From an uncultured Cellulomonas sp. (GTDB lineage Bacteria > Actinomycetota > Actinomycetes > Actinomycetales > Cellulomonadaceae), in assembly GCF_947494015.1 (NCBI RefSeq), contig NZ_CANLTL010000002.1, positions 62,001 to 126,000 of the forward strand: a stretch of DNA of 64,000 bases, given 5' to 3'. This document shows positions 1-64,000 of the stretch, piece by piece. A program made the translations under genes and the position numbers. Position 1 is the stretch's first letter, and each line of letters opens with the position of its first letter. The notes below the pieces were generated by a model. That model was not told the origin of the DNA and did not search any database. It saw nothing but the letters and a program-made list of their open reading frames with translations.

Positions 1-104
1 GCGCCGGCGGGCACCGACAGGTCCATGCCGGGCAGCACCTCGGCGCCACCGCGGACCACCCGCAGCCCACGGACCTCGACGATCGCGCCCGTGCTGCCGG
101 CCAT
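1..104 (-). CDS. ABC transporter ATP-binding protein, N-terminal fragment
   Basis: Only the first 34 codons are in the window; the gene continues past the left edge. The visible protein starts MAGSTGAIVEVRGLRVVR and continues with a glycine-rich turn and LSVPAG. This is the usual first beta-strand layout of an ABC nucleotide-binding domain just before the Walker A loop, which is not visible. The ATG at 104 has no Shine-Dalgarno sequence, but a TAGCGT hexamer lies 6 nt upstream, which suggests a leaderless message. The transported substrate cannot be told. Confidence 0.65.
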   Translation of the reverse strand, partial: MAGSTGAIVEVRGLRVVRGGAEVLPGMDLSVPAG

Positions 105-116
105 GCACCGACGCTA
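105..116 (-). promoter_or_regulatory. Leaderless -10 element for the left-edge ABC ATPase
   Basis: Read on the minus strand, TAGCGT (116 to 111) is followed by six bases and then the ATG at 104. There is no ribosome binding site between them. This matches the TANNNT-plus-6-to-8-nt spacing seen before several other genes in the window. Confidence 0.5.
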
Positions 117-143
117 CGCCGGTGCACGGCCGCGCGGCACGGC

Positions 144-980
144 TCAGGCGACCGGGTCACCCGGTCCGTAGGGCGCGAGCCGCAGCACTCGCCCGTCCGA
201 CGCGACGACGTCGTCGGCGGCGGCCAGCAGCGACTCGACCGTGTCCGTCCCGGCCCGCACGAACCGCCCGGACAGCTCGTCCAGCCGACCCTCGGCGAAG
301 GCCAGCAGCAGGGCCACGACGTCGGCCGGTGCCGTCCAGTCGGTGCGGTCGTCGTGCACGGGCATCGACGCCGTCATGTCGGTCGCGACGGTGCCCGGCG
401 CGAGGTCCAGCACCCGCAGCCCTGCAGCCCGGTACTGGTGGTCCAGCAGCGCGGTGAACCGGGCCAGTGCGCCCTTGCTGATGCCGTAGCCGGTGTAGGC
501 GGGCGCCAGCCGGTGGGCCGAGCCGCTGTTGACGTTGACGACCCGCCCCCCGCCGCGCGCGAGCATGCCCGGCAGGGCCGCGTGGGTGACCAGCAGCGGG
601 TTGCGGACGTTGGTCTCGATCACGCGCCAGACGTCCTCGGGGTCGTCCTCACCGAAGGGCACCTCGCGCTGCTCGATCACCCCGGCGTTGTTGACGAGCA
701 GGCTCGGGGCTCCGAGCGCGTCCTCGACCTGGTCGACGGCGCGGCGGGCGTCGTCGGGCACGGCGAGGTCGCCGGTCACGACGGCGGTGCGCACGCCGGC
801 GTCCGCGCAGCGCCCCGCCACCTCGTCCAGCGGACCCCGGCTGCGGGCGACCAGCCCGACGGCGTAGCCGGCGGCGGCGAGGCCGAGCGCGAGGTCACGG
901 CCGATGCCGCGCCCCGCCCCGGTGACCAGGGCGATGCGGGGCTCGACGGGCGGGGTGGCGGGCACGGTGGTGGTGGTCAT
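144..980 (-). CDS. SDR family NAD(P)-dependent oxidoreductase
   Basis: Classical short-chain dehydrogenase of 278 aa. The cofactor-binding TGAGRGIG motif is at residues 20-27, the structural NNAG motif near 97-100, and a Ser...Tyr-Gly-Ile-Ser-Lys active site (YGISK) near 160. It should reduce or oxidise a small carbonyl or alcohol substrate in the cytoplasm. The substrate cannot be read from sequence. The N-terminal extension of about 14 Thr/Pro-rich residues before the first beta-strand is short and probably disordered. It stands alone between the left-edge ABC gene and the PadR pair. The family call is safe; the function is open. Confidence 0.88.
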   Translation of the reverse strand: MTTTTVPATPPVEPRIALVTGAGRGIGRDLALGLAAAGYAVGLVARSRGPLDEVAGRCADAGVRTAVVTGDLAVPDDARRAVDQVEDALGAPSLLVNNAGVIEQREVPFGEDDPEDVWRVIETNVRNPLLVTHAALPGMLARGGGRVVNVNSGSAHRLAPAYTGYGISKGALARFTALLDHQYRAAGLRVLDLAPGTVATDMTASMPVHDDRTDWTAPADVVALLLAFAEGRLDELSGRFVRAGTDTVESLLAAADDVVASDGRVLRLAPYGPGDPVA

Positions 981-1013
981 AACCCCATGCTGCCCGGCCG
1001 GGCGGCGTGCGAC

Positions 1014-1859
1014 TCAGCGGAGCAGCAGCTCGATCGCGACGAGGACCAGTGCGGCGGCCGGCACCAGCAGCGCACCGCCGTACCGCAACGCCGTGAGCCC
1101 CCACCGCGCACCGCCCGCGTGAGGACCCGGCGCACCGCGCCCGTCGGTGCCCGTCGCCGTGGCTGCGGCCGTGCGGTGGACCGTGGCCGACACCGGGTCG
1201 TCGGCGCCGACGTCGCCGTGCAGCAGCACCAGCTGCCACACCGTGCCGGCCACCACCAGGACGCCGCCGGCGGTCAGGGCGAGCGCGCCCGGCACGGTCA
1301 CCAGGACGTCGCGGAGGACCAGGAACAGCACCACGAGCACCCCCAGGTGGGCCATGGCGGCTGCCCAGGCGAGCACCGGCCGTTGCACGACGAACCGCAC
1401 GACCGGGGTGAACCACCGCAGGGCGGCCGCGACGCCCACGAGCAGCAGGACGGCGGCGGCCACCAGGCCGGAGGTGAGCTCCAGCGGCTCCCCCGTCCGC
1501 ACCGTGGATGCCGAGCCCGACACCAGGAGCAGTCCGGTCCCCGGCAGCACCCACGGCAGGACGGGTCCGAGGTCCTCGCGGGTGACCGGGACGGGGGGCA
1601 GAGCCAGGGTGCGGGCGTAGGCGACAGGGTCCCCGAACGCCTCCCGCACGCCCTCGCCGCTGTCCGCGCAGTGCGAGCCGACCTCCACCAGCGCGTCCCC
1701 GATCGCCCGACCGGGAACGTCGAGCATGCGCAGCTCGAGGATGAAGTCGTCCGCCCAGCCGGGGTCGACCCCGGGGGCGAGCGCGGCGGTCACGGGCGCC
1801 ATCGAGCCGGGCCGGCGGCGCGCCGAGCGGCTCGTGCGCGCGGGAGCGTGGTGCGTCAT
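1014..1859 (-). CDS. HAAS-like (DUF1700-type) integral membrane protein
   Basis: 281 aa. Residues about 30-95 form a soluble, mostly helical region containing an ADSGEGVREAFGDPVAYA stretch. This is the pattern of HAAS/DUF1700 signalling domains that accompany PadR regulators. It is followed by about five or six hydrophobic membrane segments (for example around LVAAAVLLLVGVAAAL and GALALTAGGVLVVAGTVW). The ATG overlaps the TGA of the upstream PadR gene in an ATGA junction, so the two are translationally coupled. In known PadR-HAAS pairs the membrane partner senses or interacts with other membrane proteins. That role here is inferred from the family. Confidence 0.75.
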   Translation of the reverse strand: MTHHAPARTSRSARRRPGSMAPVTAALAPGVDPGWADDFILELRMLDVPGRAIGDALVEVGSHCADSGEGVREAFGDPVAYARTLALPPVPVTREDLGPVLPWVLPGTGLLLVSGSASTVRTGEPLELTSGLVAAAVLLLVGVAAALRWFTPVVRFVVQRPVLAWAAAMAHLGVLVVLFLVLRDVLVTVPGALALTAGGVLVVAGTVWQLVLLHGDVGADDPVSATVHRTAAATATGTDGRGAPGPHAGGARWGLTALRYGGALLVPAAALVLVAIELLLR

Positions 1860-2296
1860 CGTCGTGCTCCGTCCCGGACCGGCTGCGGTCCCGTGGCGTC
1901 GTGCGGCTCGGACGAGGACGGGCCGTCCTCGCCGTCGTGCTTCCGCGCCGGTGCGGGCGCCGGCGCGGACGTGACCAGGTCGGACGTCAGACGGGCGAAG
2001 GCGACCCACCGGGCGGCCCCCTGCTGCCAGGCGCGCCGGCCGTCGTCGGTCAGCGCGTAGTACTTGCGGCCGGGACCGCCCTCCCCGGCACGCCACTCGA
2101 CCGCGACCAGGCCCGCGGTCTCGAAGCGGGTCAGCAGGGGGTAGAGGGTGCCGCCCTTGAGCGCGCCGAGCCCGGCCTCGCCGAGCCGGGTCGCGATCGC
2201 ATAGCCGTAGGTGGGGCCGTCCGCGAGCACCCGCAGGACGCACACCTCGAGCACGCCGCGGAGCCAGTCGCCGGGCCAGGGGGACGTCTCGCTCAC
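1856..2296 (-). CDS. PadR family transcriptional regulator
   Basis: 146 aa winged-helix repressor. The region GPTYGYAIATRL followed by GGTLYPLLTRFETAGLV and GRKYYALTDDGR is diagnostic for PadR (helix-turn-helix, wing, start of the dimerisation helix). The C-terminal 40 residues are low-complexity and charged. The GTG start at 2296 has no Shine-Dalgarno sequence but carries TACTGT 7 nt upstream. That region is covered by a palindrome (2300-2333), suggesting leaderless transcription and autorepression. It sits in an operon with the HAAS membrane protein, with a 4-bp overlap. The ligand is unknown. Confidence 0.9.
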   Translation of the reverse strand: MSETSPWPGDWLRGVLEVCVLRVLADGPTYGYAIATRLGEAGLGALKGGTLYPLLTRFETAGLVAVEWRAGEGGPGRKYYALTDDGRRAWQQGAARWVAFARLTSDLVTSAPAPAPARKHDGEDGPSSSEPHDATGPQPVRDGARR

Positions 2297-2333
2297 GCAG
2301 TAGACAGTACGGCTGACTAGACAGTCTGTCTAC
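2294..2333 (-). promoter_or_regulatory. PadR operator overlapping a leaderless promoter
   Basis: TAGACAG occurs at 2301-2307 and again at 2318-2324. The second copy is followed after one base by CTGTCTA (2326-2332), making a perfect 15-bp palindrome. The first copy, extended to GTAGACAG (2300-2307), also pairs with CTGTCTAC (2326-2333). The putative -10 TACTGT (2309 to 2304, minus strand) lies inside the array and is 7 nt from the GTG start. The arrangement fits autorepression by the PadR protein. Confidence 0.7.
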
Positions 2334-2381
2334 CAAGCGAGCGTGACTGGTTCCGTCGGCGACCGGGTGGCCGACGGCGGC

Positions 2382-3320
2382 TCAGAACCCGGGCACGTGC
2401 GGTCCGTCGTCGTCCCACAGCAGCGGCGAGACGTACATGCGACGGCGCAACCGCTCGTGGTCCCAGGCGTGGTAGACGATCACGTCCGCACCGCTCGGGT
2501 CGGTGACCACGCTGTTGTGGCCGGGGCCCAGCGCCCACCCCTCGACGGTGTGCAGCACCCGGCGTGGGACGGCCGGCAACCGCCACGGACCCAGCGGGTG
2601 GTCCGCCTCGGCCCAGGACACCCCGTAGGTCTCGTTCTGCCAGTTGCCGCCGGAGAAGAAGCAGTAGAGGCGGTCCCCGCGCCGCCGGACGAACGGGCCC
2701 TCCAGGGTGTGCCAGTCGTACACCTGTCCGTACATCTCGCGCTGCCGCAGGAAGATCTGCCAGTCGTCGTCGGGCCGCAGGATCGTCCTGGCCTCGCCCG
2801 CCACCTGCGTCGGCGACACCAGCCGGTCGACGGCGAGCATCGTGCCCACCCGGTCCCCCTCCAGGACGTCATGGGCGTGGTACAGGTACCAGCTGCCGTC
2901 GTCGTCGCGGAAGGGATGCGGGTCGATCGCGAACCGCGCGTCGGGCGTGAGGTCCACCCCGCAGTCGACGAACGGACCGGTGGCGACGTCCGCCGCCGCG
3001 ACGCGCAGGTGGTGGTCGTGGACGCCGTGCCCGACCGAGTAGTACATCCAGAACCGGCCGTCCACCTCGGCCACCTCGGGCGCCCAGTAGTCCGTCCCCG
3101 ACTCGACCGGCAGCGGCTCGAGCGCGCCGCCGTGGTCGGTCCAGTGCTCGAGGTCCGGCGACGTCAGCACCCGCAGCTCCCGGACGTCGTCCGGGCTACG
3201 GTCCGGAGCGTCCGGTGGGAAGGTCCCGTACGCCGCGTACCCGTCGCCCGTGCGCAGCACGAACGGGTCGGCGAGGTAGCCGGGATGGACGGGCACGTGC
3301 TCGCGGTCGACGGCCGACAT
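2382..3320 (-). CDS. Glycoside hydrolase family 43 protein (beta-xylosidase/arabinofuranosidase type)
   Basis: 312 aa, probably a single five-bladed beta-propeller domain. The three GH43 carboxylates can be assigned: Asp18 in YLADPF (general base), Asp133 in FAIDPHPF (pKa modulator) and Glu207 in LEGPFV (general acid). No signal peptide is visible, so it likely cleaves imported oligosaccharides in the cytoplasm. The start at 3320 is chosen because GGGGAG lies just upstream and the catalytic Asp then falls where the family expects it; longer open frames upstream are not supported. It is transcribed divergently from a GH2 gene, suggesting joint control and a shared arabinoxylan-like substrate (inference). 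Confidence 0.88.
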   Translation of the reverse strand: MSAVDREHVPVHPGYLADPFVLRTGDGYAAYGTFPPDAPDRSPDDVRELRVLTSPDLEHWTDHGGALEPLPVESGTDYWAPEVAEVDGRFWMYYSVGHGVHDHHLRVAAADVATGPFVDCGVDLTPDARFAIDPHPFRDDDGSWYLYHAHDVLEGDRVGTMLAVDRLVSPTQVAGEARTILRPDDDWQIFLRQREMYGQVYDWHTLEGPFVRRRGDRLYCFFSGGNWQNETYGVSWAEADHPLGPWRLPAVPRRVLHTVEGWALGPGHNSVVTDPSGADVIVYHAWDHERLRRRMYVSPLLWDDDGPHVPGF

Positions 3321-3429
3321 CGGCGCTCCCCTTCCGGGCGCGGCTGGCGGCGGTGCGCAGCCGACCCGGCGGACCATAGCAACGCGGTCCCACGTGCCGC
3401 CCACCCGACCCCTGCCCCATGCTGGCGTC

Positions 3430-5340
3430 ATGGCACCTGCGCGGAGCGAGGCCCACCCGGACGACCCGGCCGTGCCCGGCGCCGGGGCGGACCGGCCGGG
3501 CTCGGGGATGGACCCGAACCACCCCCGGCCCCAGCTGACCCGTCCAGGCTGGGAGGACCTCAGCGGGCCGTGGGAGTTCGCCTTCGACGACCGGTCGGTG
3601 GGCACCCGTGAGCAGTGGCACCGGGATGGGTCCGCGGTGTTCGACCGCGTGATCCAGGTGCCGTTCCCGTTCGAGTCCCCCGCGAGCGGCGTCGGTGACA
3701 CCGGCTTCCACCCCGTCGTCTGGTACCGGCGGCCCTTCACGGTGTCCGCCCGCCCGGGGTACCGGGTGCTGCTGAACTTCGGGGCGGTCGACTACCGGGC
3801 GCACGTGTGGGTCAACGGCCAGGCCGTGGCCTTCCACGAGGGCGGCCACACGCCCTTCACCGCCGACATCACCGCGGCCCTGGACCCGTCGGGGAGCCAG
3901 ACGGTCGTCGTGCGCTCCGAGGACAGCCCCACCGACCTGCGTCAGCCGCGCGGCAAGCAGGACTGGCAGCCGCAGGCGCACGCCATCTGGTACGACCGCA
4001 CGTCCGGGATCTGGCAGCCGGTCTGGCTCGAGCACGTCCCGGAGACCCGGATCCGGTCCCTGCGCTGGAGGTCCGACGCCGACCGACGAAGCATCGACCT
4101 CACCGTCCGGGTGCACGACGACGGCCGTCCCGACCTGCGCCTGCGCGTGGTGCTGCGCCAGCACGACCGGGTCCTGGCCGACGACCTCTACGCCGTCGAC
4201 CACAGCGAGATCCAGCGCCGCATCGTCCTGGCCGAGAACGACATGAGCCTGGGCCACTCGGACCTGCTGTGGTCCCCCGAGAGCCCGAACCTCATCGACG
4301 CCGAGCTGACCCTGGTGGACGGCGACGAGGTGGTCGACCGGGTGGGAAGCTACACCGCGGTGCGCAGCATCTCCGCGTCGCGTGACCGGCTGCTGCTCAA
4401 CGGCCGGCCCTACTTCCTGCGGCTGGTGCTCGCGCAGGGCTTCTGGCCCGAGTCGCACCTGGCCGCGCCCGACGCCGACGCGCTGCGCCGCGAGGTGCAG
4501 CTGGTCAAGGACCTCGGCTTCAACGGCGTCCGGCTGCACCAGAAGGTCGAGGACCCGCGGTTCCTGGCGTGGTGCGACCGGCTCGGTGTCCTGGTGTGGG
4601 CGGAGATGCCGGCCGCGTACGAGTTCTCGCCCATGACGATCAGCCGGCTGTCGCGCGAGTGGCTCGAGATCCTCGAGCGCGACGCCTCCCACCCGTGCGT
4701 CATCGCCTGGGTGCCGGTCAACGAGAGCTGGGGCGTGCCGGCGCTCGAGCGGTCACCCGCGCAGCAGGACCTGGTCCGTTCGCTGTACCACCTCACCAAG
4801 GCCTACGACCCGGACCGGCTGGTCATCGGCAACGACGGCTGGGAGCATCCGGTCACCGACATCGTCACCGTGCACGACTACACCTCCCGCGGCGCCGTCC
4901 TGCGCCAGCGGTACGGCTCCTGGGAGGCGCTCGAGCACACCCTGGCGCGCACTCAGCCGGGGTACCGGGTGGTCCTGCTGCCCGGCGCCGCCCGCGAGGA
5001 CCGCCCCGTCCTGATCAGCGAGTTCGGCGGCATCTCGCTCGATGTCGGCGAAACCACGGGGTGGCGCGGCTACGGCGGCGTGTCCGACCCCGAGGCGCTC
5101 GTGCGCGGCTACACCGACCTGGTCACCGCACTGCTGGACAGCCCCGCGGTGGTCGGCTTCTGCTGGACGCAGCTCACCGACACCCAGCAGGAGCGCAACG
5201 GCCTGCTCACCGCCGACCGCCGGGCCAAGGCGCCCGTCGAGCAGATCCGCGCCGTCACGGTCCGCCCGGCCGCGGCCGTCCCCGGCGACGCGATCAACGA
5301 GTTCTCCTACGGGGACTACCCGACGGGCAGCACCGAGTAG
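3430..5340 (+). CDS. Glycoside hydrolase family 2 protein
   Basis: 636 aa from the chosen ATG. The order is an N-terminal jelly-roll sugar-binding domain (LSGPWEFAFDD, then GFHPVVWYRRPF), an immunoglobulin-like middle domain, and a TIM barrel beginning near NGRPYFLR. The acid/base Glu is in WVPVNESWG and the nucleophile Glu in ISEFGG, both typical of GH2 (beta-galactosidase, beta-glucuronidase or similar). No secretion signal is visible. The start is uncertain: the ATG at 3430 has a CATGCT hexamer 6 nt upstream (possible leaderless start), and the ATG at 3508 is an alternative closer to the family N-terminus. It is divergent from the GH43 gene with a gap of about 110 bp. Confidence 0.87.
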   Translation: MAPARSEAHPDDPAVPGAGADRPGSGMDPNHPRPQLTRPGWEDLSGPWEFAFDDRSVGTREQWHRDGSAVFDRVIQVPFPFESPASGVGDTGFHPVVWYRRPFTVSARPGYRVLLNFGAVDYRAHVWVNGQAVAFHEGGHTPFTADITAALDPSGSQTVVVRSEDSPTDLRQPRGKQDWQPQAHAIWYDRTSGIWQPVWLEHVPETRIRSLRWRSDADRRSIDLTVRVHDDGRPDLRLRVVLRQHDRVLADDLYAVDHSEIQRRIVLAENDMSLGHSDLLWSPESPNLIDAELTLVDGDEVVDRVGSYTAVRSISASRDRLLLNGRPYFLRLVLAQGFWPESHLAAPDADALRREVQLVKDLGFNGVRLHQKVEDPRFLAWCDRLGVLVWAEMPAAYEFSPMTISRLSREWLEILERDASHPCVIAWVPVNESWGVPALERSPAQQDLVRSLYHLTKAYDPDRLVIGNDGWEHPVTDIVTVHDYTSRGAVLRQRYGSWEALEHTLARTQPGYRVVLLPGAAREDRPVLISEFGGISLDVGETTGWRGYGGVSDPEALVRGYTDLVTALLDSPAVVGFCWTQLTDTQQERNGLLTADRRAKAPVEQIRAVTVRPAAAVPGDAINEFSYGDYPTGSTE

Positions 5341-5421
5341 ACCGCCCGGCGGGTGGTCCCCCACCGCCGCACCGGCCGTCGACGCCGATGGTCCACCGCC
5401 GGCCGCCTCACCGCGAGCGCC

Positions 5422-6498
5422 TCACCCCCAGGAGCCGCGCTCGTACTGGACGGGCCAGCCCGCGTCGGCTGCCGGGACGCGGAGCTCGTGCGCCGCCCGC
5501 AGCGGCCAGTACGGCTCGCGCAGCGCCGCCCGCCCGAGCAGGACGACGTCGGCGGCGCCGTCCACGAGGATGCTCTCGGCCTGCTGGGGCGACTCGATCA
5601 GCCCGACGGCGGCGACGGGCAGCCCCGAGCCCTCGCGGACGGCCCGGGCGGCGGGCACCTGGTACCCGGGGCCGACCGGGATGCTCGCGTGCGCGTTGCC
5701 GCCGGTGGACACGTCGACCAGGTCGACCCCGTGCCCGGCGAGGTCCTTGGCGACCTGCGTGACCTCCTCGACCGTGAGGCCGCCCTCGACCCAGTCGGTG
5801 GCGGAGACCCGGACCAGCAGCGGCCGGTCCTCGGGCCAGGTGCCGCGGACCGCGTCCACGGTCTCCACCAGCAGGCGCGCGCGGTTCTCCAGCGACCCGC
5901 CGTACTCGTCGGTGCGCTCGTTGGACAGCGGGGACAGGAACTGGTGCAGCAGGTACCCGTGCGCGGCATGCACCTCCACCACGTCGAAGCCGGCCTCCCG
6001 GGCACGCCGGGCTGCCGCGGCGAAGTCGCGCGGCACCTGGCGGACCTGCTCGGCGGTCATCGCGACGGGGGCGTCGTACCCCGGGAACGCGGTGGCCGAC
6101 GGCGCGACGGTGGGCCAGCCGCCGTCGGCCGTCGGGACCGAGCCCTGGATCGGCGACCACGGGCGGAAGGTCGACGCCTTGCGACCCGCGTGCGCGAGCT
6201 GGATCCCGGCCGACGAGCCATTGGCGTGGACGGAGTCGGTGACGCGTCGCCAGGCAACGACCTGGGTGTCGTTCCACAGCCCGGTGTCCTGCGGGGTGAT
6301 CCGGCCCTCGGGCACGACGGCGGTGGCCTCCGCGATCACCAGCCCGAACCCGCCGGCGGCCCGCGAGGCCAGGTGGACCAGGTGCCAGTCGTCCGGGACG
6401 CCGTCCGCGGCGGAGTACTGGCACATCGGCGCGAGCCACACACGGTTGGCGAAGGTCGTGCCGCGCAGGGTGAGGGGGCTGAAGAGTCGAGAGGTCAC
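5422..6498 (-). CDS. NADH:flavin oxidoreductase, old yellow enzyme family (YqjM-like)
   Basis: 358 aa FMN-dependent TIM-barrel ene-reductase. The N-terminal TSRLFSPLTLRG and PMCQYSA match the YqjM subclass, where this Cys tunes the flavin. HAAHGYLLHQFLSP carries the family's His pair and flavin contacts, and LVRVSATDW and ADVVLLGR lie in the later barrel strands. It should reduce activated C=C bonds using NAD(P)H. The start is placed at GTG 6498, which gives the usual N-terminus; a GTG at 6513 is the alternative and neither has a clear Shine-Dalgarno sequence. It is convergent with the GH2 gene. The physiological substrate is not predictable. Confidence 0.9.
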   Translation of the reverse strand: MTSRLFSPLTLRGTTFANRVWLAPMCQYSAADGVPDDWHLVHLASRAAGGFGLVIAEATAVVPEGRITPQDTGLWNDTQVVAWRRVTDSVHANGSSAGIQLAHAGRKASTFRPWSPIQGSVPTADGGWPTVAPSATAFPGYDAPVAMTAEQVRQVPRDFAAAARRAREAGFDVVEVHAAHGYLLHQFLSPLSNERTDEYGGSLENRARLLVETVDAVRGTWPEDRPLLVRVSATDWVEGGLTVEEVTQVAKDLAGHGVDLVDVSTGGNAHASIPVGPGYQVPAARAVREGSGLPVAAVGLIESPQQAESILVDGAADVVLLGRAALREPYWPLRAAHELRVPAADAGWPVQYERGSWG

Positions 6499-6545
6499 GA
6501 CGACGGCCAACACGGCGGTGCGGCTCGGGCATTCCCGCGTGATGC

Positions 6546-6588
6546 GCGACGGCCCGGTGACCTCGCCATGAGGTCACCGGGCCGTCGC
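6546..6588. repeat. Long perfect inverted repeat (19-bp stem, 5-nt loop)
   Basis: The arm GACGGCCCGGTGACCTC (6548-6564) pairs perfectly with 6570-6586 across the loop GCCAT. Two more base pairs extend the stem to 6546/6588. There is no T-run after it. It lies about 50 bp upstream of the old-yellow-enzyme gene and faces no gene end, so an ordinary terminator role is not obvious. Confidence 0.75.
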
Positions 6589-6990
6589 CACGTCTCCAGC
6601 ATCGTCTGCGCCACCACCCACCGCGCCCGCTTGTCCTTGTCTCGCGCGGCTTGAACCGCCCCCGGCCTGCTTGGGGACTGTCGGTGACGTGCCACCCGGT
6701 CCGTGCCCGTCCACCCCTCACCAGAGGTGCGTGACCCGACCGAGCCGATCCATTCGCGGCGGGATGCTGGCACCACCACGCAGACCGGGGAACTGCTGTG
6801 CGCCGCGGCTCTCACCGCGACACCCTGCCCATCGACGGGCACACCAGCAGTCTGAGGGGTTCAAGCCCACCGGTCCCACGAATATTCCGCCGGCCACCCG
6901 GCCACCCGGCGGCACCGGCCCGCGCCGCCCCCGGCGCACCGGTGCGGGACACGCCGGGCCGCTCTGCCGGGGCGTGTCGGTGGCCGCGAT

Positions 6991-7003
6991 TACCGTCGGG
7001 TCC
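6991..7003 (+). promoter_or_regulatory. Leaderless -10 element of the small Cys-rich gene
   Basis: TACCGT at 6991-6996 is followed by seven bases and the ATG at 7004, with no ribosome binding site. Confidence 0.5.
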
Positions 7004-7189
7004 ATGGCCACCACACGCATCCACACCTGCACCTACTTCGACGACGGCGGCCCGGAGCTGCTGTGCTGCTGCGGCGCCCGCGGCCTGTACCTGGTCGAGG
7101 ACGGTGACACCGACGCCCTGCTCGTCGCTCTGCTCGACGACGCGCCGATCGCCGGCTCCACCCGGGAGGACTTCGCCATCTCCGCGTGA
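7004..7189 (+). CDS. Small Cys/His-rich hypothetical protein (61 aa)
   Basis: No named family is recognised. The protein starts with Met-Ala-Thr-Thr, followed by IHTCTYFDDG and then LLCCCGARGLYLV, ending in an acidic stretch. The H-x-C and CCCG clusters could form a small metal-binding (zinc-ribbon-like) site. GC-rich third positions support coding. A leaderless -10 sits 7 nt upstream. Longer open frames extending upstream are not supported. The neighbours (flavin reductase, sugar epimerase) give no functional hint. Confidence 0.6.
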   Translation: MATTRIHTCTYFDDGGPELLCCCGARGLYLVEDGDTDALLVALLDDAPIAGSTREDFAISA

Positions 7190-7270
7190 CCCGCCCCGCC
7201 CCGCCCGGTGCGACCCGTCGCGACCGGGACGGCGACGAGGCGCTCGGTCCGCGCGGGCCGGCAGCGTGGA

Positions 7271-8491
7271 TCAGCGTCGGGCCAGCGCGGTGGCGAACGA
7301 CGGCGTGACGGGGAGCTCGGGCAGCAGCGCCGCCTGGTAGGCGTGGTAGACGTCCGGCTTGCCGGACCAGGTCCCGTCCGACGGCTCGTTGGACGCGTCG
7401 AGCTCGTGGTGCCACGACCCGTGCTCGTGGTCCACCAGGTACCGGTCCGCGTACGCCCACCACCGCGCGGCGGCGTCGGCCCAGCGGCGCTCGCCGGTCG
7501 CCCGGTGCAGCACGTCGGCGGTGCTCACCGCCTCCGCGAGCACCCAGTGCATCCGCGCCCGGACCACCGGTCGGCCCGACCAGTCGGTGGTGTAGACGAA
7601 CCCGTCGGCCCCGTCGGCCGCCCACCCGTCGGCGACCGCGCGATCGGCCAGGTGGACGGCGGCGTCGACCAGGTCCGGCGGCGGCTCCGGGAGGGTGGCG
7701 TCGACCGCGACGAGCAGCCGCGCCCACTCCAGGCCGTGACCGACGGTCGCGCCGTACGGCCGGAAGGGGTCGGCGGGGCGGTCGCGGTGGTGCTCGAGCA
7801 TCGGCGTCCAGTCGGCGTCGAAGTGCTCCGGGATGCGCCAGTGGTTGCCGCGGGCCCAGCCGGCGACCGTCCCCGCGATCCGGCCGGCGCGCCGGTGCCA
7901 CGTCGACTCGCCGGTGACGTCCCCGGCGGCGAGGTACGCCTCGACGGTGTGCATGTTCGCGTTGACACCCCGGTAGCCGTCGAGCCGGGTCCACGCGCGG
8001 TCCCACTCCTCGACGACGAGCCCCGCGCCGTCGTCCCAGAACCGCGCGCCCTGGACCGCGAGCGCCTCGGCGAGCAGCTCCTCGGCCCGCGGGATGCCGG
8101 CGACGACCGCCGAGGCCGCGGCCAGCACGACGAAGGCGTGGCCGTACGCCTGCTTGGTGTCGTCCACCGGTCCCTGCGGTCCGACGGCGGCGAACCAGCC
8201 GCCGTGCCGGGCGTCCCGCATCGGGCCGAGCAACGAGGCGACGCCGTGCTCGGCGAGGTCCCGCAGCGCCGCCGCGTCCGGCCCCCCGGGCGCGGGCGGC
8301 TCGCCGGCGAGCAGGCCGAGCGCGAACACGTGGGTCATGCGGCAGGTGACCCACAGCTCGACGGGGTGGGCGGGGTCGACGACCCCGAGCTCGTCGAGTC
8401 GGCCGAACCCCTGCGGGGTGCGCGCTGCCTGGGCGAAGCGGAGCAGGTCCGCGCGCTGCGCGGCCAGGTACGGCGGGTCACCGGGCGTCAT
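7271..8491 (-). CDS. AGE family sugar epimerase/isomerase (N-acylglucosamine 2-epimerase or YihS type)
   Basis: 406 aa predicted (alpha/alpha)6-barrel enzyme. Conserved blocks of the AGE/aldose-ketose isomerase superfamily are visible: WVTCRMTHVFALG near residues 47-59, KQAYGHAFVVLA near 125, NANMHTVEAYLA near 190, GHGLEWARLL near 250, and a late SWHHELD. The His residues in these blocks are the usual general acid/base residues. Substrates in the family include mannose, glucose, sulfoquinovose-derived sugars, cellobiose and N-acylglucosamine. The sequence does not decide among them. It is cytoplasmic and stands alone, divergent from the phosphatase gene to its right. Confidence 0.85.
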   Translation of the reverse strand: MTPGDPPYLAAQRADLLRFAQAARTPQGFGRLDELGVVDPAHPVELWVTCRMTHVFALGLLAGEPPAPGGPDAAALRDLAEHGVASLLGPMRDARHGGWFAAVGPQGPVDDTKQAYGHAFVVLAAASAVVAGIPRAEELLAEALAVQGARFWDDGAGLVVEEWDRAWTRLDGYRGVNANMHTVEAYLAAGDVTGESTWHRRAGRIAGTVAGWARGNHWRIPEHFDADWTPMLEHHRDRPADPFRPYGATVGHGLEWARLLVAVDATLPEPPPDLVDAAVHLADRAVADGWAADGADGFVYTTDWSGRPVVRARMHWVLAEAVSTADVLHRATGERRWADAAARWWAYADRYLVDHEHGSWHHELDASNEPSDGTWSGKPDVYHAYQAALLPELPVTPSFATALARR

Positions 8492-8689
8492 CGCGGGGCC
8501 TCCGGAGGCGGTCGGGGACGGGCGGGCGGCACACGCGACGGTGACCGTGCCCGTCGGTCGACCCCACCGTAGGACCCCGGCGGGGTCGTGTGCGCGGACC
8601 GCGGCCGGGGGCCTCGCGCCCTATGCTCCCCGAGTCGGGGACGACCGCCCCGTGCCGTCGTAGCCCGTGTCGTCGCAGAGGGGGGTCCC

Positions 8690-10432
8690 GTGTCGAGCAT
8701 CGGCCCGGCCGCACCCGTCGGGGACGGGACCGGCGACGGGACCGGCGAGCCGGCGGGTGAGGACCACGCGGACCGTCTGCTCGACCGTGTCCCGGTGGCC
8801 GCCGTCAGCTTCGACGCCGAGCTGCGGATGCTGCACGCCAATCACCAGGCGGAGCGCATGCTCGGCCTGGCGCGTGGCCAGATGCTGGGCCGCACCCAGT
8901 GGGAGCTGTTCCCGGCGACCCGCGGCACCGAGCTCGAGCAGGTCTACCGCCGGTCCCTGGCCACCGGGGAGCCGGCCACGTTCGTCCAGTACTACCCGCC
9001 GCACGACCGGTGGTACGAGCTCGACGTCCGCGCGGTCGCGAGCGGGCTGGACGTCGTCTTCCACGACGTCACGGCGCTCAAGCGGCCGCCGTCGCCCGCG
9101 GCGATCGGGTCCGGACACCGCACCGACGTCGGCCTGCTCACCGAGGTCACCGAGGCGCTGACGGCGACCCTGGACGCCGACGAGGGGGTGCGCCGGCTCG
9201 CTCGCCTCGTCGTCCCCCGGCTCGGGCACTGGAGCATCGTCAGCCTCGTCGACGAGCACGGGCTGCACGACATGGCCGTCGCGCACCACGACCCCGGGCG
9301 GCAGCCCCTCGCCGAGGCCTACGCGGACGCCCGCATCCCCGCCCTGACCCCGCAGGCGCCGGCACGGCAGTCGATCGGCACGGGCGAGATGGTCACGATG
9401 GGCTCGGGCGACCCGGCGTCGGTCGAGCTCATCGCGGGAACCATCGTCGACGACCCGGACGTCGCCGACCTGCTGCGCCGGCTGCAGTCGGCGTCCATGG
9501 TGACCATCCCGCTGACCGCGCGCGGACGGGTCGCCGGTCTGCTCAGCCTGTACCGCGACGTCGGCACCGCGCCCTGGACGGACGACGAGCTCGACCTCGC
9601 CCGGGAGGTCGCGGCCCGCGCCGGCATGGCGCTGGACAACGCGCGGCTGTACGCCGAGCGCCGGCACGCGGCCCTGGTGCTGCAGGAGGCGCTGCTCACC
9701 CCCCTGCCCGAGCCCGACCACCTGGAGCTGCGCGCCCGGTACGTGCCCGCGGCGCGCGACGAGAAGGTGGGCGGCGACTGGTACGACGCCCTGCTGCTGC
9801 CGACCGGGACGACCGCGCTGGTCATCGGGGACGTGACCGGGCACGACATCGACGCCGCCGCGGCCATGGGCCAGATCCGGACCATCCTGCGCACCCTGGC
9901 GTGGGAGCACAGCGGATCGCCGGCCGCGATCCTGTCCCGCCTGGACCGCGCGATGGCTGGCCTGCGGGTCGACGTGATCGCCAGCTGCCTGCTGATGACG
10001 GTGGAGCAGACCCCGGCGGAGGCGGCCGCAGGTCTGCGGCGCGTGCGCTGGTCCAGCGCCGGCCACCTGCCCCCGGTGGTGCTCGGGGCGGACGGCGGCG
10101 CCGAGCTGCTCGGCGGCGACAACGGCCCGCTGCTGGGAGTGCAGCCGGACGTCGCCCGCGACGACCACGAGCACGTCGTGGGCCCCGGCGCGACCCTGCT
10201 GCTCTACACCGACGGGCTCGTCGAGCGCCGCGATCGGGACCTCACGATCGGGCTGGACTCGCTGCTGGCGAACCTGAGCCGCCACGGCGGGCACCCGCTG
10301 AGCCGGCTGATCGACCTGCTGGTGACGGACCTCGCCGGTCCCCTGCGGCGCGACGACGTCGCGGTCCTCGGGGTGCGCTTCCATCCCGAGAACAGGCCGC
10401 GCCCGGCCGAGGCTGGGCCGGCCGACGTCTGA
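8690..10432 (+). CDS. PAS-GAF-PP2C (SpoIIE-type) serine phosphatase
   Basis: 580 aa. A PAS domain spans roughly residues 25-130 (ANHQAERMLGLARGQMLG), a GAF domain about 155-320, and a SpoIIE/RsbU-type PPM phosphatase domain from about 325 to 570. The metal-binding acids are in KVGGDWYDA and VIGDVTGHD, plus LLLYTDGLVE and DDVAVL near the end. Such proteins dephosphorylate STAS anti-sigma antagonists in response to a signal sensed by PAS/GAF. Candidate partners in the window are the STAS-like protein at 24443-24688 and the HATPase protein at 57535-58065, but neither is adjacent. The GTG at 8690 is chosen for its GAGGGGGG ribosome site. A TATGCT -10 lies at 8622-8627. Confidence 0.88.
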   Translation: MSSIGPAAPVGDGTGDGTGEPAGEDHADRLLDRVPVAAVSFDAELRMLHANHQAERMLGLARGQMLGRTQWELFPATRGTELEQVYRRSLATGEPATFVQYYPPHDRWYELDVRAVASGLDVVFHDVTALKRPPSPAAIGSGHRTDVGLLTEVTEALTATLDADEGVRRLARLVVPRLGHWSIVSLVDEHGLHDMAVAHHDPGRQPLAEAYADARIPALTPQAPARQSIGTGEMVTMGSGDPASVELIAGTIVDDPDVADLLRRLQSASMVTIPLTARGRVAGLLSLYRDVGTAPWTDDELDLAREVAARAGMALDNARLYAERRHAALVLQEALLTPLPEPDHLELRARYVPAARDEKVGGDWYDALLLPTGTTALVIGDVTGHDIDAAAAMGQIRTILRTLAWEHSGSPAAILSRLDRAMAGLRVDVIASCLLMTVEQTPAEAAAGLRRVRWSSAGHLPPVVLGADGGAELLGGDNGPLLGVQPDVARDDHEHVVGPGATLLLYTDGLVERRDRDLTIGLDSLLANLSRHGGHPLSRLIDLLVTDLAGPLRRDDVAVLGVRFHPENRPRPAEAGPADV

Positions 10433-10441
10433 CGCCGACAC

Positions 10442-10463
10442 CCCGCTACGCCCGCGGAGCGGG
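10442..10463 (+). terminator. Possible terminator hairpin after the phosphatase gene
   Basis: CCCGCT (10442-10447) pairs with AGCGGG (10458-10463) ten bases after the stop codon. There is no T-tract, as is common in high-GC actinobacteria. The stem is short, so this is tentative. Confidence 0.35.
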
Positions 10464-10495
10464 CAGCATGTCCGTGACCGGGGGAGACTGGTCCC

Positions 10496-10672
10496 GTGAC
10501 GACCGGGGCCACCCCCGCGGCGGGCGGGCGAGGTCGGCCGGTCGCCGTCGACGCGCTCGACGCCGGCGCGGCCGACGCAGGTCCGTCCACCGTCCTGTAC
10601 ATCCCGCACGTCCCGCACGTCTTGTTCGACGCCCGCACGTCTGCAACGCCGCACACGCCAGGAGGATCATGA
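10496..10672 (+). CDS. Possible small ORF (58 aa) coupled to the Gfo/Idh genes
   Basis: A GTG start with GGGGGAG eight bases upstream opens a 58-codon frame. Its TGA overlaps the ATG of the next gene (ATGA), the same coupling seen between the two oxidoreductase genes downstream. Third positions are mostly G or C through the middle but weaken at the end. The product matches nothing I recognise. It could be a leader peptide, a small protein or chance. Confidence 0.3.
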   Translation: MTTGATPAAGGRGRPVAVDALDAGAADAGPSTVLYIPHVPHVLFDARTSATPHTPGGS

Positions 10673-11847
10673 TCAAGGTCGCCGTCGTCGGGACGGGAAA
10701 CATCTCCCCGTCCCACATCCGCGCCTACGGAGCGTTCGGTGAACGCTGCAGCATCGTCGCGCTCTGCGACGTCGTCCCCGAACGAGCCGACGCGCGCAAG
10801 CGCGAGCTGGGCGTGGACGACGCGACGGTGTACGCCTCGCACGCGGAGGTGATGGCGCGCGGCGACGTCGACCTGGTGAGCATCTGCACGCCGCCGTCCA
10901 CGCACGAGGCGCTCAGCATCGACTTCCTGGACGCCGGGGTGAACGTGCTGTGCGAGAAGCCCATGGCGCCGTCGCTCGCGGCGTGCGACGCCATCCTCGC
11001 GGCGGAGGCCCGCAGCGGGGCGATCTTCTCCTCCGTGGCGCAGAACCGGTTCCGCGACGACGTCGTGCGGCTCAAGGCGGCCGTCGACTCGGGCCTGGCC
11101 GGGCCGGTCACGCACGTGGCGGTGGACTCCGCGTGGTGGCGGGGCCTGAGCTACTACGACCTGTCGTGGCGCGGGACGTGGGACCAGGAGGGCGGCGGCC
11201 CGACCCTCAACCACGCGGTGCACCACGTCGACCTGCTGCTCTGGCTGCTGGGCGCGCCGGAGTCGGTGACGGCGGTCCTGACGAACGCGGCGCACGAGAA
11301 CGCCGAGGTCGAGGACCTGTCCGTCGCGGTCCTCGCCTATCAGCGCGCACTCGCCACGCTGACCAGCTCGGTGGTGCACCACGGCGAGCCGCAGCGGATG
11401 GTCGTGCAGGGACGCGACGCGAGCGTGAGCCTGACGGGCGACGTCGTCGCCGAGGTCTCGCAGCCCAATGGCTTCCCCACGCCGGGAGGTGACGCCGACC
11501 TGGCCCGACGGCTGCGGGACGTGCTCGACTCCGGCGAGCCGCTGGCCCACCTGGGGCACCAGGGCCAGGTCGACGACGTCCTGACGGCGCTGGAGTCCGG
11601 GCGTCGTCCGGCCATCGACGGTCACGACGGGCGGCGCACCATCGAGCTCATCACGGCGATCTACCAGGCCGGGATCGAGCGCCGCACCGTCGACCTGCCG
11701 CTGGCCGCCGACGACCCGTACTCGCTGCCCGGCACCCTCGTCGAGCGCGCACCTCGCTTCTTCGCCAAGACGGCGTCCGTGGACGACCTCGGCGGATTCA
11801 TCAGCGTGTCCGGCACCACGACCGATCAGCAGGAGGAGACCCGATGA
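10669..11847 (+). CDS. Gfo/Idh/MocA family oxidoreductase
   Basis: 392 aa. The N-terminal Rossmann domain starts with VAVVGTGNISPSHIRAY, and the family's EKP motif is present in CEKPMAPSL near residue 96. The C-terminal alpha/beta domain contains GGPTLNHAVHHVDLLLWL, including the conserved histidines. These enzymes oxidise or reduce sugars, inositols or their derivatives with NAD(P). The ATG at 10669 has a strong AGGAGG. The next gene overlaps by ATGA and is a second family member, so a two-step oxidation/reduction or a heteromer is likely (inference). The sugar acted on is unknown. Confidence 0.88.
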   Translation: MIKVAVVGTGNISPSHIRAYGAFGERCSIVALCDVVPERADARKRELGVDDATVYASHAEVMARGDVDLVSICTPPSTHEALSIDFLDAGVNVLCEKPMAPSLAACDAILAAEARSGAIFSSVAQNRFRDDVVRLKAAVDSGLAGPVTHVAVDSAWWRGLSYYDLSWRGTWDQEGGGPTLNHAVHHVDLLLWLLGAPESVTAVLTNAAHENAEVEDLSVAVLAYQRALATLTSSVVHHGEPQRMVVQGRDASVSLTGDVVAEVSQPNGFPTPGGDADLARRLRDVLDSGEPLAHLGHQGQVDDVLTALESGRRPAIDGHDGRRTIELITAIYQAGIERRTVDLPLAADDPYSLPGTLVERAPRFFAKTASVDDLGGFISVSGTTTDQQEETR

Positions 11848-12932
11848 CCGCGTCCGACGGCGGCACCTACGCCCCCGCCCCCATGCCCGACCCCGTCGTC
11901 GGCGACGGCGACTTCGTGTTCGCGGCGATCGGCCTGGACCACGGCCACATCTTCGGCATGTGCGAGGGACTCATCGGTGCCGGCGCCACGCTGCGGTGGG
12001 TGTACGACCCGGACCCGGAGAAGGTCGAGCAGTTCCGCGAGCGCTTCCCGGACGTGCGGGTGGCCCGGGCCGAGTCCGAGGTCCTGGACGACGACGAGGT
12101 GCGGCTCGTCGCCGGCGCGGCCGTCACCAGCGAGCGGTGCGACCTGGGTGTGCGGGTCATGGAGGCCGGCAAGGACTACTTCACCGACAAGGCCCCGCTC
12201 ACGACGCTCGGCCAGCTCGCCACCGCCCGGGACGCCGTCGAGCGCACCGGCAAGAAGTACGCCGTCTACTACTCCGAGCGGATCCACGTCGAGACCGCCG
12301 TGTTCGCCGACCAGCTCATCCAGCAGGGGGCGATCGGCCGGGTGCTGCAGGTGGTCGGCTTCGGGCCGCACCGCCTGCGGCCGTCCACCCGCCCGGCGTG
12401 GTTCTGGGAGAAGGACAAGTACGGCGGCATCCTGTGCGACATCGGCAGCCACAACGTCGACCAGATCCTGCACTACGCGGGTGCGACCGACGCCGAGGTC
12501 GTCAACAGCCAGGTCGCCAACTACGCCCATCCCGACCACCCCGGCCTGGACGACTTCGGCGACGCGAACCTGGTGACCGACACGGGCGCGACGGGGTACT
12601 TCCGCTGCGACTGGTTCACCCCTGACGGCCTGCAGAGCTGGGGCGACGGTCGGACGTTCATCCTCGGGACCGAGGGATTCATCGAGCAGCGCAAGTACAT
12701 GAACCTCGGCACCCAGGACGGTCCGGCACACCTGTTCCTGGCCAACGGCGAGCAGGAGACCCACTTCCAGGTGGCGGGCAAGGTCGGGTACCCATACTTC
12801 GGCCAGCTGGTCCTGGACTGCCTCGAGCGCACCGAGAACGCGATGACGCAGGCCCATGCGTTCAAGGCGATCGAGATCGCGGTCACGGCGCAGAACGAGG
12901 CGCGGGACCTGACGCCGCAGCGGGCGGGGTAG
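11844..12932 (+). CDS. Second Gfo/Idh/MocA family oxidoreductase
   Basis: 362 aa. The Rossmann start is atypical (FAAIGLDHGHIFGMCEGL), and the usual EKP is replaced by DKAP in YFTDKAPLTT, keeping the lysine. The C-terminal domain is clear: GGILCDIGSHNVDQILHY carries the family's Asp and His. The N-terminal 20 residues are Pro-rich. It is translationally coupled (ATGA) to the oxidoreductase upstream. It may have a different reaction or cofactor use from its partner. The family call is firm and the substrate unknown. Confidence 0.83.
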   Translation: MTASDGGTYAPAPMPDPVVGDGDFVFAAIGLDHGHIFGMCEGLIGAGATLRWVYDPDPEKVEQFRERFPDVRVARAESEVLDDDEVRLVAGAAVTSERCDLGVRVMEAGKDYFTDKAPLTTLGQLATARDAVERTGKKYAVYYSERIHVETAVFADQLIQQGAIGRVLQVVGFGPHRLRPSTRPAWFWEKDKYGGILCDIGSHNVDQILHYAGATDAEVVNSQVANYAHPDHPGLDDFGDANLVTDTGATGYFRCDWFTPDGLQSWGDGRTFILGTEGFIEQRKYMNLGTQDGPAHLFLANGEQETHFQVAGKVGYPYFGQLVLDCLERTENAMTQAHAFKAIEIAVTAQNEARDLTPQRAG

Positions 12933-13636
12933 GCGGGTCGGGGCTCCGCCCGGTGAGGCGAGGTCGGGTCGGGGCCGACCTCTCCTGGCGACGGCCGAGA
13001 GGGGTCCGGGCCGACCTCGCCCCGCGACGGAGGAGGGCGGTCCGGGCCGCCGGGGTTCCGGCGGGGCGGTGCGGAGCCGTCCGCGGAGCGCGGGCCGGTC
13101 GGGAGTGCGGGCGTCGGGAGCCGCTCGCGGCCCCGCAAGCGGCGACCGCACGCTCGGCGGCGTGGTCGCGGTGGCCCCGCCGGGGCGGACGACGGGACGG
13201 GCTGCCGTCGCACCCCGAGCCGCCCCCGGCGTGACTGCACTGAGCTCCGACGGCACCCGTCGGCGACCACACCCGCCTCGATGCCGTGTGGCGCCGTGGC
13301 CCCGGGCGGGAGGAGGACCACCACGCCCGACCAGCAATGATGCGTCGACCCCGGTCCTCGTTCGGCAGCCTGGCGCGAACTCCTCTTCAGAATCGACCAG
13401 AGCGAGCGATGCGGATGTCTCGCCGCAGCGGTCGATAGGTTTGCACTGCCCACGCGAACCGTCGCCCACAGCCCACTTCGGCGCGCGATCATCGCGCCGA
13501 ACCTGCCCACAGGTCGCTGTTTCGCACGCCCGTCCACGGCATTCTTGGCGCGCACCCGGAGTGTCAGTGGCTCCTCGTAGACTTTCCGTAGCGCATTCAG
13601 CGAGGCATGGCCGGACCGGGCGGAAAGGGGCGGGCG
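12933..13636. other. 700-bp intergenic region with GC-rich repeats and a promoter-like half
   Basis: The left half holds imperfect copies of GGGCCGACCTC followed by GCGACGG, and a short hairpin at 12961-12981 that may end the oxidoreductase operon. The right half, from about 13340, is visibly less GC-rich and probably contains the promoter of the DUF222 gene. No convincing coding frame is seen on either strand, and no LexA-type box was noticed. Confidence 0.55.
12961..12981 (+). terminator. Possible terminator hairpin after the Gfo/Idh operon
   Basis: AGGTCGG (12961-12967) pairs with CCGACCT (12975-12981) around a 7-nt loop, about 30 bp after the stop codon. There is no T-run. Confidence 0.4.
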
Positions 13637-15106
13637 ATGAGTGTCGACAATCCTGTTCCGGCGCCGTCCGGGGACGCCGCGTCGGGCGACCTTTCGTGCC
13701 TTTCTCCCCAGGTGGCTGCGGCGTTGTCGGCGATGGAGGCCGCGGTCGACGTGCTGGCCGGTCTGGACGTGGCGGTGGTCGACGGGCGGGTGGCGGCGGT
13801 GGTCGCGCGCCGCCTCGCGGTGGTGGCCAGCCGGGCGGTGGTGGCCCGGGTGCGGCTGCTGCCGGTGATCGACACCGACGGGCTGTGGGCGCTCAGTGGT
13901 GCCCGGTCGTTCCCGGTGTGGGTGTCCCACGAGCACCAGGTGTCGGTGCAGACCGCCCGGGCGCAGGTCCGCCTGGGCCGCACCCTGCGCGACCACCTGC
14001 CCGCCACCGCCGACGCCGCCGCGACCGGGGCGATCACGGTCGAGCATGCGCAGCTGCTGGCCACGTTGACGCCCACCACGGCGCAGCGCCGCCAGGTGCT
14101 GGCGGACCCGGCGCACGAGTGCAACGAGGCGTTCCTGGTCGACCAGGCCCAGCGGTTGTCGGTGGATGAGACGCGGGTGCTGGCCCGGCAGTGGGCCGCC
14201 TACGCCGACCCCGACGCCGACGACCGCGGCTACGTCGAGTCCGGCGACCGCGAACACCTCGAGCTCTCACGCATGGGCGACGGGTACCACCTGGAGGGGC
14301 AGCTGACGATCGAGCACGGCCAGACGTTGAAGGCCGCCCTCGCGGCGGTCACGCCGGTGCCGGCGGTCGACGACGACCGCACCCCGACCCAACGCCGCGC
14401 CCACGCCCTGGCGGACCTGGCCACGATCACCCTCGACCACGGCCTGGTCGGGACCGGACGGGCGGTACGGCCCCGGGTCACGGTCCTGGTCGACGAGCCG
14501 ACCTTCCGCGCCCGCGCCGAGGCCGCGCTGGCACGACTCGCCTCCGCCTGCCCCGGGCAGGGCACGCGGCTCGAGGAGACGGCGAACCGCACGGGCGGTC
14601 CTGTTTCAATCGGCAGCACCCCGCCGGCGGTGACCGCGACGATGCTGACCGGTCACGCCGTGGCCGGTGGGCCGCAGTACGAGGACCGCACCCCCGTCCC
14701 CCGCGCGCTGCTGGACCGGATCGCGTGCGACAGCCAGATCAACCGCATCATCTTCGGACCCCACGCCGAGGTCCTGGACGTCGGACGCGCCGAACGCACC
14801 TTCACCCGACACCTACGCGCCGCGATCACCGCCCGCGACAAGCACTGCCAATACCCCACCTGCACCGCACCACCACCGGTGTGCGAAGCCCACCACGTCC
14901 AGCACTGGGCCCGCGACCACGGCGCCACCAAGGTCGACAACGGAATACTCCTGTGCACCTACCACCACAGCCTCATCCACCGCCGCGCAATACAGATCCA
15001 CCGCCACGGGAAGCACTGGACATTCCACGACACCCACGGCACCCAGATCGACCCAGAACGCGACCGGCCGGCACTCCTGACGCGCCGCGACAACGCCCAC
15101 AGATGA
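13637..15106 (+). CDS. DUF222 / HNH endonuclease domain protein (13E12 family)
   Basis: 489 aa. An N-terminal and central helical DUF222 region is followed by a C-terminal HNH nuclease domain. The HNH has zinc-type Cys residues (CQYPTC, later LLCTYHH) and the catalytic CEAHHVQHW, then KVDNGILLC. This family is expanded in actinobacterial genomes and often hypervariable. A nuclease role is likely but its target is unknown. The ATG at 13637 is preferred because AAAGGGG lies seven bases upstream; an in-frame ATG at 13607 is an alternative. Codon use in the last third shifts toward ACC/CAC-rich segments, common in this family. Confidence 0.9.
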   Translation: MSVDNPVPAPSGDAASGDLSCLSPQVAAALSAMEAAVDVLAGLDVAVVDGRVAAVVARRLAVVASRAVVARVRLLPVIDTDGLWALSGARSFPVWVSHEHQVSVQTARAQVRLGRTLRDHLPATADAAATGAITVEHAQLLATLTPTTAQRRQVLADPAHECNEAFLVDQAQRLSVDETRVLARQWAAYADPDADDRGYVESGDREHLELSRMGDGYHLEGQLTIEHGQTLKAALAAVTPVPAVDDDRTPTQRRAHALADLATITLDHGLVGTGRAVRPRVTVLVDEPTFRARAEAALARLASACPGQGTRLEETANRTGGPVSIGSTPPAVTATMLTGHAVAGGPQYEDRTPVPRALLDRIACDSQINRIIFGPHAEVLDVGRAERTFTRHLRAAITARDKHCQYPTCTAPPPVCEAHHVQHWARDHGATKVDNGILLCTYHHSLIHRRAIQIHRHGKHWTFHDTHGTQIDPERDRPALLTRRDNAHR

Positions 15107-15370
15107 GCGGCTTGCCCACGATCCGGGCCTATGCTCGACGCTCCGCCGATGGGGCGAGCAGCGCGTGCAGCCCGCCACGCGCCTGGTCGTCGAGCGTGGC
15201 CAGACGTCCGCGAGCGCGGGCGTCACGCCACGGGGACCCGGCGGACCCTGCGGGGGCAGCGAGGAGGACGACATGCCACCACTGCGGCGAACGCGCCGGC
15301 GCCCTGCGCGTCAGCGGGGCCGCACCCGCACCCACCCGACCGGATGAAGGTTGCACCGGCAACAGAGCGA

Positions 15371-15382
15371 TAGCCTGAGGCG
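15371..15382 (+). promoter_or_regulatory. Leaderless -10 element of the MarR-PhzF operon
   Basis: TAGCCT (15371-15376) is followed by six bases and the ATG at 15383. No ribosome binding site is present. Confidence 0.5.
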
Positions 15383-15901
15383 ATGGTGACGCGCTGGCTG
15401 GACGACGACGAGCTCGCGGCCTGGATCCGCCTGGTCGCCGTGGTGGAGCTGCTGCCCGGCGTGCTGGACTCGCAGCTTCGGCGCGACTCGGGCCTGACCC
15501 ACTACGAGTACTTCGTCCTCGCGACGCTCTCGTCCGCCCCCAGCCGCACGCTGCGGATGACCGACCTGGCCGGACGGACGCACGCGACGCTGCCCCGCCT
15601 GTCCCACGTGGTCAGCCGGATGGAGGGTCGGGCGCTCGTGGAGCGGACCGCAGCCCCGGGCGACCGCCGGGTCTCGAACATCGTCCTGACCGCCACGGGT
15701 TGGGAGACGCTCGTCGCGGCCGCCCCCGGCCATGTCGAGACGGTCCGGCACCACGTCCTGGACGCACTCACCCGTGAGCAGGTCGAGCAGCTCGCGGACA
15801 TCACCGCCGCGGTCCTGACCCGTCTGGACCCGGGGGCGGTCATGGGCGCGTCCATGCTGCCGCCCCGGTCCGCGCCCACCACCGCGGCGGCACTGCCGTG
15901 A
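15383..15901 (+). CDS. MarR family transcriptional regulator
   Basis: 172 aa winged-helix protein. LTHYEYFVLATLSSAP, LRMTDLAGRTHATLPRLSHV and the wing GDRRVSNIVLTATGWETL follow the MarR layout (helices 2-4, then wing). MarR proteins usually repress a neighbouring gene and respond to small phenolic or oxidising ligands. The last codon overlaps the GTG of the PhzF gene (GTGA), so that gene is the likely target. Leaderless transcription is suggested by the TAGCCT hexamer. Confidence 0.9.
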   Translation: MVTRWLDDDELAAWIRLVAVVELLPGVLDSQLRRDSGLTHYEYFVLATLSSAPSRTLRMTDLAGRTHATLPRLSHVVSRMEGRALVERTAAPGDRRVSNIVLTATGWETLVAAAPGHVETVRHHVLDALTREQVEQLADITAAVLTRLDPGAVMGASMLPPRSAPTTAAALP

Positions 15902-16743
15902 CCGAGGTGCTGAGGTACGCGGCGTTCACCGACGCCGGGCGCGGTGGCAACCCCGCCGGCGTCGTGCTCGACGCCGGTCATCTGGACGACGCCGGCATGC
16001 TGGCCATCGCGGCCGAGGTCGGCTACTCCGAGACCGCCTTCGTCATCGGCGCCACCGGCCCGGATCACCTGACCGTCCGCTACTTCAGCCCGCGCGCCGA
16101 GGTCGCCTTCTGCGGCCACGCGACGATCGCGGCGGCGGTGGCGCTCGCCGAACGGTCGGCCCCGGGCGACGTCGTGCTCGACACCCGCGCGGGCCTCGTC
16201 GCGGTGCGGACCGCGAACGAGGCCGGCGGGATGGTCGCGACGTTGACCTCCGTCCCCACCCGGACCCGTCCCGCCCCCGACGACGTCCTCGACGCCGCGC
16301 TGCACGCCCTGTGGTGGGACCGCGGCGACCTCGACCCGCAGTACCCGCCCCACGTGGCGTACGCCGGCAACGACCACCTGCTGGTGCCGATCCGGTCCCG
16401 CGCCACCCTGGCCGCCCTCGACTACGACCTGGCAGCGCTCGGTGCCGTGATGGCCGACGCCGGCTGGACCACCGTCCACGCGTTCTGGGCGCAGACGCCG
16501 ACCACCTTCCACGCCCGGGACCCGTTCCCACCGGGCGGCGTGGTCGAGGACCCGGCGACCGGGGCGGCCGCCGCCGCGTTCGGTGGCTACCTGAGGGACC
16601 TGTCGCTGGTCGACGTCCCGGGCCGGGTGACGGTCCTGCAGGGCGCCGACATGGGGCGACCGAGCCGTCTGCTCGTCGACCTCGACGCCGGCTCGACGAC
16701 GGTGCGGGTCACCGGGGCCGCGGGGCCGATCCTGGGGGCATAG
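15898..16743 (+). CDS. PhzF family isomerase/epimerase-like protein
   Basis: 281 aa, two-domain diaminopimelate-epimerase-like fold. The catalytic Glu lies in GYSETAFV near residue 44. CGHATIAAA and EDPATGAAAAA are the conserved phosphate/substrate-binding motifs of PhzF proteins. Members isomerise phenazine precursors or act on uncharacterised small molecules. No phenazine genes are nearby, so the substrate is open. Start codon GTG, coupled to the MarR gene upstream. It is convergent with the secreted protease gene. Confidence 0.88.
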   Translation: MTEVLRYAAFTDAGRGGNPAGVVLDAGHLDDAGMLAIAAEVGYSETAFVIGATGPDHLTVRYFSPRAEVAFCGHATIAAAVALAERSAPGDVVLDTRAGLVAVRTANEAGGMVATLTSVPTRTRPAPDDVLDAALHALWWDRGDLDPQYPPHVAYAGNDHLLVPIRSRATLAALDYDLAALGAVMADAGWTTVHAFWAQTPTTFHARDPFPPGGVVEDPATGAAAAAFGGYLRDLSLVDVPGRVTVLQGADMGRPSRLLVDLDAGSTTVRVTGAAGPILGA

Positions 16744-16792
16744 GCGCCGGGACCCGACGCCCCTGCCCCCGAGGACCTGGACCCGGGGCGGC

Positions 16793-16882
16793 GTCACGCG
16801 CGGCACCGCCACGCGCGGCACCGCCACGCGCGGCACCGCCGCATGCAGCACCGCCACGTGCGGCACCGCCGCGGGCGGCAGC
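16793..16882. repeat. 15-bp tandem repeat, six units
   Basis: The unit GCCACGCGCGGCACC occurs exactly at 16808-16822 and 16823-16837. Slightly diverged copies lie at 16793-16807, 16838-16852, 16853-16867 and 16868-16882. The array lies between two convergent genes (PhzF and the protease), and no gene is claimed across it. Confidence 0.85.
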
Positions 16883-16912
16883 GTGGGGCCCGGCACCGTC
16901 CCGGACGGCGCC

Positions 16913-19900
16913 TCAGACCTGCATGCCGTCGCAGGTGCCGGAGCAGCTCAGCGACCACAGCCCCGCGAGGGAGGCGAGCGCGTCGTTGCGGACGAGCCGC
17001 TCACCGTTGGGCCCCTCCCGGGTGGCGCCCGGTGCGGTGGGCGTCGTCCCGGGTCCGGGTGCAGGCGTGCGACCGGGCGTCGGGGCCGGGACGGTCGGCG
17101 CCGGCGATCCGGGCGTGGGTCCCGGCGACCCGGGGGTGGGCACCCCCGGGCTGGGCGCCGGATCCTCCGGCGCGGGCGACGGCGTCGCACCGGCGCCGGG
17201 GTCCGGGTCGGTTCCGCGGTCGGGGCCGGCCTCGGGGTCGGCCGAGTAGACCAGCGCGTCGGCGAGCACGCTCGTCGCGCCGTTGCGGTACAGGGTCACG
17301 TCATGGGTGCCCGCGACGGCGACCGGTGCCACGAACACGACACCGCCCGGTCCCGACGAGACGACGTCGGCCGTGAGGCTGGCGCCGATCCGGACGCTGA
17401 GACCCGCCGTCAGTGCGGTGCCGCGGACGGTCACCAGCGCGCCGCCGGCGGTGCTGACGTGGACCGGGCTGATCCGGGTCACCCCGAACGCGCCCACCTC
17501 GGGGTAGGTCCTGACGTCCGGCTCCGCCGGCGTCGGCGTGCCACCCGGCGTGTCGGACCCGCCGGGACCGCCGGTCCCGGGGACCGGTCGGGGTGACGTG
17601 CCCGGCGCCGGAGCCGGACGGCTCGGAGTCGGCGCGGTACCGGGGGCCGGCGACCCCTCACCCGGCGCAGGCACGGGTGCCGGTGCAGGCACCGGCGCAG
17701 GCGCACGGCCCGGACCCGGAGCCGGAGCGGGCGACGCGCCGGGCGCCGGAGTGGCGCCGGGGACCGGGACGGGCGGCGTACCCGGGACCGGGGCGCCTGC
17801 GTCCGGCGCGGGCGTACCCCCACCGGGCGCCGGGGTACCGCCACCGGGTGCCGGTGCAGCGCCACCGGGTGTCGGAGCAGCGCCACCGGGTGTCGGAGCA
17901 GCACCACCGGGCCCGGGGATGCCACCGGGAGCGGGCGTGGGTGACGGCGTCGGCTCCGGGGCGGGCCCGGTGCCGGGCCCGTCAGCCTCCGGGGTCGCCG
18001 TGACCCGCAGCGGCGCCGCGAAGGGACGCGTCAGCGCGCGGCCGTCGTGGCGCAGCTGCACGGTCAGGCCGAAGTCGCCCGCGCCGAGGGTGAGCTGCGG
18101 CGCGAGCGTGAGCGTCCCGGCGTAGGGCCGCTCCCCGAGGTCGACGACGACCTGACCGGCGTCGTCGGTCGTGTAGGTGCGACCGTCCAGGGTGACGTCC
18201 TCGTCGGCGACGGCCCAGATCTCACCGTCGACGCGCATGGCCAGGCCGAGCACCGCCTGGTACGAGCCGGCTCCGGCGGCCGACGTGATCGTCACCTGCG
18301 GCGACTGCGCGCCGGGTGGCGCGACCATGCCGGCGAAGGAGTACGCGGTGCCCTCACCGGCGAACGTCCCGGTCACCCGGCCCACGCTGAGCCGGCCGCC
18401 CGAGACGGACCGCGCGGCGAGTTGGGTCTTCTTGACCGAGTCGGCCAGGATGCGCGCCTTCAGGTCGGCGACGCTCAGCTCGGGGTGCACGCTGCGGTAG
18501 AGCGCCGCGGCGGCTGCCACGTGCGGGGCGGCGACGGAGGTGCCGCTGACCAGGCGGTAGCCGCCGTCGTTCCAGGTCGTGAAGACCTGCTCGCCGGGCG
18601 CGAAGAGGTCGACCGTGAGCCTGCCGTACGCGCTGTGCGCGGCGACGGCGTCGGTCGCGGTGGTGGACCCGACCGTGAGGATGCCGTCGTTCGGCAGGCT
18701 GGCGGGGTAGGTCGGCGTCACGTCGCGGTCGCTGCTGTCGTTCCCGGCGGCGGCGACGACGAGCGTGCCCTTCGAGGTCGCGTAGTCGACGGCCGCGCCG
18801 AACGACGCGGCGACCCCCGGTCCCCCGAACGACGCGTTGACCACGTCCGCGCCGTGGTCGGCGGCGTAGCGGATGGCCTCGGCGGCGAGCGTCATGTCGA
18901 TCGAGCTGCCGGTGCCCACGACCAGCGGCATGAGCCGCACCTGGGGGGCGACGCCGGCGCTGCCCTGCCCGTTGCCCGCGCGCGCACCGGCCACCCCGGC
19001 GACCGACGTGCCATGGGTGCCTCCGGCGCCGTTGTCGATGTCGGCGCTGTCGGTCACGAAGTTCCAGCCGTGGCAGTCACCGGCCTTGCCGTTGCTGTCT
19101 GTGTCGGCGCCGCCGCACGTCTCGGCCGGGTTGTTCCACAGCGACCCGGCCAGGTCGGGGTGGTCGGAGTCGAACCCGGTGTCGACGATGGCGACGATCG
19201 CGCCCTGCCCCTGGGTCGACCGCCAGCCCTCCGGGGCGTCGACGTCCGCGCCGGTCACGCCTGCGCTGAGGGAGTTCGTCCCTGTGTTGTCCAGGTTCCA
19301 GCCGTAGCGGGACCAGAACGGGTCCGACGGCGGGGCCGCGAGGACCGTGCCCGTGGGTGACGGAGCGACCGTCGCGACGCCCGGCAACGCGGCCACGGCT
19401 CGTGCGTCGAGCTCGGTCGAGACCACGACGGTGCCGTCGCTGACGTACTGCGCGGTGACGACCTCGGGCAGCGCGTCCAGGGCAGCGAGCGCGGCGTCGT
19501 CCCGCTCGGACGCCGGGTCCGCCGGCACCTCGGTGGGCACGACGACGTCGGCGGTCGCCGCGCTGATCACGCGCGAGCCGGCGGCGGTCACGTAGCGCGC
19601 CGTCGAGCCGTCCTGGGTCGTGGTGCCGCCCGGACCGAGATCCGCCTGCGCCCGGCGCAACAGCTCGAGGTCGATCCGCACCGGGCCGGCGCCCACCGCT
19701 CCCCCGGCGGACGCACCCGGGGACGCCTTCGGGGACGCCCCCGGGACGGCGCCCGGAGTGACCTCCGTGCCGCCGGCGTCGTCCACCCCGAGCGTGACGA
19801 CGTACCGGTGGAGCCCGTCCCCCTCGCTGAACGAGTCCGCGACCGCCACGGCGTCCGCGCCGCCGCCCACCGCGCCCACCCCGAGGCCGACCGCGAGCGC

Positions 19901-19939
19901 GGTCACCGAGCTCATCCCGACCCATCGACGTCGATCCAT
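16913..19939 (-). CDS. Secreted S8 (subtilisin-like) peptidase with Pro/Gly-rich linker and IPT/TIG domain
   Basis: 1008 aa. Order: signal peptide (residues 1 to about 35, MDRRRW followed by a hydrophobic Ala/Gly core), a prodomain-like region, and the S8 catalytic domain. Asp253 is in VAIVDTGFD, His309 in GTHGTSVAG, the oxyanion Asn400 in AAAGN and Ser468 in SGTSVAAPH. A beta-rich region follows, then a linker of nearly 200 residues made of repeats such as TPGGAAP and PAPGGG. After it come an IPT/TIG immunoglobulin-like domain (about 860-945), a second Pro/Gly-rich stretch and a short Cys-containing tail (SCSGTC). It should act outside the cell. The linker repeats make its length prone to change. 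Confidence 0.9.
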   Translation of the reverse strand: MDRRRWVGMSSVTALAVGLGVGAVGGGADAVAVADSFSEGDGLHRYVVTLGVDDAGGTEVTPGAVPGASPKASPGASAGGAVGAGPVRIDLELLRRAQADLGPGGTTTQDGSTARYVTAAGSRVISAATADVVVPTEVPADPASERDDAALAALDALPEVVTAQYVSDGTVVVSTELDARAVAALPGVATVAPSPTGTVLAAPPSDPFWSRYGWNLDNTGTNSLSAGVTGADVDAPEGWRSTQGQGAIVAIVDTGFDSDHPDLAGSLWNNPAETCGGADTDSNGKAGDCHGWNFVTDSADIDNGAGGTHGTSVAGVAGARAGNGQGSAGVAPQVRLMPLVVGTGSSIDMTLAAEAIRYAADHGADVVNASFGGPGVAASFGAAVDYATSKGTLVVAAAGNDSSDRDVTPTYPASLPNDGILTVGSTTATDAVAAHSAYGRLTVDLFAPGEQVFTTWNDGGYRLVSGTSVAAPHVAAAAALYRSVHPELSVADLKARILADSVKKTQLAARSVSGGRLSVGRVTGTFAGEGTAYSFAGMVAPPGAQSPQVTITSAAGAGSYQAVLGLAMRVDGEIWAVADEDVTLDGRTYTTDDAGQVVVDLGERPYAGTLTLAPQLTLGAGDFGLTVQLRHDGRALTRPFAAPLRVTATPEADGPGTGPAPEPTPSPTPAPGGIPGPGGAAPTPGGAAPTPGGAAPAPGGGTPAPGGGTPAPDAGAPVPGTPPVPVPGATPAPGASPAPAPGPGRAPAPVPAPAPVPAPGEGSPAPGTAPTPSRPAPAPGTSPRPVPGTGGPGGSDTPGGTPTPAEPDVRTYPEVGAFGVTRISPVHVSTAGGALVTVRGTALTAGLSVRIGASLTADVVSSGPGGVVFVAPVAVAGTHDVTLYRNGATSVLADALVYSADPEAGPDRGTDPDPGAGATPSPAPEDPAPSPGVPTPGSPGPTPGSPAPTVPAPTPGRTPAPGPGTTPTAPGATREGPNGERLVRNDALASLAGLWSLSCSGTCDGMQV

Positions 19940-20153
19940 GACGTGCCGCCCTCCGTGGCTGTTCCTCCCCCCGGTATCGGCGCCACGACGACGCCGCGTG
20001 AGCCCGCGAGGCCGCCCGGTCGCGGACTCACACGAACGGTGGGTGGACGGGTGCGGAGAAACCGGACGCGGGGGCGCGCGTCGTCACCCGTCCGGCCGTG
20101 TCAGCACCGCTCGGTACCGTGGAGGCTCATCCCGCGAGCAGAGGTGCAGCACC

Positions 20154-21152
20154 ATGACAGCAGACGTCAGCGACACATCCGGGACCATGGCGGTGCCGCT
20201 GCCACTGGTGACACAGATCTACGTCGCGGACCCCTCGGCGCACGTGTTCGAGGGCCGGCTCTACGTGTACCCGTCGCACGACGTCGACGCCGACGTCCCC
20301 GAGGGCGACGACGGCGAGCACTTCGCCATGGAGGACTACCACGTCCTGTCGATGGACCGGCCGGGCTCGGCCGTGACCGACCACGGGGTGGCGCTGCACG
20401 TGGCGGACGTGCCGTGGGCCGAGCGTCAGATGTGGGCGCCGGACGCGGCGCGGTCCGGCGGCCGGTACTACCTGTACTTCCCGGCCAAGACGGCCGACGG
20501 CGTGTTCCGGATCGGCGTCGCGGTCGGCGACCGTCCCGAGGGCCCGTTCATCCCGGAGCCCGAGCCCATCCCCGGCGCCTACTCCATCGACCCGGCCGTC
20601 CTGGCCGACGACGACGGCGCGCACTACCTGTACTTCGGCGGCATCTGGGGTGGGCAGCTGCAGACCTACCGCGACAACGTCCCCGACCCGGCGCACCGCG
20701 AGCCGGCCGACGACGAGCCCGCGCTCGGTCCCCGGGTCGCCCGGCTGGACCCGGACATGCGCCACCTCGCCGAGAGCAGCCGCGAGGTGCTCATCGTCGA
20801 CGAGGACGGCATCCCGTTGCGGGCCGGCGACCACGACCGCCGCTTCTTCGAGGGACCGTGGGTGCACCGGCACGGCGGGCGGTACCACCTGTCCTGGTCG
20901 ACCGGTGACACCCACCTCATCTGCTACGGCACGAGCGACAGCCCGTACGGGCCGTTCACCTACGTCGGCCAGGTGCTCACGCCCGTCAGCGGGTGGACCA
21001 CGCAGCACTCGATCGTCGAGCACGAGGGCCGCTGGTACCTGTTCTTCCACGACTCGTCGCGGTCCGGGGGTCGCACCCACCTGCGCACCGTCAAGGTGGT
21101 CGAGCTCGAGCACGACGCCGACGGCCGGATCCGGACCGTCCACCCGGACTAA
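20154..21152 (+). CDS. Glycoside hydrolase family 43 protein
   Basis: 332 aa beta-propeller glycosidase. The likely catalytic trio is Asp26 in VADPSAH, Asp146 in YSIDPAVL and Glu233 in FFEGPW. YPSHD and QMWAPDA match the xylosidase-like GH43 branch. No signal peptide is visible, so the protein is probably cytoplasmic, trimming oligosaccharides brought in by ABC transporters. The ATG at 20154 has an AGAGGTG ribosome site, and TACCGT at 20115-20120 is a plausible -10. Its stop overlaps the stop of the convergent regulator gene by four bases. Confidence 0.88.
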   Translation: MTADVSDTSGTMAVPLPLVTQIYVADPSAHVFEGRLYVYPSHDVDADVPEGDDGEHFAMEDYHVLSMDRPGSAVTDHGVALHVADVPWAERQMWAPDAARSGGRYYLYFPAKTADGVFRIGVAVGDRPEGPFIPEPEPIPGAYSIDPAVLADDDGAHYLYFGGIWGGQLQTYRDNVPDPAHREPADDEPALGPRVARLDPDMRHLAESSREVLIVDEDGIPLRAGDHDRRFFEGPWVHRHGGRYHLSWSTGDTHLICYGTSDSPYGPFTYVGQVLTPVSGWTTQHSIVEHEGRWYLFFHDSSRSGGRTHLRTVKVVELEHDADGRIRTVHPD

Positions 21153-21766
21153 CGAGGCCGGTCGGTCGCCGGGCCGTCGGTCGCCGGGCCGTCGGTCGCT
21201 CGCCCGTCGACCCCGGCGCGACCGGCCCCGCGCGGCTCGGCGGGTACGAGCACCGTGCTGAAGAGCCGCCGGGTGCGGCCCTCGCCGGGCGCGTGCGCGA
21301 TCCTCGGCGCGAGGACGGCCGTCAGGTCCGCGAGCAGCTCGCGCAGCTCGTCGTCGGTCAGGTACAGGGCGCGCTGCCGGTACCCGACGCCGTCCCGGCC
21401 GAGGTCGGGCGGCTCCTCGCCCTCGCCGTCGAGGTACCGGTCGAAGCCACCGAGCAGCCCGGCGACGAACGTGAGGAACGCCCGCCGGTGCTCCTCGACC
21501 GTCATGGTCGCGGCCTCGTCCGCATCGACGGAGGCCGCGCCGGCCCGCAGCCGGTACGTGCGCTCGACCGCGCCGCGCACCCGCCTCTCCTCGGCCACCT
21601 CCAGGACGCCGCCGTCCACGAGCGCGGTGACCTGGCGGTAGAGGGTGGCCGCCGCGACGTCCGGCAGCTCCACGCGCAGGTCCCCGGTCGTGAGCGTGCG
21701 CCCGCCGAGGAACGCCTGCGCGATCCGCAGCCTGACCGGGTGCAGCAGCACATCGGTCGCTCTCAT
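21149..21766 (-). CDS. Helix-turn-helix transcriptional regulator (ArsR-like fold)
   Basis: 205 aa. The N-terminal winged helix is seen in HPVRLRIAQAFL, LPDVAAATLYRQVTALVDGG and a basic wing (ERTYRLRAGA). A helical C-terminal domain of about 90 residues follows. The last residues are a repeat, ATDGPATDGPATD, from short tandem DNA repeats. The ATG at 21766 is chosen over the GTG at 21778 because AGGTGG is then well spaced. It is divergent from an alpha/beta hydrolase gene and probably controls it and itself through the shared 90-bp intergenic region. Confidence 0.75.
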   Translation of the reverse strand: MRATDVLLHPVRLRIAQAFLGGRTLTTGDLRVELPDVAAATLYRQVTALVDGGVLEVAEERRVRGAVERTYRLRAGAASVDADEAATMTVEEHRRAFLTFVAGLLGGFDRYLDGEGEEPPDLGRDGVGYRQRALYLTDDELRELLADLTAVLAPRIAHAPGEGRTRRLFSTVLVPAEPRGAGRAGVDGRATDGPATDGPATDRPR

Positions 21767-21817
21767 CGGCACGTCCACCTCTCCGGTCGGCCGGGGGACC
21801 CACGACCGTTATCACTC

Positions 21818-21852
21818 TTGACATCAGTCTCAATCCTGAGAACGCTACCAGC
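21818..21852 (+). promoter_or_regulatory. Promoter of the alpha/beta hydrolase gene
   Basis: A perfect -35 TTGACA (21818-21823), a 17-bp spacer and AACGCT (21841-21846) are followed by six bases and the ATG at 21853. The spacer contains CTCA...TGAG arms that may be an operator for the divergent regulator. Confidence 0.55.
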
Positions 21853-22776
21853 ATGCACGAGACCACGCTCACCTTCCGCTCCGGCGACCACACGCTGGTC
21901 GGCACGCTCACGCTGCCGTCGGGCGGCCGTCCCGCCCCGGCCGCCCTGCTCGTGCCGGGGTCCGGCCCGGTCGACCGGGACTCCAACCACAAGCGGATGC
22001 CGCTGGACATCGGTCGCCAGCTCGCGCACGCGCTGGACGCCCGGGGGTTCGCCACCTTCCGCTACGACAAGCGCGGCGTCGGCGCGAGCAGCGGGGAGTG
22101 GCGCGCCGCGGGGCTCGAGGACAACATCGCCGACGCCGCCCAGGCACTGGCGACCCTGACCGCGGCGCCGGGCGTCGACCCGTCCACGGCCCTCGTCGTC
22201 GGGCACAGCGAGGGCGCGCTGATCGCCGGTGCCCTGGCCGCCCGCGGCACCCCGCCCACCGGGATCGTGCTGCTGAGCGCGTCCGCGACCCCGGGCGAGG
22301 AGCTGCTGCTGTGGCAGGCGGCGCAGATCGCCCCGACGCTGCCCGCGCCGGTCCGGGCCGTGCTGAGGCTGCTCCGGACCGACCTGGTGGCCAAGGTCGC
22401 GCGGAACCACGCGAAGATCAAGGCCACCACGACCGACATCGCGCGGATCGACGGAGCCCGCATCAACGCGCGGTGGTCACGGGAGTTCCTCGCCTACGAC
22501 CCGCGCGCCGACCTGGCCCGGATCACCGTGCCGGTCCTCGCCGTGACCGGGAGCAAGGACCTGCAGGTCGACCCGGCCGACCTGCGGACCATCCGGGCGA
22601 CCGTGCAGGGGCCGGTCGAGACCGAGGTCGTGCCGGACGTCAGCCACATCCTGCGCACGCAGGACGGCCCCGCCTCGCTGAGCCGCTACCGCACCGACGT
22701 GCGGCGCCCGGTGGACCCACGGGTGCTCGACCGGGTCACCCGGTGGGCAGCGGCGCAGGTCGCGCGAGCGGGGTGA
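21853..22776 (+). CDS. Alpha/beta hydrolase
   Basis: 307 aa. The oxyanion-hole region LLVPGSGPVDRDSN, the strand motif FRYDKRGVGASSG, the nucleophile elbow GHSEG near residue 118, an acid loop after VLAVTGSKD and a late His in DVSHIL give a complete catalytic triad layout. It resembles peptidase/esterase-type hydrolases of the S9-like group. The substrate is unknown. It has its own strong promoter and lies opposite the HTH gene, which is likely its regulator. Its 3' end overlaps the end of the convergent flavodoxin gene by about 40 bp. Confidence 0.87.
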   Translation: MHETTLTFRSGDHTLVGTLTLPSGGRPAPAALLVPGSGPVDRDSNHKRMPLDIGRQLAHALDARGFATFRYDKRGVGASSGEWRAAGLEDNIADAAQALATLTAAPGVDPSTALVVGHSEGALIAGALAARGTPPTGIVLLSASATPGEELLLWQAAQIAPTLPAPVRAVLRLLRTDLVAKVARNHAKIKATTTDIARIDGARINARWSREFLAYDPRADLARITVPVLAVTGSKDLQVDPADLRTIRATVQGPVETEVVPDVSHILRTQDGPASLSRYRTDVRRPVDPRVLDRVTRWAAAQVARAG

Positions 22777-23338
22777 CCGGGGACGACCCGAGCCCCGGAC
22801 GCGGCGCGGCGAGGTCGGCAGCGTCGGCGTCGTCGGCGACGTCGGCGTCGTCGGCGGCCAGCTCCGCGCCCACCCGGCGGGCCCACGACGCGACAGCACC
22901 CATGTCGCGCTGGTCGCCCTCGGGGGCGCGTGCGGCGGCGATGATCGCGCGCTCGGCACGGCTCAGCGCCGCGAGGTCCAGCCGGCCCGCGAACGACTCG
23001 TGTCCGCGTGCGCCGCTTCGCGCGAGCAGCTCACGCAGCTGCGCCGGTGCGCTCGTCGCGGCCGACGGCGCGGTGGCGAGCCCCGACGAGAACAACCACA
23101 GCGGTCGCCCGGCCAGCTCGGACCCGAACCGGCGCGCGAAGACGCGCGCCTCGGGGAGCCAGTGCCCGGTGTAGACGGCGGACCCGAGCACCACCGCGTC
23201 ATAGGGGCCGAGGTCGTCGACGTCCACCGGGTCGACGACGTCCACGACGTGTCCCTCACCGGCGAGCTCCGTGGCGATCCGGTCGGCGATCTCCCGCGTC
23301 GCCCCGTGCCGCGACGCCACTGCCAGCAGCACGCGCAT
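22736..23338 (-). CDS. Flavodoxin-domain protein (HemG-like)
   Basis: 200 aa. The first strand and FMN phosphate loop are in VLLAVASRHGATREIADR, and YDAVVLGSAVYTGHW is the second flavin loop. This is the pattern of protoporphyrinogen-oxidase-type flavodoxins. The C-terminal 40 residues are Ala/Asp/Pro-rich and probably disordered. It should bind FMN and carry electrons in the cytoplasm. It follows arsR and arsC in the same direction with a gap of about 100 bp, so it may be co-transcribed and supply reducing power (inference). Confidence 0.8.
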   Translation of the reverse strand: MRVLLAVASRHGATREIADRIATELAGEGHVVDVVDPVDVDDLGPYDAVVLGSAVYTGHWLPEARVFARRFGSELAGRPLWLFSSGLATAPSAATSAPAQLRELLARSGARGHESFAGRLDLAALSRAERAIIAAARAPEGDQRDMGAVASWARRVGAELAADDADVADDADAADLAAPRPGLGSSPVTPLARPAPLPTG

Positions 23339-23435
23339 CGTCGCCACCCTCCTGCCGCCCGGTCCCGGCGACCAGCCGACCGGACCAGCGTCCGGCACGC
23401 CGCGGCGGGCTGCGTAGGACCGAAGTCCCCGGGGC

Positions 23436-23849
23436 CTACGACCGGGTGAGCTCCGTGGCGAGCCGGTCGACCCGCGCGTCGATGTCGTCACGGACGAGTC
23501 GCATCCGCTCGATCCCGTCGATCCCGCGCTCGGACGGCTCGTCGGTGTCCCAGACCTCGATCCGCGTCCCCGGCACGGGGTCCACCGTCGCCTCCCGGCC
23601 GAGCACGACGACGACGTCGGCCGCGGCGACCATCTCGGGGGTGAGCGCGCGGGGGCGGTGGTCACGGATGTCCACGCCGACCTCGAGCAGGCTCTGGGCC
23701 GACAGCTCGTTGACCACCGACCCCGGCCGGGTTCCCGCGGAGCGCACGTCGACGGCGTCGCCGACGCGCCGGGTCATCAGACCCCCGGCCATCGCGGACT
23801 TGCCGCCGTTCTTGACGCAGACGAACAGGACGCTGGGCTTGCCGCTCAT
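23436..23849 (-). CDS. arsC: Arsenate reductase, low-molecular-weight phosphatase fold, mycothiol-dependent type
   Basis: 137 aa. The active-site loop reads FVCVKNGGKSAMA, with nucleophile Cys11 and Ser18. The position where protein tyrosine phosphatases have Arg carries Lys17, as in the mycothiol/mycoredoxin-dependent ArsC enzymes of Corynebacterium (CxxNGGKS). The acid loop is probably near VWDTDEPS. The enzyme reduces arsenate to arsenite through a mycothiol adduct. The start has GAGGAG nearby. It sits between arsR and a flavodoxin gene. No arsenite exporter is found in the window. The exact physiological role is inferred from the family. Confidence 0.8.
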   Translation of the reverse strand: MSGKPSVLFVCVKNGGKSAMAGGLMTRRVGDAVDVRSAGTRPGSVVNELSAQSLLEVGVDIRDHRPRALTPEMVAAADVVVVLGREATVDPVPGTRIEVWDTDEPSERGIDGIERMRLVRDDIDARVDRLATELTRS

Positions 23850-23870
23850 GGCACTCCTCGAGGAGGGGTC

Positions 23871-23918
23871 GACGACGGGACGGGCTGACGACGGGACTGG
23901 GTGACGACGGGACTGGGT
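23871..23918. repeat. 16-bp tandem repeat, three units
   Basis: The unit GACGACGGGACTGGGT occurs exactly at 23887-23902 and 23903-23918 and with two changes at 23871-23886. The array lies in the gap between arsC and arsR. Confidence 0.85.
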
Positions 23919-23989
23919 GACGACGCGCAGATCGACGGAGCAGGGCGACGACGCGGGCGGGGCGGCGACCCGACGGGCGTCGGGGGCGC

Positions 23990-24352
23990 TCAGCCGCCGG
24001 TGCCGAGCGCGACGCGCAGATCCTCCAGGGCGGCCGGCACGGCCGCGTACCAGACGTTGGTCCCGCGCTTCTCGCTGGTCACCAGCCCGGCCTCGCGCAG
24101 GATCCGCAGGTGGTGACTGACGGTGGGCTGGCTCTTGCCGACCGGCTCGACCAGGTCGCAGGCGCACACGGCGCCGTCGGCACTGGTCGCGAGCAGACTG
24201 AGCAGGCGCAGCCGGACCGGGTCGGCGAGCGCGGCGAACCGCCGTGCGAGCTCGGCCGCGTCCGTCTCCGGCAGCGGCAGGGCGCGAAGCGGTGAGCAGC
24301 AGGCCTCCACCTCGGGCTGGGCCAGCACGGGCAGCTCACGGACCGACGTCAT
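23990..24352 (-). CDS. arsR: ArsR family metalloregulator
   Basis: 120 aa winged-helix repressor. DPVRLRLLSLLA, then CACDLVEPVGKSQPTVSHHL and EKRGTNVWY are the classic ArsR helix-turn-helix and wing. The Cys pair in CACDL is where arsenite binds in ArsR/CadC-type sensors, and an extra CC near residue 18 could add ligands. It is followed by arsC and a flavodoxin gene. The ATG at 24352 has GAGAGGG upstream. A TATCGA...TCGATA palindrome at 24381-24398 is the likely operator. Confidence 0.88.
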   Translation of the reverse strand: MTSVRELPVLAQPEVEACCSPLRALPLPETDAAELARRFAALADPVRLRLLSLLATSADGAVCACDLVEPVGKSQPTVSHHLRILREAGLVTSEKRGTNVWYAAVPAALEDLRVALGTGG

Positions 24353-24380
24353 CTCCACCCTCTCCACCGACGGCGCACCT

Positions 24381-24398
24381 TATCGATGCACGTCGATA
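24381..24398 (-). promoter_or_regulatory. ArsR operator
   Basis: TATCGA (24381-24386) and TCGATA (24393-24398) form an inverted repeat with a 6-bp centre, 29 bp upstream of the arsR start. The ATCGA half-site and spacing resemble ArsR/SmtB operators. It would occlude the promoter when ArsR is metal-free. Confidence 0.7.
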
Positions 24399-24442
24399 GT
24401 ACGCGTTCGTGCCGCAGCGCGCGACGTCCGCAGCGCGCCGGA

Positions 24443-24688
24443 TCAGGCCACCGATGCGGTGATGTCGGCGATCCCCCGGCACCGGTCGCTGATCAGCAGC
24501 AGGGTGCCGTCCTCGACCTCGGCGCCGCTGAGGTCGACGCACGCGTGCCGGCCGGTGATGTCGACCGACCGCTCGATGACCTCGCACAGCTCGTCCACGG
24601 CCTCGACGTCCACGCGTCCACCGACGCTCACAGCAACGTCACGCGCCTGGATGTCGAACCGGACGAGGGCGTTGAAGGTGCTGCTCAT
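24443..24688 (-). CDS. Probable STAS-domain protein (anti-sigma antagonist-like)
   Basis: 81 aa, the length of a single STAS domain. The central CVDLSGAEVEDGTLLLI resembles the STAS strand-loop-helix, but the phosphorylatable Ser position of classical antagonists (D-S/T-S) reads Glu-Asp-Gly-Thr. It may therefore be unphosphorylated or use the Thr. A GGGAGC ribosome site precedes the ATG at 24688. Partner-switching roles are suggested by the PP2C (8690-10432) and HATPase (57535-58065) proteins elsewhere in the window, but no linkage is visible. The family assignment is moderate. Confidence 0.5.
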   Translation of the reverse strand: MSSTFNALVRFDIQARDVAVSVGGRVDVEAVDELCEVIERSVDITGRHACVDLSGAEVEDGTLLLISDRCRGIADITASVA

Positions 24689-24953
24689 GGGTTGCTCCCA
24701 GATCGGTCGTGCGAGGCCACCCACGGTGCTGCCGCGGCGCCCGGGCCGAGGCCCAGACCAGCACAGGGCGCACCTGCAGTGCAAAGACCCGCGTCGTCTG
24801 TTATCGCTTCGTTGCCATCGTACGAGAGGCGGCGGACGCGCCACCAGGGGCCGGCGGGGTGGTGGGCGCGGTCGCCGGGCGTGTCGTGACGACCTAGCGT
24901 GGGCCCGGCCCGCCCGGCCTGCCGACGTCCGGCCGACCCGATCTGGAGGACGC

Positions 24954-25649
24954 ATGGCCCCGGAGACACCCGACGACGACGACCGCCGGCGGGGTCTCGA
25001 GCAGGCCCAGGAGGTCGCGAGACGTCTGGACCGCCCGATGGGCGTGCTGGGACTGGTGTTCCTGTTCGTGGTGCTCGGCCAGAACCTGGCCGGCCCCGGC
25101 CTGGCCGGTGTGCTCTCGGTCGTCGGCTGGGTGCTGTGGGCGGTGTTCGTCGCCGAGCTGGCACTGCGGGCCTACATCGCTCAGGACCAGAAGAGGTTCT
25201 GGCGGCGCAACTGGTGGCAGGTCGTGTTCCTCGCCGTGCCGTTCCTGCGGGTGGTGCGCGCGGCCGGCGTGCTGCGACTGACCCGGGTCGCGCGCCTCGG
25301 CGGGGTCCTCTCCAGCGCGGTGCGCGGGTCCCGGTCGGCCGGCCGCCTGCTCAGCGGGCGCATCGGCTGGCTCGCGATGGTGACCGGCGTGGTGGTCCTC
25401 GCCGCGAGCCAGCTGCTGTACCTCACCGGTGTCTACGAGTCGTACGGCGACGCCCTGCACGCCGCCGCGCTCGCCACGGTCACCGGTGAGCCGTTCGGGT
25501 CGCCCGACGCCGTCGCGCGGCTGCTCGACGTCCTGCTGGCCACCTACTCGGTCGCGGTCTTCGCCACGCTCGCCGGAGCGCTCGGCGCCTACTTCCTCGA
25601 GCGCCCGCTGCCCGGCCGGGCCGCACCGGCACCGCGATCCGGCCGCTGA
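24954..25649 (+). CDS. Voltage-gated-channel-like membrane protein without a K+ selectivity filter
   Basis: 231 aa. An acidic/basic N-terminus is followed by about five or six membrane segments. An Arg-rich S4-like helix spans residues 98-117 (LRVVRAAGVLRLTRVARLGG). Where a K+ channel would carry TVGYGD, this protein has TVTGEPFG (175-182), so potassium selectivity is not expected. The start at 24954 has GGAGGACGC, and TAGCGT about 60 bp upstream is a likely -10. It could be a degenerate channel subunit or a sensor. The membrane topology is only an estimate. Confidence 0.65.
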   Translation: MAPETPDDDDRRRGLEQAQEVARRLDRPMGVLGLVFLFVVLGQNLAGPGLAGVLSVVGWVLWAVFVAELALRAYIAQDQKRFWRRNWWQVVFLAVPFLRVVRAAGVLRLTRVARLGGVLSSAVRGSRSAGRLLSGRIGWLAMVTGVVVLAASQLLYLTGVYESYGDALHAAALATVTGEPFGSPDAVARLLDVLLATYSVAVFATLAGALGAYFLERPLPGRAAPAPRSGR

Positions 25650-25768
25650 ACGCCGGCTGAACCGCTGCGGCCACCGGCGACGAGCCGCGACCGGCGCGAG
25701 CGCCTGCGAGCGTTGCCGGACGGCACGTTCGACCGGCGGGTCGCGCCCGCGGCTGATAGGCAGGAGGG

Positions 25769-26272
25769 ATGTGGTTCGACTCCTGGGGTGACATCGGCCG
25801 GATCGTGGCCGTCGGCGCGGCGGCCTACGTCTCGCTCGTGGTGCTGCTGCGACTGTCCGGCAAGCGCACGCTGGCCAAGCTCAACGCCTTCGACCTGGTC
25901 GTCACCGTGGCCCTGGGCTCGACCCTGGCCACGATCCTGCTCAGCTCCGACGTCTCGTGGTCGGAGGGCGTCATCGCGCTGGCGCTGCTCGCGGTGCTGC
26001 AGTTCGTCGTGTCGTCGGTCTCGGCGCGGATGCCGGGCGCGCGCACGGTGATCACCGCGAAGCCGACGGTCCTCCTGCGCGACGGCGTCCCGCTGGAGGA
26101 CGTCATGCGCGACCAGCGCATCAGCCACTCCGAGATCCGGCAGGCGGTCCGCAGCTCGGGGGTCGGCGGGCTGGACCTGGTCGCCGCCGTCGTGCTCGAG
26201 AGCGACGGCACGCTGAGCGTCATCACCTCCTCCCAGCTCGGCGACGGCTCGGCGCTCGACGAGACCCAGTAG
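25769..26272 (+). CDS. DUF421 (YetF-like) membrane protein
   Basis: 167 aa. Three N-terminal membrane segments (around IVAVGAAAYVSLVVLLRL, FDLVVTVALGSTLATILL and VIALALLAVLQFVVSSV) precede a soluble C-terminal domain. The domain contains GKRTLAKLNAFDL, the family signature, and AKPTVLLRDGVPLEDVMRDQ. DUF421 proteins are common in bacterial envelopes and have no firmly established function, although Bacillus YetF-type members are linked to spore or membrane integrity. An AGGAGG-like site and a TAGGCA hexamer lie before the ATG at 25769. It stands alone. Confidence 0.85.
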   Translation: MWFDSWGDIGRIVAVGAAAYVSLVVLLRLSGKRTLAKLNAFDLVVTVALGSTLATILLSSDVSWSEGVIALALLAVLQFVVSSVSARMPGARTVITAKPTVLLRDGVPLEDVMRDQRISHSEIRQAVRSSGVGGLDLVAAVVLESDGTLSVITSSQLGDGSALDETQ

Positions 26273-26320
26273 CCACCGCCAGCGCGCGACCAGGGCCTTG
26301 CCACCCGCGGCATCGCTGCG

Positions 26321-26346
26321 TAACGTACAACCACATGGTTGTACGT
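26321..26346 (+). promoter_or_regulatory. Palindromic operator overlapping the start of the ArsR-type gene
   Basis: ACGTACAACCA (26323-26333) and TGGTTGTACGT (26336-26346) form a perfect 11-bp inverted repeat with a 2-bp centre. The start codon ATG (26335-26337) lies inside it, and a TAACGT -10 (26321-26326) lies at its left edge, 8 nt from the ATG. A bound dimer would block both the promoter and the first transcribed bases. Confidence 0.75.
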
Positions 26347-26748
26347 CAGGACGGCGACGACGCTGACCGGGTCTTCGCCGCCCTCTCGGACCCCACACGG
26401 CGAGACATCGTCGCCCGGGTCCTGCGCGAGGAGGCCTCCGTGTCCGTGCTCGCGTCCCACTACGACATGACCTTCGCGGCGGTCCAGAAGCACGTCGCGA
26501 CGCTGGAGCGGGCCGGCCTCGTCAGCAAGGAGCGCCGCGGCCGCGAGCAGGTCGTGCGTGGCCGCATCGACACGCTGCGGGCGGCGACCCGCCTGCTCGA
26601 CCGCTACGAGCAGCTCTGGAGGGGGCGGATCGCCCGTCTCGAGGACGTGCTCGCCGAACCGGCCCGCCCGGCCCCACCGCGCCACCCCGACGCACCGCAC
26701 CACCCCGACACACCGCCGCACCTCGACACAGAACAGGACGCACCATGA
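26335..26748 (+). CDS. ArsR-type transcriptional regulator (partner of an SRPBCC protein)
   Basis: 137 aa. The winged-helix is clear: ALSDPTRRDIVARVL, VSVLASHYDMTFAAVQKHVATL and the wing SKERRGREQVVRG. It has no metal-binding Cys motif, matching the ArsR subgroup paired with AHSA1/SRPBCC proteins. The C-terminus is a low-complexity Pro/His/Asp tail. Its stop overlaps the SRPBCC start (ATGA). It is probably leaderless and autorepressed through the palindrome that spans its start codon. Confidence 0.9.
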   Translation: MVVRQDGDDADRVFAALSDPTRRDIVARVLREEASVSVLASHYDMTFAAVQKHVATLERAGLVSKERRGREQVVRGRIDTLRAATRLLDRYEQLWRGRIARLEDVLAEPARPAPPRHPDAPHHPDTPPHLDTEQDAP

Positions 26749-27230
26749 CGGTCGTCAGCACCCACCAGGACACCGATGCCCTGACCTTCACCATCGTCGC
26801 CGACCTGGCCGCCTCGCCGGCTCGCGCCTGGCAGCTGTGGGCCGACGCGCGCCAGCTCGAGCGCTGGTGGGGACCGCCGACCTGGCCGGCCACGTTCACC
26901 GCGCACGACCTCGTCGTGGACGGCGGGTCCAGGTACCACATGACCGGCCCGGACGGCACCGAGGCCCACGGGTGGTGGCGTGTGCTCGCCGTCGACGAGC
27001 CCCGCTCGCTGGAGTTCGAGGACGGCTTCGCCGACGCGAGCGGCACGCCGGACCCCGAGCTGCCCACGACCCGCGCCCTCGTCCTGCTCGAGGAGTCCGA
27101 CGGCGGCACGCGGATGACGATCCGGTCGACGTTCGCGACAGCGGAGCAGATGGCGCAGCTGGCGTCCATGGGCATGGTCGAGGGCATGACCGCCGCGGTC
27201 GGGCAGATGGACGACCTGATCGCCGCGTGA
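26745..27230 (+). CDS. SRPBCC (AHSA1-like) domain protein
   Basis: 161 aa. The START-like fold is seen from SPARAWQLWADARQLERWWGPPTW through GSRYHMTGPDG to RMTIRSTFATAEQMAQL and the final helix. These proteins form a hydrophobic pocket and bind lipids, polyketides or other small ligands. They often pair with an ArsR regulator, exactly as here. It is translationally coupled to that gene. The biological ligand is unknown. Confidence 0.9.
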   Translation: MTVVSTHQDTDALTFTIVADLAASPARAWQLWADARQLERWWGPPTWPATFTAHDLVVDGGSRYHMTGPDGTEAHGWWRVLAVDEPRSLEFEDGFADASGTPDPELPTTRALVLLEESDGGTRMTIRSTFATAEQMAQLASMGMVEGMTAAVGQMDDLIAA

Positions 27231-27275
27231 CCCCGCCGGGTCGGCCGCCGGGACGCGGCCGACCCGGCCCAGGCC

Positions 27276-27980
27276 TCAGGCCGCCGCGCCGTCCGGCACG
27301 GCACCACCGTCCGACGCGGCGCCGTCGTCCGGCACGGCACCGTCGTCCGATGCGGCGCCGCCGTCCGGCACGGCGCCGTCGTCGGTGAGCCCCTCCGGCC
27401 GACCACCGTGCCCACGGCCACCGCCGCCCCGCAGCTCCTCCTCGACCAGGGCGGCCATCCGCTCGGGCAGTGCGGCGACCTTGTCGTCGGCCTCCTCCTG
27501 CGTGAGCCGGTCGTCCTCGACCGCCGCGGAGATCCGCTCGGTGGCGGCCGCCACGAGCGCGTCGACCACCACGGACGTGTCCACGCCCTGCTGACGGGCC
27601 ACGTCGGCGAGCGTCGTCCCGGACACCCCGAGCGCTGCCCGCAGCTCGTCGACGGTCATGCCGAGCGACTGGGCCGCAGCGGAGAGGTCGACGCCCCCGC
27701 GACCGCCGAACCGGCCCGGCCCCCCGTGCCCGCCGCGCAGCGCGTCCGACTCGTCCAGCGTCGTGGCGACCGCGTCGGCCTGCTCCTGGGTCAGCGTGCC
27801 GTCGGTGACGAGCCCGGCCAGGGCCTCGGCGATCCGCGCCAGGCGACCGGCCACACCGGTGGAGCCGGCACCGTCCTCCGACGTCGTCGTCGCGAGGGCC
27901 GTCGGCGCCACGACGGCCACCCCGGTGACGCCGAGCAGCCCGGCGATCCCGGCAGCCGCGATCTTCTTCCTCATGGTCAT
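27276..27980 (-). CDS. Exported helical-repeat protein with Asp/Gly/Pro-rich tail
   Basis: 234 aa. A signal peptide (MTMRKKIAAAGIAGLLGVTG) is followed by two copies of a helical motif, LTQEQADAV near residue 63 and LTQEEADDKV near 165. Between them are a Gly/Arg-rich stretch and a segment with LGMTVDELRAALGVSGTTLADVA. The C-terminal about 35 residues repeat DGGA/DDGA PDG units and derive from 18-36-bp tandem DNA repeats. Similar actinobacterial proteins are of unknown function. The start has GGAGGCGGAC. It is divergent from the ribbon-helix-helix gene, and the two share a 166-bp regulatory region. Confidence 0.75.
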   Translation of the reverse strand: MTMRKKIAAAGIAGLLGVTGVAVVAPTALATTTSEDGAGSTGVAGRLARIAEALAGLVTDGTLTQEQADAVATTLDESDALRGGHGGPGRFGGRGGVDLSAAAQSLGMTVDELRAALGVSGTTLADVARQQGVDTSVVVDALVAAATERISAAVEDDRLTQEEADDKVAALPERMAALVEEELRGGGGRGHGGRPEGLTDDGAVPDGGAASDDGAVPDDGAASDGGAVPDGAAA

Positions 27981-28094
27981 GTCCGCCTCCCTGTGCGCCC
28001 CGAGCCGATCCCAGGGCCGGGACGAGCGTGACCACCGAGCCTGAGGACGACCTGTGACCGGCATGTCGGCCAGCCATGTCTGACCGACACCACA

Positions 28095-28147
28095 TGGCGT
28101 CACTTGATGCCTTGTATTGACACCATGGTGGTGCCACTATGGCGTCA
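28095..28147 (+). promoter_or_regulatory. Five-copy 8-bp operator array of the RHH-DUF4097-ABC operon
   Basis: Octamers fitting or nearly fitting TGRYRYCA occur at 28095 (TGGCGTCA), 28105 (TGATGCCT, one mismatch), 28118 (TGACACCA), 28129 (TGGTGCCA) and 28140 (TGGCGTCA). Spacing is 10, 13, 11 and 11 bp. The consensus is its own reverse complement. The last copy ends on the A of the start codon. TTGTAT and CACTAT, 17 bp apart, may be the -35 and -10. Tandem 8-bp sites are how ribbon-helix-helix repressors such as MetJ bind. Confidence 0.65.
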
Positions 28148-28686
28148 TGGATCTCGAGCCGTACGTCACCGACCTCCAGCAGCGCCTGGCCACCGCGGCC
28201 GACGCGGGCGGCGACGACGCACGTGAGCTCGCTCGGCGGCTCACCGCACCGCTGGACGCCGCCGTGCGGCTCGTGCTGCTCGAGGCCCTCTCGGCGGCCG
28301 CCGGTGAGATCTCGGCGGAGCTCGCCCCCGGTTCGGTCGACGTCCGGCTGCGTGGCGGCGAGCCGGAGTTCGTCGTCGCCGCACCCGCCGGCGGCGCCGA
28401 GCCGGCCGCACCGGCGCCGTCGCCGGCGCTGTCGCCTGCCCTGTCCCCGGCTGACATGCCGGGGTCGTCCGTGGACTCCGAGGGGTCCACCACACGCACG
28501 ACGCTCCGGCTGCCCGACCACCTCAAGGCCCAGGTGGAGACCGCCGCCGCCCGCTCAGGGGTCTCGGTCAACACCTGGCTCGTCCGGGCGGTCGCCGCCG
28601 CCGTCGACCCGACGTGCGGGCCGGCGCCGCAGTCGCGCAGCGAGCAGCCCGGGACGACCAGGCGTCACACCGGCTGGGTGCGCTGA
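28147..28686 (+). CDS. Ribbon-helix-helix (HicB/CopG-like) regulator
   Basis: 179 aa. An N-terminal helical region of about 75 residues (LEPYVTDLQQRLATAA...) is joined by an Ala/Pro-rich linker to a C-terminal RHH domain: TTRTTLRLPDHLKAQVETAA, then SGVSVNTWLVRAVAAAV. RHH dimers insert a beta-ribbon into DNA. The first gene of a probable operon with DUF4097 and an ABC exporter, it most likely represses that operon through the five-box array just upstream. ATG 28147 gives a leaderless-like start. No HicA-type toxin is next to it. Confidence 0.8.
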   Translation: MDLEPYVTDLQQRLATAADAGGDDARELARRLTAPLDAAVRLVLLEALSAAAGEISAELAPGSVDVRLRGGEPEFVVAAPAGGAEPAAPAPSPALSPALSPADMPGSSVDSEGSTTRTTLRLPDHLKAQVETAAARSGVSVNTWLVRAVAAAVDPTCGPAPQSRSEQPGTTRRHTGWVR

Positions 28687-28789
28687 CCGGCACCGACGCC
28701 CGCCTCGCCCACGCACCACGCACACCCGGCTCCCCCGGACCACACCGCACGACGCGACGTCGTGCGCCTCGCCCTCGCCTGGAGACCTC

Positions 28790-29632
28790 ATGCCCACGTT
28801 CCCCGCCCCGTCCCCCGTCCCCGTCGTCGTGGACGTCCCGTTCGGCAACCTGCACGTCGTCGCCGGGGATCGCGACGACGTCGTCGTCACCGTGCTGCCG
28901 GCCGACCCGGCGAAGTCCGGGTCCGTGCGCGCCGCGGAGGAGACGCGCGTCGCCCGCGACGGTGACGCGGTCACGGTGATCTACCCCGCCGCCTGGAAGC
29001 AGTACGTCCTGCCCTTCGCGTCCGGTGGTGCGATCGTCACCATCGAGGTGCCCTCCGGGTCGGACCTCAGCGGCAAGGCGGGGTCCCTGTACGCCGAGGG
29101 CAGGCTCGGCACGGTCGACCTCACGCTGAACGGCGGGGACGCCCGCGTCCACGAGGCCGACCGCGTCGACCTGCGGGTCTCGGCCGGTTCCGTCGTGGTC
29201 GGCCGGGTGGCCGGTCCGATCGGGGTGCGGGCGAGCGCGGGCTCGGTGCGCGTCAGCGAGGTCGCGGGTGACGGCCGGATCAAGGCGAGCAACGGGACCA
29301 CCACCGTCGGGTCCGTCACCGGCACCCTGGAGATCGTCGGCGCGCACGCCGAGATCGCCGTGGAGCAGGTGCGGGGAACCCTCACGGTCAGGTCCGCGCA
29401 CGCAGGCATCCGCGTCAACAACGTCGAGCTCGGCTCCGTGACCCTCACCACCTCCTACGGCTCCATCGAGGTCGGCGTGCCCGAGGGCACCGCCGCCTGG
29501 CTCGACGTCGCGTCGCAGCACGGGGCCGTCCGCAACGCGCTGATGCCCAGCGAGGGACCGGTCGCGGACGAGCGCACCGCCGAGATCCACGCGAGCACCG
29601 CCTACGGCGACGTCATCGTCCGCCGTCCCTGA
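28790..29632 (+). CDS. DUF4097-family beta-strand repeat protein
   Basis: 280 aa, rich in short beta-strand repeats (VDLRVSAGSVVVGRVAGP, VRASAGSVRVSEVAGD, TVGSVTGTLEIVG) with Gly/Ser turns, as in DUF4097 (adhesin-like) proteins. No signal peptide or membrane segment is visible, so it is probably cytoplasmic. In other bacteria DUF4097 genes sit beside envelope-stress regulators and ABC exporters. The function is not settled. A GGAGACCTC site precedes the ATG at 28790. The ABC genes follow after 42 bp. Confidence 0.8.
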   Translation: MPTFPAPSPVPVVVDVPFGNLHVVAGDRDDVVVTVLPADPAKSGSVRAAEETRVARDGDAVTVIYPAAWKQYVLPFASGGAIVTIEVPSGSDLSGKAGSLYAEGRLGTVDLTLNGGDARVHEADRVDLRVSAGSVVVGRVAGPIGVRASAGSVRVSEVAGDGRIKASNGTTTVGSVTGTLEIVGAHAEIAVEQVRGTLTVRSAHAGIRVNNVELGSVTLTTSYGSIEVGVPEGTAAWLDVASQHGAVRNALMPSEGPVADERTAEIHASTAYGDVIVRRP

Positions 29633-29674
29633 CCTCCCGCACCCCACCACCCGAGACCCAGGAGGAGCACCGCC

Positions 29675-30484
29675 ATGACCACCGACCTCGCCGTCGACGT
29701 GCGCGGTCTGCGCAAGTCCTACGGCGACCAGACCGTGCTCGACGGCGTCGACCTCGCCGTCCGCACCGGCACGGTCACCGCACTGCTCGGCGCCAACGGC
29801 GCCGGCAAGACCACCACCATCGGGATCCTGTCCACGCTGCTGCGGCCGGACGCCGGCACCGCCCGCGTGGCCGGGTACGACGTCGTCGCGCGGCCCGACG
29901 CGGTGCGCGCCGCCATCGGCGTCACCGGCCAGGTGTCCGCCGTCGACGACCTGCTCACCGGGGCCGAGAACCTCGGCCTGATGGCGTCGCTGCACCACCT
30001 GGGCCGCCGCGCCGGACGCGAGCGCACCCGGGCGCTGCTCGAGCAGTTCGCGCTCACCGACGCGGCGCGCAAGCCCGTGTCCACGTGGTCCGGCGGGATG
30101 CGCCGCAAGCTCGACCTGGCGATGACGCTGGTCGGCTCCCCCGGCGTCGTCTTCCTCGACGAGCCCACCACGGGCCTGGACCCGCGCAGTCGGCGAACGC
30201 TGTGGGACGAGGTCCGAGCCCTGGTGACGGCCGGCACCACCATCGTGCTGACCACGCAGTACCTGGACGAGGCCGACCGGCTCGCCGACCGCGTCGCGGT
30301 GCTCGACGGCGGCCGCATCGTCGCCGAGGGCACGCCGGCCGAGCTCAAGGCCGCGCACGACACCGGCTCGCTCGACGACGTCTTCCTGCGCCTGACCGAG
30401 CCCGCCGCCGACGGCCGGGCCACGGCCACGGCCACACCCAGCCCCACGACCGACACGACCGACACGACGGAGGTGGCCCGATGA
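29675..30484 (+). CDS. ABC exporter ATP-binding protein (DrrA-like)
   Basis: 269 aa. Walker A is GANGAGKTT near residue 36, the signature is WSGGMRRKLDLAM near 140, and Walker B is VVFLDEPTTGLDP, with the switch His in the segment after the second half. This is a DrrA-type ATPase that works with a membrane partner to export a drug, lipid or small molecule. The C-terminal tail is Thr/Ala-rich. A GGAGG-type site precedes the ATG. Its stop overlaps the permease start (ATGA). Confidence 0.93.
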   Translation: MTTDLAVDVRGLRKSYGDQTVLDGVDLAVRTGTVTALLGANGAGKTTTIGILSTLLRPDAGTARVAGYDVVARPDAVRAAIGVTGQVSAVDDLLTGAENLGLMASLHHLGRRAGRERTRALLEQFALTDAARKPVSTWSGGMRRKLDLAMTLVGSPGVVFLDEPTTGLDPRSRRTLWDEVRALVTAGTTIVLTTQYLDEADRLADRVAVLDGGRIVAEGTPAELKAAHDTGSLDDVFLRLTEPAADGRATATATPSPTTDTTDTTEVAR

Positions 30485-31305
30485 CCAGCGTCACGCTCAC
30501 GCCCGGCACCGGCGCCCGGCCGCTGGCCGACATGCTCACCATGCTGCGCCGCAACCTGCTGCGGGCGATGCGCTACCCCGGGCTGACCAGCTTCACGATC
30601 GCCATCCCGATCGTCCTGCTGCTGCTCTTCGTCTTCGTCTTCGGCGGGGCGGTCGGCGCGGGGGTGGCCCCCGGTGTGGACCCCGGTGCGGCGGGCCGCG
30701 CGGCGTACCTGGACTACATCACCCCCGCGATCCTGCTGTTCGGCGTGATCGGCGCGGCGCAGAGCGTCGCGATCACCGCGGCGATGGACGCGACCAGCGG
30801 CATCATGGCGCGGTTCAGGACGATGGCGATCTCGTCCGCGTCCGTGCTGGGCGGGCCGGTGCTGGGCACGGTGGTCCAGGGACTGATCGCCGTGACGGTG
30901 GTGCTCGGCCTGGCCGTCGCACTCGGCTACCGGCCGTCCGCCGGGGGGCTCGGCTGGCTGGCGCTGGCGGGGCTGTTCGCGCTGGTCACCTTCGCGTTCA
31001 GCTGGCTCTGCGTGGCGATGGGGCTGGCCGCGAGGTCGGTGGAGACGGCGTCGAACACGCCGATGCTGCTGACCGCCCTGCCCTTCCTCGGCAGCGGGTT
31101 CGTGCCGGTGGAGACCATGCCGGCGGGCGTGCGGTGGTTCGCCGAGTACCAGCCGCTGACCCCGATCATCGAGACGACGCGGTCCCTGCTCGCGGGCACG
31201 CCGCCGGCCGCCTCGACGACCCTGCTCACCCTCGGCTGGACCGTGCTGGTCGCCGTCCTCGGCCTGGCCTGGTCGCGGTCCCTGTACCGCCGCGAGCGCC
31301 GCTGA
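30481..31305 (+). CDS. ABC-2 type permease (DrrB-like)
   Basis: 274 aa with six predicted membrane segments, beginning after MLRRNLLRAMRYPGLTSF and including FTIAIPIVLLLLFVFVFGG and FALVTFAFSWLCVAMGL. It belongs to the ABC-2 family that partners DrrA-type ATPases, and a periplasmic-like loop lies after the first segment. Translationally coupled to the ATPase. It should form the exporter's transmembrane channel. The exported substrate is unknown. Confidence 0.92.
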   Translation: MTSVTLTPGTGARPLADMLTMLRRNLLRAMRYPGLTSFTIAIPIVLLLLFVFVFGGAVGAGVAPGVDPGAAGRAAYLDYITPAILLFGVIGAAQSVAITAAMDATSGIMARFRTMAISSASVLGGPVLGTVVQGLIAVTVVLGLAVALGYRPSAGGLGWLALAGLFALVTFAFSWLCVAMGLAARSVETASNTPMLLTALPFLGSGFVPVETMPAGVRWFAEYQPLTPIIETTRSLLAGTPPAASTTLLTLGWTVLVAVLGLAWSRSLYRRERR

Positions 31306-31344
31306 CCCGAGCCCCCGACCCGCGCCCCTGACAGACTCAGGACC

Positions 31345-32124
31345 ATGACAGCCGCAGCCGACGTCATCCGTTCCCTGTCCGAGCCCGGCCGACGGGCAGG
31401 GCTCGTCATGGACTTCGACGGGGTCCTCGCACCGATCGTGGAGGACCCCGCCGCGAGCCGGCCCCTGGACGGCACGCTCGAGGTGCTCGAGGAGGTCGCG
31501 CGGCGGCTCGACGTCGTGGCGCTGGTCTCCGGCCGCCCCGCGGCCTTCCTCGCCGACCGGGCGCCGGTGCCGGGCGTGGACCTGTACGGCTCCTACGGCG
31601 TCGAGCACTGGGTCGACGGCGCGGCGCAGGTCCTGCCCGAGGTGGACCGGTGGCGCCCGGTGGTGCACGACGCGCGGGACCGCCTCGCGAACGACTTGGA
31701 CGACGTCGCCGGCCTGCACCTGGAGGACAAGGGCCTCGCGGTGGCGGTGCACTGGCGGCGGGCGACGGACCCCGCCGCGGCCGAGGGGCGGGTGACGGCC
31801 GCCGTCGCCGCGATCTGCGCCGACACCGGGCTGCACCACGAGCCCGGCAAGATGGTCGCCGAGCTGCGCCCCCCGGTGCAGCAGGACAAGGGCACGGCGC
31901 TGCGCCGGATCGTGGCCGACGCGCGCCTGGAGGTCGTCGCCTACGCCGGGGACGACCGCGGGGACCTGCCGGCGTTCGCCGCCGTCGGCGAGCTGGGCGG
32001 GCACGCGCTGGTCGTGCACGGGCCGGACATGGCCCCCGAGGTCGCCGCGGTCGCGGGCACGTCGTTCGACGGTCCGGCCGAGGTCCTCGCCTGGCTGCGC
32101 GACCTCGCCCGCGCGCTGGCGTAG
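31345..32124 (+). CDS. otsB: Trehalose-6-phosphate phosphatase
   Basis: 259 aa HAD-family phosphatase. Motif I is DFDGVLAPIVEDP, with nucleophile Asp23 and acid/base Asp25. VALVSGRP is motif II and AGDDRGDLPAF carries the metal-binding acids of motif IV. It converts trehalose-6-phosphate to trehalose in the OtsAB pathway. No trehalose-6-phosphate synthase gene is in the window. A CAGACT hexamer lies 7 nt before the ATG, resembling a weak leaderless promoter. Confidence 0.9.
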   Translation: MTAAADVIRSLSEPGRRAGLVMDFDGVLAPIVEDPAASRPLDGTLEVLEEVARRLDVVALVSGRPAAFLADRAPVPGVDLYGSYGVEHWVDGAAQVLPEVDRWRPVVHDARDRLANDLDDVAGLHLEDKGLAVAVHWRRATDPAAAEGRVTAAVAAICADTGLHHEPGKMVAELRPPVQQDKGTALRRIVADARLEVVAYAGDDRGDLPAFAAVGELGGHALVVHGPDMAPEVAAVAGTSFDGPAEVLAWLRDLARALA

Positions 32125-32276
32125 CCGGCCGCTCACAGCCGCCCGGCCGCTGCTGTGAGGGCGACTTTCCCCGAGCGAGACGACGCGTTATCACCGACGA
32201 AACACCCCGGCGCCAGCCTGATGGCGGGCCGGCAGGACCGCCGCCCGTCCACCCGCGACAGCGACGGAGTGACGCC

Positions 32277-33218
32277 ATGTCCTATGTGAGTCCCGCGGAC
32301 TTCGTGACCAAGATGATCGACGCCGGCGAGGCGAAGGTCTTCATGGCCACCCGCGACACGGTCATCCGTGCCTACATGGCCGGCGCGATCCTCGCGCTGG
32401 CCGCCGCGTTCGCCGTCACGGTGACCGTGCAGACCGGCCAGCCGCTGATCGGTGCGCTGCTGTTCCCGGTGGGGTTCTGCCTGCTCTACCTCATGGGGTT
32501 CGACCTGCTGACCGGGGTGTTCACCCTCGTGCCGCTCGCGCTGATCGACCGGCGCCCGGGGGTCACGGTCCGCGGCGTGCTGCGCAACTGGGGCCTGGTG
32601 TTCCTGGGCAACCTGGCCGGCGCGGTCACGGTCGCGCTGTTCATGGCGGTGATCGTCACGTTCGCCTTCTCCCTGCCCCCGGACGAGATCGGCCAGCGGC
32701 TGGGCGCGATCGGTGAGGCCCGCACCCTGGGCTACGCCGAGCACGGCGCGGCGGGGATGCTGACGCTCTTCCTGCGCGGCGTGCTCTGCAACTGGATGGT
32801 CTCGACCGGCGTGGTCGCCGCGATGATGTCGACGTCCGTCTCGGGCAAGGTCATCGGGATGTGGATGCCGATCCTCGTGTTCTTCTACATGGGCTTCGAG
32901 CACTCGGTCGTCAACATGTTCCTGTTCCCGTCCGGGCTGCTGCTCGGCGGCGACTTCTCGCTCGGCGACTACCTGGTCTGGAACGAGATCCCGACGGTGA
33001 TCGGCAACCTCGTGGGCGGCCTGACCTTCGTGGGCCTGACCCTGTACGCCACCCACGCCCGCACCGGCCCCACGCGTGGACGCCGCCTGCCGCCCGCCCC
33101 GGCGGACGTCGTCGGGCCCGCCGCCGCCCTCGAGCCGGCCGCCGCGTCGTCGCCCGCCGCGCCGTCGGCCGCTGCGCCGTCGTCGGCCACCGACAAGGTC
33201 GCGGCGGTGACCCGGTGA
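32277..33218 (+). CDS. Formate/nitrite transporter (FNT) family channel
   Basis: 313 aa with six membrane segments and the FNT hallmarks: YVSPADFVTKMIDAG at the N-terminus, the family GFDLLTGVF and VLCNWMVSTGVV motifs, and GFEHSVVNMF near the fifth helix. These pentameric channels pass small anions such as formate, nitrite or hydrosulfide. The C-terminal 50 residues are a Pro/Ala-rich tail. The stop overlaps the GTG of the cyanase gene, so the likely cargo is cyanate (or nitrite). This is an inference from coupling. Confidence 0.92.
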   Translation: MSYVSPADFVTKMIDAGEAKVFMATRDTVIRAYMAGAILALAAAFAVTVTVQTGQPLIGALLFPVGFCLLYLMGFDLLTGVFTLVPLALIDRRPGVTVRGVLRNWGLVFLGNLAGAVTVALFMAVIVTFAFSLPPDEIGQRLGAIGEARTLGYAEHGAAGMLTLFLRGVLCNWMVSTGVVAAMMSTSVSGKVIGMWMPILVFFYMGFEHSVVNMFLFPSGLLLGGDFSLGDYLVWNEIPTVIGNLVGGLTFVGLTLYATHARTGPTRGRRLPPAPADVVGPAAALEPAAASSPAAPSAAAPSSATDKVAAVTR

Positions 33219-33694
33219 CCGCCGTCGCGCCTCGGGTCGCCAGCACCACCCCCGTCCTCGCCAAGGGCGACGCCGCGGACCTCGTCGTCGCGGCCCGGAT
33301 CCGGCGCGGCCTGACCTGGGCCGCGATCGCCGAGGCGATCGGGGCGCCGGTCGTGTGGACGACCGCGGCCCTGCTCGGCCAGCACCCGATGACCGCCGAG
33401 CAGGCGCAGGCCGTGTGCGACCTGCTCGGCCTGGACGACGCCGTCGCGGAGAGCCTGCGGCTGCAGCCCTCCCGCGGCAGCGACCCGGCCCGGCTGGCCG
33501 ACCCGACCGTCTACCGGCTGGTCGAGGCGGTGCACGTCTACGGACCGGCCCTCAAGGAGCTCATCCACGAGGAGTTCGGCGACGGGATCATGAGCGCCAT
33601 CAACTTCCGCGTCGACATCGCCCGCCGCCCGCACCCGGACGGCGACCGCGTCGTCATCACGCTGGACGGCAAGTTCCTCGACTACCGCTGGTAG
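33215..33694 (+). CDS. cynS: Cyanase
   Basis: 159 aa. N-terminal helix-turn-helix-like domain, then the catalytic domain with Arg101, Glu104 and Ser127, matching Arg96/Glu99/Ser122 of Escherichia coli cyanase with a constant offset of five. YRLVEAVHVYGPALKELIHE and DGIMSAINF carry them. It converts cyanate and bicarbonate to ammonia and CO2. GTG start, overlapping the FNT channel gene. The pair would let the cell use cyanate as nitrogen or detoxify it. No cynR or carbonic anhydrase is adjacent. Confidence 0.95.
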   Translation: MTAVAPRVASTTPVLAKGDAADLVVAARIRRGLTWAAIAEAIGAPVVWTTAALLGQHPMTAEQAQAVCDLLGLDDAVAESLRLQPSRGSDPARLADPTVYRLVEAVHVYGPALKELIHEEFGDGIMSAINFRVDIARRPHPDGDRVVITLDGKFLDYRW

Positions 33695-33699
33695 GCATC

Positions 33700-33716
33700 G
33701 GCGGGCGGCGCCCGCC
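33700..33716 (+). terminator. Short GC-rich hairpin after cynS
   Basis: GGCGGGC (33700-33706) pairs with GCCCGCC (33710-33716) around a 3-base loop, just after the cyanase stop. No T-run follows. Likely a weak terminator. Confidence 0.4.
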
Positions 33717-33737
33717 CCGGCCCGGGAGGATGGCGGC

Positions 33738-35279
33738 GTGCTGCTCGCCGACGTCGCCGCCACCTCCACGGCCCTCGCCGCCACCCGGTCACGGCTGGCC
33801 AAGCGTGCGCTGCTGGTCGACCTGCTCCGCCGCACCGGACCCGACGAGGTCCCCGTCGTCGCCCGGTACCTCGCCGGCGAGCTGCGTCAGCGCCGCACCG
33901 GCCTGGGCTGGCGGTCGCTCGGCTCGCTGCCGCAGCCGGCCACCGAGCCGTCGCTCGACGTGCTGGAGGTCGACGCCCTGTTCGAGCAGATGGCGTCGCT
34001 CGCCGGCCCGGGGTCGGCCACCGCACGGTCGGGGCTGGCCGGCCGGCTGTTCGCCGCGGCGACCGCACCCGAGCAGCACCTGCTGCGGGGGCTGGTCACC
34101 GGCGAGCTGCGCCAGGGCGCCCTGGACGCGCTGCTGCTCGACGCCGTCGCCGAGGCGGCCGGCGTGCCCCCGGACGCGGTCCGCCGGGCCGCGATGCTCG
34201 CCGGCGCCTCGGAGCCGGTCGCGGCGGCCGCGCTCGCCGCCGCCGACCCCGAGGACGCGCTGGCCGCGCTCGCGGCGTTCACGCTGACCGTCGGCCGCCC
34301 CGTGCGGCCGATGCTCGCGGCCTCGGCGCCGGACGTGCCGGCCGCGCTGGACGGGTTCACCGGCCGCGCCGTCGTCGTCGACGCCAAGCTCGACGGCATC
34401 CGGGTGCAGGTGCACCGCGACGGCGACGGGGTGCGGGTGTTCACCCGCAGCCTGGACGACATCACCGCACGGGTCCCCGAGCTGGTCGCCGTCGTCCGCT
34501 CCCTGCCCGTGCGCAGCGTCGTGCTGGACGGCGAGGCGCTGGCCCTGGACCCGGCCGGGCGGCCGCGACCGTTCCAGGAGACGGCCTCGCGCAGCGCCAC
34601 CCGGGACGCCGAGCTCGCCGAGGCGACCGAGCTCAGCCCGTTCTTCTTCGACGTGCTGCACGTGGACGGCCGGGACCTCATGGGCGAGCCGCTGACCGAG
34701 CGGCTCGCGGTGCTCGACCGGGTCGCGGCCGGGCACACCGTGGAGCGCGTGGTGACCGACGACGTCGCCGCGGCGCAGGCCGCGTTCGCCGGGTGGGTCG
34801 CCGCCGGCCAGGAGGGCGTGATCGTCAAGGACGCCGCCGCCCCGTACGAGGCGGGCCGGCGCGGCGGCGCCTGGGTCAAGGTCAAGCCGCGGCACACGCT
34901 GGACCTCGTGGTCCTCGCGGTGGAGCGCGGTTCCGGGCGGCGCACCGGGCTGCTGTCGAACATCCACCTCGGCGCCCGTGACCCGGCCGGCGGGTTCGTG
35001 ATGCTGGGCAAAACGTTCAAGGGCATGACCGACGAGATGCTGGCATGGCAGACGCAACGGTTCAGCGAGCTCGCGGTCGACGACGACGGCTGGACCGTCC
35101 GGCTGCGACCCGAGCAGGTGGTCGAGATCGCGTTCGACGGGCTGCAGCGGTCCACCCGGTACCCGGGCGGCCTGGCGCTGCGGTTCGCCCGGGTCCTGCG
35201 CTACCGGGACGACAAGACCGCGGCCGAGGCGGACACCCTCGAGACCGTGCGCGCACTGGCCCTCCCCACCGCCGACTGA
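33738..35279 (+). CDS. ATP-dependent DNA ligase
   Basis: 513 aa. The N-terminal helical DNA-binding domain spans about 1-190, the adenylation domain has the lysine motif DAKLDGIRV with Lys217, and the OB domain follows with VKVKPRHTLDLVVLAV and FKGMTDEML. It seals nicks using ATP, in addition to the essential NAD-dependent ligase expected elsewhere. It resembles the stand-alone LigB/archaeal-type ligases of actinobacteria. GTG start at 33738 with AGGAT upstream. No Ku or LigD partner is nearby. Confidence 0.93.
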   Translation: MLLADVAATSTALAATRSRLAKRALLVDLLRRTGPDEVPVVARYLAGELRQRRTGLGWRSLGSLPQPATEPSLDVLEVDALFEQMASLAGPGSATARSGLAGRLFAAATAPEQHLLRGLVTGELRQGALDALLLDAVAEAAGVPPDAVRRAAMLAGASEPVAAAALAAADPEDALAALAAFTLTVGRPVRPMLAASAPDVPAALDGFTGRAVVVDAKLDGIRVQVHRDGDGVRVFTRSLDDITARVPELVAVVRSLPVRSVVLDGEALALDPAGRPRPFQETASRSATRDAELAEATELSPFFFDVLHVDGRDLMGEPLTERLAVLDRVAAGHTVERVVTDDVAAAQAAFAGWVAAGQEGVIVKDAAAPYEAGRRGGAWVKVKPRHTLDLVVLAVERGSGRRTGLLSNIHLGARDPAGGFVMLGKTFKGMTDEMLAWQTQRFSELAVDDDGWTVRLRPEQVVEIAFDGLQRSTRYPGGLALRFARVLRYRDDKTAAEADTLETVRALALPTAD

Positions 35280-35299
35280 CCTCGCGCGGGGACCCGACG

Positions 35300-35335
35300 T
35301 ATCCTCGGCGGGGTCGGCACCGCGGTGCCGACCCC
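35300..35335 (+). promoter_or_regulatory. -10 element followed by a 5' leader hairpin
   Basis: TATCCT (35300-35305) looks like a -10. GGGGTCGGCACC (35310-35321) and GGTGCCGACCCC (35324-35335) form a perfect 12-bp stem with a 2-base loop that would begin at or just after the transcription start. It could protect the 5' end, act as an operator, or terminate the ligase transcript. Confidence 0.5.
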
Positions 35336-35359
35336 TACCCGAGCCCGGAGGCCTGTGTC

Positions 35360-35770
35360 GTGAAGCGCGTGATGGTGGCGATCGTGGGCGGCGCCCTCGC
35401 TCTGGCGGGCATCGCGCTGCTCGTCCTGCCCGGCCCGGGCTTCGTGCTCGTCGCCGCGGGGCTGGCGATCCTGGCCACCCAGTTCGCCTGGGCCGCGCGC
35501 CCGCTCGCCTACGCCAAGGGCAAGGCGTCGACCGGGATGGACGAGGTGGCGCACAGCTGGCCCCGGGCCGCGGTCGCCATCCTGGCCGCGATGGCCCTGC
35601 TGGCGGTCGGCATCCTGGGGATGGCCGGCGTGGACCTGCCGTTCGTCAACGTGTTCACCGCGTCGTTGCTCGTCGTCAGCGGGGTGGCGCTGCTCGGCAC
35701 CCTGGTCTACGCCCGCCGTCGCGCCGGCGCGGCGCAGCGACGCCCCGTCGTGGTGGACGCCGAGCGCTGA
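35360..35770 (+). CDS. PGPGW-type small transmembrane protein (TIGR02611-like)
   Basis: 136 aa. The first membrane hairpin contains LLVLPGPGFVLVAAGLAILATQFAWA, the hallmark of this actinobacterial family. Two more hydrophobic segments (VAILAAMALLAVGILGM and ASLLVVSGVALLGTLVY) follow. Function unknown. Located in the cell membrane. The GTG at 35360 has GGAGG upstream and a long leader with a strong hairpin. It is convergent with the SDR gene to the right. Confidence 0.8.
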   Translation: MKRVMVAIVGGALALAGIALLVLPGPGFVLVAAGLAILATQFAWAARPLAYAKGKASTGMDEVAHSWPRAAVAILAAMALLAVGILGMAGVDLPFVNVFTASLLVVSGVALLGTLVYARRRAGAAQRRPVVVDAER

Positions 35771-35778
35771 GCGCCCAG

Positions 35779-35799
35779 CCGGCCCCCGGCAGGGGCCGG
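35779..35799. terminator. Bidirectional terminator between the PGPGW and SDR genes
   Basis: CCGGCCCC (35779-35786) pairs with GGGGCCGG (35792-35799) around a 5-base loop. It lies between two convergent genes. Confidence 0.55.
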
Positions 35800-35828
35800 T
35801 GACCGGTGGTCGGGGCCGGCCGGTCGGC

Positions 35829-36824
35829 TCAGCGCCCGGCCACCCGGAACCGCTCGACCAGGTCGTCCATGAGCCGGTCGATCCCGGCGTCGACCGTGCG
35901 GCGCGCGGGGTCCTCGTCGTGCCAGGCGACGATCTCCCGGGCCCCCTGCTCGAACGGGATGGTCGCGACGAAGTCCGGCACGACGCTGCGCAGCTTCGAG
36001 GTGTCGAACGTCGAGGAGTTCGCCTTGTCGCCGAGCAGGCCGGCGCCCCACTGCGGGTCGAGGTCGGCGATGACGTCCGAGGGCACGTGCACGATGCGCG
36101 CCTCGGTCCCGGCCGCACGGGCCAGCGAGTGCGCGATGGCGTCCCAGGTGGGCGCCTCGTGCGAGGTGATGTGGAACGCCTCGCCGAACGTGAGCGGGTT
36201 GCCCAGCAGCGGCACGAACCCGCGGGCGAAGTCGGCGTGGTGGGTCAGCGTCCACAGCGACGACCCGTCGCCGTGCACGACGATCTCCTGACCCCGACGC
36301 ATCCGCTCCACGACCGTCCAGCCGCCGTCGAACGGCACCACCGTGCGGTCGTAGGTGTGCGAGGGACGCACGATCGTCACCGGCGTGCCGCGGTCCCGGT
36401 AGGCCGCGACCAGCACGTCCTCGCAGGCGATCTTGTCCCGGCTGTACTGCCAGTACGGGTTGCGCAGCGGTGTCGACTCCACCATGGGCAGCCGCGCCGC
36501 CGGCGTCTGGTAGGCGGACGCGGAGCTGATGAACACGTACTGCCCGGTGCGTCCCTCGAACAGCTCGAGGTCGGTACGGACGTGGTCGGGGGTGAACGCC
36601 ACCCAGTCCACGACAGCGTCCCACTCGCGGTCCCCGAGCGCGTCGCGCACCGAGGCGGGGTCCCGGACGTCGGCGACCACCTGCCGGGCACCCTCGGGCA
36701 CCGGGCGGCGGCCGGTGCCGCGGTTCAGCAGCGTGACGTCGAGCCCCCGCTCCACGGCCAGCCGCGTGCACGCGGAGCTGATGATGCCGCTGCCGCCGAT
36801 GAACAGGACCCGCTGACCACTCAT
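35829..36824 (-). CDS. NAD-dependent epimerase/dehydratase-like extended SDR
   Basis: 331 aa. The cofactor loop is GGSGIISSACTRLAVERG, FTPDHVRTDL and SSASAYQT lie in the central sheet, and YSRDKIACE supplies the Tyr-x-x-x-Lys active site. It most resembles sugar-nucleotide epimerases or reductases of the extended SDR group, but the specificity is not readable. A SD-like AAGGAG lies before the ATG at 36824. It is convergent with the PGPGW gene and adjacent to DUF808 in the same direction. Confidence 0.85.
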   Translation of the reverse strand: MSGQRVLFIGGSGIISSACTRLAVERGLDVTLLNRGTGRRPVPEGARQVVADVRDPASVRDALGDREWDAVVDWVAFTPDHVRTDLELFEGRTGQYVFISSASAYQTPAARLPMVESTPLRNPYWQYSRDKIACEDVLVAAYRDRGTPVTIVRPSHTYDRTVVPFDGGWTVVERMRRGQEIVVHGDGSSLWTLTHHADFARGFVPLLGNPLTFGEAFHITSHEAPTWDAIAHSLARAAGTEARIVHVPSDVIADLDPQWGAGLLGDKANSSTFDTSKLRSVVPDFVATIPFEQGAREIVAWHDEDPARRTVDAGIDRLMDDLVERFRVAGR

Positions 36825-36859
36825 GCGTGCTTCTCCTTCGACCGTGACGAGGTCTGACA

Positions 36860-37822
36860 TCAGTGCCCGGCCCCGGCGCCCGCGCGCCGCGGCACCAGGT
36901 GCATGACCAGGACGACGACGGCGCCCACCACGACGCCGACGAGCGCGGAGGCCAGCGTGTTGGCCAGCCACCCGAGGAACCCGCCGATCCCGGCCACGTC
37001 GTGGACGGCCTCCTCGGCGTGGTGCACGAGCTCGTAGGGGGCGTGCCAGCCGAGCTCGTCGGCGCCGACCAGCAGGATGTGGCCGCCCACCCAGAGCATC
37101 GCGACGATCCCCACGGTCGACAGCACGGCGAGCACCTTGGGCATCGCCTGCACGAGGAACCGACCGGTGGACGCGACCGCACCGTTGCGCGTGCGGGCCA
37201 GGCCCAGCCCGATGTCGTCCATCTTCACGATCAGCGCGACGATCCCGTACACCAGCACCGTGATGCCCACCGCGACCACGGCGAGGATGATCGCGCGCGA
37301 CACCAGCCCCTCGCCCGCGACCTCGTTGAGCGCGATCACCATGATCTCGGCGGAGAGGATGAAGTCGGTGCGGATCGCGCCGCTGACCATCGTCTTCTCG
37401 ACGTCCTCGCCCTGCGCGGCGACCGGGGCGGCCGTCCGCTGGTCCTCGGCCCCGTGCGTGCCGTGCCCGGTGACGGCCTCGTACAGCTTCTCGGCGCCCT
37501 CGAACGCGAGGTAGGTGCCGCCGACCATGAGGATCGGCGTCAGCAGCCACGGCAGGAGCTGGCTCAGCAGCAGCAGCGCCGGGAGGATGAACAGCAGCTT
37601 GTTGCGCAGGGACCCGACGGCGATCCGCCGGATGATCGGCAGCTCGCGGTCGGCGGTGAAGCCCGAGACGTAGCGCGGTGTCACGGCCGTGTCGTCGATG
37701 ACGACGCCGGCCGCCTTGGCGCTGGCCCGGCCCGCCGCCGCGCTGACGTCGTCGACCGAGGCGGCGGCGAGCTTGGCCAGCGCCGCGATGTCGTCCAGGA
37801 GTGCCGCCAGTCCGGCTGCCAT
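36860..37822 (-). CDS. DUF808 family membrane protein
   Basis: 320 aa with about six membrane segments. The N-terminal GLAALLDDIAALAKLAAASV and the TAVTPRYV segment are typical of DUF808, whose members are inner-membrane proteins of unknown function in many bacteria. LAFEGAEKLYEAV and AEIMVIALNEV lie between membrane segments. The ATG at 37822 gives the family-typical N-terminus; the longer open frame upstream is not supported. It is in the same direction as the SDR gene, with a gap of about 35 bp, so they may be co-transcribed. Confidence 0.85.
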   Translation of the reverse strand: MAAGLAALLDDIAALAKLAAASVDDVSAAAGRASAKAAGVVIDDTAVTPRYVSGFTADRELPIIRRIAVGSLRNKLLFILPALLLLSQLLPWLLTPILMVGGTYLAFEGAEKLYEAVTGHGTHGAEDQRTAAPVAAQGEDVEKTMVSGAIRTDFILSAEIMVIALNEVAGEGLVSRAIILAVVAVGITVLVYGIVALIVKMDDIGLGLARTRNGAVASTGRFLVQAMPKVLAVLSTVGIVAMLWVGGHILLVGADELGWHAPYELVHHAEEAVHDVAGIGGFLGWLANTLASALVGVVVGAVVVLVMHLVPRRAGAGAGH

Positions 37823-38022
37823 CTGTGGTCCCGTTCCATGCGAGGTGCTGCGATGTGGGCGTCGGGTCATGACCGACCGGCCGCCACTCTGCCACCGACC
37901 GGCCACGACGGCTTGCCGGCACGACGTCGTCCGGCCGCTGGGTCCGATGGCGGCGTGCGGACGCGAGGTGGCGACCACCCGGAGCCCTTGGTCCACCGGC
38001 GCGCCCGGGCCACACTCACCGG

Positions 38023-39102
38023 ATGGACGGCACGCGCACGGACTGGGTGCTCCACGTCGACCTCGACCAGTTCGTCGCCGCGGTGGAGCTGCTGCGACGG
38101 CCGGAGCTGGCCGGTCGGCCGGTCGTCGTGGGCGGCCGCGGGGACCCGACCGAACGCGGGGTGGTGTCCACCGCGTCGTACGAGGCGCGCGCCCTCGGCG
38201 TGGGGTCCGGCATGCCGCTGCGGATCGCCGCCCGCAAGGCGCCCGACGCGGTGTTCCTGCCCGTGGACGCGCCGGCGTACGAGGCCGCGTCGGCCGAGGT
38301 GATGGCCACGCTGCGGACCCTGGGGGCCGTGGTGGAGGTGCTCGGGTGGGACGAGGCCTTCCTCGGTGCCCGCACCCCCGACCCGGAGTCGCTGGCGCGC
38401 CGCGCGCAGCGCGCGGTGCTGGACGCCACCGCGCTGCACTGCTCGGTCGGCATCGGCGACAACAAGGTCCGCGCGAAGATCGCGACCGGCTTCGGCAAGC
38501 CGGCCGGCGTCTTCCGGCTCACCGCGCAGACGTGGTTCGAGGTGATGGGTGACCGTCCGACCATCGAGCTGTGGGGCGTGGGCACGAAGGTCTCGCGCCG
38601 GCTGGCCGCGCTGGGGATCCGGACGGTCGACGAGCTGGCCGCCGCGTCCCTCGAGGCGCTGGTCGCGGAGTTCGGCCCGCGGATGGGCGTCTGGTACCGC
38701 GACCTCGGCCACGGCCTGGGGCCGACCACGGTCGACGACACGCCGTGGGTCCCCCGCGGCCACAGCCGGGAGACGACCTACCAGCAGAACCTCACGACGC
38801 CCGAGCAGGTACGGGCGGCCGTCGCCGAGCTCGCCCGTGAGGTGGCCGCGGACGCCGCGGCGGACGGTCGTCCGGTGGTCCGGGTCGCCGTCAAGGTCAG
38901 GTACGCGCCCTTCGTCACCAAGGTGAGCAGCCGCACGCTGCCGGCACCGAGCAGCGACGGCGGCGACGTCGTGTCCGCCGCGGCGGCGCTCGCGGAGCGG
39001 CTCGAGGACCGCGAGGTCCGCCTGCTGGGCGTGCGCGTGGAGATGGCCATGCCCGACGACGCCGACCCGGCCGACCGAACCCCGGTGCGTGGCCGGATCT
39101 GA
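38023..39102 (+). CDS. dinB: DNA polymerase IV
   Basis: 359 aa Y-family translesion polymerase. Asp13 in HVDLDQF and the Asp110-Glu111 pair in LGWDEAFLG give the catalytic metal ligands. GIGDNKVRAKIATGFGKPAGV carries the palm/thumb features and the helix-hairpin-helix region follows. It copies damaged DNA with low fidelity. No LexA box was noticed upstream. CACACT 6 nt before the ATG may be a weak leaderless -10. A nucleotidyltransferase gene follows 52 bp later. Confidence 0.93.
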   Translation: MDGTRTDWVLHVDLDQFVAAVELLRRPELAGRPVVVGGRGDPTERGVVSTASYEARALGVGSGMPLRIAARKAPDAVFLPVDAPAYEAASAEVMATLRTLGAVVEVLGWDEAFLGARTPDPESLARRAQRAVLDATALHCSVGIGDNKVRAKIATGFGKPAGVFRLTAQTWFEVMGDRPTIELWGVGTKVSRRLAALGIRTVDELAAASLEALVAEFGPRMGVWYRDLGHGLGPTTVDDTPWVPRGHSRETTYQQNLTTPEQVRAAVAELAREVAADAAADGRPVVRVAVKVRYAPFVTKVSSRTLPAPSSDGGDVVSAAAALAERLEDREVRLLGVRVEMAMPDDADPADRTPVRGRI

Positions 39103-39154
39103 CCGCACGGTCCACGTCGCCGTGGGGCGCGGTGGGCGCGGCCGCACTGCGACG

Positions 39155-39598
39155 ATGGTGGGCGTGCCGGAGCCTTCTGCTGACCGCCACGCCGAGGTGC
39201 ACCGGCTGCTGACCGACGTGACCGGGTGGGCACGGTCGCGCCCCGACGTGGACGCCGTCGCGCTGGTGGGCTCGTACGCCCGCGACGCCGCGCGGACCAC
39301 CAGCGACGTGGACGTCGTGGTGCTCGGTCCGGGCACGGCCGGGCTCGCGGACGACCTCACGTGGTTCGGCCTGCTGCGCCCCGGCAGCGAGCTCGTCCGC
39401 GCGCAGGCCTGGGGCCCGCTCCTCGAGCGGAGGTTCCGGCTGCCGTCGGGCCTGGTGGTCGAGCTGGGGCTGGCACCCTCGACGTGGGCCGACGTGCCGC
39501 TCGACGCCGGGACGCGTCGGGTGCTGCGCGACGGGCACCGCGTGCTGCACGACCCGCACGGGCTGCTCCGGCGGGCCGGTGACGCCGCGATGCAGTGA
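39155..39598 (+). CDS. Minimal nucleotidyltransferase domain protein
   Basis: 147 aa. LVGSYARDAARTTSDVDVVVL gives the GS (39-40) and the metal-binding Asp51 and Asp53 of the MNT/kanamycin-nucleotidyltransferase fold. The C-terminal half is a short helical extension. Such proteins transfer a nucleotide to a protein or small molecule, and some are toxin-antitoxin antitoxins (MNT/HEPN). No HEPN partner is next to it, so the target is unknown. Several start codons are possible; the ATG at 39155 is used. Confidence 0.75.
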   Translation: MVGVPEPSADRHAEVHRLLTDVTGWARSRPDVDAVALVGSYARDAARTTSDVDVVVLGPGTAGLADDLTWFGLLRPGSELVRAQAWGPLLERRFRLPSGLVVELGLAPSTWADVPLDAGTRRVLRDGHRVLHDPHGLLRRAGDAAMQ

Positions 39599-39626
39599 CG
39601 CCGACGCACCGACGCTGCGGCGCGGG

Positions 39627-40343
39627 TCAGCCCACGGTCGACGACGCCGCCGACCCGCCCAGCAGCCAGTCCACCTCGCGGCGCAGCAGCTCTCGCCGCG
39701 ACGGGCTCGCGTAGGAGCGGACGTCGTGCCCCAGTCCGTCGTAGACGACCCGCGGTCCGCCGGCCGAGACCCAGGCGACCGGGTGCTGCCGACCCTCGTG
39801 CTCGGTCGCGGCCAGGACCCGACTGCTCGGCGCCACCTCCAGGTCGCAGTAGCGCTCGTCGTACGCCTCGACGTCGGTCAGCCCCGACGTCGCCGGGTGT
39901 CCGGAGTCGACGACCCGGAACGTCGCCGGTCCGATCGGCGGGTGCCTCGACGTCCCGACCACCCAGCGTCCCCCGAGCAGCTGCGCCCAGTGCGGGGAGT
40001 CGGCGAACGTGTTGGCCGCCTGGTGCAGCGCCAGCAGCGGCACGCCGGCGGCGACGAGCCCGGCCAGGGTGTCGTGGAACGGCCGCCACGAGGTGTCGTC
40101 GCCGTCCCAGTCCGGGTCCGCGCGACCGCGCCCGGCGCAGACCACGACGAGGGCGAGGTCGGTCGGTCCGGCGCCCCCGAGCGCGTCGCGGGACGTGCCC
40201 CGCACCCGCACCGGCACGCCGCGCTGGTCCAGCGTGCCCGCCAGCGCGCCGATCACCGCGTGCGCGGTCGCGGCGTCGTCGTGCCACGGGTCCTGGTACC
40301 GGCCGCGGCCGACCAGCACCAGGGCGGCGTCAGGCACGGTCAC
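39627..40343 (-). CDS. ThuA-like domain protein
   Basis: 238 aa with a class-I-glutamine-amidotransferase-like fold. LLALHQAANTF carries the family's central His-containing turn, and PIGPATFRVVDSGHPATSG and RVVYDGLGHD match ThuA domain blocks. ThuA proteins act with sugar-oxidising dehydrogenases (in Agrobacterium, trehalose/keto-sugar metabolism), and their enzymatic role is still debated. Last gene of the glycan operon, overlapping the DUF2264 gene by 14 bp, so its role is probably in processing the imported sugar. GTG start at 40343. Confidence 0.85.
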   Translation of the reverse strand: MTVPDAALVLVGRGRYQDPWHDDAATAHAVIGALAGTLDQRGVPVRVRGTSRDALGGAGPTDLALVVVCAGRGRADPDWDGDDTSWRPFHDTLAGLVAAGVPLLALHQAANTFADSPHWAQLLGGRWVVGTSRHPPIGPATFRVVDSGHPATSGLTDVEAYDERYCDLEVAPSSRVLAATEHEGRQHPVAWVSAGGPRVVYDGLGHDVRSYASPSRRELLRREVDWLLGGSAASSTVG

Positions 40344-42336
40344 CGCCGACCGGGAGCAGCACCTCGGTGTGGGCGCCGTCGGCCCACACGACCGTCGCCC
40401 GGGGCGCGCCGGCCGTCGCGACGTCGACCCGCGGCTCGGCGCCGCGGTCCCCCACCGGCCGCTCGGCGCCCGGTCCGGACAGGCCGACCACGGCGACCGC
40501 CCAGGCGTCGGTCGGCACCGGTCCGGCCACCCACGGGGTGCCCGCGACCGCGCCCAGCGGTGAGGCGTCGGTCGACCGGGTGACGCCCGCGCGGTCGAGC
40601 CCGGCCCGGCCGGTCACGACCGAGATCAGGTCGGGCGTGCGGACCACGGCGGTGGACCCGGCCACGTCCTCGTCGGGCGCGGTGGTGCCGGCCAGCGGCC
40701 AGCCGCCGATCCGCAGCGACCGCGCGGCGGCGGCCGCCGTCCCGGCGTGGACGAGGCGGACCTCCCATGCCCCGCGGACCACCGACACCGTGGTGAGGAC
40801 GCCGGCGTCGGTGGGCACCCCGGGCAGACCGGAGCCGTGACGACGCCCGGACTCGTCCGCGGCCAGCCAGTGCGCGCGCGCCCGCGACGCGGCGACGCCG
40901 ACGGCGCGGGGACCGACGCCGTCCGTACGGTCGCCGACCGGGGCGACGTCGAGCACCTGCATGCCGGTGCGGTGGCTCGCGCGGCCGGCGTCGTCCAGGA
41001 GGACCACCGACTGGTCCAGCGGGTCGGTCCAGGCGGCGTCGTCGAGCAGGGGCGAGGTCGCGGTGGAGTAGCCGAGCCGGGCGTACAGCGGCGAGTCGCC
41101 GCCCGCCGCCCCCGGGACGGCGTGGTCGGTGCCGTGGTTGACGACGCGCACGACGCCGTCGTCCCGCGTCCCGGCGACGACCCAACCGGCGGCCCGGACC
41201 ACCCGGAGCCGGTCACCGGTCTCCAGCGGCAGCGGCTCCTCGACGGCCGTCCACACCGGGTGGTCGGCGGGCAGCGCGAGGCCGAGCATCCCCTTGCTCG
41301 CCCAGTACGGGGACCCCGTCCCCGAGTAGGACTGCGCCAGCCGGGGCCACTCGTGGTGCCAGCCGAGGGTGAGCAGCCCGCGCTCGTCGGGCGCGCCGCG
41401 GTCGGCGAAGTGCCGCACGACGCCGGACGCCGCGCGGCGCAGCTGGCCGGGCGGTACCGACGGCACGCCGGCCATGGCCCCGGCCCAGAACGGCGCCGCG
41501 GCGGCGAACCGGTAGACGAGGCTGCGCCCCTGCAGCAGCGGCGACCCGTCGGCGCCGACCAGCTCGACGGCGTCCTGCAGGTACCGGTCCAGCCGCGCGA
41601 CGTCGACGTCGCGACGCTCGGGGGCGAGGTCGGCGGCGCCCGCCATCCGGGACCACAGCACCGGGTACAGGTGCAGGGCCCAGCCGGCGTAGTGGTCGTA
41701 GGAGCGCTCGTCGCCGTCGGCCAGCCAGCCGTCCGCGCGGACGAAGGAGTCGTGCGTGGTCAGGTCCGCCCGCATCTCGTCGAGCTGGTGCGGGCCGCCC
41801 ACCGAGCGCAGGAACGTCTGCACGACCAGCCGGAACCACACCCAGTTGATGCGCGGGTAGGTGTCGTCGCCGACCGCGGCCGCGAGGTAGTCCACCACCC
41901 GCTCCTGCACCACCGGGTCCAGCCCGTCCCACAGCCACGGCCGGGTCAGGTCGAGGATCAGCGCGATCGACGCCGCCTCCACCTTGGCCTGCGCGTGCTC
42001 CTCGAGCCGCACCCACCGGTCCGGCGCCGCGGGGTCGGTCCCGGCGCTCAGCCCGGCGGCGTACCACTCCGCGAGGTGGCCGGGGTCGGCGCCGCCCTCG
42101 CCCGCCAGCCGGAAGCCGGCCAGCAGGAACGTCCGGGCGAAGCCCTCCAGGCCGTCGACCGCGGCCCCGTAGCCGCCGGTCGGCCCGGGCAGCGTGAGCA
42201 GCGCGTGCCCCGGCGAGGCGAACGGGCGCACGGCGGCCAGCATCCGGTCGGCGAGCGCCGCCCAGTCGCCCCGCTCCCAGCCGGTCAGCGGGGACAGGCG
42301 GGTGCCGGTGCGCGCGCCGGTCAGGGGCCGGCTCAT
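40330..42336 (-). CDS. DUF2264 protein (predicted helical-barrel glycan enzyme)
   Basis: 668 aa. The N-terminal half has the DUF2264 pattern: PGPTGGYGAAVDGLEGFART, YPRINWVWFRLVVQTFLR and DGDERSYDHYAGWALHL, with abundant aromatic residues and an (alpha/alpha)-barrel look. The C-terminal half is beta-rich. It likely acts on an oligosaccharide, possibly as a lyase or hydrolase; no catalytic residue can be assigned with certainty. It lies in the operon with a hydroxyacid dehydrogenase (4-bp overlap) and a ThuA protein (14-bp overlap). No signal peptide. Confidence 0.8.
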   Translation of the reverse strand: MSRPLTGARTGTRLSPLTGWERGDWAALADRMLAAVRPFASPGHALLTLPGPTGGYGAAVDGLEGFARTFLLAGFRLAGEGGADPGHLAEWYAAGLSAGTDPAAPDRWVRLEEHAQAKVEAASIALILDLTRPWLWDGLDPVVQERVVDYLAAAVGDDTYPRINWVWFRLVVQTFLRSVGGPHQLDEMRADLTTHDSFVRADGWLADGDERSYDHYAGWALHLYPVLWSRMAGAADLAPERRDVDVARLDRYLQDAVELVGADGSPLLQGRSLVYRFAAAAPFWAGAMAGVPSVPPGQLRRAASGVVRHFADRGAPDERGLLTLGWHHEWPRLAQSYSGTGSPYWASKGMLGLALPADHPVWTAVEEPLPLETGDRLRVVRAAGWVVAGTRDDGVVRVVNHGTDHAVPGAAGGDSPLYARLGYSTATSPLLDDAAWTDPLDQSVVLLDDAGRASHRTGMQVLDVAPVGDRTDGVGPRAVGVAASRARAHWLAADESGRRHGSGLPGVPTDAGVLTTVSVVRGAWEVRLVHAGTAAAAARSLRIGGWPLAGTTAPDEDVAGSTAVVRTPDLISVVTGRAGLDRAGVTRSTDASPLGAVAGTPWVAGPVPTDAWAVAVVGLSGPGAERPVGDRGAEPRVDVATAGAPRATVVWADGAHTEVLLPVGGDRA

Positions 42337-43439
42337 GCGCTGACCGTGAACGCGTCGGGGGTGACCGGGGTGGACAGCGCCCGCCCCTGCAGGACGTTCT
42401 CGAGCTCGTCGATCGCGTGGTCGCTCATGCGCCGGGTCTCCGCGCCGAGCGAGCCGGCGATGTGGGGGGTGATCATGACGTTGGGCAGGTCCAGCAGGGG
42501 CGAGGTGGCCGGCAGCGGCTCGGGCTCGGTGACGTCGAGGATCGCGTGCAGCCGTCCCGACCCGCACTCGCGCAGCAGCGCGTCGTGGTCGACCAGGGAC
42601 CCTCGCGCGGTGTTGACGACGGTCGCGCCGTCCGGCAGCAGCGCGAGCTCGCGGCCGCCGATCATGTGCCGGGTCTCGGCGAGCGCCGGCGCGTGCAGGG
42701 ACAGGATGTCGCTGCGGCGCAGGACGTCGTCCAGCGGCACCAGCACCCCACCGGCCGCCGCGACCTCGGCCGGGTCGGCGTACGGGTCGCTGACCAGCAC
42801 CGCGGCGGTGTCCAGGATCCGCAGCAGCTCCACCACGCGTCGTCCGATCCGGCTGAACCCGACGACGCCGATCGTGCGGCCGCGGTTCGACAGGTCGCGG
42901 CGGACGAGGCCGGCCGCCCACCCGTCCCGCTCGTGGCGGGCTCGGGCGGCCAGGAACGGCGCCTTCTTGCCGGCCATGATGATCGCGGCCAGCGTGTACT
43001 CGGCGACCGGCACCGCGTTCTCCTCGGCGGCGCTGCTGACGGCGATCCCGCGCCGCCACACCTCGTCCCCCACCAGGCCACGCACGCTGCCGGCGCAGTG
43101 CAGCACGGCCCGCAGGCGCGGAGCCGCGTCCAGCCGCTCCACCGTGAGCCCGGGCGCCCCCCAGGAGGTGATCAGCACGTCCGTGCGGGCGAGGCGGTCG
43201 CGGGCGGCCGGTGAGTCGAGCTCGTCGACCCACACCGGGTCGCCGAGCCGGACCAGGCCGCCGAGCCGCTGCAGCTGCTCGGCGCCGAACTGCAGCGCGT
43301 AGGTGGCGGCGTCCATCACCAGCAGCGCCTCGGCGCGGGGGGCAGCGCGGTCGGTAGTGCGGTCGGTGGTGCGGTCGGCGGTGCGGTCGGTGGTGCGGTC
43401 GGCGGTGCGGGTCGCACCGTGCGGGTCAGCGGCGTCCAC
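42333..43439 (-). CDS. D-2-hydroxyacid dehydrogenase with a Thr-Asp-Arg repeat tail at its N-terminus
   Basis: 368 aa. The cofactor-binding GFSRIGRRVVELLRI lies at about 180, and the catalytic Arg and Glu of the family at VNTARGSLVDHDAL and DVTEPEPLP, with the His in TPHIAGSLG. It should interconvert a 2-hydroxy and a 2-keto acid. The first 40 residues are built from TTDR/TADR repeats encoded by a 12-bp tandem repeat. A good GGAGG ribosome site before the GTG at 43439 supports this extension. An ATG at 43316 would omit it. Part of the glycan operon. Confidence 0.87.
   Translation of the reverse strand: MDAADPHGATRTADRTTDRTADRTTDRTTDRAAPRAEALLVMDAATYALQFGAEQLQRLGGLVRLGDPVWVDELDSPAARDRLARTDVLITSWGAPGLTVERLDAAPRLRAVLHCAGSVRGLVGDEVWRRGIAVSSAAEENAVPVAEYTLAAIIMAGKKAPFLAARARHERDGWAAGLVRRDLSNRGRTIGVVGFSRIGRRVVELLRILDTAAVLVSDPYADPAEVAAAGGVLVPLDDVLRRSDILSLHAPALAETRHMIGGRELALLPDGATVVNTARGSLVDHDALLRECGSGRLHAILDVTEPEPLPATSPLLDLPNVMITPHIAGSLGAETRRMSDHAIDELENVLQGRALSTPVTPDAFTVSA
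43347..43406. repeat. 12-bp tandem repeat inside the hydroxyacid dehydrogenase gene
   Basis: Five units of GCGGTCGGYRGT lie back to back at 43347-43406. On the minus strand they encode repeated Thr-Thr-Asp-Arg or Thr-Ala-Asp-Arg. Being a multiple of three, gain or loss of units would change protein length without a frameshift. Confidence 0.85.
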
Positions 43440-45183
43440 GAGCGCCTCCCAGGGTCGGGTCGGTCGCTGCTGCGGCGACGGGGTCGATCGCCGGCCCGGG
43501 ACGGTGCACCCCGCGTGGCCGGAAGCCGAGCTCGCCGGACAGGTCGAGCAGGTCGGCCGCGTACCAGAGGGTCGCGAGCCACATCTCGGTGCCCTGCAGG
43601 CCGACGCCGTCCGGGTGGTCGGGGCCGGGCAGCGCGGACGTCGTGAAGGCGAAGCCGCCGCCGTCCGCCCAGCGGTCGACGATGCGGACGGCGTGGTCGC
43701 GGGCGACCGCCTGGATCTCGGGCCACCGGTACCCGCGGTCGTGCTGCGTGAGCCACCACAGGGGGTGCACCAGGTCCAGCACGTCGCACGCCGACGCCCG
43801 GCCCGGTCCGTAGACGCGCGGGTCGGCTGAGTGCCGCAGCAGCGCGTCCACCACGACCCGGTGGTCGGGCAGCGCCACTCCCCACTGCGCGAACGTGCCG
43901 CGGACCGTCCGGTAGAACCCGTTCACCGGCAGCCGCAGGCCGTCCGCGCCGGGCCGGCCCCACAGCCCGGTGGCCGGGTCGCGGTGCACGAGCAGCCAGC
44001 CGAGCAGGGCCTCGACGGCGCCGCGCGGCACGGGGCGGCCGGCCCGCAGCTCCCAGGTCAGCGCGGTGCCGATCGCGTCGACCCGGTGCCCGGCACCCCA
44101 CGCGTCGCGGTCCAGGTCGAGCGACGCCAGGGTCCGCACGACGGCGTCGGGGGTGAGGTCGGCGACCGGGGCCAACGGGACCGGCCACGGCGCGCCGAGC
44201 AGGTCCAGGGCGTAGCCGACCGCGAGCACGTGGTACGACGACGCGTCGTCCGCGAACGGGCCGGGCTCGACCGTGGGCTCGACCGTGGGAGCTGCCTCGG
44301 TGCGGCCCGCCAGCTCGGGGACCATCCCGTCGGTGCGGGACTGCAGCGCACCGAGTGCGGCGACATGCTCCGCCCGTGACCACGGGGCGGGCGGCTGCCC
44401 GGTGAGCAGGTCGGCGATCTCGACGGCGTCGCAGTGCGCCCGGACGGTCGCCGGCTCCCCGGGCCGGTCGACCCACCGTCCGGTGCGCTCGTCCAGGCCG
44501 CGGGCGAGCAGCCCGACGACGTCGGCGCGGGCCCGGGCGCCGAGGTCGCGCAGCCGGCCGGCGATCGCCTGGTCCTCGCTGGGCGCGGCAGCGGTCCTGC
44601 GCCGGTCCCGCATGACCCGGGCCGGGTTGCCGACCGCGACCGCCCACGCGGGCACGTCGCGGGTCACGACCGCGCCCGCACCGACGACGGCGTGGTCCCC
44701 CACGTGGACGCCGTCGAGCACGACGACGTGGCTGCCGATCCAGACGTCGTCGCCCACGGTGACCCCGACGGAGGTGAGCGGCTGCTCACGGATGGGCGTC
44801 GCGGTGTCGGCGAACCCGTGGTCGAAGCCCAGCAGGCTGCTGTGGCTGCCGATGCGGACGCCATCGCCGATCGTGACGCGCCCCCGCACCGCCGTCCCGA
44901 CGTTGACCGAGCAGTCGGCACCGATCCGCAGGTCCCCGGTCAGGTGCGCGTGGGCCGCGACGGTGCTCCGGTCGCCGAGCGTCAGCGTGTCGGGGTGGAC
45001 GGCGGCCAGCCGGGAGACGACGCACCCGTCCCCGACGGCGTGGCCGCGGGCGCGCAGCTCGTCGAGGTGCGCGGCCATGTCCTGGCGGGCCGCCGGTGTG
45101 GCGAGCTGGGCGAAGGACCACGGCGCGAAGTCCTCGCGCAGGGCGATCCCGTCGCCCGCGGGCGCGACGACGTCGTGGGTCAC
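43426..45183 (-). CDS. Hexapeptide-repeat acyltransferase fused to a helical domain
   Basis: 585 aa. Residues about 60-190 are a left-handed beta-helix with hexapeptide repeats (LTLGDRSTVAAHAHLTGDL, VTIGDGVRIGSHSSLLG) and the acetyltransferase-type GDDVWIGSHVVVLDGVHVG and GNPARVMRD. The remaining about 380 residues are helical with repeated aromatic motifs (VLDLVHPLWWLTQHDRGYRW, GFAFTTSALPGPDHPDG) suggesting an alpha/alpha toroid or barrel. A fused acyltransferase in a sugar-catabolic operon is unusual. GTG start at 45183. The C-terminus overlaps the dehydrogenase gene by 14 bp. Confidence 0.72.
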   Translation of the reverse strand: MTHDVVAPAGDGIALREDFAPWSFAQLATPAARQDMAAHLDELRARGHAVGDGCVVSRLAAVHPDTLTLGDRSTVAAHAHLTGDLRIGADCSVNVGTAVRGRVTIGDGVRIGSHSSLLGFDHGFADTATPIREQPLTSVGVTVGDDVWIGSHVVVLDGVHVGDHAVVGAGAVVTRDVPAWAVAVGNPARVMRDRRRTAAAPSEDQAIAGRLRDLGARARADVVGLLARGLDERTGRWVDRPGEPATVRAHCDAVEIADLLTGQPPAPWSRAEHVAALGALQSRTDGMVPELAGRTEAAPTVEPTVEPGPFADDASSYHVLAVGYALDLLGAPWPVPLAPVADLTPDAVVRTLASLDLDRDAWGAGHRVDAIGTALTWELRAGRPVPRGAVEALLGWLLVHRDPATGLWGRPGADGLRLPVNGFYRTVRGTFAQWGVALPDHRVVVDALLRHSADPRVYGPGRASACDVLDLVHPLWWLTQHDRGYRWPEIQAVARDHAVRIVDRWADGGGFAFTTSALPGPDHPDGVGLQGTEMWLATLWYAADLLDLSGELGFRPRGVHRPGPAIDPVAAAATDPTLGGARGRR

Positions 45184-45308
45184 GGCAGCCGTTCCTCTCA
45201 GGGTGGGAGCGTGTGCACACCGGGTCGGGTGGGCACGCGCCGGGCGGCCGGCGGTCGGGCCGCCGGGCGTGGGTCGGTGTCGGACGGGCGGAGACAGAGG
45301 TCGCGGGG

Positions 45309-45986
45309 TCAGGCGGCGACGGGCTCGCCGGTCCCGACGGCCAGCACCGGCCGCAGGGCGAACCGGCTGTTGGCCCAGACCACGTAGAGCAGCGGTGCCG
45401 CGGCGAGCCCGAGACCGAGCGCCGGACGGCTGCCGACCATCGTGACCAGCAGCCCGAGCACGACCAGCGACGCCCCGGACAGGTACCACCGGCGCACGGC
45501 CAGGTACAGCGCCGCCCGCAGCAGGTCGCGCAGCCGCAGGTCGGTGCGCTCGACCAGGCCGACCAGGGCGAGCGTGGCGGTGGCCGCGGCGAGCGCCGCG
45601 AGCACGACGAAGACGGGGATGGCCACGGCCCCGAGGCGGCTGCCCCACACCGCGCGCACGTCCACCCCGAGGACGACGACGGCAGCCGTCGCCAGTGCCC
45701 CGACCGCCAGGGACGCCCGCAACCGGCCGCGCCACGCCCGGGCGAAGGTGCGCACGACGCTCGTCGTGCCGTCCGAGGAGAAGGCCGCGAACACCGTGAA
45801 GGCACCGACGAGCGCCGGCGCGCACCCCGGAGCCAGCAGCGCGAGCAGCGGCCAGGTGGTCGCCGGGTCCGTCGTGACCACCAGGACCACGACCGGCAGG
45901 CACGCGACGGCGAGCAGCAGGTTCGTCATGAGGATCACGTAGGCGGTGCCGAACACCCCGTCGTACGTCTCGTGGCTGACGCGCAC
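45309..45986 (-). CDS. DUF624 family membrane protein
   Basis: 225 aa with about five membrane segments and the family motifs near DGVFGTAYVILMTNLLLAVACLP. DUF624 (YetL-like) proteins are membrane partners of carbohydrate ABC systems and their role is unknown. Start: the GTG at 45986 has AAGGGG eight bases upstream; a GTG at 45995 overlapping the permease stop is an alternative. It sits in the operon with two permeases and the acyltransferase. Confidence 0.8.
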   Translation of the reverse strand: MRVSHETYDGVFGTAYVILMTNLLLAVACLPVVVLVVTTDPATTWPLLALLAPGCAPALVGAFTVFAAFSSDGTTSVVRTFARAWRGRLRASLAVGALATAAVVVLGVDVRAVWGSRLGAVAIPVFVVLAALAAATATLALVGLVERTDLRLRDLLRAALYLAVRRWYLSGASLVVLGLLVTMVGSRPALGLGLAAAPLLYVVWANSRFALRPVLAVGTGEPVAA

Positions 45987-45991
45987 AACGC

Positions 45992-46912
45992 TCACCCCTT
46001 CATCCCGCTCGTGGCGATGCCCTGGATGAAGTACCGCTGCCCGAGCAGGAAGATGATCGCGATCGGCAGCACGGACAGCACCGACCCCGTCATGATCAGC
46101 GCGTACTCGGCGTTGTACTGGCCGATGAAGCTCTTCAGGCCGATCTGGATCGTCCACAGCTCGGGGCTGCGCAGGTAGATGAGCGGGCCGAGGTAGTCGT
46201 TCCAGACGAACACGAAGGTGAGCAGGGCCAGGCTGGCGAGCGCCGGGACCGACAGCGGCAGCATGATCCGCCGGTAGATGCCGTACTCGGTGAGCCCGTC
46301 GACCCGGGCGGCCTCGCTGAGCTCGCCGGGGATGGTCTCGTAGAACTGCTTCATGAGGAACACGCCGAACGCGCTGAACGCCTGCAGGGCGACGATCGCC
46401 CACAGCGTGTTGGACAGCCCCAGCTTCGACATGAGGATGAACTGCGGGATCATGTACGCCTGCCACGGCACGGCGATGGTCCCGACGTAGACCAGGAACA
46501 GCACGTCGCGGCCCGGGAAGCGCACCTTGGAGAATCCGTACGCCGCGAAGCTCCCGGTGAACAGCTGCAGCGCGGTGATCACCGCGGACAGCAGCATCGT
46601 GTTCTTGATCCACGTGCCCATGTCGGACTTGCGCCAGATCTCGAGGTAGTTCTGCCACCGGGCGTCCTCGGGCAGCCACTGGATCGGGATCGTGAAGACG
46701 GCGTTGTTCGTCTTCAGCGACGACGTCACCATCCAGAAGAAGGGCAGCAGCACGGCGGCGGCGGCGACCACGAGCACGAGGTACCCGAGGACCCGCCCGA
46801 CGGTGCTCACCGGCCGCCGGGGTGCGCGTCGCTCGCGCACCGGCCCGCCGCTCGCACCGCCCAGCGCCTTGCCCCGCGTGACGGCCTGGGCGTTGGCGGA
46901 CGTGGTGGTCAC
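45992..46912 (-). CDS. Carbohydrate ABC transporter permease (MalG-like)
   Basis: 306 aa. Six membrane segments after a basic N-terminus, with the EAA cytoplasmic loop LSEAARVDGLTEYGIYRRIMLPLSVPAL that docks the ATPase. The ATPase gene itself is not in the cluster and may be a shared MsmK/MalK-type protein elsewhere. The GTG at 46912 overlaps the last base of the preceding permease's TAG. Together with the MalF-like permease and the binding protein it imports a sugar. Confidence 0.93.
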   Translation of the reverse strand: MTTTSANAQAVTRGKALGGASGGPVRERRAPRRPVSTVGRVLGYLVLVVAAAAVLLPFFWMVTSSLKTNNAVFTIPIQWLPEDARWQNYLEIWRKSDMGTWIKNTMLLSAVITALQLFTGSFAAYGFSKVRFPGRDVLFLVYVGTIAVPWQAYMIPQFILMSKLGLSNTLWAIVALQAFSAFGVFLMKQFYETIPGELSEAARVDGLTEYGIYRRIMLPLSVPALASLALLTFVFVWNDYLGPLIYLRSPELWTIQIGLKSFIGQYNAEYALIMTGSVLSVLPIAIIFLLGQRYFIQGIATSGMKG

Positions 46913-47817
46913 TACAGAGCCCTTCTCTTGTTCACGACGAACTGCACGACGGTGACCGAGATGCAGATCAGGAACAGCACCACGGACACGCTCGAGGCGT
47001 ACCCGAAGTCGTTCTCGACGAAGCCCTGGTCGTAGATGTACTGGGACAGCACGAGCGTCGAGGTCCCCGGGCCACCGTTGGTCATCACGAGGATGATGTC
47101 GAAGACCTTGAAGCTGCCGATCGTGAGCATCACGGTGACGAAGAACGTCGTGGGACGCAGGCACGGCAGGGTGACGTTCCAGAACCGCTGCCAGGCGTTG
47201 GCGGCGTCCATCCGGGCGGCCTCGTACAGCTCCGTCGGGATGGTCTGCAGACCGGCCAGGAACAGCAGCATGTAGTAGCCCATGTCGCGCCACACGCTGA
47301 CCAGGACGACGGCCGGCATCGACCAGTCCGCCGACGTCGTCCAGCCGGGCGGGTCGTCGATCCCGATGGTCCTCAGCAGGTGGTTGATCGGGCCGACGTC
47401 GGGGCTGTAGAGCGCGTTCCACACGAACGCGATCGCGACGATCGACGTCACGTAGGGGAAGAACGCCGCCGTCCGGAAGAACGCGACGCCGCGCAGCTTG
47501 CGGTTGAGCAGCAGCGCGAGGCCGAGCGACACCGCGAACGTCAGCGGGATGTGCAGCGCCGAGTAGTACAGCGTGTTGCGCAGCGACGTCCAGAACCGGG
47601 CGTCGCCGAGCATCTCGCGGAAGTTCTCGACGCCGACCCAGCCCGCCGACCCGAACGCGTTCCAGTCGGTGAACGACAGGTAGAACAGCACGATCACCGG
47701 GACCAGCGTCAGCGTCGCGAACCCCAGGAAGTTGGGCAGGATGAAGGACAGCCCCAGGAGGGTGTTGCGCCGCTTGAGGCGGCTACCCGGGCGTCTGGCC
47801 TCGAGCGTGGTGGCCAT
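46912..47817 (-). CDS. Carbohydrate ABC transporter permease (MalF-like)
   Basis: 301 aa with six membrane segments and the EAA loop LYEAARMDAANAWQRFWNVTLPCL. Belongs to the MalF/UgpA family of sugar importers. A GGAGACACGC site precedes the ATG at 47817. It follows the solute-binding protein by 80 bp and is directly coupled to the MalG-like permease, forming the core of the transporter. Confidence 0.93.
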   Translation of the reverse strand: MATTLEARRPGSRLKRRNTLLGLSFILPNFLGFATLTLVPVIVLFYLSFTDWNAFGSAGWVGVENFREMLGDARFWTSLRNTLYYSALHIPLTFAVSLGLALLLNRKLRGVAFFRTAAFFPYVTSIVAIAFVWNALYSPDVGPINHLLRTIGIDDPPGWTTSADWSMPAVVLVSVWRDMGYYMLLFLAGLQTIPTELYEAARMDAANAWQRFWNVTLPCLRPTTFFVTVMLTIGSFKVFDIILVMTNGGPGTSTLVLSQYIYDQGFVENDFGYASSVSVVLFLICISVTVVQFVVNKRRAL

Positions 47818-47897
47818 GCGTGTCTCCAGTCGTGGGTGGGGTCCGGCGGGCGATGCGTCGCACGCCGGACCCCGCGCCGGTCGGTGACCGTGGATGG

Positions 47898-49208
47898 TCA
47901 GCCGAGCTCGCTCGTCGCCTCGGACTCCGCGGCGGCCAGCCCGTCCTCGACGCTCGAGCTGCCGGACATGATCGCCGAGTGCGCATCGCCCAGGGCTCCC
48001 TGGACGGCGGCGGTGTGCTCCGAGACCGGGTTCTCCGGACGGGTGTCGTGCGTCCCGAACGCGTACTTCGACAGCTCGTCGGTGGGCACGCCCTCGATGC
48101 CGAAGTACGCCTCGGTGACGGCGTCGCTGGAGTAGGCCGGGGTGATGCCGATCGAGGCCAGCGCCTGCGCCGCCTCCTCGCTGCCGATGAACGACAGGAA
48201 CTCCTTGGCCGCGGCCTGCTCGTCCTCGTCGATCGCCGGGTTGATGCCGATGCCGGTCGGGTCGCCGAAGGTGACCGGGTCGTCCCCGGTGCACTCGAGC
48301 TGCGGCGCCGGGGCGATCCCCCAGGCGAAGGTGTCCGCGTCGCCGCTCTCCTGCTGGGCGAGCAGGGTGGCCACGTACCAGCTGCCCATCGGCATCATGG
48401 CGGCCTTCTGGGTCCCGAACTGCGACTGGTAGGTGAGGCTGTTCGTGCTCACGGTGCCGTAGTCGATCTGGGCGCCGCTGTCCTGCAGGTCCAGCGAGCG
48501 CTCGTAGTACGGCGCGAGGTAGTCGTACTCGCCGCCCAGGATGTCGGCGTCCGGGCTCTGGGCGTTGGCGAAGCCCTGCACGGTCGACTGCCAGGTGTGC
48601 TGGTAGGTGCCCTTGGCGTCCGACCCCGTGGCCGCGAGCGCTGTCGTCAGGTCCTTGGCCTTCTGCGCGTACTCGTCCCAGGTCCAGCACTCGCCGGGCT
48701 CCTCGACGCCGGCCGCCGTGAACAGGTCCTTGTTGTAGTAGACGTACCAGGAGTCCTGCCGGTACGGGACGGCGTAGGTCGTGCCGTCCACCTCGTAGGC
48801 GTCCAGGCCGTTGGTGTTCTCGTCCAGCGAGCCGGCGACGTCGGAGACGTCCATGAGCTGGCCGCCGTCCTGGTAGGTGAAGAAGTTCAGCAGGTTCTTG
48901 AGCACGTACATGTCCGGCGCCGACCCCGCGGCGAGGTCCGCGATCATCTGCGTGTCGTAGTTGGTGGCGTCGTACTCGTTGACCTCCACCGTGACGTCCG
49001 GGTTCTGCTCGTGGAACGCGTCGGCGAGCACCTGGAACTCCGGCGTCGTGGACAGGCTCCACCCCGCCAACGAGATCGTGACCGGCTCGTCCGAGCCCCC
49101 GCCGCCACCGGCGGCCGGGTCCGTCCCGGTGTCGTCGCCGCCGCAGGCCGTCAGGGTCAGCGAGACGAGTGCGGCGACGCTCAGGCCACCGACGATCGAG
49201 CGCTTCAT
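47898..49208 (-). CDS. Extracellular solute-binding protein (sugar ABC transporter lipoprotein)
   Basis: 436 aa. A lipoprotein signal (MKRSIVGGLSVAALVSLTLTACGG, lipobox LTAC) is followed by a two-lobed binding fold with YYNKDLFTAAGVEEP and PMGSWYVATLLAQQESG. Family 1/MalE-type carbohydrate-binding protein, anchored outside the membrane. AAGGAG precedes the ATG at 49208. First gene of the leftward operon, with the binding-protein promoter region (49209-49533) shared with the divergent heparinase-like gene. Confidence 0.93.
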   Translation of the reverse strand: MKRSIVGGLSVAALVSLTLTACGGDDTGTDPAAGGGGGSDEPVTISLAGWSLSTTPEFQVLADAFHEQNPDVTVEVNEYDATNYDTQMIADLAAGSAPDMYVLKNLLNFFTYQDGGQLMDVSDVAGSLDENTNGLDAYEVDGTTYAVPYRQDSWYVYYNKDLFTAAGVEEPGECWTWDEYAQKAKDLTTALAATGSDAKGTYQHTWQSTVQGFANAQSPDADILGGEYDYLAPYYERSLDLQDSGAQIDYGTVSTNSLTYQSQFGTQKAAMMPMGSWYVATLLAQQESGDADTFAWGIAPAPQLECTGDDPVTFGDPTGIGINPAIDEDEQAAAKEFLSFIGSEEAAQALASIGITPAYSSDAVTEAYFGIEGVPTDELSKYAFGTHDTRPENPVSEHTAAVQGALGDAHSAIMSGSSSVEDGLAAAESEATSELG

Positions 49209-49533
49209 GTTCTGCTCCTTGTAGGACTGGGGCCCGCCGTCGGGCCCGGGTCGGTCCGGCGGACCGGATCGGTGTCTGAGCTGTGCTGTGTCCGTCGCGG
49301 GCACCTCGGTGAGCCCGTCGGGGGCCGCTCCTGCCTTCCCCGTCGACGTCGTGCCGAACGACCCACTCGCGGACTGAGCGACAGTGATCGAATCCGTCCG
49401 CAGCATTGCGATTGCCGTGATCGTTCGTGGCTGTCGTGGAGTCAACTCGCGCCACCGACCGATGTCAAGAGGCTAACCGAACTGTTACGATCAATATCGA
49501 TCACGACAGGCGGATCCGGCTCGACGAGGAGAC
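49209..49533. promoter_or_regulatory. Divergent regulatory region of the glycan-uptake system
   Basis: Four GTGATCG-type motifs lie between the two operons: forward at 49384-49390 and 49417-49423, reverse at 49488-49493 (TGATCG core) and 49498-49504. The right pair is spaced about one helical turn, and the left pair about three turns. CAATAT near 49492-49497 may be the -10 of the rightward operon. The stretch is AT-richer than its surroundings. The likely binder is the regulator encoded at 51456. Confidence 0.5.
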
Positions 49534-51459
49534 ATGACGACTTCCCCTGCGTTCGACGGTCCGCTCACCCGCGCCTGGCACGCGGCCGTGACGGCGGCCG
49601 GGCACGACCCGGCGTCGGCGCCGCTCACGGGTGGGCTGCCCGTGCCGACCGCCGAGGACCGCTCGGTCTGGGACCTCGCAGCCGGGACCGCTGACATCCC
49701 CACCCGGCACGAGCTGCTGGCGCGGGCCGGGGCCGAGCGCGGGACGCCGTGGCCGCAGCCCACCGCCCACGCCTTCGCGCGGTTCTTCCGTGACGGCGAC
49801 CGCCTCGAGTACGAGGGCACGGTCGCCGCGCGGCAGCAGCGGCTCACCCGGGCCGCGGTGGCGGCGGCCTCCACCCTCGACCCGGCGTGGCTCGACGACG
49901 TCGCCGACGGCGTGACGCTCCTGTGCGAGCAGAGCACCTGGTGCTGGGCCGCCCACGACGACACCCGCCGCCGGCACGGGTCCGTGGTGCCGACCGTGAC
50001 CGACCCGTTCGTCGACCTCGGCGCCGGGGAGGTCGTCGCCCAGCTCGCGTGGGTGGACCACCTGCTCGGGGCCCGGCTCGACGACCGCTACCCCGGCCTG
50101 CGCCGGCGCGTGCGCCACGAGGCCAGGGTCCGGGTGCTCGAGCCGTTCGTCCGCCGTCGCGACTGGCACTGGCTCGGGCTCGACGGCGACGTCCACAACT
50201 GGAACCCGTGGATCCACGGCAACGTCCTGGTCGCCGCCCTCGGGCTGCTGGCGGACGACTCCGAGCGTGCGGACGTCGTCCGACTCGTGGTCGAGGGCCT
50301 CGACCGCTACGTCGCGGTGCTGCCCGACGACGGCGCGGTCGACGAGGGGTACGCGTACTGGTGGAACGGTGCGTGCCGCGCACTGGAGGCGCTCGACGTG
50401 CTGGGCCACGCGAGCGGGCACCGGATCGCGTCCCGTGTCCCGGCCCTGCGCGCGACCGTCGCGTTCCCGCACCGGATGCACCTGGGCGCGGACTGGTACC
50501 TCAACCTGGCCGACGGGCAGGCCCGGCCGCCGTCGGACCAGCCCTGGCACGCGCTGCACCGCGCCGCCCAGGAGGCGGGCGACCAGGACGCGCGCCGGCA
50601 CGCCGCGGCGCACCGCGTGCCCGGCGGGCCGGTCGCGACCGAGCGGGAGGGCCTGGGCCGGCTATTGCGCTCCCTGACCGACCGGGCGTGGTCGGCGGCG
50701 GACCCCGCGGCCGGCTCCCCGCTCCCCCGTGACACGTGGCTGCCGTCGACCGAGGTGCTCGTGGCACGCGCCACCGAGGGCAGCACCCACGGCCTGACGC
50801 TGGCCGTCAAGGGCGGCCACAACGGCGAGCACCACAACCACAACGACGTGGGCAGCGTCGTGGTGGCGCTCGGCGGCGTCCCGGTCGTCGTCGACGCCGG
50901 CCGGCCCACCTACACCGCGCAGACCTTCGGGCCCGACCGGTACGAGCTGTGGACCATGCAGAGCCAGTGGCACACCGTGCCGACCGTGCGCGGCACGGGC
51001 CAGTCGCCGGGCCGCCGGTTCGGTGCCCGGCACACCGTCGCCGAGGTCACCGGCGCCCGGGCGGCGCTCCACCTGGACCTCGCGGGCGCCTACGACCGGC
51101 CGGACGTGCGGCACTGGTGGCGGACCGCGGGGCTGGACCGCACGTCGGGCGCCGTGACCATCGAGGACCGCTGGGACCTCGCCCCCGACCCGACCCCGGC
51201 GCCGTCGTCCTGCGTGCACGTGCTGCTCGCGGGGGACGTCGTGCTGGACGGCCGGCGTGCCGTGGTGACCGCGCTCGCGGGGGCCGGGACCGTCGCGCTG
51301 ACGTGGGCGGGCACCGCCCGCGGCGCGCACCTGGAGATCCGGCGGCTGGACGACCCTATGCTCGGCGAGGTCTGGGGCGAGCGCCTCACCCGCCTCGTGA
51401 TCGACGTCGGCGACGCACCGACGGGCAGCCTGACCATGACCGTGGGGGAGATCCGATGA
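49534..51459 (+). CDS. Heparinase II/III-like family protein
   Basis: 641 aa. N-terminal (alpha/alpha) toroid with RDWHWLGLDGDVHNWNPWIHGN and DEGYAYWWNGACRALEAL, then a beta-sandwich containing KGGHNGEHHNHNDVGS, the signature of heparinase II/III-like proteins. In related lyases the Asn/His residues in these blocks and a Tyr act in catalysis. It probably cleaves a uronate-containing oligosaccharide; the exact substrate is not predictable. No signal peptide is visible, so it acts inside the cell. GAGGAG precedes the ATG. Coupled (ATGA) to the regulator gene. Confidence 0.83.
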   Translation: MTTSPAFDGPLTRAWHAAVTAAGHDPASAPLTGGLPVPTAEDRSVWDLAAGTADIPTRHELLARAGAERGTPWPQPTAHAFARFFRDGDRLEYEGTVAARQQRLTRAAVAAASTLDPAWLDDVADGVTLLCEQSTWCWAAHDDTRRRHGSVVPTVTDPFVDLGAGEVVAQLAWVDHLLGARLDDRYPGLRRRVRHEARVRVLEPFVRRRDWHWLGLDGDVHNWNPWIHGNVLVAALGLLADDSERADVVRLVVEGLDRYVAVLPDDGAVDEGYAYWWNGACRALEALDVLGHASGHRIASRVPALRATVAFPHRMHLGADWYLNLADGQARPPSDQPWHALHRAAQEAGDQDARRHAAAHRVPGGPVATEREGLGRLLRSLTDRAWSAADPAAGSPLPRDTWLPSTEVLVARATEGSTHGLTLAVKGGHNGEHHNHNDVGSVVVALGGVPVVVDAGRPTYTAQTFGPDRYELWTMQSQWHTVPTVRGTGQSPGRRFGARHTVAEVTGARAALHLDLAGAYDRPDVRHWWRTAGLDRTSGAVTIEDRWDLAPDPTPAPSSCVHVLLAGDVVLDGRRAVVTALAGAGTVALTWAGTARGAHLEIRRLDDPMLGEVWGERLTRLVIDVGDAPTGSLTMTVGEIR

Positions 51460-52607
51460 GCACGATCGACGCGCGCGGCCCGCTGCCGGTGACCCGCCGC
51501 GCCCAGCTGCTCGAGGAGCTCCAGCGGCAGGGCACGGTGCGGGTCTCCGAGCTGACGGACGTGCTCGGGGTCACGCCCGTGACGGTGCGGCGCGACATCG
51601 CCCAGCTGGCCAACGAGGGCCTGGTCCGCCGGGTCCACGGCGGCGCCACCCTCGTGACGGCGGACGACCGCCCGCAGGACGGGGCCGCGCCGGACGCCGC
51701 CCCGCCGGCCGGGGTCCCGAGGGCGGCCCCCGGCGGCGAGGTCGCGCTGCGCCCGGTCGGGATGCTGGTCCCCTCGCTGGACTACTACTGGCCCGGCGTG
51801 GTGCGCGGCGCGCAGGAGGAGGCGACCGCCCACGGGATGCGGCTGGTCCTGCGCGGGTCGTCGTACGAGACGCACGACGACCGTCCCCAGCTGGCGCGGC
51901 TGGTCGAGCAGGCCGCGGTCGACGGCCTGGTCATCGCCCCGCGGATGGACGTGCCCAACGCACCCGAGACGATGGCGTGGCTGGTGTCCACCGGGGTGCC
52001 CGTCGTCCTGGTCGAGCGGTCCGCCACGGTGGGCCTGCACCACGCCGCCGTGGAGTCGGTCGTGTCCGACCACGCGCTGGGGGCCGCCATGGCGGTACGC
52101 CACCTGGCCTCGCTGGGGCACCGCAAGGTCGGCCTCGTCCTGAGCGAGCACAGCCCGACCGGTCCGCACGTGCGGCGCGGGTGGCTGGAGGCGATCGGCG
52201 AGTCGGGGGCCGACGCCGCCACCACGGTCGACGTCGTGGTGCCGAACCTGAGGTCGGCGGACTTCGACGCGGCGCTGGACGCGGCGCTCGACCGGTGCCT
52301 GAGCACGGGCACCACCGGGCTCCTCGTCCACGCGGACACCGAGGCGATGGCGTTCGTGCAGCGCTGCGAGCAGCGCGGGCTGTCCGTGCCGGCCGACCTG
52401 TCCGTGGTGGCCTACGACGACGAGGTCGCGGGCCTGTTCAGTCCCCAGCTCACCGCGGTGCGCCCGCCCCGGCTGTCCATCGGACGGGCCGCAGTCTCCC
52501 TGCTGGCGGCGCGGCTGGCCGACCCCGAGCGGCCCGCGCACCGGGTGGTGATCAGTCCGTCGCTGCGCGTGCGGGAGTCGTCGGGACCGCCGCCGGCGGA
52601 GGGCTGA
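51456..52607 (+). CDS. DeoR-type HTH fused to a LacI-type sugar-sensing domain
   Basis: 383 aa. Residues 10-70 are a DeoR winged helix (RRAQLLEELQRQGTVRVSEL, VTPVTVRRDIAQLANEGLVRRVHGG). After a Pro/Ala linker, residues about 100-375 are a periplasmic-binding-protein-like sensor domain as in LacI/GalR (VGMLVPSLDYYWPGVVRGAQ, LVIAPRMDVP, VAYDDEVAGLFSPQLTAVRPP). The canonical LacI helix-turn-helix and hinge helix are absent. It likely senses a sugar from the glycan system and controls both operons through the GTGATCG sites. ATGA overlap with the heparinase gene. Confidence 0.85.
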   Translation: MSTIDARGPLPVTRRAQLLEELQRQGTVRVSELTDVLGVTPVTVRRDIAQLANEGLVRRVHGGATLVTADDRPQDGAAPDAAPPAGVPRAAPGGEVALRPVGMLVPSLDYYWPGVVRGAQEEATAHGMRLVLRGSSYETHDDRPQLARLVEQAAVDGLVIAPRMDVPNAPETMAWLVSTGVPVVLVERSATVGLHHAAVESVVSDHALGAAMAVRHLASLGHRKVGLVLSEHSPTGPHVRRGWLEAIGESGADAATTVDVVVPNLRSADFDAALDAALDRCLSTGTTGLLVHADTEAMAFVQRCEQRGLSVPADLSVVAYDDEVAGLFSPQLTAVRPPRLSIGRAAVSLLAARLADPERPAHRVVISPSLRVRESSGPPPAEG

Positions 52608-52662
52608 GCACGACCGTCCCTCCGGGGGGCGTGGCCGCCGGGGTCCGGTCCGCCATCAGCCG

Positions 52663-53385
52663 TCAGGCCGGGGACACGGGACTGATCACGAGCTCGTCGA
52701 CGCGGACCCAGGGCGGGGACTCCAGGACGAACCGCACAGCTCGACCGACGTCGTCGGGACGCAGCATCGTCGAGCGTGCAGTGTCGTCCGGGACGGTCGG
52801 GCGCAGGTCCAGGAACTCGGTGTCCACGTCGCCGGGGCACAGATGGCATGCCCGCACGCCGTGCCGGGCCTCCTGTGCGTTCAGCGTCTGGCACACCGCG
52901 CGCAGGGCGCTCTTGCTCGCGCTGTAGGCGACGCCCGCGTACGGCGTGAAGCGCCATGCGGACAGGGACGAGATCACGACGACCTGTCCGCCCGAGGCCC
53001 TCAGGTCGGCCAGCACCGTGTCCACCGCTCGCACGACCGCCGTGAGGTTGGTGGCGACGACGGCCTCGACCTCGGTCATCGACTGGTCCGCCCAGGTCCG
53101 TCGCGGGGTGTTGAGGCCGGCCGACAGCACGAGGTCGTCCACGCGTCCCCAGGCGGACGAGATCGCGTCGTGCGCGTGCGCGAGGGCGTCACCGTCGCGA
53201 GCGTCGAGCGGCAGGACCAGGGCCTGGCCACCGGCGCTCTCGACCAGCGCTGCGGTCTCCTGCAACGCGTCCACACGCCGTCCGCTGAGCGCGACCCGAC
53301 GGTCGGCCGCCGCGGCGACCGCGGCCGAGCGACCCATGCCGCTGCCGGCGCCGGTGACCCACAGGACGCGGGAGCCGGCCATCAT
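52663..53385 (-). CDS. SDR family NAD(P)-dependent oxidoreductase
   Basis: 240 aa from the ATG at 53385. Cofactor loop VTGAGSGMGRS, active-site YSASKSALRAV with Tyr and Lys, and a SAGLN segment in the NNAG position. Classical SDR of unknown substrate. Weak ribosome site; an ATG at 53382 and an upstream GTG at 53433 are alternatives. Convergent with the regulator gene of the glycan system, so probably not part of it. Confidence 0.85.
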   Translation of the reverse strand: MMAGSRVLWVTGAGSGMGRSAAVAAAADRRVALSGRRVDALQETAALVESAGGQALVLPLDARDGDALAHAHDAISSAWGRVDDLVLSAGLNTPRRTWADQSMTEVEAVVATNLTAVVRAVDTVLADLRASGGQVVVISSLSAWRFTPYAGVAYSASKSALRAVCQTLNAQEARHGVRACHLCPGDVDTEFLDLRPTVPDDTARSTMLRPDDVGRAVRFVLESPPWVRVDELVISPVSPA

Positions 53386-53436
53386 CGCCGTCCGGTGGGT
53401 CGTCCGTCCGCCGTCATGCTCCGACGCTGCCACAGC

Positions 53437-53465
53437 GCCCGCGTCGGCGCAGCGCCGACGCGGGC
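53437..53465. repeat. Perfect inverted repeat between the SDR gene and a gene remnant
   Basis: GCCCGCGTCGGCG (53437-53449) pairs with CGCCGACGCGGGC (53453-53465) around CAG. There is no T-run. It lies at the junction between the SDR start and the peptidase-E-like remnant. Confidence 0.75.
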
Positions 53466-53504
53466 ACGTCGCACCGGCTGCGTGCCGGGCCGCGATGAGT
53501 TCCG

Positions 53505-53633
53505 ACGCGGTCCGACGGGTGGGCCGCCGACCTCGGCGCCCCGGCCTACGCCATCGACGAGCAGACGGCGATCACCGTCGTCGACGGCCACGCCGAGGTG
53601 GTCTCCGAAGGGCGGTGGCACAGGATCGGGTGA
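53505..53633 (+). pseudogene. C-terminal remnant of a peptidase E (S51)-like protein
   Basis: A plus-strand frame ending at TGA 53631-53633 encodes WAADLGAPAYAIDEQTAI, then VVDGHAEVVSEGRWHRIG. This pattern (a 'GYAIDDxTAL' strand, a short 'VVDG' strand and a 'VVSEG' end) resembles the C-terminus of peptidase E/type-1 glutamine amidotransferase-like proteins. No start, nucleophile Ser or upstream domain is present, so it is a decayed gene. Confidence 0.5.
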
Positions 53634-53655
53634 CCGGCACACCCCCGGTCGCGGG

Positions 53656-55173
53656 CTAGCCCGTCGCGCCGACGGGCGAGCCGGACGCATCCTCGTCGGG
53701 AGCGGCCAGCCACCCCGCACCGCCGTGCCCGCCGCGCTGGACGGACTGGTCCGCGGCTCCGGCCGGCGCGCCCGCCGGGTCGGCCGGCACGCCGAGCAGC
53801 GCCCGCGTCACCCCCTGGGCGCTGTCGAGCAGGTCGTCCAGGGCCACCCCCACGTGAGCGGGCGTCACGCGACCGAGCACGCCCCCGTGGTCGCCGAGCG
53901 CCTCCAGCACGGCGCGACGGACGAGCTCCTTGATGAACGACGCCGTCACCCCCTCGGTGCGGCGCACCACCTCCGCCACGTCGGACGCCCCCAGCTCCAG
54001 CGGCACGCCGCGGGTGTAGACCTCGAGCAGGCGCTCGCGCGCGTCGGCGTCGGGCAGACCGATCTCGATGGCCACGTCCACCCGCCCGGGACGAGCGGCC
54101 AGTGCGGGCTCGAGCAGGTCCGCCCGGTTGGTGGTGAGCAGGAACAGCAGGTCGGCGTCGGCGGCGGCGCCGTCCATGGCGTCCAGCAGCTCGAACAGGA
54201 CGGGGTTCGCGCCGGGCCCGTGCCCGCGGTCCTCGGCCACCAGGTCGACGTCCTCGAGCACCACGACCGAGGGGGCGAGCTCGCGTGCCATCTGCGTGAC
54301 CAGGCCGATCAGGTGCAGGGACCGTCCGGACAGCATCAGCACGGTGGAGCCGGGGACGTGCTGGACGACGTACCGGGTGGTGTGCGTCTTGCCGGTCCCG
54401 GGCGGGCCGTACAGCAGCAGCCCGCGCTTGAGGTGCTGCCCCGCCGCGAGCAGCGCCTCGCGCTGGGCGGCCACGTGCAGGGTGTGGCGCTCCACCCGGT
54501 GCAGCACGGCCTCGGGGAGCACGACGTCCTCGCGGGCCGTGCTCGGCAGGACCGGGAACCCGACCGCCCCACCACCCAGCTCCGCACCGGCCAGCTCCAG
54601 GAGCTTGCCGCGGTAGACGTTGTGGCGGTGGCGCAGCTCGTCGAGCTCGGCCATCAGGGCCTGGGCGTCGGCCGTCACGAGGCCGGCCACCTCGAGCGTC
54701 ACCAGCGGCTCGTGGTGCCGCTGGGGACCACGGACGAACAGCACGTAGCGCCCGCGGTCGTCGGTCACGAGCAGCAGCGCGCTGCGCAGGCACGCGGTGG
54801 TCTGCCCCGGCCCGGACGGCAGGTCGATGAGGTCGGGGGCCGAGAGCCGCACCGGGGGCAGGTGCTCGCCGTGCAGCAGCTGGTTCAGCTCCACCGGCCC
54901 GAAGTTCGCCGGCAGCGCCACCCCCTCGACGTCCACGGTGCGCCCCGGTGCGGCCATCCACCGGTCCAGCGCCACCTGGACGTTGACGTGCTCGAACAGC
55001 GGCAGCTCACGCGTGACGATGGATCGCTCGAGCCCGCCCGCGCCCAGGTGCGCCCCGATCCGGGCGACCACCGGGTGCTGACGCGGTGACCCCGCCGCGT
55101 CCGTGTGCACCCACTCCAGGAACTGCCGGAACGAGCGGGCGAACGCACGGGCTTCCTCGTCCTGGGCGACCAT
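53656..55173 (-). CDS. AAA family ATPase
   Basis: 505 aa. An N-terminal domain of about 220 residues is followed by one AAA+ module: Walker A GPPGTGKT (256-263), Walker B VVVLEDVDLV (302-311), sensor-like LLTTNRADLLEPALAARPGRVD with the arginine finger region, and a lid domain (TASFIKELVRRAVLEAL). AAA proteins of this type remodel proteins. The N-terminal domain is not recognised. It is divergent from the phosphomutase-like gene and is probably leaderless (TAGGCT 7 nt upstream of the ATG at 55173). Confidence 0.88.
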   Translation of the reverse strand: MVAQDEEARAFARSFRQFLEWVHTDAAGSPRQHPVVARIGAHLGAGGLERSIVTRELPLFEHVNVQVALDRWMAAPGRTVDVEGVALPANFGPVELNQLLHGEHLPPVRLSAPDLIDLPSGPGQTTACLRSALLLVTDDRGRYVLFVRGPQRHHEPLVTLEVAGLVTADAQALMAELDELRHRHNVYRGKLLELAGAELGGGAVGFPVLPSTAREDVVLPEAVLHRVERHTLHVAAQREALLAAGQHLKRGLLLYGPPGTGKTHTTRYVVQHVPGSTVLMLSGRSLHLIGLVTQMARELAPSVVVLEDVDLVAEDRGHGPGANPVLFELLDAMDGAAADADLLFLLTTNRADLLEPALAARPGRVDVAIEIGLPDADARERLLEVYTRGVPLELGASDVAEVVRRTEGVTASFIKELVRRAVLEALGDHGGVLGRVTPAHVGVALDDLLDSAQGVTRALLGVPADPAGAPAGAADQSVQRGGHGGAGWLAAPDEDASGSPVGATG

Positions 55174-55303
55174 GACGACGAGCCTAGGGACGTGGACGCC
55201 GACGCGCCCCGCCCGCGGCGGCAGCCGGTCGGTGTGGCCCGCCCCGAGCCCGGGTCGTCGTCCCGGCGGCCGGCCGGTGCGGCGGCATGCCTAGGCTCGG
55301 GGC
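55174..55303. promoter_or_regulatory. Divergent leaderless promoters of the AAA ATPase and the trio operon
   Basis: On the minus strand TAGGCT (55186 to 55181) lies seven bases before the ATG at 55173. On the plus strand TAGGCT (55292-55297) lies six bases before the ATG at 55304. The identical hexamers face outward across 130 bp. Confidence 0.55.
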
Positions 55304-56023
55304 ATGGCCACCGTCATCCTCGTCCGGCACGGTCGCACGACCGCCAACGCCGGCGGCATCCTCGCCGGCCGCTCCCCCGGGGTCCGGCTCGACGGCGTGG
55401 GCCGTGAGCAGGCGACCCGCACGGCCGAGCGGCTCGCCGTCGTGCCGCTGGTCGGGCTGGTGTCCAGCCCGCTCGAGCGGTGCCGGCAGACGTCCCGCGT
55501 CGTCCTGGACCGCCAGGCCACCGCTCCGCCGATGCAGGTCGACCGCGCGCTGACGGAGTGCGACTACGGGCAGTGGCAGGGACGCGCGCTGGGCGAGCTC
55601 GCCGGGGAGCCGCTGTGGTCGGTGGTCCAGAACCAGCCGTCCGCGGCCACGTTCCCCGGCGGGGAGTCGCTGGCGGCCATGCAGGCCCGGGCGGCCGCCG
55701 CGGTCCGTCGGCACGACGCGGCGTTCGAGGCGGCCCACGGGGCCGGTGCGGTGTGGGCGGCGGTGAGCCACGGCGACGTCATCAAGTCGGTCCTGGCCGA
55801 CGCGCTGGGCATGCACCTGGACCTGTTCCAGCGCATCACCGTGGGCCCCGCCTCCATCTCGATCGTCCGGTACGGGTCCAGCCGACCGGACGTGGTCGCG
55901 ACGAACCTGGACCCCGGCGACCTCACCTGGCTGCGCTCCGCCGGCCCCGTGGGGGACGCCGCCGTCGGGGGCGGCGCGGGGCCGCGGCCCGTCGCCCACG
56001 ACGACGACGCCGCACGCTCCTAG
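55304..56023 (+). CDS. Histidine phosphatase / phosphomutase-like protein (MSMEG_4193 family)
   Basis: 239 aa. The phosphatase RHG motif is at residues 8-10 (LVRHGRTTANAGG), SSPLERCRQTS holds the second Arg, and VSHGDVIKSVLADALG holds the second His. This is the MSMEG_4193 branch of the histidine phosphatase superfamily. It is the first gene of the actinobacterial trio followed by DUF3090 and SCO1664. The C-terminal tail is Gly/Ala/Asp-rich. The physiological substrate is unknown. Probably leaderless. Confidence 0.9.
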   Translation: MATVILVRHGRTTANAGGILAGRSPGVRLDGVGREQATRTAERLAVVPLVGLVSSPLERCRQTSRVVLDRQATAPPMQVDRALTECDYGQWQGRALGELAGEPLWSVVQNQPSAATFPGGESLAAMQARAAAAVRRHDAAFEAAHGAGAVWAAVSHGDVIKSVLADALGMHLDLFQRITVGPASISIVRYGSSRPDVVATNLDPGDLTWLRSAGPVGDAAVGGGAGPRPVAHDDDAARS

Positions 56024-56033
56024 AGTGGGCGGC
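56021..56033 (+). promoter_or_regulatory. Leaderless -10 element before the DUF3090 gene
   Basis: TAGAGT (56021-56026) overlaps the stop codon of the phosphomutase gene and lies seven bases before the ATG at 56034, so the DUF3090 gene may also start its own transcript. Confidence 0.45.
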
Positions 56034-56600
56034 ATGCCCACTCTCGTCCACGAGTTCGACTGGCCGGACCGCGTCGTCGTCGGCACCGTCGGCCGCCCCG
56101 GGTCCCGGACCTTCTACCTGCAGGCGCGCACCGGCAACCGGACGGCGAGCGTCGCACTGGAGAAGGAGCAGTCGGCGCTGCTGGCCGAGAAGGTCGACGC
56201 GCTCCTGGGCGAGCTGGTCTCCGCGGGGGCGGGCATCAGCGTGCCCACCGAGACCCCGGCCGAGCTGGTCGACGACGACCCGCTGGACCAGCCCGTCGAG
56301 GAGCAGTTCCGCACCGGGCTGATCCGGCTGGGCTGGGACCCCACCACCTCGCAGGTCATCATCGAGGCGTACCCGTACGCGCCCGACGACCAGGACGACC
56401 CCGACCCGGACGACGTGCTGGCCGACCCGGAGTCGGCCGAGCCCAGCGAGATGCTGCTGGTCCGGATGCCGGTCGGCACCGCACGGGCGTTCATCGAGCG
56501 CACCCGACGCGTGGTCGGCGCCGGCCGGCCGGCCTGCCCGATGTGCGGCCGCCCGGTCGACGAGGACGGCCACGTGTGCGCGCCGCCCGACGAGCTGTGA
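56034..56600 (+). CDS. DUF3090 (TIGR03847) protein with C-terminal zinc-ribbon
   Basis: 188 aa. The N-terminal domain starts with HEFDWPDRVVVGTVGRPGSR, and the C-terminus carries CPMCGRPVDEDGHVC, a four-Cys zinc-ribbon-like motif. Middle gene of the conserved trio, of unknown biochemical function. Start at ATG 56034 (an in-frame GTG at 56025 is too far upstream of the family N-terminus). The SCO1664 gene follows 16 bp later. Confidence 0.88.
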   Translation: MPTLVHEFDWPDRVVVGTVGRPGSRTFYLQARTGNRTASVALEKEQSALLAEKVDALLGELVSAGAGISVPTETPAELVDDDPLDQPVEEQFRTGLIRLGWDPTTSQVIIEAYPYAPDDQDDPDPDDVLADPESAEPSEMLLVRMPVGTARAFIERTRRVVGAGRPACPMCGRPVDEDGHVCAPPDEL

Positions 56601-56616
56601 CGACCACCGGCGACCG

Positions 56617-57399
56617 GTGACCGACCCGGACGTCCCGCAGGTCGACCTCGACGGCGGCGAGCTGACCCTGGTCGGCCGGGTCACGGTCGCCTCCAACGCG
56701 ACCTTCGTCGGCACGATCGACGAGGTCGCGGTCGTCTACAAGCCGGTGGCCGGCGAGCGGCCGCTGTGGGACTTCCCGGACGGCACCCTGGCGCAGCGCG
56801 AGGTCGCGACCTACCTCGTGTCCGAGGCCACCGGCTGGGGTGTCGTGCCGCGCACGTGGCTGCGCGAGGGCCCGCTCGGTCCCGGCATGGTCCAGCTGTG
56901 GCAGGAGCCGGACCCCGCGAGCGACCCGGTCGACGTCGTCCCGAGCCGGGCGCTGCCCAGGCCCGGGTGGCGCACGGTCGTCGAGGGCAGCGACGAGCGG
57001 GGGCGGCCCGTGACGCTCGTGCACGAGGACTCCGCCGCGCTGCGGCGGATGGCCGTGCTCGACGCCGTCGTGAACAACGCCGACCGCAAGGGCGGCCACG
57101 TGCTGGCCATGCCGGACGGCCGCCGGCTCGGGGTGGACCACGGGGTCACCTTCCACGTCGAGCCCAAGCTGCGCACCGTGCTGTGGGGCTGGCTCGGGGA
57201 GGACCTGGACCCCGACGAGCTCGCGGGCGTGCACCGGGTGCGCGAGGGGCTGGCCCGGGACCTCGGCCGCCGCCTGGCGGAGCTGGTCAGCGACGAGGAG
57301 CTCGCGGCGCTGGCGGCCCGCTGCGACCGGCTGGTCGGCGAGGGCCGCTTCCCGGCCCCCGAGGGTGACATGCCGGCCGTCCCCTGGCCGCTGTTCTGA
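56617..57399 (+). CDS. SCO1664 family (PI3K/protein-kinase-like) protein
   Basis: 260 aa. The fold resembles a lipid-kinase-like small kinase: EVAVVYKPVAGERPLWDFPDGTLAQREVATYL near the N-terminus, LDAVVNNADRKGGHVLAMPDG with the catalytic-type Asn-Asn-Ala-Asp-Arg, and GVDHGVTFHVEPKLRTVLWGW. Third gene of the trio; the role of the trio is not known. GTG start, 16 bp after DUF3090. Probably co-transcribed. Kinase activity is inferred from family resemblance. Confidence 0.85.
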   Translation: MTDPDVPQVDLDGGELTLVGRVTVASNATFVGTIDEVAVVYKPVAGERPLWDFPDGTLAQREVATYLVSEATGWGVVPRTWLREGPLGPGMVQLWQEPDPASDPVDVVPSRALPRPGWRTVVEGSDERGRPVTLVHEDSAALRRMAVLDAVVNNADRKGGHVLAMPDGRRLGVDHGVTFHVEPKLRTVLWGWLGEDLDPDELAGVHRVREGLARDLGRRLAELVSDEELAALAARCDRLVGEGRFPAPEGDMPAVPWPLF

Positions 57400-57534
57400 C
57401 GGCCCTGACGGCGGTCGCGTCGCACCCGTGGCGCGCAGCGCCGGCGACGGTCGCCCGGTCGCCGCGCCACCGATCCCCGGCTAGCGTGCAGGGGCCATCG
57501 CCCGCGGGCACCCCAGCGAGACTCGGAGGCGTCC

Positions 57535-58065
57535 TTGCACGTGCACGGCCCCGGACAGGTCGACGACCGCGGCGCGGACGACGGCTCGCCGAACGACCCG
57601 GACAGCCCCGCGGACACGGACGAGGGCCTGGCCAGCAGCCGCCCGCCCGCCAACTTCGCGGCCGTGCGCACCTGGGCGCTGAACACCGTGCAGGAGCTGG
57701 CGGCGCTGCGATCGGCGCTGCGGCGCGAGCTCGCCGCCGGCGCCGACCCCGAGCCCGAGCTCGGCACGGTCGCGGACCAGATGGTGCTGGTCGCCTCCGA
57801 GCTCGCCACGAACGCGCTGCGGCACGGCATCCCGCCCACCATCGTGCAGCTGTCCCGCAACCAGGAGACCTTCCTGCTCGACGTCGCCGACCACGACCTG
57901 CGCACGGCGCCGCGGATCGCGGGCACCCGCGCGCCGGGCCTGGGCGGCTTCGGCCTGCAGATCGCCCGGCGCATCGCACTGGACGTCGGCTGGTACACGT
58001 CCCGGACGACCAAGCACGTGTGGGCGCTGTTCCCCGCCCCCGACGTCCAGGGCCGGCTCGCGTAG
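57535..58065 (+). CDS. HATPase-fold anti-sigma-like regulator (RsbW-type)
   Basis: 176 aa. A short acidic N-terminus precedes a HATPase domain: VASELATNALRHGIPPTIVQL carries the N-box, and GLGGFGLQIARRI the G-box. Such proteins bind and inhibit a sigma factor or its antagonist. TTG at 57535 with CGGAGG upstream; GTG at 57541 is an alternative. TAGCGT (57482-57487) is a possible -10. The gene could work with the STAS and PP2C proteins found elsewhere in the window (inference only). Confidence 0.75.
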   Translation: MHVHGPGQVDDRGADDGSPNDPDSPADTDEGLASSRPPANFAAVRTWALNTVQELAALRSALRRELAAGADPEPELGTVADQMVLVASELATNALRHGIPPTIVQLSRNQETFLLDVADHDLRTAPRIAGTRAPGLGGFGLQIARRIALDVGWYTSRTTKHVWALFPAPDVQGRLA

Positions 58066-58121
58066 GCGCCGGCACCACGTCCCACCCGCTCGCTCGCACG
58101 CACACCTCGGAGGACGACCCG

Positions 58122-58544
58122 ATGTCCCGCACCCTGACCCGCCGCACCGGCGCCGCTGCCCTCGCACTCTCGGCCGTGGCCGCCCTGACGGCGTGCTCGC
58201 CGACCAGCCTCATCCCCGGTGGCGTCTCGGTCGGCGGTGACGCGCCGGAGGACGTCGCGGTGGAGTTCCTCGAGGAGTTCAACGAGGGCGACGTCGAGGA
58301 CGCGTGCGAGCTGGTCGACGTCGAGGGTCAGTTCGCCGGCAACGCCGCCGACTGCACCGAGAGCCTCGAGGTGGTCACCGGCCTGTGGACGCAGGAGGAC
58401 GAGTCGACCTGGGAGGTCGAGGAGTCGGTCGTCGACGACGACGGCACGGCCGCTCAGGTCCGCATCGCCCTGGAGGACTCCACCCCGGTCGCCGTCGCGC
58501 TGGAGAAGATCGACGGAGAGTGGCTGATCGTCAACTTCGGCTGA
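58122..58544 (+). CDS. Small lipoprotein of unknown function
   Basis: 140 aa. Signal peptide with lipobox LTAC (MSRTLTRRTGAAALALSAV...), then an acidic secreted domain of about 110 residues with one internal pair of Cys. GGAGGACG precedes the ATG at 58122. The C-terminal strand ALEKIDGEWLIVNFG resembles DUF4878/lumazine-binding-like secreted domains. Located on the outer face of the membrane. Next to lnt, which would acylate it. Confidence 0.75.
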   Translation: MSRTLTRRTGAAALALSAVAALTACSPTSLIPGGVSVGGDAPEDVAVEFLEEFNEGDVEDACELVDVEGQFAGNAADCTESLEVVTGLWTQEDESTWEVEESVVDDDGTAAQVRIALEDSTPVAVALEKIDGEWLIVNFG

Positions 58545-58559
58545 CCGGCAGCGGACCGG

Positions 58560-58593
58560 CCGCTGACGCCGACCCGCCGGCCGGCGTCAGCGG
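58560..58593. terminator. Bidirectional terminator between the lipoprotein and lnt genes
   Basis: CCGCTGACGCCG (58560-58571) pairs perfectly with CGGCGTCAGCGG (58582-58593) around a 10-base loop. It lies between two convergent genes. Confidence 0.65.
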
Positions 58594-58604
58594 GTGAGCC
58601 CGCG

Positions 58605-60287
58605 TCATCGGGTGAGCCCGCGTCCGCGCCGGCGACCGGCCCACAGCCCCGCGGCCAGCAGGGCGAGCGCGGCGGCGTCGACCACGGTCGCGGGCCAGCC
58701 GCCCAGCCGGTCCGCGACGGTGAGCGACGTGCGCAGCGGGAGCTCCTGGACCATCTGCTCCGCGGTGAACAGGCCGGTGCGGTCCAGCACCTCGCCGTCC
58801 GGCGCGACCATGCCGCTGACCCCGACCGTGGAGATCTGCACGACCGCCCGACCGTGCTCGGCGGCGCGGAACCGGGACATCGCGAGCTGTTGGGTGGACT
58901 CCTGGGTGAGCCCGAACGACGCGTTGTTCGTGGGGATCACCACGAGCTCGCCACCGGCGACGACGGACTCGCGGATCAGGTCGTCGTAGACCACCTCGAA
59001 GCAGATCGCCGTCGTCAGCGGCACCGGACGACCCAGCCGCTCGACCGGGACGGGCAGCAGCGCGACCTCGGTCCCCGCGGCCATGTCCCGGCCGATGAGG
59101 TCCACGAGCGGGGTGATGGCCCGGAACACGTCGCGGTAGGGGACGTACTCGCCGAACGGGACCGGGTGCTGCTTGGTGTACGCCGCCGCGCTGCCCTCCC
59201 CCGCCTGCCACAGGATGTAGTCGTTGAACCGCACCTCGGGGAAGAAGCGCTGCGTGCCCAGCAGGACGGGCGCGCCGATCGCTTCCGCGGCGCCGTCCAC
59301 CACCGCCCGCACGTCGTCGTCGGTGCGGGGGTCGACGTCCGACGCGCTCTCCGGCCACAGCACCAGGTCCAGGTCGCCGGGGTCGACCCGGTCCAGCAGC
59401 GCGGCGGTGCCGTCGGCGTGGTTCTGCGCCACCGCGCGGGCCTGCGACATCGCCTCGGCGCCCCGCGCCGGGACGTTGCCCTGCACGGCGCCGACCCGCA
59501 GCGTGCCCGCCTCGGCCCGGGTCGGCAGCGGCACGAGCGCCGGACCGAGGGCCACGACGGCCGCGACGGCGACCGCACCCGCGGCCCGGCGACGCCCGAC
59601 GTCGCCCAGCGCCGTCGCCAGCAGCGCGCCCACCACCGCGACGGCGCCGCTGACCAGCGTGGTCCCGCCGAACGGGGCGAGCGCGAGCAGCGGCGCGTCG
59701 GTCTGGGAGAACGCCAGCCGCCCCCACGGGAACCCGCCGAACGGCACACGTGCGCGCAGCTGCTCGACCGCGACCCACAGCACCGCGAACGCCAGCGCCC
59801 CCAGCCACGGGCTGCGGCGCACGGGCGGCACGCGACGGCCCCACACCCACGCGGCACCGAGCAGGCCGACGGCCGCGGCCTGCGCCACGGACAGGGCGAC
59901 CCACCCGATCGGCTGGCCGACCGCGCCGTCGGCCCACCACAGATGCGGCAGGAAGAACCCGAGCCCCCAGGCCAGCCCCACGAGGAACCCCCACCGGGCG
60001 GAGTCGCGGCGCAGCGCCACCACGAGCATCGCGATGCCGACGTAGGCCATCGGCCACCACGACCGGCCCGGGAAGGCCGTGTCGGTCAGCAGGCCCCCGG
60101 CCACCGCCAGCCCCAGCGTCCAGGGGCGAGGCGGGTGCCCCCGTCGCGATGCCCGCACCCGGGCGCGTGCGGACGGCGCCGCGGGCGCGCGGACTCCGCC
60201 GTCGTGGGCGGTGGACCCGGTCGTCGCGGTCGGTGAGGTGGCCGGTGCCGTCGCGCGCACCAGCTCCACCGGTTGATGCCGGTCCAT
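58605..60287 (-). CDS. lnt: Apolipoprotein N-acyltransferase
   Basis: 560 aa. Several N-terminal membrane segments precede a nitrilase-type domain with the expected Glu313 (LWPESASD), Lys372 (YTKQHPVPFGEYVPYR) and Cys429 (AICFEVVYDDL). It attaches the N-terminal acyl chain to lipoproteins. The C-terminal segment contains a final membrane helix and a basic tail (AGRRRGRGLTR). GGAAGG precedes the ATG at 60287. Adjacent to a lipoprotein gene. Confidence 0.95.
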   Translation of the reverse strand: MDRHQPVELVRATAPATSPTATTGSTAHDGGVRAPAAPSARARVRASRRGHPPRPWTLGLAVAGGLLTDTAFPGRSWWPMAYVGIAMLVVALRRDSARWGFLVGLAWGLGFFLPHLWWADGAVGQPIGWVALSVAQAAAVGLLGAAWVWGRRVPPVRRSPWLGALAFAVLWVAVEQLRARVPFGGFPWGRLAFSQTDAPLLALAPFGGTTLVSGAVAVVGALLATALGDVGRRRAAGAVAVAAVVALGPALVPLPTRAEAGTLRVGAVQGNVPARGAEAMSQARAVAQNHADGTAALLDRVDPGDLDLVLWPESASDVDPRTDDDVRAVVDGAAEAIGAPVLLGTQRFFPEVRFNDYILWQAGEGSAAAYTKQHPVPFGEYVPYRDVFRAITPLVDLIGRDMAAGTEVALLPVPVERLGRPVPLTTAICFEVVYDDLIRESVVAGGELVVIPTNNASFGLTQESTQQLAMSRFRAAEHGRAVVQISTVGVSGMVAPDGEVLDRTGLFTAEQMVQELPLRTSLTVADRLGGWPATVVDAAALALLAAGLWAGRRRGRGLTR

Positions 60288-60422
60288 GCCCACCTTCCGT
60301 GCCGACGTCAGGACGAGGGAGGGGCGCGCCGCGGCGGTGACCGCTCGGCGAGGCCGAGAGCGCGCGCCCTTCGCCGATGACAACGCCGGCGCGGCCCGGA
60401 TCGTTGCCGGGGGCCGCGGCCG

Positions 60423-61715
60423 ATGTTGTCGGCTGCCCGACGCCCCGGCGTCCTCGCCCGCGGGCCGCACCGTCCCGGCCGTGCGCCGGTGGGGACGGCG
60501 ACGGCCGTCGGGGCACCCCCGCGCGCGCCCCTGACCCGGGCGCAGGAGACCGCGGCGTCCCTCGGCGTGTCCGCGATCGCGTTGCTCGTGGTGACCGGCG
60601 AGACGCTCCCGGTGGGACTGATCGGCGCCGTCGCCCAGGGTCTGGACGCGACGGTCAGCCAGATCGGTCTGACGGTGAGCTGGTACGCGCTCGTCGCGGC
60701 CGCGTCCGGGGTGCCGCTGGCCCGGCTCGCGGCGCGCTTCGACCGGCGGTGGGTGCTCGTGGTGTGCGCCGTGGTGTTCGGCGTCACCCAGCTCGTCGCC
60801 GCGGCCGCCCCGAACCTGTGGGTGTTCGGGGCGGCCCGGGGCGTCGCGGCCCTGACCCACGGGGTGTACTTCGCGGTGGCGACGCCGGCCGTGGTGCGTC
60901 TGGCGCGACCGGAGATCCAGGGCCGGGTGGGCAGCAGGGTCGCGGTCGGCGGCGCGCTCGCCCTCGTGCTGGGCACGCCGCTGGGCACGCTGCTCGGGCA
61001 GGCCGCGGGCTGGCGTGTCGCGATGGCCGCGGTCGCGGTCGTCGCCCTCGGGCTGAGTCTCGTCGTCGCGCGTCTGGTGCCACCGCTGCCGCCGCCGCCG
61101 GGGTCGTCGTCGCGCGCCGATGCGGGGCTGGTGGCGACCCTGCGGTCCCGCCCGCTGGCCGTCGTCATGGCGCTGACCGCCGTGCTGGTCGCGGGGCACT
61201 TCTGCCTGTTCACCTACGTCGCCCCGTTCGCCGACGAGCGGCTGGGCGTGGCCGGCCGGGCGTTCTCGGTGCTGCTGCTCGTCTACGGGACGGCCGCGGT
61301 GCTGGGCAGCACCCTGGCGGGACGGCTCGCCGATCGGCACCCCGTGTCCGGGCTGCGCGCGGGGGCCGCCGTGTTCACCACGGCGCTCGCCTGCCTGTGG
61401 CTGGCCGGTCAGCTCGGCGGGCGCTGGTCCGGCGTCCTCGCGCTGGTCGTCTGGGGCGGCACGTTCTCGCTGCTCGTCGTCTCCACGGCGCTCGCGGTGC
61501 TGCGGCGGGCGCGCGGGCCGCGGGCCGAGACCGCCTTCGCGCTGCACGGCATCGTCTTCCAGCTCGGCATCGTGTCCGGGTCCGCGCTCGGCTCGGCGCT
61601 GCACGCGACCGGGGCCCTCGAGGTCGTGCCGCTCGTCGCGGCGTCCGCGGGCGCCGTCGTCCTCGCCCTGGCGCTGTGGGGCGGGCGGGCGTTCCGGCCG
61701 GGTGCCGTCGGCTGA
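60423..61715 (+). CDS. MFS transporter (DHA1-type exporter)
   Basis: 430 aa with about 12 membrane segments. The N-terminal first helix (LLVVTGETLPVGLIGAVAQ) and the ARLAARFDRRWVLVVCAVVFG A-motif-like loop are typical of arabinose-efflux/drug-exporter MFS proteins. The first 40 residues are Arg/Pro-rich and probably cytoplasmic. Start at ATG 60423, without a clear ribosome site (a GTG at 60489 is possible). It is divergent from lnt. Substrate unknown. Confidence 0.9.
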   Translation: MLSAARRPGVLARGPHRPGRAPVGTATAVGAPPRAPLTRAQETAASLGVSAIALLVVTGETLPVGLIGAVAQGLDATVSQIGLTVSWYALVAAASGVPLARLAARFDRRWVLVVCAVVFGVTQLVAAAAPNLWVFGAARGVAALTHGVYFAVATPAVVRLARPEIQGRVGSRVAVGGALALVLGTPLGTLLGQAAGWRVAMAAVAVVALGLSLVVARLVPPLPPPPGSSSRADAGLVATLRSRPLAVVMALTAVLVAGHFCLFTYVAPFADERLGVAGRAFSVLLLVYGTAAVLGSTLAGRLADRHPVSGLRAGAAVFTTALACLWLAGQLGGRWSGVLALVVWGGTFSLLVVSTALAVLRRARGPRAETAFALHGIVFQLGIVSGSALGSALHATGALEVVPLVAASAGAVVLALALWGGRAFRPGAVG

Positions 61716-61772
61716 CCCGTCGCCGACGCCCGCCCCCTCCTCCCGCTGCGCCGACGGGCGGCTCATCGAGCG

Positions 61773-61796
61773 GCGCCCGGGCGTGCGCCCGGGCGC
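61773..61796. terminator. Bidirectional terminator between the MFS and GH120 genes
   Basis: GCGCCCGGGC (61773-61782) pairs with GCCCGGGCGC (61787-61796) around a 4-base loop, between convergent genes. Confidence 0.6.
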
Positions 61797-61803
61797 GGCG
61801 GCG

Positions 61804-63771
61804 TCACCAGACCCGGATGCGCCCCGCTCCGCGCGGCAGCGTCGCCAGGGGGCCCGGCGGGTACGCCCGGCCCGGCTCCTTGCGCTCGCCGACCAGGTCG
61901 GTGTCCAGCAGCAGCGGGTGACCGTCCGGGTCCTCGAAGTCGGCACCCACGAACCGCACCGGCGGCAGGTCGGCGCTCGTCACCGGCTCACGGAGCGCGG
62001 CGAGGGCCTCCTCGGGCAGGTCGGTCTCCACATGCACCGCGTCGCCGTCCTCGGTCACCCCGAACCGGACCGGCCCGGCCACGACGACCGCGTGCTGCTC
62101 GTGCTCGTACGGGGCGGCGCCGTTGGCGTAGGCGTTGTGGTGGATGTACGCGGGCTGCCGGCGGGTGTGGAAGCGGCGGTGGTCCCCCTCGCTCTCCCCG
62201 AGCGTGCCCAGGTAGTCGGCGAAGGTGGCGGGGTGACCGTCGTAGCCGTGGGTGCCGTACGTCGCCTGCCCGTGCGCGGTGCTGCCCGGCTCGAACGCGA
62301 GGTCGGCGTCCCCCCCGAGGAAGAGGTTGCCGATGTAGCGGTCGTCGCCGCCGTAGACGACGGCGTACCCGCTGATCTGCGTGCTGTGCGGGCGGTGGTA
62401 CGGGGTGGCACGGTCGACGACCGGCTCCAGCCGCACCGCCCCGGCGACGAGGTTGTCCACGAAGGCGCCACCCTGGCTGAAGACCTCCAGCGCGACCGGT
62501 GAGGCCAGGACGTTGTGGTCCACCACGTACGGGCCGTGGCTGACCTCGACGAACAGGTCACGGGTGTTGGCGTAGAGCAGGTTGCGGGTCACCCGCGTGC
62601 CCTGGGTCTGCCAGTCGAGCCAGATCCCGAGCGTGCAGTCGTGGATGCGGTTGTGCACGATCTGCACGTCGATGGCCGCGTGCAGCTTGATGCCGCCGAT
62701 CTCGTGCCCGTAGAACTCCCGCTTGGTCGCGATGTGGTGGATGTGGTTGTCCTCGATCGTGGAGAACACGGCCCCGAGGTGCCCGACGACGGCGTTCTGA
62801 CCGCAGTCGTAGATCGTGTTGCGGCGCACGACGTGCGAGCCGATGTGCTCGCGGTCCCAGCCGATCTGCCGGGCTGCGAACACGGACTCCAGCTGGTACT
62901 GGTAGCCGGGCTTGTCCCCGCGCTCGGTGGACAGGTTGTGGCCGGTGGAGGCCTCCTTGCCGAGCGAGATCGCCGAGCACCTGGCGTCGTGGATGACGTT
63001 GTCCTCGATGATCCAGCCCTTGGCCCAGTTGGGCCCGACCAGACCGGGCTGGTCCGCGGTCGGCGGCGCCCACGGGGTGGCGGCGTGCGCCATCTCGAAC
63101 CCGCGCACGGTGATGTAGTCGACGTGGTGCTCGGTCGGCATGAAGACGGACCGGCGCACGTTGATCTCGACCAGCGCCGCGTTCGGGTCCGCGTCGTGGA
63201 AGTTGGCCCAGATCGACGTCGTGGACCCGCCGACCTCGGCGTACCAGACGTAGCGGGTCTGGTCCGCGTCGGCGAACGGCTCGACCGTGCCGGTCCAGCC
63301 GTCGACGGCGTCCGCGCGCCGCGGCGGGTCGTCCACCGCCCGGCGGTCGTCGACCTCGAAGAAGCTGCGGCCGTCGAGGTAGACGTCCCCGAGGTGCCTG
63401 CGGGCGCCGGCGGCCACGGGATCGATGAGCCAGTCGCCCTGCACCTCCTCGGCGAACGGGTTGACCTCGCCGAACATGGCGTTGGGGACGACGGCGACCC
63501 ACACGGTGCCGGACTCCCGGGTCCAGCCCGTGATGCGCTCGGACCCCTTGATCACGACCCGGTCGCCCGGGACCGCCGCGTAGGTGATGCGGCGGTGGTC
63601 GCTGAGGCCGCCCCGGGCCGGCCTGACCCACTCGCGGTACTCGCCCTCGTGGACGTGCACGGTGTCGCCGGGCCGCGCCAGCGCGGCCGCCCGGTTGATG
63701 GTGCGCAGCGGCGACGTCGCCGAGCCGTCGGCCTCGTCGGATCCGGTGGTCGCGACGTGGAGGTCCGTCAT
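61804..63771 (-). CDS. GH120-type beta-xylosidase (right-handed beta-helix glycosidase)
   Basis: 655 aa. A right-handed parallel beta-helix protein very similar along its length to GH120 beta-xylosidases. Asp386 in WLDWQ and Glu409 in FVEVSHGP are 23 residues apart, as are the catalytic Asp382/Glu405 of the Thermoanaerobacterium GH120 enzyme (from memory). GYQYQLESVFAARQIGWD and ATPWAPPTADQPGLVGPNW lie in the helix. It probably releases xylose from xylo-oligosaccharides in the cytoplasm. No signal peptide. The next upstream gene, cut by the edge, is another possible glycosidase. Confidence 0.85.
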   Translation of the reverse strand: MTDLHVATTGSDEADGSATSPLRTINRAAALARPGDTVHVHEGEYREWVRPARGGLSDHRRITYAAVPGDRVVIKGSERITGWTRESGTVWVAVVPNAMFGEVNPFAEEVQGDWLIDPVAAGARRHLGDVYLDGRSFFEVDDRRAVDDPPRRADAVDGWTGTVEPFADADQTRYVWYAEVGGSTTSIWANFHDADPNAALVEINVRRSVFMPTEHHVDYITVRGFEMAHAATPWAPPTADQPGLVGPNWAKGWIIEDNVIHDARCSAISLGKEASTGHNLSTERGDKPGYQYQLESVFAARQIGWDREHIGSHVVRRNTIYDCGQNAVVGHLGAVFSTIEDNHIHHIATKREFYGHEIGGIKLHAAIDVQIVHNRIHDCTLGIWLDWQTQGTRVTRNLLYANTRDLFVEVSHGPYVVDHNVLASPVALEVFSQGGAFVDNLVAGAVRLEPVVDRATPYHRPHSTQISGYAVVYGGDDRYIGNLFLGGDADLAFEPGSTAHGQATYGTHGYDGHPATFADYLGTLGESEGDHRRFHTRRQPAYIHHNAYANGAAPYEHEQHAVVVAGPVRFGVTEDGDAVHVETDLPEEALAALREPVTSADLPPVRFVGADFEDPDGHPLLLDTDLVGERKEPGRAYPPGPLATLPRGAGRIRVW

Positions 63772-63828
63772 GGCGGGCAGGCCTTTCGTGAGGAGCGGAT
63801 GGAGGTCCGGGCGACCGCGCCGCGGGAT

Positions 63829-64000
63829 CTACCGGGACAGGGCGGCGTGCAGGCGCGACCACTCGTCGCCTTGCAGCGGGAGCACCCCACCGTGCTTGGT
63901 GTCGGTCGGCATGAGGAACCGGTCCGCGGGGATCGGCTCCCAGCGGCCGCCGGCCAGGTCGGTCGTCCGGAAGCCGACGTAGCCCTGCGGGCGCCGCTCG
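63829..64000 (-). CDS. C-terminal fragment of a probable glycoside hydrolase
   Basis: Only the last 57 codons are present; the rest lies beyond the right edge. The visible end reads QGYVGFRTTDLAGGRWEPI, then ADRFLMPTDTKHGGVLPL, similar to the ends of GH43-type beta-propeller glycosidases. Located just upstream of and in the same direction as the GH120 gene, so it may be co-transcribed with it and act on xylan fragments. The family call is tentative. Confidence 0.5.
   Translation of the reverse strand, partial: ERRPQGYVGFRTTDLAGGRWEPIPADRFLMPTDTKHGGVLPLQGDEWSRLHAALSR

Follow-up and report, generated by a model that had tools for sequence, protein, structure and literature searches.

A recurrent actinobacterial locus, probably for the import and breakdown of glucuronate-bearing sugars, that carries either GH88 or a D-2-hydroxyacid dehydrogenase

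Introduction

The known downstream processing of unsaturated uronates relies on GH88 or GH105 enzymes together with KduI/KduD. In the rhamnogalacturonan cluster (yes/yte) of Bacillus subtilis, a CUT1-type importer and the DUF624 protein YesL accompany the cytoplasmic handling of unsaturated uronyl sugars. The locus analyzed here is found in the window, a stretch of 64,000 nucleotides from an uncultured Cellulomonas sp. (NZ_CANLTL010000002.1, positions 62,001 to 126,000). It resembles the Bacillus cluster in these features, the last by prediction, but the latter relies on other lyases and has GH105 instead of a DUF2264 protein and dehydrogenase. In the arabinogalactan-protein loci of Bacteroides (BT3677; B. 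plebeius GH145 and GH105), Rha-GlcA caps are eliminated before an unsaturated uronyl hydrolase acts, as is proposed here, although these loci employ other lyase families and no 2-hydroxyacid dehydrogenase is described in the excerpted text (PMC8406133).

GH154 (DUF2264) was proposed in 2025 to be a family of uronate dehydratases, with activity reported for BcGDH, which acts on a chondroitin unit, and for BT3677, both lacking a glycosidase architecture (JBC, excerpts of PMC12269599). The PL33 substrates listed in excerpts of a second study are hyaluronan, heparosan, chondroitin and gellan, and the PL33 of Curtobacterium, the one actinobacterial member named there, was inactive on the published panel (PMC11848413). 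The matches listed among open-licence papers include no account of the present actinobacterial arrangement and none of a 2-hydroxyacid dehydrogenase in this uronate route.

Layout of the locus and its recurrence in actinobacteria

An earlier note on this DNA had described a leftward operon of about 9.6 kb, divergent from a lyase-like gene and a regulator, in which most genes overlap or nearly touch. Gene calls and Pfam bear out both the arrangement and the gene identities, with ten genes at the places given and an operon of 9.58 kb (Table 1). There are five overlaps (ThuA/DUF2264, 14 bp; DUF2264/dehydrogenase, 4 bp; DUF624/permease 2, 4 bp; permease 2/permease 1, 1 bp; PL33/regulator, 4 bp), as well as gaps of 80 bp (binding protein to permease 1), 125 bp (DUF624 to acyltransferase) and, if the dehydrogenase starts at 43316, 109 bp (acyltransferase to dehydrogenase). 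This start is favored by an alignment of homologues; an alternative upstream GTG at 43439 would give a protein of 368 aa. The DUF624-type protein of the window has no Pfam match of its own at E 1e-3.

Table 1. Features of the locus, in window coordinates.
Feature	Position	Strand	Evidence
ThuA-family protein, 238 aa	39627..40343	-	PF06283 E 5.3e-21; no visible signal peptide
Predicted uronate dehydratase of 668 aa, DUF2264 (formerly GH154), lyase-like two-domain fold	40330..42336	-	PF10022 E 5.6e-110
D-2-hydroxyacid dehydrogenase family protein, 327 aa	42333..43316	-	PF02826 E 2.3e-44
Tandem repeat with a 12-bp unit (5.3 copies), separating the acyltransferase gene from that of the dehydrogenase	43347..43410	.	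TRF
Hexapeptide (left-handed beta-helix) acyltransferase fused to (alpha/alpha) barrel, 585 aa	43426..45183	-	PF00132 E 3.6e-17
DUF624-type membrane protein	45309..45995	-	relative in L120 (48% identical) matches PF04854 E 1.9e-7
ABC importer permease 2	45992..46912	-	PF00528 (BPD_transp_1) E 2.1e-16
ABC importer permease 1	46912..47817	-	PF00528 (BPD_transp_1) E 1.6e-19
Solute-binding lipoprotein	47898..49208	-	PF01547 (SBP_bac_1) E 1.4e-30; lipobox-like N-terminal LTLTACGG by eye
Second predicted operator site, 1 mismatch, divergent promoter	49375-49390		
Predicted operator CGATCA-N4-CGATCA, divergent promoter	49488..49503	+	similar sites in divergent regions of relatives
PL33-family polysaccharide lyase homologue (heparinase II/III-like), 641 aa	49534..51459	+	PDB 8r75 E 2.8e-75
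Regulator, DeoR-type HTH and LacI-type sugar sensor	51456..52607	+	PF08220 E 1.3e-18; PF13377 E 8.3e-34

By their Pfam families, the binding protein and the two permeases constitute a CUT1-type importer. No ATPase gene is found among the ten genes of the locus, and the importer is assumed to be served by a shared ATPase.

Class- and order-wide searches for relatives identified a recurring actinobacterial core, in which the genes for a PL33-family lyase and a regulator of the DeoR/LacI type diverge from those that encode an ABC importer, a DUF624 protein and a DUF2264 protein. Its occurrence in many genomes indicates that the arrangement is not due to chance and that the gene set is not unique; all ten gene types occur together in one other genome, which belongs to a different family (locus L163, genome G500). 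The PL33-like/DUF2264 core is conserved across genomes, and the acyltransferase fusion is found mostly elsewhere. The core is probably a conserved cluster for the import and breakdown of glucuronate-bearing sugars in actinobacteria.

Operator-like sites occur in 29 of 34 divergent regions (mean for shuffled sequences, 0.6) and in both versions of the locus described below. The genome of the window contains 28 such sites with at most one mismatch, compared with 0 for a control pattern. Three are exact, one being that of the window locus and the other two lying in the midst of apparent housekeeping genes, as judged by the first residues of their products. A wider regulon, looked for through these exact sites, was rejected. 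A one-mismatch site is also present at a repeated gene at window position 13607.

The PL33 and DUF2264 proteins

The lyase homologue matches the PL33 structure 8r75 over residues 35-637 of its 641, and all five PL33 residues that were checked (the catalytic Asn, Tyr and His and the tunnel Tyr and Phe) are kept as N222, Y275, H434, Y460 and F465. The same five are present in 20/20 GH88-type and 17/17 dehydrogenase-type aligned sequences; among seven other aligned PL33 sequences, one has gaps at two of these positions. Homology to BtPL33HA (BT4410; PNAS 2025, excerpts of PMC11848413) is likewise near full-length, with equivalents of its N238, Y291, H444, Y470 and F475. Unlike that characterized enzyme, the window homologue has no visible signal peptide and is therefore probably cytoplasmic, where it would be fed by the ABC importer.

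The DUF2264 protein is best read, from its sequence and predicted fold, as a uronate dehydratase and not as the lyase previously suggested. It matches the glucuronate dehydratase 9o4u (E 1.8e-28) and retains nine of the ten active-site residues that were mutated in the study of BcGDH, including the Tyr/Arg/Tyr equivalents Y216, R271 and Y275; the exception, N176, is Ile in the window protein, at a position that varies in all groups of the family sample. In addition, its AF2 model (pLDDT 92.8) has 8oi4 and 9o4u as best Foldseek matches, followed by polysaccharide lyases. Fold and active site are thus common to BcGDH, BT3677 and the window protein, as is, in the GH88 version of the locus, the family's link to a delta-4,5 uronyl hydrolase that acts next. 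The window protein is larger (668 versus about 400 aa) owing to an extra C-terminal beta-domain; BT3677 is also said to have a second domain (JBC 2025, excerpts of PMC12269599). The earlier proposal of glycan uptake and breakdown with a uronate-containing target is probably right.

Two versions of the locus

Two versions of the locus can be told apart. GH88 is present in the first, often with KduI, KduD and KdgK, and the second, to which the window locus belongs, has a D-2-hydroxyacid dehydrogenase and sometimes ThuA (7/23 dehydrogenase-type PL33 loci versus 0/20 GH88-type). Of 37 importer loci, 19 have GH88, 16 have the dehydrogenase and two, both on short contigs, have neither; among all 92 loci these numbers are 20, 35 and 37, and in neither set does any locus contain both. 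KduI is present in 12 and KduD in 11 of the 20 GH88-carrying loci, the tail of which reads GH88, FAH, SDR, KduI, PfkB; GH88 of this version matches the unsaturated glucuronyl hydrolase 1vd5 (E 9e-92). A tree of shared proteins from 34 loci forces at least three switches between versions (sign test, p 0.25). No residue separates the DUF2264 proteins of the two versions at an 85% rule (15 versus 14 sequences), giving no sign of different chemistry.

The GH88/KduI-KduD-KdgK pathway, which relatives encode at this locus, is absent from that of the window, where Pfam finds no GH88 or Kdu genes among the ten and the dehydrogenase and ThuA occur instead. Genome-wide, where each version's defining marker is present by selection and the other markers are the informative ones, KduD-like proteins occur in 4/18 dehydrogenase-type and 16/16 GH88-type genomes, the dehydrogenase in 3/16 GH88-type genomes, and PF07470 over cut-off in 2/18 dehydrogenase-type genomes; strong PF04962 matches in 13/18 of the latter are perhaps IolB and not KduI. 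The genome of the window has no PF04962 match and no KduD-like protein at E 1e-60. It does encode two PF07470 proteins on contigs other than that of the locus. One of them, an unlinked GH88 homologue (L194:8933-10117), matches 1vd5 (E 3e-46), so that KduI/KduD, and not GH88, may be what the dehydrogenase replaces. This homologue has a PF07470 score of only 30 bits, and others may therefore be missed in the genome counts. A DUF993/Gfo-Idh/isomerase cassette beside four dehydrogenase loci was considered as the missing downstream route but is not supported: DUF993 occurs in 15/18 dehydrogenase-type and 5/16 GH88-type genomes and is lacking in that of the window.

In addition to its NAD domain, the window dehydrogenase carries NTARG, PEP and TPH motifs, which we take to be the Arg/Glu/His catalytic positions of D-2-hydroxyacid dehydrogenases. 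In an alignment of 15 dehydrogenases, NTARG and TPH are present in all and the Glu in 14, L140 having Asp. Among solved structures, the window dehydrogenase is closest to phosphoglycerate and glycerate dehydrogenases. A probable 2-ketogluconate reductase (9m0t) also matches it (E 7.8e-25), which places sugar 2-keto acids within the range of the family and makes the earlier suggestion that the enzyme handles a keto acid plausible. We infer a role for it in uronate breakdown, and the dehydrogenase version of the locus hints at an undescribed route for glucuronate-bearing sugars.

The acyltransferase fusion

The acyltransferase domain of the fusion is predicted to be of the hexapeptide O-acetyltransferase type, and the AF2 model (pLDDT 82.1) shows strands of a left-handed beta-helix. 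The barrel weakly resembles squalene-hopene cyclase and MmpH folds; a role as a second uronyl hydrolase was considered but is not supported, its best matches being squalene-hopene cyclases with weak scores and large rmsd. Nor is the fusion a hallmark of the locus, the rest of the core being found in 3/80 fusion loci (L006, L059 and L070). The remaining 77, some with short flanks, show neither a PL33-type nor a DUF2264 gene nearby, though L005 and L067 have a dehydrogenase-like match and several have remote transporter matches; the largest neighbor cluster among the 80 spans 15 loci. With a presence in 5/20 GH88-type and 2/23 dehydrogenase-type sampled PL33 loci, the fusion is an occasional passenger.

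Proposed mechanism and alternatives

On balance, we lean towards a substrate-induced locus that imports GlcA-oligosaccharides, most likely GlcA-capped beta-1,6-galactooligosaccharides of arabinogalactan proteins, and degrades them in the cytoplasm, with the dehydrogenase in the place of KduI/KduD. The regulator would repress both promoters by way of the CGATCA repeats, with release on binding of a breakdown product, and glucuronate-bearing oligosaccharides would enter through the CUT1-type importer. PL33 may then eliminate a sugar on GlcA O4 (a rhamnose cap, for example) and DUF2264 may remove water from an uncapped terminal GlcA, the cytoplasmic product of both being a delta-4,5-unsaturated uronyl oligosaccharide. 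In the GH88 version this would be hydrolyzed to 5-keto-4-deoxyuronate, which would enter the KduI-KduD-KdgK route, whereas in the window version, after hydrolysis by the unlinked GH88 or another enzyme, the dehydrogenase would act on 5-keto-4-deoxyuronate, a 2-keto acid, instead of KduI/KduD. A tentative extension, which we consider less likely, is that DUF2264 and the dehydrogenase form an undescribed actinobacterial uronate route that replaces GH88-KduI-KduD after PL33/DUF2264 elimination, by reduction of 5-keto-4-deoxyuronate or, more boldly, by direct action on the unsaturated uronyl oligosaccharide. Within the same importer-regulator locus, this route would have been exchanged with the textbook pathway at least three times.

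The galactan target is suggested by GH59 and GH30 neighbors in a minority of loci (GH59 in 7/20 GH88-type, GH30_2 in 5/23 dehydrogenase-type); a GH30_2-GH42-importer locus also occurs in the genome of the window, on contig C16. It is unlikely that glycosaminoglycan- or gellan-type oligosaccharides are imported and that the dehydrogenase is a general reductase (of hydroxypyruvate or glyoxylate, for instance) riding along. The known PL33 substrates, the chondroitin activity of BcGDH and the solved relatives of the dehydrogenase would agree with this, but no hexosaminidase or sulfatase family was found in 30 selected proteins run against Pfam, which came from related loci, from the flanks in the window and from contigs of its genome, and among which GH59 and GH30_2 are present, the Curtobacterium enzyme did not act on the published panel, and a general reductase would not explain the dehydrogenase in 21/40 DUF2264 loci, including loci without PL33 (it adjoins DUF2264 in 17). 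Pectin, rhamnogalacturonan or exopolysaccharide appears an improbable target: one DUF2264-dehydrogenase pair (L112) does adjoin a PL26-type rhamnogalacturonan exolyase, but L112 shows neither a PL33 nor this importer, and no pectinase family was found among the Pfam-tested proteins from PL33 loci. The pectin and exopolysaccharide substrates put forward earlier are thus not favored, the neighboring enzymes indicating beta-galactan.

The chemistry could also differ from that preferred here. Were DUF2264 a true glycosidase (a beta-glucuronidase or beta-galactosidase, as first reported for GH154), it would make no unsaturated sugar and the freed glucuronate would follow the usual uronate isomerase route, which would account for the many DUF2264 loci without GH88; we regard this as distinctly unlikely given the dehydratase activity and non-glycosidase architecture of BcGDH and BT3677 (excerpts of PMC12269599) and the retention of nine of the ten tested residues, alike in both versions. 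It is improbable, too, that the dehydrogenase replaces GH88 itself, its reduction drawing off the hydrated 5-keto form of the unsaturated oligosaccharide and thereby causing the glycosidic bond to break. The swap of the two genes in the locus and the 16/18 dehydrogenase-type genomes without PF07470 over cut-off fit this idea, but the unlinked GH88 homologue in the window's genome argues against it, as does the normal preference of the dehydrogenase family for small open-chain 2-keto acids, and we know of no precedent for such a replacement.

Significance

The recurrent pairing of DUF2264 with the dehydrogenase, exclusive with GH88 in an otherwise conserved locus, opens a possible second downstream route to direct testing. 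It also offers possible functions for many genes annotated just as DUF2264 or 'hydroxyacid dehydrogenase', and glucuronate-capped galactans become candidate substrates for the PL33 enzymes of actinobacteria.

Architecture and distribution of the locus

Gene calls and Pfam analysis upheld the ten genes described in the earlier note, together with their order and the arrangement of a 9.58-kb leftward operon (binding protein, two permeases, DUF624, acyltransferase fusion, dehydrogenase, DUF2264 and ThuA) divergent from a two-gene rightward operon (PL33 homologue and regulator), within a high-GC genome of 4.28 Mb on 44 contigs. The N-terminus of the binding protein is of the lipoprotein type. By eye, the lyase, the dehydrogenase, the acyltransferase and the DUF2264 and ThuA proteins all lack a recognisable signal peptide, so that breakdown should come after import. 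No ATPase gene is found among the ten.

The suggestion that this gene set is unique did not hold. A class-wide sample of 394 genomes includes 63 with DUF2264, and 61 of 396 genomes of the order have a PL33 homologue (E 1e-30). Stretches around DUF2264 (40 of the 86 places listed) and around PL33 (48), with three named loci (Nocardioides, Rathayibacter, Microbacterium), gave 91 loci besides the window, which were compared by tblastn using the window proteins and the extra genes of a reference locus, L120, as queries. The comparison showed a single recurring unit, in which regulator and PL33 are divergent from DUF2264, binding protein, permeases and DUF624, and one locus (L163) carries all ten gene types.

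The PL33 and DUF2264 enzymes

The heparinase-like protein resembles PL33 lyases almost end to end (8r75, E 2.8e-75), and equivalents of the BtPL33 residues N238, Y291, H444, Y470 and F475, as named in PMC11848413, are all present in the alignment. The DUF2264 protein matches a glucuronate dehydratase of Bacteroides caccae (9o4u, E 1.8e-28). Its family, the former GH154, was demonstrated in 2025 to produce a delta-4,5-unsaturated uronate, which GH88 cleaves in the next step, and nine of the ten residues mutated in that study are kept in the window protein (PMC12269599). Seven of these nine are found in 42 of 42 aligned rows and two in 41 of 42, the remaining row being gapped there. An AlphaFold2 model of the protein (pLDDT 92.8) consists of a helical toroid and a beta-domain, for which Foldseek places 8oi4, 9o4u and 9nwf on top, followed by polysaccharide lyases including PL33.

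Two versions of the downstream genes

In L120 the operon continues with genes for GH88, a fumarylacetoacetate-hydrolase family protein, an SDR, a KduI family protein and a PfkB kinase (Pfam); the GH88 matches unsaturated glucuronyl hydrolase 1vd5 (E 9e-92), and the SDR is called KduD-like from its position and appearance. The window and other loci have a D-2-hydroxyacid dehydrogenase in place of these GH88-Kdu genes. Across 92 loci, GH88 is present in 20, the dehydrogenase in 35, neither in 37 and both in none. Where the importer is also present (permease at least 55% and binding protein at least 35% identical; 37 loci), the figures are 19, 16, 2 and 0, an exclusion with a Fisher p of 1.2e-8 in a test that ignores kinship; the two loci with neither marker, L158 and L183, each lie on a contig of 10-11 kb. 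Among PL33 loci, ThuA is found in 7 of 23 of the dehydrogenase type versus 0 of 20 of the GH88 type, KduI in 0 of 23 versus 12 of 20 and KduD in 0 of 23 versus 11 of 20, all of these fractions being lower bounds because the loci end about 10 kb from the anchor.

The comparison was extended to 18 dehydrogenase-type genomes (that of the window and 17 others) and 16 GH88-type genomes; G555, which is incomplete, is not among them, nor are the three named loci. Each version's defining marker is present by selection, and it is the figures for the other markers that are informative: PF07470 (GH88/GH105) exceeds the cut-off in 2 of 18 dehydrogenase-type versus 16 of 16 GH88-type genomes, with a match below it in G500; a KduD-like protein (E 1e-60) occurs in 4 of 18 versus 16 of 16; and the dehydrogenase (E 1e-40) occurs in 3 of 16 GH88-type versus 18 of 18 dehydrogenase-type genomes, two of those three copies adjoining a second DUF2264. 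PF04962, which covers KduI and IolB with no clean separation by score, is absent from five of the 18 dehydrogenase-type genomes (that of the window, G558, G743, G700 and G141), has a strong match, possibly IolB, in the other 13 and is lacking in none of the 16 GH88-type genomes.

One of the two PF07470 exceptions is the genome of the window itself, which speaks against the simplest reading. On contig C3 it encodes a GH88 homologue (1vd5, E 3e-46; 31% identical to the L120 GH88), which stands alone amid genes of unrelated appearance and could serve the window locus despite being unlinked; a second PF07470 protein, on contig C5, scarcely resembles the L120 GH88. Since PF07470 gives the C3 homologue only 30 bits, similar homologues may be missed in other genomes.

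A proposed role for the dehydrogenase

The dehydrogenase is present in 21 of 40 DUF2264 loci and directly adjoins DUF2264 in 17 (adjacency by eye), and the pairing also occurs in loci without PL33. In L112 the pair immediately adjoins a PL26-type rhamnogalacturonan exolyase; tblastn finds no L120-type GH88 within this stretch, and the sole PF07470 match of that genome sits in a different locus. The catalytic Arg and His motifs are conserved in 15 of 15 printed alignment rows and the Glu motif in 14 (Asp in L140). D-2-hydroxyacid dehydrogenases act on the carbon adjoining the carboxylate, which is the keto carbon in 5-keto-4-deoxyuronate. Because of this site of action, and because one member of the family is a probable 2-ketogluconate reductase (9m0t, E 7.8e-25), 5-keto-4-deoxyuronate is proposed as the substrate on which the enzyme would act.

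Near four dehydrogenase-type loci (L199, L146, L154 and L184) a Gfo/Idh/MocA oxidoreductase adjoins DUF993, with a xylose-isomerase-like protein beside them in three.

History of the exchange and the predicted operator

A combined tree of permeases, binding protein and PL33 (34 loci; five of 39 left out for missing proteins) requires three version changes, all forced by well-supported branches, compared with five required and two forced in a permease-only tree. Three independent pairs differ in the combined tree, in opposite directions each time, with significance out of reach (p 0.25). The window clusters with L153 and L155, both dehydrogenase-type, within an 11-locus clade whose remaining eight members are GH88-type, and this nesting indicates that importer, lyase and regulator stayed during the change of version.

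Of 34 divergent promoter regions, 30 contain CGATCA (mean of 4.1 after shuffling) and 29 contain the tandem CGATCA-N4-CGATCA with up to 2 mismatches (mean of 0.6 after shuffling), the motif having been discovered and counted on identical regions and the shuffles preserving base composition only; L182, L115, L146, L153 and L155, of 39 loci, are outside the count. The tandem motif is 39 times denser in these regions than elsewhere in the loci, and there is one exact predicted site in the window. As it is found in promoters of both versions (15 of 19 GH88-type, 14 of 15 dehydrogenase-type), both seem to answer to the same type of regulator. Two operator-like matches also lie 393 bp apart inside a DUF222/HNH-type gene of the window, which is probably a repeated element, since the same pair recurs on contigs C3 and C10; a single match lies at the end of contig C4.

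Coordinates of features in the window, its genome and related loci
Feature	Location	Coordinates
Window	contig C2	62001-126000
DUF222/HNH-type gene	window	13607-15106
GH43 protein	window	20187-21152
Exact predicted operator	window	49488-49503
SDR gene	window	52663-53433
GH120-type protein	window	61804-63771
Genes beyond right end of window	L226	1-9190
GH30_2/GH42 cluster	L225 (contig C16)	1-12837
GH88 homologue	L194 (contig C3)	8933-10117
DUF2264, dehydrogenase, PL26-type exolyase	L112	9302-15201
Acyltransferase fusion locus	L067	9971-11668 and upstream
Gfo/Idh/MocA oxidoreductase, DUF993	L199	5918-9224

Target glycan and accessory genes

Seven of 20 GH88-type loci encode GH59-family proteins, of which the two inspected both begin with a signal-like stretch, and five of 23 dehydrogenase-type loci encode GH30_2; GH30 includes beta-1,6-galactanases and GH59 beta-galactosidases, according to PMC7889515. 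Furthermore, contig C16 clusters GH30_2 and GH42 (both scanned) with genes that, judged by their first residues, encode an importer and a LacI-type regulator or resemble galK and galT, and so has a probable galactan locus of the window's genome. In Bacteroides plebeius, PMC8406133 describes removal of Rha-GlcA caps from wine arabinogalactan protein by elimination and then GH105. Together these observations favour a glucuronate-capped beta-1,6-galactan as the target, although galactan-enzyme neighbours are absent at most loci; glycosaminoglycans are a possible alternative.

A GH120-type gene at the right end of the window is followed, past that end, by a GH43-like frame, a GH51-type arabinofuranosidase domain, an ABC importer and LacI-type regulators (all but the GH51-type domain by eye), likely a xylan/arabinan oligosaccharide cluster. 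A GH43 protein of the window (PF04616, E 1.2e-27) lies away from other sugar genes in the gene list.

The closest named matches of the acyltransferase fusion are in Cellulomonas (66-67%), which makes a relative of Cellulomonas the probable source of the window's genome. The fusion is frequent in Streptomyces and lacks a neighbourhood that many of its loci share. Its model (pLDDT 82) combines a beta-helix with a barrel of weakly squalene-cyclase-like shape, and as a guess it may acetylate a sugar intermediate. In Lacisediminihabitans (L067) the region upstream of the fusion contains a dehydrogenase-like match (48%), with neither PL33 nor DUF2264 nearby. The ThuA protein has no PDB relative by sequence at E 0.01. 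The SDR gene convergent with the regulator is matched in 2 of 43 related loci (L121, L144).

Read from its sequence, the locus is a uronate-glycan system of the PL33/GH154 kind that an ABC importer supplies, in which a GH88-Kdu part has been repeatedly exchanged for a dehydrogenase, and this exchange is what makes it interesting.
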